Shown: positions 1-16,579 of the stretch, piece by piece
How positions within the stretch are numbered: the first letter of the stretch is position 1
Layout of the letters: each line of letters opens with the position of its first letter
Assembly: GCA_017652345.1 (NCBI GenBank)
Contig: JAGCBE010000372.1
Coordinates: 1 to 16,579, forward strand
Source: Methanobrevibacter sp.
GTDB taxonomy: Archaea; Methanobacteriota; Methanobacteria; Methanobacteriales; Methanobacteriaceae
DNA length: 16,579 nucleotides
Direction of reading: 5' to 3'
The notes under the pieces: generated by a model
What the model was told of the DNA's origin: nothing
The model's input: only the letters and a program-made list of their open reading frames with translations
Database searches by the model: none
Translations under genes and position numbers: made by a program

Positions 1-141
1 AAAATATTGGACAATTCGCAATATTTGGTCAGTCGCAATTTTTGGTCAGTGAAAATCGCCTTATGTGATAGTTTTGTGAAAACTGTTAAATGATTTGTTT
101 AATTACTGACTGTATATTTATTTTTGTGAAAGGTGTACAAA
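1..141. repeat. Left inverted terminal repeat (141 bp)
   Basis: Bases 1-141 are the exact reverse complement of 16439-16579; the match breaks at base 142 (g here, t on the reverse complement of the other end). Together with a protein-primed-type polymerase this indicates a linear genome with terminal protein on both 5' ends and replication origins at the very tips. The end begins AAAA, a short run that would allow the sliding-back initiation known for phi29-type polymerases (inference). The repeat also contains a 17-bp tandem repeat (17-50) and two copies of TTTTGTGAAA, at 72-81 and 122-131. Confidence 0.97.
17..50. repeat. Tandem 17-bp repeats inside the ITR (origin-like iterons)
   Basis: CGCAATATTTGGTCAGT (17-33) is followed directly by CGCAATTTTTGGTCAGT (34-50), differing at one base. 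A weaker third copy (AATATTGGACAAT) overlaps the terminal bases 3-15. The same array is mirrored at 16530-16563. Repeats this close to a protein-primed origin may be binding sites for the terminal protein/polymerase complex or for a DNA-binding activator (inference). Confidence 0.8.
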
Positions 142-166
142 GAAAAGGACTACAAAAAGCAGTCCT
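141..166 (-). terminator. Intrinsic terminator of the leftward early operon
   Basis: Read on the minus strand, a 6-bp stem AGGACT / AGTCCT with a 9-nt loop is followed at once by TTTTCTTTG. It sits between the last small gene (stop at 187) and the ITR, so it would stop leftward transcripts before they run into the left origin. Confidence 0.85.
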
Positions 167-186
167 AGTAAAATAAATTATTTTGT

Positions 187-282
187 TTAATCGTCTTTAC
201 TTGAAAGGCTTGCTATAATTGACAACATAAATAAAACGAATATTGCACCGGTAAAAGCACCAGCAATAAAATCTACTGTCAT
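187..282 (-). CDS. Small single-pass membrane protein (31 aa)
   Basis: ATG at 282 has a strong Shine-Dalgarno AAGGAG eight bases upstream, and the gene starts 2 nt after the stop of the 64-aa gene. The 31-residue product begins MTVDFIAGAFTGAIF and consists of one hydrophobic helix (about residues 4-25) with GA.xGA-type small-residue spacing and a short charged tail (SSKDD). It is the last gene before the terminator at 141-166. It resembles two other tiny proteins in this genome (2707-2802 and 2986-3090) and the very short membrane proteins of clostridial phages that I recall under the label DUF3789; that family link is from memory. Function is unknown; a membrane-associated accessory role is possible. 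Confidence 0.7.
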   Translation of the reverse strand: MTVDFIAGAFTGAIFVLFMLSIIASLSSKDD

Positions 283-284
283 TA

Positions 285-479
285 TCAACACTCCTTATCA
301 ATAAACATCATATCATATTCACTTAAAGTATTAAGAATATCTTTTATAATTTCATCTCTATCTTTTTCACAATTAAAAGCATAAGCAATTTGTTTAATAA
401 ATGTTTTAAGAGCTTCATTCTGTTTTTCAAGCTCCTTAATATAATATTCAAGTGCTTTCTGTATAACTTTATCATTCAT
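285..479 (-). CDS. Small helical protein (64 aa), unknown function
   Basis: The ATG at 479 has AAAGGAG upstream and overlaps the end of the preceding gene by 8 nt, which suggests coupled translation. The product is mostly charged and predicted to be helical, with Lys/Glu-rich stretches (for example KELEKQNEALKTF, about residues 15-27) that could form a short coiled coil. It has two cysteines, one being the C-terminal residue. I do not recognise the family. It lies between the 63-aa gene and the 31-aa membrane protein at the end of the early operon. Confidence 0.75.
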   Translation of the reverse strand: MNDKVIQKALEYYIKELEKQNEALKTFIKQIAYAFNCEKDRDEIIKDILNTLSEYDMMFIDKEC

Positions 480-663
480 GTTTCAACACTCCTTTAATAT
501 TTCTCACCATTTCAACAGCCTCTTCAAGTGTATCTGCATATCCTATTGTGATTGGTGTTTTATAATATTCAATTCCTTTATATACGCCCCAGGGACGCTC
601 TTCATGTATCCAATATGTATCCATATAGTCAATGTAATCAACTTTAATTATTCTTTCACTCAT
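472..663 (-). CDS. Small protein (63 aa), unknown function
   Basis: I chose the ATG at 663 rather than the GTG at 672: the AAAAGGG Shine-Dalgarno lies about 10 nt from the ATG but would touch the GTG. The product is acidic and aromatic-rich (VDYIDYMDTYWIHEERPWG), then a short strand-turn segment (EYYKTPITIGYADTLEEAVEMV) ending in a helix. No family recognised. It follows the encapsidation ATPase by 15 nt and overlaps the 64-aa gene downstream, so it is part of the same transcript. Confidence 0.75.
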   Translation of the reverse strand: MSERIIKVDYIDYMDTYWIHEERPWGVYKGIEYYKTPITIGYADTLEEAVEMVRNIKGVLKHE

Positions 664-678
664 TTTCAACACACCCTT

Positions 679-1893
679 TTATAATCTTTCAACATTGTAT
701 TTCAATACGATATTTTCAAATATGAATTTTATATTGCTGTCACAATAGCGATACGTGAAACCCTTGTAAATGTCATTGATACCACTTGTAAAAGCTTCTG
801 TATTTTCTCCGTATCTGTTGCCGTTTGTATATAAAGGCAATGCTATATTATAGGGGAATACGTCCTCTATTGCCTTATAATAATTTTCTTCTCCGTACTG
901 ATCTATAAAATATTCTGGATATTGGACTAATATATTATACTTTTCAGTATTTCCCTTTTCACCTAATTTATTTAGATCATCGGGAGAATAAACCCAGTCA
1001 ATAGATTGTAATTCTTCATTTACTATAGGAAAATAACACCGGTCTGTGCTATCAGATATATAAAAATTATCAATGCTACTTCTTAAAAATGAAGGTTGTA
1101 CAGGGTAATCAACATCTTGCAAAAACACATCATAAGGGCGTGCAAAATCTCCGCTTGTGCCTACATTATAACCGTCAAGTCTATCTGCCTTCGGTATTTC
1201 CTTTTCACCTTCATAAGCCATTTGACCAAATTCGAAAGCTATAACTGCCGGGTCTCTAAATTTCTTTGATTTATATATTTTTATATCCCCAGGTTTCAGT
1301 CTATCTCTGTCAATATCAATATTAAAATATCTGTGGTATGGGTTATATTTTGATTCGTCGTTTAAGTTGTTACCTAATAACCACACTTTGCGCTCTCTCT
1401 TTCTGAATACAGTTGAAAGAATAGAAAGAAATTTTGTGATTTCAGCATCTAAATACCTACTTTGTGTATCTTCAATGTATTCATCAAATACAGCGTGATA
1501 TATAAACTTTGGAAAAACCATACCTTTGTATGCACTTGCTTGTGATAGATATAAAACAAGTCCCATTAATTCACCATTGCAGAAATATGCTTCTAATTCT
1601 CCATATTCACCGAAAGTAATATCATTTTGACCGTCGTAAAATAAACCGTGTGGCAAAATGTCTCCTTCTGGGGTTTCATGTGTACCGCTTTCTGCATGAT
1701 CTTCAAACCATGATGAGGCGGAAACCCCGTAATTTGTACGCCGAATAATACGGATAAAACCCCTATGATATTTTAAAAATTCTTCCTTCATTTCTGCCGT
1801 TATAGTTGTACTTTTTCCAGTGTCGCGCCCTGCCATAATAATATTATAGTCTGCATTTTTCTTTTTAATTCGTTTAAGACTTTGATATTTCAA
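679..1893 (-). CDS. phi29-type DNA encapsidation (packaging) ATPase
   Basis: Motor ATPase that would pump the linear genome into the prohead, acting at the portal vertex; comparable to phi29 gp16 but longer (404 aa against about 330). A Walker A motif AGRDTGKST lies at residues 21-29, and a Walker B motif YHAVFDE with D137/E138 follows. WLLGNN at about 171-176 may be the sensor, followed by NPYHRYF, as in this family. The start appears to be TTG at 1893 with AAGGGG nine bases upstream, formed by the end of the preceding gene (gap 6 nt). The gene sits among early-type small genes, transcribed from the 4615-4643 promoter rather than with the late structural genes as gene 16 is in phi29. Confidence 0.92.
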   Translation of the reverse strand: MKYQSLKRIKKKNADYNIIMAGRDTGKSTTITAEMKEEFLKYHRGFIRIIRRTNYGVSASSWFEDHAESGTHETPEGDILPHGLFYDGQNDITFGEYGELEAYFCNGELMGLVLYLSQASAYKGMVFPKFIYHAVFDEYIEDTQSRYLDAEITKFLSILSTVFRKRERKVWLLGNNLNDESKYNPYHRYFNIDIDRDRLKPGDIKIYKSKKFRDPAVIAFEFGQMAYEGEKEIPKADRLDGYNVGTSGDFARPYDVFLQDVDYPVQPSFLRSSIDNFYISDSTDRCYFPIVNEELQSIDWVYSPDDLNKLGEKGNTEKYNILVQYPEYFIDQYGEENYYKAIEDVFPYNIALPLYTNGNRYGENTEAFTSGINDIYKGFTYRYCDSNIKFIFENIVLKYNVERL

Positions 1894-1899
1894 ATTGTT

Positions 1900-2154
1900 T
1901 CACCCCTTCAAATATAATCTTTCGTCTGTACTACCCTTTTTAAATTCACAATTTGCTTTGCAATTGAAATATAAATACATCAAACTTTGAAAAGCATCTA
2001 CTAAAGTACATTGCCGCCCTGTATCAATTTTGCACCCTTTAACAGTGCAATGTATTCTTCTTGTAATATCTGTACTCCTTGAATTGTACAGCACATTTTC
2101 TAAAGGCTTATTATGTACCGGACATAAAATATTTAATTCCTGTCTATCAATCAT
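1900..2154 (-). CDS. Small Cys-rich protein (84 aa), possible zinc-binding
   Basis: Its ATG overlaps the stop of the 63-aa gene by 4 nt (ATGA), and AAGGGAG lies upstream. The product has a CPVH pair near residue 11 and a CTVKGC pair near residue 36, then three further cysteines (one in RQCTLVDAF, two in NCKANCEF). This spacing is compatible with a small zinc-binding fold, but no family is recognised. Its last codons provide the ribosome binding site of the packaging ATPase, so their translation is probably coupled. Confidence 0.75.
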   Translation of the reverse strand: MIDRQELNILCPVHNKPLENVLYNSRSTDITRRIHCTVKGCKIDTGRQCTLVDAFQSLMYLYFNCKANCEFKKGSTDERLYLKG

Positions 2155-2342
2155 TTTCTTTCACTCCCTTCAATTGTTCCACGTGAAACAATTGCACCCA
2201 CTTGAATTATATGATAATTGTACTGATTCAATGATCTATGCTTTATAAAGGTATATGCTTCTTTATAGTCACGAAAATATAAAGGCTTTAAACGTATATT
2301 AACAACTGCCGCACCCGTGATCATATTTCTTATCCAGTACAT
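2151..2342 (-). CDS. Small protein (63 aa) whose 3' end contains a parS site
   Basis: The ATG at 2342 has AAGGGGGT upstream, made from the last codons of the 125-aa gene. The product is basic and aromatic (MYWIRNMITGAAVVNIRLK); no family is recognised. The codons for GAIVSRGTI near the C-terminus encode the parS site at 2175-2190 within an almost perfect 24-bp palindrome, so this stretch is under both protein and DNA-site constraint. The TGA overlaps the next ATG. Confidence 0.75.
   Translation of the reverse strand: MYWIRNMITGAAVVNIRLKPLYFRDYKEAYTFIKHRSLNQYNYHIIQVGAIVSRGTIEGSERK
2175..2190. other. parS-type ParB/Spo0J binding site 1
   Basis: TGTTCCACGTGAAACA, an exact match to a known natural variant of the Bacillus chromosomal parS site. 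The flanks extend the palindrome to 24 bp (2171-2194), with only the C/A pair at 2179/2186 breaking symmetry. It lies inside the coding end of the 63-aa gene. One of four such sites in the genome. Confidence 0.88.
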
Positions 2343-2720
2343 TTATAAACCCCCTTCCCCACAACTATATTTTATAGTGTTGCTATTCATTTCTCTACAT
2401 ACTTTACAAGATTCAATATACTTTTCACATCTTTGTATTAAATCCTGGGGACTTTCTTTTGTTACTATATACGTTTGTCCGAAAGTTGTAATGCAGATAT
2501 ATGTAAAAGGCTTTTTAGAATGAATTATGCAATGCAGGGGGACAATGCCCCCCGTATATTCAATTATATTTCCGTCTGCGTGAATGTGATGTGTTTCACA
2601 AAAGCTGTCAATTCTTTTTAATTCTGATTCAGTGAGATTTTCAAGCTTCTTTTTGCTTCCGTCAGCATATATAACAAAAATTTCCCCTAATCTTTTATAA
2701 ACTGCTTCAATGATCTTCAT
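2343..2720 (-). CDS. Hypothetical protein (125 aa)
   Basis: I chose the ATG at 2720 (MKIIEAVYKRLG), which follows AGGGGGGT at normal spacing. A longer reading from 2756 would overlap the 31-aa membrane gene and has no good ribosome binding site. The N-terminal 35 residues look like a small beta sheet (EIFVIYADGSKKKLENLT). The middle holds HHIHADG and further His/Cys residues, and the C-terminal third has CEKYIESCKVC. The Cys/His content hints at metal or redox chemistry, but I recognise no family. The start lies 14 nt inside the 31-aa membrane gene. Confidence 0.72.
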   Translation of the reverse strand: MKIIEAVYKRLGEIFVIYADGSKKKLENLTESELKRIDSFCETHHIHADGNIIEYTGGIVPLHCIIHSKKPFTYICITTFGQTYIVTKESPQDLIQRCEKYIESCKVCREMNSNTIKYSCGEGGL

Positions 2721-2802
2721 AATCTGTACCCCCCTGTATAAAAGCAAGTAAAACACCGAAAACTGCCCCTAGTATTGAACTACCAACAATATATAATAAC
2801 AT
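2707..2802 (-). CDS. Small single-pass membrane protein (31 aa)
   Basis: The ATG at 2802 is preceded by AAAAGGAG with an 8-nt spacer, among the best ribosome binding sites in the window. The 31-residue product begins MLLYIVGSSILGAVFGVLL: one hydrophobic helix with small-residue spacing, then a short polar acidic tail (TDYEDH). The stop overlaps the start of the 125-aa gene by 14 nt. Size, layout and tail match the 31-aa and 34-aa membrane proteins at 187-282 and 2986-3090. Function unknown. Confidence 0.72.
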   Translation of the reverse strand: MLLYIVGSSILGAVFGVLLAFIQGGTDYEDH

Positions 2803-2807
2803 CTCTT

Positions 2808-3002
2808 TCACTCCTTTTCATTTAAATATTCTGCAATACACTTTTCGCAAGAGTCATATATACAAGGTGTTTTATAGCCTTCTAATACATCAATGATACA
2901 AAAAGTATGACCATGTATTGCTTTTAATCTACACATATTATTTTGCATTTCCACAAGTAAATTATATTCACTCATTTTCAAAATTTTATCTCTTTTTGTC
3001 AT
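2808..3002 (-). CDS. Small Cys-rich phage protein (64 aa)
   Basis: Three in-frame ATGs lie close together; I chose the one at 3002 (MTKRDKILKMSEYN) because AGGAG lies 9 nt upstream, whereas it abuts the first ATG. The start lies 17 nt inside the 34-aa membrane gene. The layout is a helical N-terminus (KILKMSEYNLLVEM), then C24 and C35, then a C-x4-C-x2-C cluster (C47, C52, C55) and an EYLNEK end. This resembles a small Cys-rich protein often seen in clostridial phages and prophages, with an NREKI-type start and a C..C...WLN end; the match is from memory. Probably zinc-binding; role unknown. Confidence 0.72.
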   Translation of the reverse strand: MTKRDKILKMSEYNLLVEMQNNMCRLKAIHGHTFCIIDVLEGYKTPCIYDSCEKCIAEYLNEKE

Positions 3003-3090
3003 TTTCATCATCTCCTATACAAGCAATACAAGATACAACTACAATTATCACAGAAGCGGACAACGCCCCCAGAAGAAAAGCACCTACCAT
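2986..3090 (-). CDS. Small single-pass membrane protein (34 aa)
   Basis: The ATG at 3090 follows the stop of the 63-aa gene by 1 nt, with AAAGGAG about 10 nt upstream inside that gene. The product begins MVGAFLLGALSASVII, has one long hydrophobic helix (about residues 2-25, including two cysteines) and a highly charged tail (DDENDKKR). It overlaps the 64-aa gene by 17 nt. It is the third of three similar tiny membrane proteins. Function unknown. Confidence 0.7.
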   Translation of the reverse strand: MVGAFLLGALSASVIIVVVSCIACIGDDENDKKR

Positions 3091-3091
3091 A

Positions 3092-3283
3092 TTATATCAT
3101 CTCCTTTAAATAATGATTTTCGTTATCTTCAATATAATTATCAATTGCCGTTTGCATCGCTTCACCTATTTTATATGCTTGTGTATCTGGGTCACTTGCA
3201 AGCAACCAATCCACAAAAATTTTTATATCCCTGGGGTCTGCTTTCATGTTATGGACTGCAACAAAATCTTTATATACATTCAT
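3092..3283 (-). CDS. Small acidic protein (63 aa), unknown function
   Basis: Its ATG overlaps the TGA of the 86-aa gene (ATGA), with GAGGGGA upstream. The product looks like a compact helical domain (DPRDIKIFVDWLLASDPD, then KIGEAMQTAIDNYIED) with an acidic end. No family recognised. Its final codons (TTAAAGGAGATGATATAA) supply the Shine-Dalgarno of the 34-aa membrane gene. Confidence 0.75.
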   Translation of the reverse strand: MNVYKDFVAVHNMKADPRDIKIFVDWLLASDPDTQAYKIGEAMQTAIDNYIEDNENHYLKEMI

Positions 3284-3540
3284 TTTCTTTTCCCCTCTTT
3301 GAAATATAAATTTGTAACGTACCTTGTGGATAATTCGTTATGCACAGATACTTTTATTAATCCTGCCCGTTTGCCTTTTGTAACAACTACGGCTTTTATA
3401 TTATCATTGTCAACTTTCTTTGATATATATCCTCTTTCGCTTCCTGTTCCCACAAATTCCAGAAACCCGGAAACAACAAGTTTCCGGATTTCCGCATATG
3501 TAACACCATTATACTTTTCACATAGTTCTTTTATAGTCAT
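3280..3540 (-). CDS. Possible helix-turn-helix DNA-binding protein (86 aa)
   Basis: Residues 1-45 read like a MerR/excisionase-type helix-turn-helix with a wing: TIKELCEKYNGVTYAEIRKL, then VVSGFLEFVGTGSERGYI. The remaining half is strand-rich and basic (AVVVTKGKRAGLIKVSVHN). It is the only product in the genome in which I see a plausible sequence-specific DNA-binding fold, so it is a candidate for the regulator that reads the ATTCGTAGAA or AAGGTGTATAC motifs at the promoters. The start at 3540 lies 1 nt after the 78-aa stop, with CGGGGGGT upstream. The HTH assignment is by eye and uncertain. Confidence 0.65.
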   Translation of the reverse strand: MTIKELCEKYNGVTYAEIRKLVVSGFLEFVGTGSERGYISKKVDNDNIKAVVVTKGKRAGLIKVSVHNELSTRYVTNLYFKEGKRK

Positions 3541-3541
3541 T

Positions 3542-3778
3542 TTAAAACCCCCCGTTTGTAATCTGATCTTTGATTGTATTATCTTCTGAACAATCCCATG
3601 CAGTTATAATTGTTTGGTATTCTTCCTGGGATAAGATACCTAATTGAAGGAGCATTAAAAGCTTTCCGTTAATCAAGTATCTGTAATTCAAGCTTTTAAA
3701 CATTTTCTTAGGTGTCTTTTTGATTTCTTCAATTTCGGTTTTTGCTATGGTTTCCATAATTTCTGCTTTGAACATCAT
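3542..3778 (-). CDS. Hypothetical protein (78 aa)
   Basis: Two adjacent ATGs lie at 3778 and 3775; AAGGGGGT about 8 nt upstream fits the first. Layout: a Lys/Glu-rich helical start (IAKTEIEEIKKTPKKM), then NYRYLINGKLLMLLQLG, then an acidic end. The segment LNYRYLINGKLLMLLQLGIL looks like a short two-helix unit. No family recognised. Overlaps or nearly touches both neighbours in the early operon. Confidence 0.72.
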   Translation of the reverse strand: MMFKAEIMETIAKTEIEEIKKTPKKMFKSLNYRYLINGKLLMLLQLGILSQEEYQTIITAWDCSEDNTIKDQITNGGF

Positions 3779-3791
3779 AATAGTTACCCCC

Positions 3792-4040
3792 TTAAAAACT
3801 TTTATAAGATTTTATATAATCTTCGGTCAATAGCCTTTCTGCTCTATGGCTTGATAAAAGGTCTGCGCATGTTTTATAAACGTTTTCAGCTTGTATAACA
3901 TATTCACCGTTGAAATTGTCTTGTGATATTCTGCATCTAACACCCAAAGCAAGAAGAAAATGCTCAAGCTGTTTTAGTTCTTCTTGTGTAAGTTGTAATA
4001 GATTACATTCTAGACCATACTTTTTGTTTATATGTTTCAT
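3792..4040 (-). CDS. Hypothetical protein (82 aa)
   Basis: I chose the ATG at 4040 (MKHINKKYGLECN), preceded by AAAGGGGGTTTCAAT. A longer reading from 4082 would begin inside the GC-rich hairpin at 4062-4081 and lacks a ribosome binding site. The product has a long helix (TQEELKQLEHFLLALG), a strand-turn part (RCRISQDNFNGEYVIQ) and a basic C-terminus. No family recognised. Confidence 0.75.
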   Translation of the reverse strand: MKHINKKYGLECNLLQLTQEELKQLEHFLLALGVRCRISQDNFNGEYVIQAENVYKTCADLLSSHRAERLLTEDYIKSYKSF

Positions 4041-4061
4041 ATTGAAACCCCCTTTAATTTG

Positions 4062-4081
4062 TGGGGGACTTTTGTCCCCCA
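4062..4081 (-). promoter_or_regulatory. GC-rich leader hairpin before the 82-aa gene (start 4040)
   Basis: TGGGGGAC / GTCCCCCA forms a perfect 8-bp stem with a 4-nt loop. It ends about 20 nt upstream of the ATG at 4040 and just before AAATTAAAGGGGGTTT, the gene's ribosome binding region. No T-run follows, so it is not a terminator. The C-run of its 3' arm could alternatively pair with the GGGGG Shine-Dalgarno. Similar hairpins precede the tail-knob, portal and terminal protein genes. Confidence 0.7.
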
Positions 4082-4088
4082 TATTATT

Positions 4089-4337
4089 TTATTTAAACTG
4101 CAAATATTTAAATTCTGCTGTATATCCGTTTTCGTCTGGCTTATCATATTCCTTGTAAATGTCCGGATAAAACATTTTAAATATTTCTTTCAGTTTTGAA
4201 ATTTGCTTTTCTGTAAGATCAAGAAATAGATAAGCTTGACACATAAAGAAATCAATTGTTTTTGTTCTTTCCGGTTCTGGCAATTGAGATATTTGTGTAA
4301 GTTTGTCGCACATACCGTTAAAATAAGCTTTTTTCAT
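4089..4337 (-). CDS. Hypothetical protein (82 aa)
   Basis: ATG at 4337 with GAGAGGAC upstream. The product appears wholly helical (MCDKLTQISQLPEPERTK, then LTEKQISKLKEIFKMFYPD) and ends in a polar tail with several aromatics. No family recognised. It is the second gene after the 4615-4643 promoter, so probably made early and in quantity; early phi29-type genes of this kind often affect host functions (inference). Confidence 0.75.
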   Translation of the reverse strand: MKKAYFNGMCDKLTQISQLPEPERTKTIDFFMCQAYLFLDLTEKQISKLKEIFKMFYPDIYKEYDKPDENGYTAEFKYLQFK

Positions 4338-4382
4338 AACGTCCTCTCTTTCTCCCCGTATTGCCGTTAGGTCAGCACCTTT

Positions 4383-4583
4383 TTATTCTTTATAAAATGC
4401 ATATACACCATTCATTCTCATAAGGAAATATTGCTCTCCGGTTTCTATGTCTGCCCAAATCTTAGTTCCACTATTCATTTCACCGATTACTTCACAAGTA
4501 ATTTTTTCATAAGGTATCGCTTCAAATCTACCGGGGTATTTTTTACTAGGTACTAATTCAATGCGTATTGCGGTCTTTTTCAT
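4383..4583 (-). CDS. Hypothetical protein (66 aa), first gene of second early operon
   Basis: This is the first gene downstream of the promoter at 4615-4643, with about 25 nt of leader. The ATG at 4583 has a purine-rich but imperfect ribosome binding site (GGAAAGG). The product looks like a small beta-rich domain: KKTAIRIELVPSKKYPGRFE, then KITCEVIGEM, KIWADIETGEQYFL and a final GVYAFYKE. This could be an OB- or SH3-like barrel, but no family is recognised. Confidence 0.75.
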   Translation of the reverse strand: MKKTAIRIELVPSKKYPGRFEAIPYEKITCEVIGEMNSGTKIWADIETGEQYFLMRMNGVYAFYKE

Positions 4584-4614
4584 AATTGTTGTCCCTTTCC
4601 TTTTCCTTGATTAT

Positions 4615-4643
4615 AGTATACACCTTATTCGTAGAAAAGTCAA
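4615..4643 (-). promoter_or_regulatory. SigA-type promoter of the small-gene/packaging ATPase operon
   Basis: Minus strand: -35 TTGACT (4638-4643), 17-nt spacer, -10 TATACT (4615-4620). The spacer contains TTCTACGAAT, also present in the spacer of the promoter at 8280-8308. A second copy lies 21 bp upstream, and a 17-bp A/T palindrome (4665-4681) sits further upstream as a possible UP element. The -10 overlaps AAGGTGTATAC, also found at the late start site. Confidence 0.88.
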
Positions 4644-4658
4644 GTCTATTCGTAGAAT
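4627..4658. promoter_or_regulatory. Pair of candidate operators ATTCGTAGAA
   Basis: Two copies of ATTCGTAGAA(T), at 4627-4636 (within the promoter spacer) and 4648-4658 (just upstream of the -35), are 21 bp apart, two turns of the helix. Each is an ATTC-NNN-GAAT dyad, the first with a base different at the end. A third copy is in the promoter spacer at 8293-8302. Position in and beside two early promoters suggests a repressor or activator site. Confidence 0.65.
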
Positions 4659-4664
4659 TTATGG

Positions 4665-4681
4665 TATATAAAATTTATATA
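4665..4681. promoter_or_regulatory. A/T palindrome, candidate UP element
   Basis: TATATAAAATTTATATA is a perfect 8-bp dyad around one central base. The first 16 bases recur exactly at 16424-16439, beside the late promoter. In both places it lies upstream of a -35 box, so it may bind the RNA polymerase alpha C-terminal domain or a bending protein (inference). The polymerase gene ends at 4690, so the element also separates two operons. Confidence 0.5.
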
Positions 4682-4689
4682 TCCCTATA

Positions 4690-7239
4690 TTAAATTCCAT
4701 ATCTGCCTAAATTGTACTCCATAGGCAGAAGCGCACCGAAATTTCTTTGATTCAATGGCGTTGTATATCCACTATAGCTACGATCTCTTACAAGCTTCCC
4801 CGTTTGTTCTGCCGGGATAATATGCGGTTTGAACATATCAGATAATAAAGCTTTTACACTGTTTATGTTTTCGTCTGTATATTGTACCCCTTCCCACTTT
4901 TCAAGAAAGTCTTTTAAATATACACCGGCTTTAAAACCACTTATAGTATATCCTATGTGCAATTCTTCCGGGTTTTTACCTCTGCAAACGTCAATATGTT
5001 TTAATGTTTCTGTGGTCATAAATTCAAGGGGATTTCCGCTTGTTTCACAGTCTACAGCACCAAAATTAAAAACGTTTCTTGCGTAAGCTTGTGTTGTGTG
5101 CCCGTAGCACCAATTTTTAAATAGATCATCTTGTATGTTATTTGCCTTTATGCTGTCAGTCGCAAAATAAAAGATTTTTCCCCCGTTGTTGATACAATAC
5201 CAAATCATGCAAGCTAATTCAAATCTAGTCCATGCGGCTATATATGCACCCGTACAATAATGTATCTTTGTCTTTGAAATGCTGTCCTCATAATCCTGTT
5301 GACCATTTGCAATAATGCTATACCAATCATGTATATTTATTTCCATTTCGTCATGAATGGGACTTTGGTATTCCTGTCCGAAAATACCATTGAAAACCCC
5401 CTTGATGCGTAATAATTCACCGTCAAGAAAATCAATATAATTATCCGGGGTTATAGCGTTTTTTGTATAATCCTCTGCCGTACTGTTTTGAATGTTATTA
5501 TATAATTCTTCATAAGGTAATTTTTTAGCCTGCTTTGTAAAACCCTTGTATAATTCCTTGTTTGCACCGTAGTATTCAAATTTTCTTAATATGTATTCAT
5601 CACAATTAACTAAAGGATAAACATATCCTTCCAGTATTTCAATGTTATCATAATCATAAAAAGTCAAGTGATATATTAAGTCTATACCATAAACCCACTT
5701 TATATATTGTTCTGACTTCCTACATTTTCCATATTGATTAACCCCGTTATAATTATACGCTTGACGTTGTAGTTTTTCACTACGTGCAGTCCCTAAAGCC
5801 GCTTTACCTGCCCCCAGAGAATTAATAATATTTCCGTTTATATTCTTTTCCCGTAGGTTTGTAAATCTGATCAGTAATAAATAATCATGGTATCCGGTAA
5901 AGTCATTGTATAAAAACTTCGGATTTTGTATCATTATTTCTGATATACCTTTTAATTCACGTATTACATCATTGTATTTTTCTGTGGGGACTGCTTCTAT
6001 TTTATCCCCCTGGGGGAAAAGCTTGTTAAAAGCTTGTGACGGGTGCGCACTTTTAATATCAAAACTATGCACCCCACTTTGCCATTTGTCACATTCCAGA
6101 GGATTAACACCAATTAAACCGCCCCCGGAAGCGTTAAAGAATTTTTGAAATAAATCCTCATTAGGCATATTGAACATATAAGAAATACCGTTGTGTTTCT
6201 TTTCAAGTGTGTTATATCTCTCTTGTCTTTGCGGCTGTGGTATGTTTACATTATAGTTTAGCTTGCACGTGTTTCTGCTGTGCTGTGTTGCAGACATAGG
6301 TAATTGCGTAATATCTTTGTATATTTCTTGCTGTTGCTGTATTTCAAGAATTGCTTTCAATGCTATTTCATTATCTCTTTGATTGTATGCCCTATCGAGA
6401 TCATTTATTAGTTCCGGATTTGTTCTTGTTAAGTCATAATCGTATTCTAGTTTTGGTAGTTTGTATGCTTCACCCAGATTTCTTATTGATTTTCCTGTCA
6501 TTAATAAAGAATCTCGAATAAGGAATTTACAAGTTGCTATATAGTTTTTATTGTTCTTAGGGTCTAATATACCCGTCATTGCTTCGATGCTTTTTATGTC
6601 GTGTGTACCATTTGCAATGATCGTTAATTGCTTGTTTTCTTCAATGTCTGTTATCAGTTTAAGAAGGTTTGTATTATATCTAATATAACTATATTCATAA
6701 TCTAAGTTATGCGCTGTGAATAGTATATCTGCCCCTGCCTTGAACATTCTATAAAGCTTTTTGAATACCTTGTTATCATCTTCCGGAGTATAGCAAAACA
6801 CACTGTTTATTTTCTTTTTCTTGCAGTCATAAATATAGAAATTGGATAAGTATTTATGCGTTAATGGAATAAGAATAATTTTACTGTCGTGTTCTTCATT
6901 GAAAGCATCAATTATTTTCTGTGCTTCCTTCACGTTGTCCCTGTCAATATATCTTATTTCTTCCTGTCCTAACTGCTTGCATATATACTCTTTTAATTTC
7001 TCTGTACCTTTTCCCCTGCCTATATGCTTTAATTGCGGAAGCAATTCACGGTCTAGAAGATCAATAGCCAATGTTTCATAATAATCATCATCTATTTCTT
7101 TTCCGTCAATATCTTCTGCCACATCATATATGACCGAGTTTTCTATATCATAGCAAACTATATATTGTTCACCCATACGGGGAAAGCCTTTTGCGCTGTA
7201 GTATCTTTTCAACCCTCTTGCATAATTCTTGATATACAT
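4690..7239 (-). CDS. Protein-primed family B DNA polymerase
   Basis: Replicative polymerase that would start at the terminal protein on each ITR. ATG at 7239 (849 aa) has AAGGAG 11 nt upstream; the GTG at 7251 is too close to it. Exonuclease-like motifs: YDIEN (D31/E33), HNLDYEY (N178, E182), YNQRD (Y285, D289). Polymerase motifs: A DIKSAHPS (D394), B KGVFNGIFG (K613), C YFATDS (D695), and a later FKAGVY (KxY-like). Much longer than phi29 polymerase (about 570 aa), with about 100 extra residues between Exo I and Exo II and a long segment between motifs A and B, where the TPR1/TPR2 insertions that mark protein-primed enzymes lie. Odd points: His at the motif A Tyr, Gly and Phe at the motif B Ser and Tyr, and Ala at the first Asp of motif C. 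It follows the candidate terminal protein. Confidence 0.95.
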   Translation of the reverse strand: MYIKNYARGLKRYYSAKGFPRMGEQYIVCYDIENSVIYDVAEDIDGKEIDDDYYETLAIDLLDRELLPQLKHIGRGKGTEKLKEYICKQLGQEEIRYIDRDNVKEAQKIIDAFNEEHDSKIILIPLTHKYLSNFYIYDCKKKKINSVFCYTPEDDNKVFKKLYRMFKAGADILFTAHNLDYEYSYIRYNTNLLKLITDIEENKQLTIIANGTHDIKSIEAMTGILDPKNNKNYIATCKFLIRDSLLMTGKSIRNLGEAYKLPKLEYDYDLTRTNPELINDLDRAYNQRDNEIALKAILEIQQQQEIYKDITQLPMSATQHSRNTCKLNYNVNIPQPQRQERYNTLEKKHNGISYMFNMPNEDLFQKFFNASGGGLIGVNPLECDKWQSGVHSFDIKSAHPSQAFNKLFPQGDKIEAVPTEKYNDVIRELKGISEIMIQNPKFLYNDFTGYHDYLLLIRFTNLREKNINGNIINSLGAGKAALGTARSEKLQRQAYNYNGVNQYGKCRKSEQYIKWVYGIDLIYHLTFYDYDNIEILEGYVYPLVNCDEYILRKFEYYGANKELYKGFTKQAKKLPYEELYNNIQNSTAEDYTKNAITPDNYIDFLDGELLRIKGVFNGIFGQEYQSPIHDEMEINIHDWYSIIANGQQDYEDSISKTKIHYCTGAYIAAWTRFELACMIWYCINNGGKIFYFATDSIKANNIQDDLFKNWCYGHTTQAYARNVFNFGAVDCETSGNPLEFMTTETLKHIDVCRGKNPEELHIGYTISGFKAGVYLKDFLEKWEGVQYTDENINSVKALLSDMFKPHIIPAEQTGKLVRDRSYSGYTTPLNQRNFGALLPMEYNLGRYGI

Positions 7240-7259
7240 TGTTTCTCTCACTCCTTATA

Positions 7260-7796
7260 TTATTTTCCGTTTCTTCTGTTTATGAATTTTTCAACTGCGC
7301 TTTCAATATCTTCACTTTCTGCATCGTCGTAAGTACCTTTAGCATGCTCTAAGTTATAGCGGCTTTCAGCATTTTGAAGATTAGAAGAATTTAAAATATC
7401 TTCCAGTTTGCTTATAGTCCTTTTCACCTTGTTTAGTTCCAGTCTGTTAGCCTTTTTATTTTTCTTTTCATCTTCATATATTTCTTGCAGTCTTGTAATT
7501 GTTTCTTTGATCTTTTTAATTATGGCGTGTGCTTCATTATATAAAGCCGGTAAAATTTCCCCTTCATAGCTGTAGTCATAATATTCATCTAACATGTTAT
7601 TCACATTAGTTTCCGGGATAACGCTTGTATGTGCTAATTCCGCTTTTGCCCAGGGCGGAAGATATTTTAAAGCCTTTTTAAAATCATAAGAAGCATTATT
7701 GATAAAATCTAGTGTTTGATTTGCTTTGCCGTTTGCTTTGCTTTTGATGTTCTGTATTCTTTGCCGTTTATATTCTTCTGCTGAAAGTTTACCCAT
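7260..7796 (-). CDS. Candidate terminal protein (genome-linked primer)
   Basis: 178 aa, ATG at 7796 with AAGGGGGT upstream, and 20 nt upstream of the polymerase: the position of the terminal protein in phi29-type genomes (gene 3 then 2). It is highly charged: a Lys/Arg-rich N-terminus (EEYKRQRIQNIKSKANGK), a long predicted coiled coil (about residues 85-135, with KKIKETITRLQEIYEDEKK) and an acidic C-terminus. This fits the DNA-binding N-domain, rod and priming-domain layout of phi29 gp3, though it is shorter (phi29: 266 aa). No sequence motif proves the assignment, and the priming Ser/Thr/Tyr cannot be picked. Alternative: a DNA-binding accessory protein. Confidence 0.7.
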   Translation of the reverse strand: MGKLSAEEYKRQRIQNIKSKANGKANQTLDFINNASYDFKKALKYLPPWAKAELAHTSVIPETNVNNMLDEYYDYSYEGEILPALYNEAHAIIKKIKETITRLQEIYEDEKKNKKANRLELNKVKRTISKLEDILNSSNLQNAESRYNLEHAKGTYDDAESEDIESAVEKFINRRNGK

Positions 7797-7812
7797 AATA
7801 AAACCCCCTTAG

Positions 7813-7828
7813 TGTTTCACGTGAAACA
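7813..7828. other. parS-type ParB/Spo0J binding site 2
   Basis: TGTTTCACGTGAAACA, identical to the consensus chromosomal parS and a perfect 16-bp palindrome. It lies in the gap between the SSB stop and the terminal protein start, 17 nt upstream of that ATG, next to its ribosome binding site. Confidence 0.93.
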
Positions 7829-7845
7829 TTTTATAATATATGATT

Positions 7846-7875
7846 ATGGGACAGAGTTTTTTACCCCTGCCCCAT
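7846..7875 (-). promoter_or_regulatory. Hairpin between SSB and terminal protein genes
   Basis: On the minus strand ATGGGGCAG pairs with CTGTCCCAT (8 Watson-Crick pairs and one G-U that forms only in minus-strand RNA), with a 12-nt loop. No T-run follows, so it is more likely an mRNA stability, processing or translation element than a terminator. It lies 11 nt after the SSB stop. Confidence 0.6.
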
Positions 7876-7886
7876 TTTCAAATTAT

Positions 7887-8225
7887 TTAGAATGGTGTAT
7901 CAATGTCAATTGTCTTGCTGACTTTTGCCGCTGTAAATATTGTCTTGCTGACTTTCTTTGTCTTATCGAAGAAACTTGATATAAAGCCTGTACACTGTAC
8001 CGTATCACCTTTGTTATAATCTTCAATTGTATCTGTTTCCATTAGATCAACAGGAACATTCACGGTCAGTAAGTCGTAATAGTCCCCACGAGCAGATTTA
8101 ATTGTTAAATAGTCTGCGCTTTTACCTTCAAAAATGTCTGTGATTTCACCCACAATGCAAAATGCGCTTGCCGGGATACCGTCTTTTCTTTCCTTGTTTT
8201 CGCTTGCTTTTCTACTTCTTGCCAT
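7887..8225 (-). CDS. Single-stranded DNA-binding protein (OB fold) with SSB-Ct-like tip
   Basis: 112 aa, first gene of the replication operon, ATG at 8225 with AGAGGT upstream; protects displaced strands during replication, as phi29 p5 does. After a basic leader (ARSRKASENKERK), residues 20-105 read as OB-fold strands (FCIVGEITDIFEG, DYLTIKSARGDYYDLLTV, then KGDTVQCTGFISSFF). The last six residues are DIDTPF, close to the acidic D/E-x-PF tip of bacterial SSB proteins that recruits host repair and replication enzymes. The codons for KVSKTI occur twice, 30 nt apart, just before this tip, as though a duplication lengthened the tail. The fold is by eye; the tip supports the assignment. Confidence 0.82.
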   Translation of the reverse strand: MARSRKASENKERKDGIPASAFCIVGEITDIFEGKSADYLTIKSARGDYYDLLTVNVPVDLMETDTIEDYNKGDTVQCTGFISSFFDKTKKVSKTIFTAAKVSKTIDIDTPF

Positions 8226-8279
8226 AATTAAAACCTCTTTTCAAAAATATTTTTCGGCGTATGTCTTTGCCGTAATTAA

Positions 8280-8308
8280 AGAATATCATATCATTCGTAG
8301 AAAGTCAA
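8280..8308 (-). promoter_or_regulatory. SigA-type promoter of the replication operon
   Basis: Minus strand: -35 TTGACT (8303-8308), 17-nt spacer, TG extended element, -10 TATTCT (8280-8285). Predicted start near 8273, about 48 nt before the SSB ATG. The spacer contains the ATTCGTAGAA dyad shared with the 4615-4643 promoter, and an 11-bp direct repeat (GTTACAAATTG/T) lies upstream at 8319-8340. Confidence 0.82.
8293..8302. promoter_or_regulatory. Candidate operator ATTCGTAGAA
   Basis: Third copy of the ATTCGTAGAA element, in the spacer of the SSB-operon promoter, as in the 4615-4643 promoter. Binding here would block RNA polymerase, so a shared early-gene regulator is likely. Confidence 0.6.
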
Positions 8309-8318
8309 CAGTTTTTTA

Positions 8319-8340
8319 AATTTGTAACCAATTTGTAACT
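8319..8340. repeat. 11-bp tandem repeat upstream of the replication promoter
   Basis: On the minus strand GTTACAAATTG is followed directly by GTTACAAATTT. The pair lies between parS site 3 and the -35 box, 11 bp from the latter. One helical turn of spacing suggests a dimer or cooperative binding site on one face of the DNA (inference). Confidence 0.6.
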
Positions 8341-8357
8341 TGTTTCACGTGAAACAA
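8340..8357. other. parS-type ParB/Spo0J binding site 3
   Basis: The consensus parS TGTTTCACGTGAAACA (8341-8356) extended by one pair to a perfect 18-bp palindrome. It lies in the non-coding hub 32 bp upstream of the SSB-operon -35 box, and its first bases overlap the T-run of the terminator at 8356-8390. Sites 2 and 3 are 528 bp apart and flank the SSB gene. Confidence 0.93.
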
Positions 8358-8390
8358 AAATTTTCCCGGATACTATTGCACCCGGGAAAG
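8356..8390 (-). terminator. Intrinsic terminator of the late operon and of the 8432 transcript
   Basis: Minus strand: TTTCCCGG pairs with CCGGGAAA (8 bp, 12-nt loop), followed by ATTTTTG. It lies 74 nt after the tail-knob stop, so it would end late transcripts before the replication operon. It also lies some 40 nt after the start predicted for the promoter at 8439-8467, making a short RNA. The T-run borders parS site 3. Confidence 0.85.
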
Positions 8391-8432
8391 CATCAAAAAG
8401 TGAGAGAAAAACAAGTGAATAAAAGAAAGGAC
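8356..8432 (-). ncRNA. Predicted ~75-nt RNA between a perfect promoter and a terminator
   Basis: The strongest promoter in the window (8439-8467) starts transcription near 8432 and meets the terminator hairpin at 8390-8356, which should release an RNA of roughly 75 nt. Its 5' half is a pyrimidine-rich single strand (TTTCTTTTATTC, TTTTTCTCTCAC) and its 3' half the hairpin. Only a 6-codon ATG frame without a ribosome binding site is present. Either a small regulatory or structural RNA, or an attenuated leader of the SSB operon. A packaging RNA like phi29 pRNA is conceivable, but there is no sequence evidence for it. Confidence 0.45.
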
Positions 8433-8438
8433 AATTGT

Positions 8439-8467
8439 ATTATATCATATTAGTTTGATTTTGTCAA
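8439..8467 (-). promoter_or_regulatory. Perfect consensus SigA promoter, overlapping the tail-knob stop
   Basis: Minus strand: -35 TTGACA (8462-8467), exactly 17 nt, TG extended element, -10 TATAAT (8439-8444). Both hexamers are full consensus. The -35 overlaps the stop codon of the tail-knob gene, and GTTTGA/TCAAAC (8453-8469) can form a small dyad over it. Likely the strongest promoter in the genome. Confidence 0.9.
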
Positions 8468-10107
8468 ACAATCGAATTACTATTATCATACACTCCATAC
8501 GTTGCACCGCTTGACATATGCCATACGGTTATCCCGTCATTGAATAGCTTATCAATCATTTCTTTCTGATCTTCCGCTATTGCGCCATAAACGTTTGAAC
8601 CTATTGTTTTACAGTAATTATAATGTGCTCGGCTGTTTATCTGTGGGGTTTTTGCTATAGATACATTATAGCCGAACATATCAAAATACTTATCAATCAA
8701 TTCTGCATATTCACCCTTTACGCACATGTCAAGTGCTTGAATACCGCCCTTTGTCATGTATAGCATTGCATTTCCTGTCAATGTTCCTTTCATTTCATTT
8801 GGTCTCCGTTGCATATCTTTAAGACTTGCTAACCACGCCATTGCATTTTCAGTATTGGAAAGTACATCAAAAGCACTTGCATTTGCTTGTGAAAAGTTTT
8901 GAGCAGATAAAGCACCTAATCCGCTTTTTACTATGCTTCCGGCTTTTTCATATAATGTCATATCCACAACATTTTTATTCTGTGAATACCATGCATTATA
9001 AGTGTCTATGCTGTATGCAATGGGTGAAAATTGAGAAAATGAAACACATTTATCAATACAGTTAGTAACACCATTATAATTAACTGGTGTAAGTGTCAAT
9101 GTGGGGGAAAGTGTAGCACTATACGACACTAAAAAATTATTGTTAGCAGTTATTTTTTCATATTCAATTATTGTATTGCTACCATTAGAAGCAACTATTG
9201 AAATGTAGTTAAATGGATATGTATATAATTTGTTATTGTGCGGTGTATATCCGTCCAAATCTGTAAAATTACTGTATATACTTCTGTTAAACTGAGCGCC
9301 GCCATTATCACTTAAAATATACACTTTGTTTGTACCTATTTCTGAAGCTACTTCGGACGGTATATTAACTTCTTCCGCTGTTGTATATGAACGTAAAAGA
9401 GGAATAATACCAATTATTGACGATGATTTATTTATGTCCGTTATGTATTCAATAAATGCACCTAAATCGTCAATACTTTCGGGTGCTATGATATAACTAC
9501 AATTTGCATTTCCGCCTATAAAACTGTCATAATCTCCTTTAGCGGTGAATGTGTGTTCAGTCATAAAAATTGCCGCATAATAATTACTATCAAATACACC
9601 TTTACTACGGGCTGAAAGTCCTGTACATAAGTCATATAAAACAGAATTACACACTATATTGTCACTGGGTATATCTTCCGGCAAAGTGTGTAAACCTCTT
9701 GTGTCATTCGAAACGTGTTCACGTTCGACAAAACAATCATTAAAATTAATGCTTCCGATATTATTTACAAAAGCGTCTATGCGAATATGCAAGCGGCTTG
9801 TAGCCGGTGCAACATATTCTATCTGATCTATAAAGCAATATCTGTAAAAGTTTCCGGCTTGTGGATTAATAAAACGACAATAATTAACTCCGTAGCTATC
9901 TAAAGTATCTGCATCGATACCCACAGTTATAACACCATGTTCTCTTGTGTATGTTGCATTTGATATTGTATGTGTTATAGTTGCAATAGTGCTACTGCTT
10001 GAAAAATAGGTATCACGTGCAGAAGCACTTGTAAAATCTATTGTTTTGTGCCCTGTCCTTTCTAGCTTACAATTATATAGTGTTATTCCGCTTATAGCTA
10101 AAGGCAT
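8464..10107 (-). CDS. Tail knob / distal tail protein, phi29 gp9-type
   Basis: 547 aa against 599 for phi29 gp9, which forms the hollow tail knob through which DNA enters the cell. Visible family signs: the N-terminal block with VEREHVSNDTRGLHTLPED (about 127-145), a Gly/Ala/Ser-rich, mildly hydrophobic segment AGSIVKSGLGALSAQ (from residue 389) at the place of the phi29 membrane-active loop, and the C-terminal block FGYNVSIAKTPQINSRAHYN (about 478-497), comparable to gp9. ATG at 10107 with AAAGGGGGTTTTATT upstream, itself preceded by a GC-rich hairpin. Last gene of the late operon; its stop overlaps the -35 of the next promoter. Confidence 0.88.
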   Translation of the reverse strand: MPLAISGITLYNCKLERTGHKTIDFTSASARDTYFSSSSTIATITHTISNATYTREHGVITVGIDADTLDSYGVNYCRFINPQAGNFYRYCFIDQIEYVAPATSRLHIRIDAFVNNIGSINFNDCFVEREHVSNDTRGLHTLPEDIPSDNIVCNSVLYDLCTGLSARSKGVFDSNYYAAIFMTEHTFTAKGDYDSFIGGNANCSYIIAPESIDDLGAFIEYITDINKSSSIIGIIPLLRSYTTAEEVNIPSEVASEIGTNKVYILSDNGGAQFNRSIYSNFTDLDGYTPHNNKLYTYPFNYISIVASNGSNTIIEYEKITANNNFLVSYSATLSPTLTLTPVNYNGVTNCIDKCVSFSQFSPIAYSIDTYNAWYSQNKNVVDMTLYEKAGSIVKSGLGALSAQNFSQANASAFDVLSNTENAMAWLASLKDMQRRPNEMKGTLTGNAMLYMTKGGIQALDMCVKGEYAELIDKYFDMFGYNVSIAKTPQINSRAHYNYCKTIGSNVYGAIAEDQKEMIDKLFNDGITVWHMSSGATYGVYDNSNSIV

Positions 10108-10129
10108 AATAAAACCCCCTTTAATTATA

Positions 10130-10149
10130 GGGGCGGCATATACCGCCCC
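10130..10149 (-). promoter_or_regulatory. GC-rich leader hairpin before the tail-knob gene
   Basis: GGGGCGG / CCGCCCC (7 bp, 6-nt loop), lying 11 nt after the dockerin-gene stop and about 22 nt before the tail-knob ATG. It is followed by AATTAAAGGGGGTTT, the same sequence that follows the hairpin at 4062-4081. No T-run follows. Confidence 0.7.
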
Positions 10150-10160
10150 ATTTTATTATA

Positions 10161-11306
10161 TTAGTATTCCCAGATTGGCGGATTGCCTGCAAGATACCAG
10201 TTATAGAATTTATCTGCATCGCTGTTAACATATTGTGTTTTCCCTGTGCTTGCATTTGCATAATATGTCATTATATTACTTGCATCAATAGCGTTTAACT
10301 TTCCGTCTTTATTGGTATCCGGAAAAACTGTTGTGTCAAGTTGCAAACCGTCCGGGTGTTCTGCGTTGTATTCTGCCGCCCATTCTGCCCATGTTAAATC
10401 CGGGTCAGTGCTTGCCGCTGAATAATATTGTAGTATTATAGATGCTGTACGGTTATCAATGGGAATTGATTTGTTTGTAAATATCTTTACACTTGCTTGA
10501 TATGCTTCCTTTTCGTCTGTTGGTGTTACAGTCTTACCGGCATATAAAACAATGTCAGCTTGTGTTATAAATGTATCTGAAATGTCACTATCTGTATAAG
10601 CGTTGCCGCTGATATTGCTACTTCCTAAAGATATACTAATTGTACCGGCTGTTGCTATTGTTATGTTATATGTCAAATACCCGTCAGCATTGAAGGATAT
10701 ACCGTTTATTGTATCACCAATCTGCACACGTTCACGAATAACAAAATTTTCTGAATTGTTATTGATCTTAGTACTAATTCTATAAACACAATCAACGGCA
10801 GTTTCAGCAGGGTTTAAAGCTGTATAAGTAGATGTAATTGAAATATCATTTGATACTGTAGTATCATTAATTACATCAATATATACTGTTGTTCCTTCAC
10901 GCTGTAGAGAAAGAATAGCACTTGTATTTTCCGCTGTTTGTTCCTGTAAAGCAGGAATTGTAGTTGTTAATACTGTTGTTATAGCAGTCTTATTATTGGT
11001 TATAAAAGTCACAGCTTCCGCCGCTGATTCATTATACCATGTTGTCAAAGTGTCAACACTATCTTCTAAACTGTCAACGGCATTTTCAAGACTGTCAATA
11101 TCATCTTCCGCACTTTGTATTCTTCCTTCATGATCTTCCAGTGTTGTCTGTATACCTTCAATTGCTTCCTGTAATGTTTCAATATCACTTTCGGCTTTTG
11201 TTATCCTTGTTTCATGATCTTCGACTTTAGCCGTAACTTTTCCTAACCACTCCATATAAGTATAAGAATCGTTATAAAAAGCCGGTACTGTATTCCAGTT
11301 AATCAT
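10161..11306 (-). CDS. Coiled-coil virion protein with C-terminal dockerin-like domain
   Basis: 381 aa between the lower collar and the tail knob, where phi29-type phages place appendage or tail proteins. Residues 1-20 form an aromatic cap (MINWNTVPAFYNDSYTYMEW). Residues 24-90 are a heptad coiled coil with repeated D/E-H-E-x-RI units, likely trimeric. Residues 135-265 are beta-rich. The C-terminus carries two aligned 28-residue units starting at F276 and D330. The second has a complete calcium loop DTNKDGKLNAID followed by ASNIMTYYANAST; the first, FTNKSIPIDNRT then ASIILQYYSAAST, has lost the Asp ligands. This is the layout of type I/ruminococcal dockerins, which bind cohesins of cellulosome or amylosome scaffolds. 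Probably the receptor-binding appendage (inference). ATG at 11306, AAAGGGGGT upstream. Confidence 0.83.
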   Translation of the reverse strand: MINWNTVPAFYNDSYTYMEWLGKVTAKVEDHETRITKAESDIETLQEAIEGIQTTLEDHEGRIQSAEDDIDSLENAVDSLEDSVDTLTTWYNESAAEAVTFITNNKTAITTVLTTTIPALQEQTAENTSAILSLQREGTTVYIDVINDTTVSNDISITSTYTALNPAETAVDCVYRISTKINNNSENFVIRERVQIGDTINGISFNADGYLTYNITIATAGTISISLGSSNISGNAYTDSDISDTFITQADIVLYAGKTVTPTDEKEAYQASVKIFTNKSIPIDNRTASIILQYYSAASTDPDLTWAEWAAEYNAEHPDGLQLDTTVFPDTNKDGKLNAIDASNIMTYYANASTGKTQYVNSDADKFYNWYLAGNPPIWEY

Positions 11307-11319
11307 TATATAACCCCCT

Positions 11320-12027
11320 TTAGAATATCATCATAAATAAATCACTTAAACGCTTTATAATTTCTTCGTCGATATTATCAATAGCGTTTTTGTAATCTTC
11401 ATACGACTTAAACGGACTTTGATTTGTGCCGTATCTGTGAGTATCTCTGTTATCAAAGGACCGTTCATTTTCATTTACTGCACCATTAGCACCCCCGGTT
11501 TTAATGCTTCCCGTTTGTCCCTGGGTTTGCGTTTCCGTGTAAGTTGTAGTCGGTGATATATTTTCTTTTGATACGGTAGCGCTTGACATATGGTCCGGAC
11601 TTGACGGGTCAAGGCTTGTTATGTTCTGCGGTGTATCAAAATTATATATTTTGTTTTCCGCTTGTGAAGCTCTACCGCTTTTAACGTTCGATGCATTATA
11701 CATATCGCTTTTATTATATTCTTTTCCGGTTTCCTCTGTATGTTCGTCATACGTGTAGAAATTTTCCGGTACTGTCATAAACTTTGCAAGTGCGGCGTAT
11801 TTGCTGTTGTAGTATGGCATAATAGTCCGCATACGTGTATTCAGATAATGCTTGAAAGTTTGCGGCGTTTCAAAACCTATTTCTTGCATATAATAATTAT
11901 CAATTATTTTCTGCTTTAGTGCTTCCCTGTGTAATTCTTCATAGATTGGAAAAGCTTTATCCCCGGTTTCCCAGATATTGAAACCACTATCAAGAAGGTT
12001 TTTCAATCGTATTGTATAATTACCCAT
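11320..12027 (-). CDS. Lower collar (connector) protein, phi29 gp11-type
   Basis: Links the portal to the tail knob. I chose ATG at 12027 (MGNYTIRLKNLL, 235 aa) because AGGAAGGTG is well placed and the start lies 1 nt after the portal stop; a longer reading from 12051 lacks a ribosome binding site. Features: N-terminal helix with GFNIWETGDKAFPIYEELHR, then the TRMRTIMPYYNSKY segment (about residues 74-87), a Ser/Thr/Asn-rich middle that may be flexible, and a C-terminal helix EEIIKRLSDLFMMIF as in lower collar proteins (phi29 gp11 is 293 aa). Order portal, lower collar, tail matches phi29 10-11 and 9. Confidence 0.88.
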   Translation of the reverse strand: MGNYTIRLKNLLDSGFNIWETGDKAFPIYEELHREALKQKIIDNYYMQEIGFETPQTFKHYLNTRMRTIMPYYNSKYAALAKFMTVPENFYTYDEHTEETGKEYNKSDMYNASNVKSGRASQAENKIYNFDTPQNITSLDPSSPDHMSSATVSKENISPTTTYTETQTQGQTGSIKTGGANGAVNENERSFDNRDTHRYGTNQSPFKSYEDYKNAIDNIDEEIIKRLSDLFMMIF

Positions 12028-12028
12028 T

Positions 12029-12955
12029 TTATGCACCTTCCTTTTCTTCAAGTATTTCCGTTTTCTTTATTCCTGTTTCTGTCAGAATTAAAGCGTTATC
12101 CCCTGCAATTGAATTAAATTGCTCAACTGCTTTTCTTCTGGGACTTTCAAAAAGGTTTGTAAACTTCTCCGTCAAATCTTCCGCAATTTCCGCTTCCCCT
12201 GTGATAAGTCTTTCACGCTTTTCGTCTATAGTGTTTATGCCTATAAAGTTTAAAGCATCATTAAATTCGTTTTGCTTCTGTGCGTATAGTTTATCGACTA
12301 AATAAGGTGAATTTAAGTCAAGCACTTTCACTTTCTCACGTATGCCCCCGGCAGAAGAATTTGTGAAAATTACCTCACTCATTTCCTTGATTTTCTTGAA
12401 AAGGTTTTTAACACTGAACTGCATTTCTGGTGTCGTTTCAATAATATATGGCGTTTTCTGTGCATCAATATTTAAATCCATAACCCTTTCAATATGTGAT
12501 ATTCTGTCGCAATATTTCCATATCCAAAAGCTTGTGGGTAAACAATAAGCATTGTTTTTAATCCATATAACATCTTTATAGTCATATATTTTTGATTTTT
12601 CGCCGCTAAAAGTGAATGTTTGAAATCTTGTAGGAACTCCAAATTCGTCTGGCTTTCCTAAAGCTACACACCGCAAAACTTCCCAGTATTCCCCGGTTTT
12701 ATGTAAAAGACACTGACCATAGTAATATAATAGATGCTCTATATATTCCGAAAGTCTTTCAAAGGGTTTTATTATCTTGCTTTCCCACTTAAAACGGTTT
12801 TGAGCAATCAGCGTTAAAGCAAAATAATTGTTGTTATATGTACTCAAATTTCTGGGTGTTCCGTCAGTGCCGTATATACTTTGTAAATTTGTAAAGGCTA
12901 TATTTGACGGGTTAATTAAATTCCAATTGATACCGCTTGTATCTATGTCCGGCAT
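12029..12955 (-). CDS. Portal (upper collar / head-tail connector), phi29 gp10-type
   Basis: 308 aa, the same length as phi29 gp10 (309), forming the dodecameric DNA channel at the unique vertex where the packaging ATPase docks. Signs: RFKWES followed by the helix IIKPFERLSEYIEHLLYYYG, the FGVPTRFQTFTFSGEKSKI wing strands, YDYKDVIWIKNNAYCLPTSF, and the channel/crown part with LNFIGINTIDEKRERLITGE near residues 232-251, the NxxxEKRERL type typical of these portals. Start ATG at 12955, with AAGGGGGT just upstream, after the hairpin at 12976-12998. Confidence 0.92.
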   Translation of the reverse strand: MPDIDTSGINWNLINPSNIAFTNLQSIYGTDGTPRNLSTYNNNYFALTLIAQNRFKWESKIIKPFERLSEYIEHLLYYYGQCLLHKTGEYWEVLRCVALGKPDEFGVPTRFQTFTFSGEKSKIYDYKDVIWIKNNAYCLPTSFWIWKYCDRISHIERVMDLNIDAQKTPYIIETTPEMQFSVKNLFKKIKEMSEVIFTNSSAGGIREKVKVLDLNSPYLVDKLYAQKQNEFNDALNFIGINTIDEKRERLITGEAEIAEDLTEKFTNLFESPRRKAVEQFNSIAGDNALILTETGIKKTEILEEKEGA

Positions 12956-12975
12956 ACTATACCCCCTTAAAATTT

Positions 12976-12998
12976 AGGGCGGCAATATAAGCCGCCCT
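12976..12998 (-). promoter_or_regulatory. GC-rich hairpin between capsid and portal genes
   Basis: AGGGCGGC / GCCGCCCT, a perfect 8-bp stem with a 7-nt loop, 28 nt after the capsid stop, followed by AAATTTTAAGGGGGT, the portal ribosome binding site. The short T-run makes it at most a weak terminator. It would help keep portal (12 copies) far below capsid (hundreds of copies), as attenuator or as mRNA 3'-end barrier (inference). Confidence 0.65.
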
Positions 12999-13005
12999 GT
13001 TTAAT

Positions 13006-13021
13006 TGTTCCACGTGAAACA
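13006..13021. other. parS-type ParB/Spo0J binding site 4
   Basis: TGTTCCACGTGAAACA, the same variant as site 1, starting 5 bp beyond the capsid stop codon. Outside the 16 bp the flanks (TTAAT, TTCTA) are unlike those of the other sites, so the conserved unit is the parS core itself. Confidence 0.93.
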
Positions 13022-13026
13022 TTCTA

Positions 13027-14226
13027 TCACGATCTACTATAATATGTATTTGCCGCATATACGGGTGCTTCATCAAAATTATTCTTGATGTAAGCATCAC
13101 CGGAAACACCGGACTTTGTGAAATAATCATTGTAATTCGTTGCCCAGTCTGCCGGAGCTTCTGCGCCTGTAAGCTGTGTATAATTGTAAGTAGTAAATGC
13201 AATGCAGTTTGCAAACGGGTCAAGTGCAAGAATTGCTTGACGGTAGTAATAGAAATTTACTGAACAACTTTCCGGATTAAAGAAAGAATATGCACGTTCA
13301 AGCACCTTTTCAAAGTGAAGCTTTGTATCATCAAAGAGAATTGCCGCTACCTTTCCGGCATCATCAATCTTATCTACAACAAATACTTTTCCCATAATTT
13401 CCGCTTTATCAATATTGAAAGCCGCCGCAAGTGCGTAAACATCTACAACTGCGCTTGTTTTTGCTGTAAGGATAATTGAAATACTGTCAGAATCACTCCA
13501 AGTTTTAACCTTATGGCTTGCACTGTCAGTCCATGAGTTATAATCTGTTGAAGGGAACTGGAAAGAAAGATACTTTTCACGTGCTTTAACAAGGAAAGCT
13601 TCTGCGCTTGCTTTATCTGTAATATCAGAAATTGAAGAAACTACCATATCTCCATTATTAAAACCGGCAGTCATAATAGCTTTCATTGTGTCGAATTCTT
13701 CAATATTTGCATCACTTACAAGTGATCTAGAAATAGAATCAATGAGCTTTCCAACATCGTCCCAGGACTGCACGATATTAATAATTTGTACGTCATTATA
13801 TGTTTTCTTGTACTTCTTACCATAATTTTTCTTAAAGAAAATCTGCTTGATGTCCGGTAGCTTATCTTTGAGAAGATCAGCGTTATTTCCTGTGCCTGCT
13901 GTATCTGCTTCCGGGAAAAGGAAAGTTTCACCCGTCTGTGGGTTAATATAGAATTCGCTTTCTGCTAGACCGTATGGTAATTCTCCTGTTTTAAATCTTT
14001 CTAGAGGATTATTGAAAAATCTTGAAAGAATCTGCTGTTTAACAATTGTATTTGTCAAGCCGCTGAAAAAGCTATTTGCCATTTCACTATCACTTAAAAT
14101 ATTACTAATCCATGTATTAGCGTTATCACTCCATGCACTGTCCGCACCAATTGACTTAGTTATTTGCTGTGCTATCTTCTTAGCAATATCTCCTGTAGTT
14201 TTCTGCATTTTAATTTTTTCACTCAT
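13027..14226 (-). CDS. Major capsid protein, phi29 gp8-type (HK97 fold)
   Basis: 399 aa (phi29 gp8 is 448). Contains the NPLERFKTGELPYG signature near residues 73-86 followed by SEFYINPQTGETFLFPEAD, as in gp8-type capsid proteins, then KDKLPDIKQIFFKKNYGKKYKKT and, in the last half, the strand-rich A-domain part. The missing C-terminal stretch relative to gp8 would match absence of its Ig-like domain (inference). ATG at 14226 with CGGGGGT upstream. Followed by parS site 4 and a GC-rich hairpin. It sits after the lysis genes, so capsid expression relies on the same late promoter. Confidence 0.9.
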   Translation of the reverse strand: MSEKIKMQKTTGDIAKKIAQQITKSIGADSAWSDNANTWISNILSDSEMANSFFSGLTNTIVKQQILSRFFNNPLERFKTGELPYGLAESEFYINPQTGETFLFPEADTAGTGNNADLLKDKLPDIKQIFFKKNYGKKYKKTYNDVQIINIVQSWDDVGKLIDSISRSLVSDANIEEFDTMKAIMTAGFNNGDMVVSSISDITDKASAEAFLVKAREKYLSFQFPSTDYNSWTDSASHKVKTWSDSDSISIILTAKTSAVVDVYALAAAFNIDKAEIMGKVFVVDKIDDAGKVAAILFDDTKLHFEKVLERAYSFFNPESCSVNFYYYRQAILALDPFANCIAFTTYNYTQLTGAEAPADWATNYNDYFTKSGVSGDAYIKNNFDEAPVYAANTYYSRS

Positions 14227-14241
14227 AATAAATACCCCCGT

Positions 14242-14769
14242 TTAATTAGTTTTTTCTTTCAGTGTACCCGTGTACACTTTTCCTTCAAATTCAATTTCAA
14301 CAGTTATGCTTTTTGCTGTGGTTTTTGTTATTGTGGTTTCTGCCGGTAGTCTGTACCCGTCATCATATACCCCTAAAGCGTTTGGAATTCCGCTGATTTG
14401 TGATACATTAAAGCTATTTCCTTTGCAGAAATTAGGTCTAATACAATAATGGCAATGACTACCCGTTGAAAATCCTGTACTTCCTTCAATGCCTATAACA
14501 TCAGTTATTTTTACAGCATCTCCGGTTTTGCATTTCAATTCTGACAAATGCCCAAAATAATAATAACGTCCGTCATTACCCTTGATACACGCATACAACC
14601 CAAAACCCTGCAAATGATTATTGTTATTTTCCCAACCGGCATAATGTACAACACCGTTCACAGTGCTGTGAATTTCCTTGCTGTCAAGACCGACTAGATC
14701 AAGACCGTCGTGTGCATTTCCTTTATACTCCTGGGTTACTTCAAATCGCTTATAATATGGACTATTCAA
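14242..14769 (-). CDS. M23/LytM-type peptidoglycan endopeptidase
   Basis: 175 aa; zinc ligands as in LytM: H20 and D24 (HDGLD), with H105 and H107 (SHCHYCI) and the catalytic-region H74 (YFGHLSE). GFGLYACIKG and STGFSTGSHCH give the usual beta core. The start appears to be TTG at 14769 with AAAGGGGG upstream; no ATG is available in the N-terminal part. No signal peptide. Next to the holin-like gene, so probably the lysis endopeptidase. phi29 has an M23 domain in the tail-tip protein gp13, so a virion-bound role in cell-wall penetration is the alternative. The C-terminal ~30 residues (SITVEIEFEGKVYTGTLKEK) look like an extra beta hairpin. Confidence 0.88.
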   Translation of the reverse strand: MNSPYYKRFEVTQEYKGNAHDGLDLVGLDSKEIHSTVNGVVHYAGWENNNNHLQGFGLYACIKGNDGRYYYFGHLSELKCKTGDAVKITDVIGIEGSTGFSTGSHCHYCIRPNFCKGNSFNVSQISGIPNALGVYDDGYRLPAETTITKTTAKSITVEIEFEGKVYTGTLKEKTN

Positions 14770-14770
14770 A

Positions 14771-14953
14771 TTATTCCCCCTTTCCGGTTTTATACCTCTT
14801 TGTTATGATACTCTGTAATTGTGTTAAAGCTTCTGTATTCTTGTCGATGCTGTCTTTAAAACTTGTTATTGTCTTATTATACAGACTAAATAACACTATG
14901 GTGCAAACTATGGGAAAACCTATATTTTGAATTGCTTCAACAATTTCTTTCAT
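14771..14953 (-). CDS. Holin-like small membrane protein (BhlA/YvrJ type)
   Basis: 60 aa; a single membrane helix (GFPIVCTIVLFSLYN, about residues 12-26) after a short N-terminal part, then a charged coiled-coil segment (SFKDSIDKNTEALTQLQSII) and a basic tail (TKRYKTGK). This is the layout of BhlA/UviB and YvrJ-like phage proteins, usually interpreted as holins. It lies directly before the M23 peptidase gene (gap 1 nt). ATG at 14953 with CGGGGG upstream; a nearer ATG two codons before a stop is not used. Confidence 0.7.
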   Translation of the reverse strand: MKEIVEAIQNIGFPIVCTIVLFSLYNKTITSFKDSIDKNTEALTQLQSIITKRYKTGKGE

Positions 14954-14967
14954 ATCATTTTCCCCCG

Positions 14968-15549
14968 TTATTCTCTTAAAGCTATAAAACCATCGTATAC
15001 ATAATTTATATTATTTATTTGTACAATATAAGTTTCATATGTTCTTGCTTGCTGTGTTAATTGCGTCCATATTGGAATTAGCATATCTTCTGATACTGAT
15101 GCACTTGAATATGGTGCAGGAGATAAAGCAGTTATAACAAATGATGTTGGAGCAGATATAGATGTAAAAGAAGGTGCGCCAATTTTTCCGACTGATCTAA
15201 TACTATCAAAACCATTGTTTGCGTAAACATCACCGTTTTTTGTAGCTGATACAGCGACATTATATGAACTACCTTTTGCAAATAAATAAATACCGTTTGT
15301 AGTCCTGTAAGCTTTTGTAAAATGGTTTTGATTATATCCTCTTGCTGTAAATGATACAGAACTACTCAATTTTGCAACGCATGTTTGATTACTGTCAAAA
15401 CCTATTGATAATACAGTTAAATTGTCTTTCTTACACAATATTGATGTACCACTGTTTACAATTTCATCAAAAATATCTGTTGCATTTGTATCAAGCCATT
15501 CTTTTACTTCTGTCTGATCTCCTACCGAAAAAATATATGTATCAATCAT
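14968..15549 (-). CDS. Hypothetical fibre-like protein (193 aa)
   Basis: ATG at 15549 with GGAGGTG eight bases upstream, a strong site. The sequence is beta-rich with Ser/Thr/Asn/Ala runs (SSSVSFTARGYNQNHF, SAPTSFVITALSPAPYSSAS) and few charges, like phage fibre or capsid decoration domains. No family recognised. It lies in a group of three small late genes before the lysis pair. Candidate head fibre, tail fibre or neck appendage protein. Confidence 0.7.
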   Translation of the reverse strand: MIDTYIFSVGDQTEVKEWLDTNATDIFDEIVNSGTSILCKKDNLTVLSIGFDSNQTCVAKLSSSVSFTARGYNQNHFTKAYRTTNGIYLFAKGSSYNVAVSATKNGDVYANNGFDSIRSVGKIGAPSFTSISAPTSFVITALSPAPYSSASVSEDMLIPIWTQLTQQARTYETYIVQINNINYVYDGFIALRE

Positions 15550-15551
15550 TG

Positions 15552-15863
15552 TTAATTCACCTCCGTTAAATTTCCTGCGACTGCTATTGCTGATATGGTT
15601 TGTATAATAGTGTTACCGCCTGCGACACCACTTCCGATAGTTGTATTGCCTAAGTATAATATAATCGTTTCACCTTTAGAAACTAAATAAAAAGTATGTG
15701 CATCTTTCGTTTCTAAATTGTTATATTCTTCATCTGTAAGCTGTACAAACTTTACGCCGCCCAGATCATTAGAAGCTTGTGTTGCTGTAGATTGTGCCTG
15801 TGTTGCAACTCCTAATCCCTGTCCGGCAATGCACCTTGCTACAAAATCAACTGCCGCTTGCAT
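15552..15863 (-). CDS. Small fibre or decoration-type protein (103 aa)
   Basis: ATG at 15863 shares one base with the stop of the previous gene (TAATG), with AAGGGGC upstream; a GTG at 15872 would be too close. Layout: an Ala/Gln-rich helix or collagen-like coil (GLGVATQAQSTATQAS, about residues 19-34), a conserved-looking module QLTDEEYNNLETKDAHTFYLV, common in phage fibre proteins, then Gly/Ile-rich strands. Likely a head fibre or tail appendage (inference). Confidence 0.7.
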   Translation of the reverse strand: MQAAVDFVARCIAGQGLGVATQAQSTATQASNDLGGVKFVQLTDEEYNNLETKDAHTFYLVSKGETIILYLGNTTIGSGVAGGNTIIQTISAIAVAGNLTEVN

Positions 15864-16072
15864 TAAATCCACGCCCCTTCGGTTGAAAGTGTTTTAAAAT
15901 CTCTTTCAGTACCTAACCACGCCCACGAGCCGGGTAATATATTTTCAATTGCTATTTCTTCTGCTGTAGGTAGATCGCTTTCAGAATCACAATAAATAGA
16001 ACATACTGCACCGGTTATCTTATCATTAACAGTGTCGTGTTTATAATCTTTATCCAGGATTTTAAATGCCAT
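15863..16072 (-). CDS. Small late protein (69 aa), unknown function
   Basis: I chose ATG at 16072 (MAFKILDKDYKHDT) rather than GTG at 16081: AAGGACGGT is at proper spacing for the ATG. The start lies 11 nt inside the 94-aa gene. The product has DLPTAEEIAIENILPGSWAWLG, similar to the short N-terminal domains of small virion-attached phage proteins that I recall beside capsid fibres. Structural role likely but unproven. Confidence 0.68.
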   Translation of the reverse strand: MAFKILDKDYKHDTVNDKITGAVCSIYCDSESDLPTAEEIAIENILPGSWAWLGTERDFKTLSTEGAWI

Positions 16073-16346
16073 AATATACACCGTCCTTAAATGTGATCAC
16101 GCTTTCTTCTGTACGCTTCACAGTTTCTTCACCGGTTTCAACATTTACAGTTTCCACAATTGTTTCTGTTGTGGTTTCTGTTCTTGTTACTTCCGGAGCT
16201 TCTGCGGTTTCTTCCGTTTCAACTTCCGTTTCAACAGTTTCAACTTTTTCTTCTGTTTCCTTTGTTTCCTCTGTTTCTGTGGTCTCACTAACCAGAGGAG
16301 TAATTTTGTCAATGAATTCTGCTAAAAGCTTTTTTAATTCTTCCAT
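16062..16346 (-). CDS. Glu/Thr-rich protein (94 aa); candidate scaffold
   Basis: First gene of the late operon, ATG at 16346 with AAAAGGGGGT upstream. After a helical start (MEELKKLLAEFIDKITPLV) the middle is low complexity, with strings of E, T and V (such as EVETEETAEAPEVTRTET), then a short structured end SVITFKDGVYYGI. Strongly acidic. In phi29 the first late gene (7) encodes a 98-aa scaffold, so position and size fit a scaffold, though this one is not next to the capsid gene and the sequence is unlike gp7. Alternatives: a host-directed or virion accessory protein. Assignment weak. Confidence 0.6.
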   Translation of the reverse strand: MEELKKLLAEFIDKITPLVSETTETEETKETEEKVETVETEVETEETAEAPEVTRTETTTETIVETVNVETGEETVKRTEESVITFKDGVYYGI

Positions 16347-16370
16347 GCGTTTACCCCCTTTTCATAGTTT

Positions 16371-16386
16371 AAAGGTGTATACCTTT
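16371..16386. promoter_or_regulatory. Palindrome at the late start site (candidate operator)
   Basis: AAAGGTGTATACCTTT is a 16-bp palindrome with one imperfect pair, at the predicted start of the late transcript (about 16385). The core AAGGTGTATAC is also present (minus strand) over the -10 of the promoter at 4615-4643. The related AAAGGTGTACA lies at the inner edge of both ITRs. Confidence 0.5.
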
Positions 16387-16391
16387 ACACT

Positions 16392-16420
16392 ACTATACAG
16401 CATATATAATTTTTTGTCAA
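16392..16420 (-). promoter_or_regulatory. Late promoter (SigA type)
   Basis: Minus strand: -35 TTGACA (16415-16420, full consensus), 17-nt spacer, -10 TATAGT (16392-16397). Immediately inside the right ITR, upstream of the first late gene. The 16-bp A/T palindrome at 16424-16439 lies 3 bp upstream of the -35 as a likely UP element. The near-consensus -35 means it could be active without an activator, unlike phi29 late promoter A3. Confidence 0.87.
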
Positions 16421-16438
16421 GACTATATAAAATTTATA

Positions 16439-16579
16439 TTTGTACACCTTTCACAAAAATAAATATACAGTCAGTAATTAAACAAATCATTTAACAGTTT
16501 TCACAAAACTATCACATAAGGCGATTTTCACTGACCAAAAATTGCGACTGACCAAATATTGCGAATTGTCCAATATTTT
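16439..16579. repeat. Right inverted terminal repeat (141 bp)
   Basis: Perfect inverted copy of bases 1-141. Both ends are intact, so the sequence appears to be a complete genome from tip to tip. The late promoter lies just inside this repeat, whereas the left copy is bordered by a terminator, so the two ends differ in transcriptional role. Confidence 0.97.

Follow-up and report, generated by a model that had tools for sequence, protein, structure and literature searches.

Four parS sites of the chromosomal type on a phi29-like phage genome, probably read by the ParB protein of the host

Introduction

Host Spo0J has been reported to trap the chromosome of phage phi29 in spores (PMC9437464). 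Partition elements are also known from phages of other groups: staphylococcal phages encoding their own ParB have been described (PMC10286716), and extrachromosomal mycobacterial prophages reportedly carry a partition system of their own (PMC7157519). On bacterial chromosomes parS serves as the centromere, and the consensus TGTTTCACGTGAAACA has been applied to gut bacteria as the parS of Bacillota (PMC10197239).

The DNA analysed here, referred to as the window, is a stretch of 16,579 bp that was found to be a complete phi29-like genome with four parS sites. As in the mycobacterial prophages and the staphylococcal phages, the partition element resides on the phage genome, but those phages encode ParB, and some of them also ParA, whereas neither was found in the window phage. 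The nearer likeness is to phi29 and its kin (Salasvirus, Beecentumtrevirus, Bahkauvirus), which share with the window a linear genome and the same families of capsid, connector, knob and packaging ATPase, and which likewise carry exact parS sites and no recognisable ParB. The two differ in that the major capsid protein (MCP) of the window is only 26% identical to that of phi29, the site positions are different except for one adjoining the connector gene, the main genes of the window are all on one strand, and the window has no excess of Spo0A boxes. With the chromosomal parS of Bacillota the phage sites have the identical 16-mer and its variants in common, but most of 148 chromosomes carry between one and three exact copies, as a rule clustered in a few kb among the places listed, whereas the phage carries four over 10.8 kb. 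The involvement of host Spo0J in spore trapping of phi29 is thus already on record, and the window phage is a variant of that kind. The parS sites of phi29 itself are reportedly discussed by Meijer et al. 2005. Among the papers listed in our literature search none dealt with parS in phi29-like phages, but the point may well have been published already (Meijer et al. 2005).

Results

The genome is of the linear type with 141-bp inverted ends, the left terminal repeat (1..141, plus strand) matching its partner at the right end (16439..16579, minus strand) exactly over 141 bp. The four phi29 families were all above cut-off in the window, as the major capsid protein (13027..14226; PF25622, E 2e-60), the gp10-like connector or portal (12029..12955; PF05352, E 1e-31), the gp9-like tail knob protein (8464..10107; PF20934, with PF16838 and phrog_2248) and the gp16-type DNA packaging ATPase (679..1893; PF05894, E 4e-12, with phrog_2150). 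Also encoded, and like these on the minus strand, are a gp11-like lower collar or adaptor protein (11320..12051; phrog_5472, phrog_3225), an M23 peptidase that is probably a tail lysin or endolysin (14242..14769; PF01551, E 6e-16), and a family B DNA polymerase of 853 aa (4690..7251; phrog_1907, E 1.5e-17; PF03175 slightly below its cut-off). The gene at 7260..7796 (minus strand) is the predicted terminal-protein gene by its position before the polymerase gene, and the 112-aa gene at 7887..8225 (minus strand) is a candidate for SSB, again by position; family scans against Pfam and PHROG gave no informative match for either product. An Rfam scan of the window up to E 1 gave one weak match, to a family other than packaging RNA; as diverged packaging RNAs may escape such a scan, the term phi29-like is used here on the basis of proteins and genome ends. 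Nucleotide search of the window against the phage collection gave no match.

All four sites were found with the predicted letters, starting at 2175, 7813, 8341 and 13006, and all fit the 16-bp parS palindrome TGTTNCACGTGAAACA of the chromosomal type. Site 1 (2175..2190; TGTTCCACGTGAAACA) is contained in a small ORF predicted at 2151-2342, just before an 84-aa gene (1900-2154), and is the only one of the four within a predicted ORF. Site 2 (7813..7828; TGTTTCACGTGAAACA) is intergenic and directly upstream of the predicted terminal-protein gene. Site 3 (8341..8356; TGTTTCACGTGAAACA), also intergenic, has a terminator-like hairpin (8362-8389) on one side and a promoter-like pair (8308-8280), preceding the gene at 7887-8225, on the other. 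The intergenic site 4 (13006..13021; TGTTCCACGTGAAACA) occupies the gap separating the capsid and connector genes. Two of the sites had been predicted to flank the first gene of the replication operon, and those at 7813 and 8341 indeed bracket the 112-aa gene (7887-8225), ahead of the predicted terminal-protein gene.

At up to three mismatches, eight strand-matches to parS were detected in the window, every one of them from the four sites, whereas 200 dinucleotide shuffles gave a mean of 0.56 and at most 5 (0/200 reaching 8). The best 16-mer outside the sites has five mismatches to parS, indicating that the sites are all-or-none. When palindromes were counted in the window and 126 contigs, TGTTTCACGTGAAACA ranked first, with 10 contigs including the window; the second, TGTTCCACGTGGAACA, was found in three contigs and each of the remaining 38 in one. 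Sixty permuted palindromes of equal make-up gave no exact site each, against 27 for parS in the same 136 records; at two mismatches the parS count of 19 falls within the range of the permuted motifs (maximum 26). Control phages of the N4-gp56 capsid family carried no exact parS in 46 deduplicated contigs (636 kb), compared with 19 in the 113 contigs (1.458 Mb) of the phi29-like counterpart. For contigs of at least 12 kb, exact parS was carried by 10/69 of the phi29-like and 0/26 of the control set, a contrast that is weak taken alone. Near-copies were removed by shared 21-mers in this control comparison, and likewise in the 42-site count, the capsid tree and the one-mismatch count given below.

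The nearest relative found, L122, is 71-82% identical to the window in nucleotides over aligned stretches (L121, being part of L122, was dropped from the comparison). It holds four parS sites at the same places, and the flanks are 57-66% identical. The counterparts of sites 1 (at 12327) and 2 (at 6638) keep 16/16 letters, and those of sites 3 (at 6097) and 4 (at 1444) keep 15/16; both substitutions affect the position at which parS tolerates either T or C. Absence or random placement of parS in close relatives had been named as evidence against the original prediction; in L122, the one close relative compared, the four sites were in place and the idea survived. A further relative, L454, carries three one-mismatch sites of the CATGTG-core type, of which that at 9926 is located at the capsid/connector junction, as is site 4 of the window. 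The distant relative L123, an incomplete contig, had no parS at zero or one mismatch.

Across 134 deduplicated phi29-like records, 42 exact parS sites were found. Viral contigs encoding a relative were represented by the best 80 of 362. Phi29 itself has four exact sites, and the presence of parS on such a phage is accordingly less singular than first supposed. Exact parS was found in each of phi29, PZA, Goe6, B103, Goe1 and Chedec 11, with two to four sites per phage, one of them near the connector/collar junction, at conserved places and with T/C swaps. In Enterococcus faecium phage CUB-FM, an exact site is accompanied by a variant one. Exact parS was not found in five phages of spore-forming hosts, four of them infecting Bacillus pumilus, B. 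safensis and B. thuringiensis and the fifth Lysinibacillus. Exact parS was missing from 90/112 phi29-like records of the capsid tree, some of which are incomplete contigs (the tree is limited to records of 9 kb or more that encode a capsid protein of 280 aa), and from 12/22 phage records examined, which were chosen from 89 with an MCP match, 60 of them listed; parS is thus not required for the life style of these phages. As to position, gaps between genes harbour 22 of the 42 exact sites, against 4.1 expected, and 15 of the 42 (3.1 expected) have an end of a capsid, knob, connector or collar gene no more than 100 bp away. Other sites are intragenic, for example those at 15903 and 18760 of phi29. 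The places vary between phage clades but the letters do not. L454 was included in the one-mismatch count, and left out of the tree, the position test of the 42 sites and the ParB scan.

On the host side, 119/148 genomes from the class to which a Ruminococcus MAG belongs carry TGTTYCACGTGRAACA; none carries its reversed control. The form with the CATGTG core, TGTTYCATGTGRAACA, was present in 23/148 genomes of this class (control 0), for instance beside canonical parS in G012 and G052 and without it in G013, G031 and G087. Of 15 one-mismatch phage sites, nine have this CATGTG-core change seen on chromosomes and six have other changes. On chromosomes of plausible hosts, a ParB gene was located about 1 kb or less from parS in five cases (L260, L306, L284, L335, L311). 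A scan of genome contigs using the MCP alignment recovered no relative, and the MCP profile gave partial matches only, in two of 391 genomes of the class of the Ruminococcus MAG and in two of 296 genomes of the class of the 'Bacillales' MAG.

The absence of a ParB gene was part of the original prediction, and none was recognised: ParB and ParA families were absent among 27 distinct window ORFs scanned against Pfam, and a ParB profile, built from seven proteins all passing TIGR00180, gave no match in the window at E<=10. A phage-encoded ParABS system was therefore set aside. The same profile at E<=10 matched 0/7,805 ORFs in 149 phi29-like records, and it recovered ParB in 28/80 parS-bearing stretches of host genomes. 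It also matched one control phage contig (L440), indicating that some other phages of such hosts encode ParB-like proteins. Regulator families were absent at E<=0.01 among the 27 scanned ORFs, and the related Noc site was absent from the window. The Spo0A box TGTCGAA, which in spore trapping of the phi29 type would halt the lytic programme, occurs at chance level (2 in the window against 1.65 expected; 0 in L122, 6 in phi29).

Discussion

We conclude that the four sites are parS and that they are most likely read by the ParB of the host, which would couple the phage DNA to chromosome segregation in the host; as a prediction from sequence, this reading is given a probability of about 0.7. Recruitment of host ParB, as originally proposed, is the best reading of parS-type sites without a recognised phage ParB and with number, place and most letter changes conserved in the manner that host parS tolerates. 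As no gene for a parS-reading protein is recognisable on the phage, host ParB is likely borrowed. The assignment of ParB as the reader is well supported; its binding in the infected cell, and a benefit to the phage from the segregation machinery, are presumed. Host ParB would load at the phage parS as CTP-dependent clamps and spread in the infected cell, and the loaded protein would tie the phage DNA to the ParA/SMC machinery of the host, placing the linear DNA near the host origin region. Where lysis is delayed, the phage DNA might then be distributed to daughter cells in an orderly manner, and in sporulating hosts it might be captured in the spore. As borrowed centromeres, the four sites would be cis-acting, with the partition protein supplied by the host.

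It is conceivable that host ParB at the sites serves instead as a roadblock or silencer delaying phage genes, with segregation as a side effect. The excess of sites in intergenic gaps and near the ends of structural genes fits such transcription control, as do the location of site 3 between the terminator-like hairpin and the promoter-like pair and that of site 2 before the predicted terminal-protein gene. Compact genomes, however, leave a 16-mer mainly gaps, favouring junctions, and, owing to shared descent, the sites do not count as independent; moreover, the intragenic sites of phi29 exist, and places shift between clades while letters stay constant. Altogether, this explanation is considered unlikely. 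Quite unlikely, too, is a role confined to drawing the phage genome into the forespore in the manner of phi29 and Spo0J, even though the exact sites in phi29 and its five kin and the Spo0J role reported for phi29 (PMC9437464) speak for it. Against it stand the one exact and one variant site of the Enterococcus phage CUB-FM, the five Bacillus and Lysinibacillus phages without exact sites, and the Spo0A boxes at chance level in the window. Enterococci are not known to form spores. A spore-only role is thus disfavoured by the distribution of parS among phages and by the lack of Spo0A box enrichment; spore carriage, as originally suggested, is a plausible use of the sites but not a general one.

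A very improbable alternative is that the palindromes are operators of a phage regulator or of another host regulator and resemble parS incidentally. They do lie near gene starts, but L122 differs only at letters that parS leaves free, the most frequent one-mismatch form also occurs on chromosomes, and neither a Noc site nor a regulator family was detected in the searches above. An origin by chance, or from host DNA taken up by the phage or misplaced during assembly, is practically negligible; nothing was found in its favour, and against it are the complete genome with 141-bp ends, the four separate places among phage genes and the same places in diverged L122, the last of which we take as its refutation.

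Beyond recruitment of host ParB by the window phage, it is possible, as a tentative generalisation, that parS has been repeatedly gained and lost by small lytic phages, settling beside portal and capsid genes in the spelling of the host lineage, so that a virus without lysogeny genes may be held, sorted and carried by the host segregation machinery, with or without spores. If so, lytic phages would obtain a cis-acting means of persistence with the host, without integration or lysogeny genes, and host ParB would appear as a factor exploited by many phages. The parS spelling of a phage could then indicate the lineage of its host. How phi29-like phages travel with the DNA of their hosts, a question of long standing, becomes directly testable in many phages.

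parS sites in the phage genome and its relatives

The four parS sites are located at 2175-2190, 7813-7828, 8341-8356 and 13006-13021, exactly as in the original prediction, and no fifth place in the window matched parS with three or fewer mismatches, the next-best 16-mer having five. At this threshold the window gave eight strand-matches against a mean of 0.56 in shuffled windows, and none of 200 shuffles reached eight, in agreement with the claim that the sites lie beyond chance. Among the 40 different perfect four-letter 16-nt palindromes of the window and 126 phi29-like viral contigs, TGTTTCACGTGAAACA was the commonest (10 contigs, window included) and the parS variant TGTTCCACGTGGAACA ranked second (three contigs), each of the remaining 38 being present in one contig. 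As a permutation control, 60 palindromes built by permuting the parS arm were searched in 136 records: 27 exact parS sites were found in 17 records and none for the permuted palindromes, and one-mismatch sites numbered 11 for parS against a mean of 0.25 and a maximum of 2. Two-mismatch parS sites (19, against a permuted mean of 5.6) carry no weight, because the permuted maximum of 26 exceeds this count.

Related phages had been proposed as a check, and the number and positions of the sites were kept at four of four in the nearest relative found, contig L122 (14,510 bp; identity to the window 90% in the capsid, 84% in the polymerase and 71-82% over aligned DNA stretches), where all four are exact parS. 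For the sites at 13006, 8341, 7813 and 2175, respectively, 15, 15, 16 and 16 of 16 positions were identical between the two phages, against 57, 61, 66 and 57% of the flanks (80 bp each side), and both site differences fall on the position where parS accepts either T or C. The more distant relative L454 (12,077 bp; polymerase 43% identical) carries three copies of TGTTTCATGTGAAACA, one of which is located at the capsid/connector junction beside a two-mismatch copy, matching the window site at 13006. No parS at zero or one mismatch was detected in L123, another distant relative (incomplete contig of 9.4 kb; capsid identity 40%). In the L123 phage, TAG probably encodes an amino acid, since the connector, collar and knob genes (3340-8344) are split under the standard code but reach full length if TAG is not taken as a stop.

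Hairpins were observed within about 20 bp of three of the four window sites, at 8362-8389, 7847-7874 and 12976-12998, one being terminator-like by scan and two by eye; hairpins beside the same three sites were also seen by eye in L122.

The window, of 34% GC, is a complete phi29-like phage genome with exact inverted terminal repeats of 141 bp. Its minus strand carries all main genes; among these are a family B DNA polymerase gene, with a Pfam score just under the cut-off, and genes for the phi29-family capsid (about 24-32% identical to phage records among the 60 matches listed), connector, tail knob, lower collar and gp16 packaging ATPase. Packaging RNA was not found in the window by Rfam models, though the gp16-type ATPase is present. 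The C-terminal ~50 residues of the capsid (13030-13185, residues about 348-399) also match an internal stretch of one N4-gp56 capsid protein (L380) as well as another protein (L382), both from bacterial genomes; this stretch is probably a movable, surface-displayed domain. The coiled-coil tail protein (10161-11306) ends, as read by eye, in a dockerin-like stretch, DTNKDGKLNAIDASNIMTYYA, where Pfam called no dockerin at E 0.01.

Distribution of parS among phages

Exact parS was present in 10 of 22 fetched phage records: four sites in phi29, three each in PZA, Goe6 and Chedec 11, two each in B103, Goe1 and MT835854, and one each in Hungatella phage CH17P1, Enterococcus phage CUB-FM and MT835904. 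The 12 records without exact parS were phages of B. pumilus, B. safensis (two), B. thuringiensis, Lysinibacillus, Curtobacterium and Actinomyces, four human faecal records, and Cytobacillus phage Bfsp1, whose only sites have one or two mismatches. In each of the six B. subtilis-group phages, one exact parS lies near the connector/collar junction; the surrounding sequence is 81% (B103) and 73% (Chedec 11) identical to phi29, the site itself being exact. Among 42 exact sites in 134 deduplicated phi29-like records, which are not independent of descent, 22 were intergenic (4.1 expected), 15 lay within 100 bp of a capsid, knob, connector or collar gene end (3.1 expected), and eight intergenic sites lay near such ends (2.4 expected). 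Exact parS is present in 22 of the 112 records on a capsid tree, and its distribution there requires 16 changes, of which well-supported branches force 13; the tree carries a long-branch warning that includes the window's clade. The clade holding the Actinomyces and Curtobacterium phages (support 85) showed exact parS in 0 of 28 rows. L009, a phi29-like contig outside the counted set, has three exact sites (5525, 5551 and 12130), the former two directly behind a 472-aa ORF of capsid-gene size.

Among 113 phi29-like contigs (1.458 Mb), 19 exact sites in 13 contigs and seven one-mismatch sites were found, against neither kind in 46 deduplicated N4-gp56-capsid control contigs (636 kb; some family members are named as from Clostridia). 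For contigs of at least 12 kb, exact parS was present in 10/69 and 0/26, respectively, a difference that is borderline taken alone. At least 120 viral contigs carry TGTTTCACGTGAAACA; among those listed, six are phi29-like and one has a recognisable ParB in the stretch examined, indicating that parS without a nearby ParB is wider than the phi29-like family. Three related viral contigs (L016, L043 and L052; long matches 73-78% identical, SU10-type portal in L043) carry three to five exact parS packed into about 1 kb; the stretches examined encode no recognisable ParB, and the three contigs represent another phage group with host-type parS. A viral contig stretch of 65% GC (L086, 8906-13863) contains 12 exact sites in 5 kb.

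Probable recognition of the sites by host ParB

The absence of a phage ParB gene, as originally claimed, was borne out within the search: no ParB or ParA family member was recognised among 27 distinct window ORFs, and a profile of seven ParB/Noc proteins, each passing TIGR00180 and encoded next to parS in host-genome stretches, gave no match at E<=10 in the 7,805 ORFs from 149 phi29-like records, a search that a very divergent ParB could escape. The same profile detected ParB in 28 of 80 host-genome stretches and matched one control phage contig, L440.

In 148 genomes of the class to which a rumen Ruminococcus MAG belongs (Clostridia, inferred from its title), TGTTYCACGTGRAACA was present in 119, mostly in one to three copies, and the reversed pattern in none. 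A changed core, TGTTYCATGTGRAACA, was found in 23 of these genomes (reversed control, zero), beside canonical parS in some (G012, G052) and without it in others (G013 with three, G031, G087). Nine of the 15 one-mismatch sites in phi29-like phages (7 of 11 records) carry this very change, out of 21 folded changes possible, the other six being six different changes; thus, most drift of the phage sites follows host parS. More than any other observation, this shared one-mismatch spelling points to host ParB as the likely reader of phage parS.

ParB is established as a CTP-dependent clamp that loads at parS, spreads and engages ParA (PMC12704722), and SMC is loaded by ParB (PMC9564211). Host Spo0J is reported to take part in phi29 chromosome trapping in spores, during which Spo0A halts the lytic cycle (PMC9437464, citing Meijer et al. 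2005). Spo0A boxes numbered six in phi29 and none in L122; in contrast to phi29, the window was at chance (two, against 1.65). The window phage, if it enters spores, would therefore do so without the Spo0A arm of phi29, or else its host spells the box otherwise. The original idea is partly supported: the predicted hijack of host ParB is well grounded, a dedicated function in spores or in silencing is conjectural, and phi29 shares the parS theme, which is therefore not unique to the window phage. With host ParB as the reader, the window phage DNA would be loaded with this protein, and the loaded DNA would be positioned and segregated along with that of the host.
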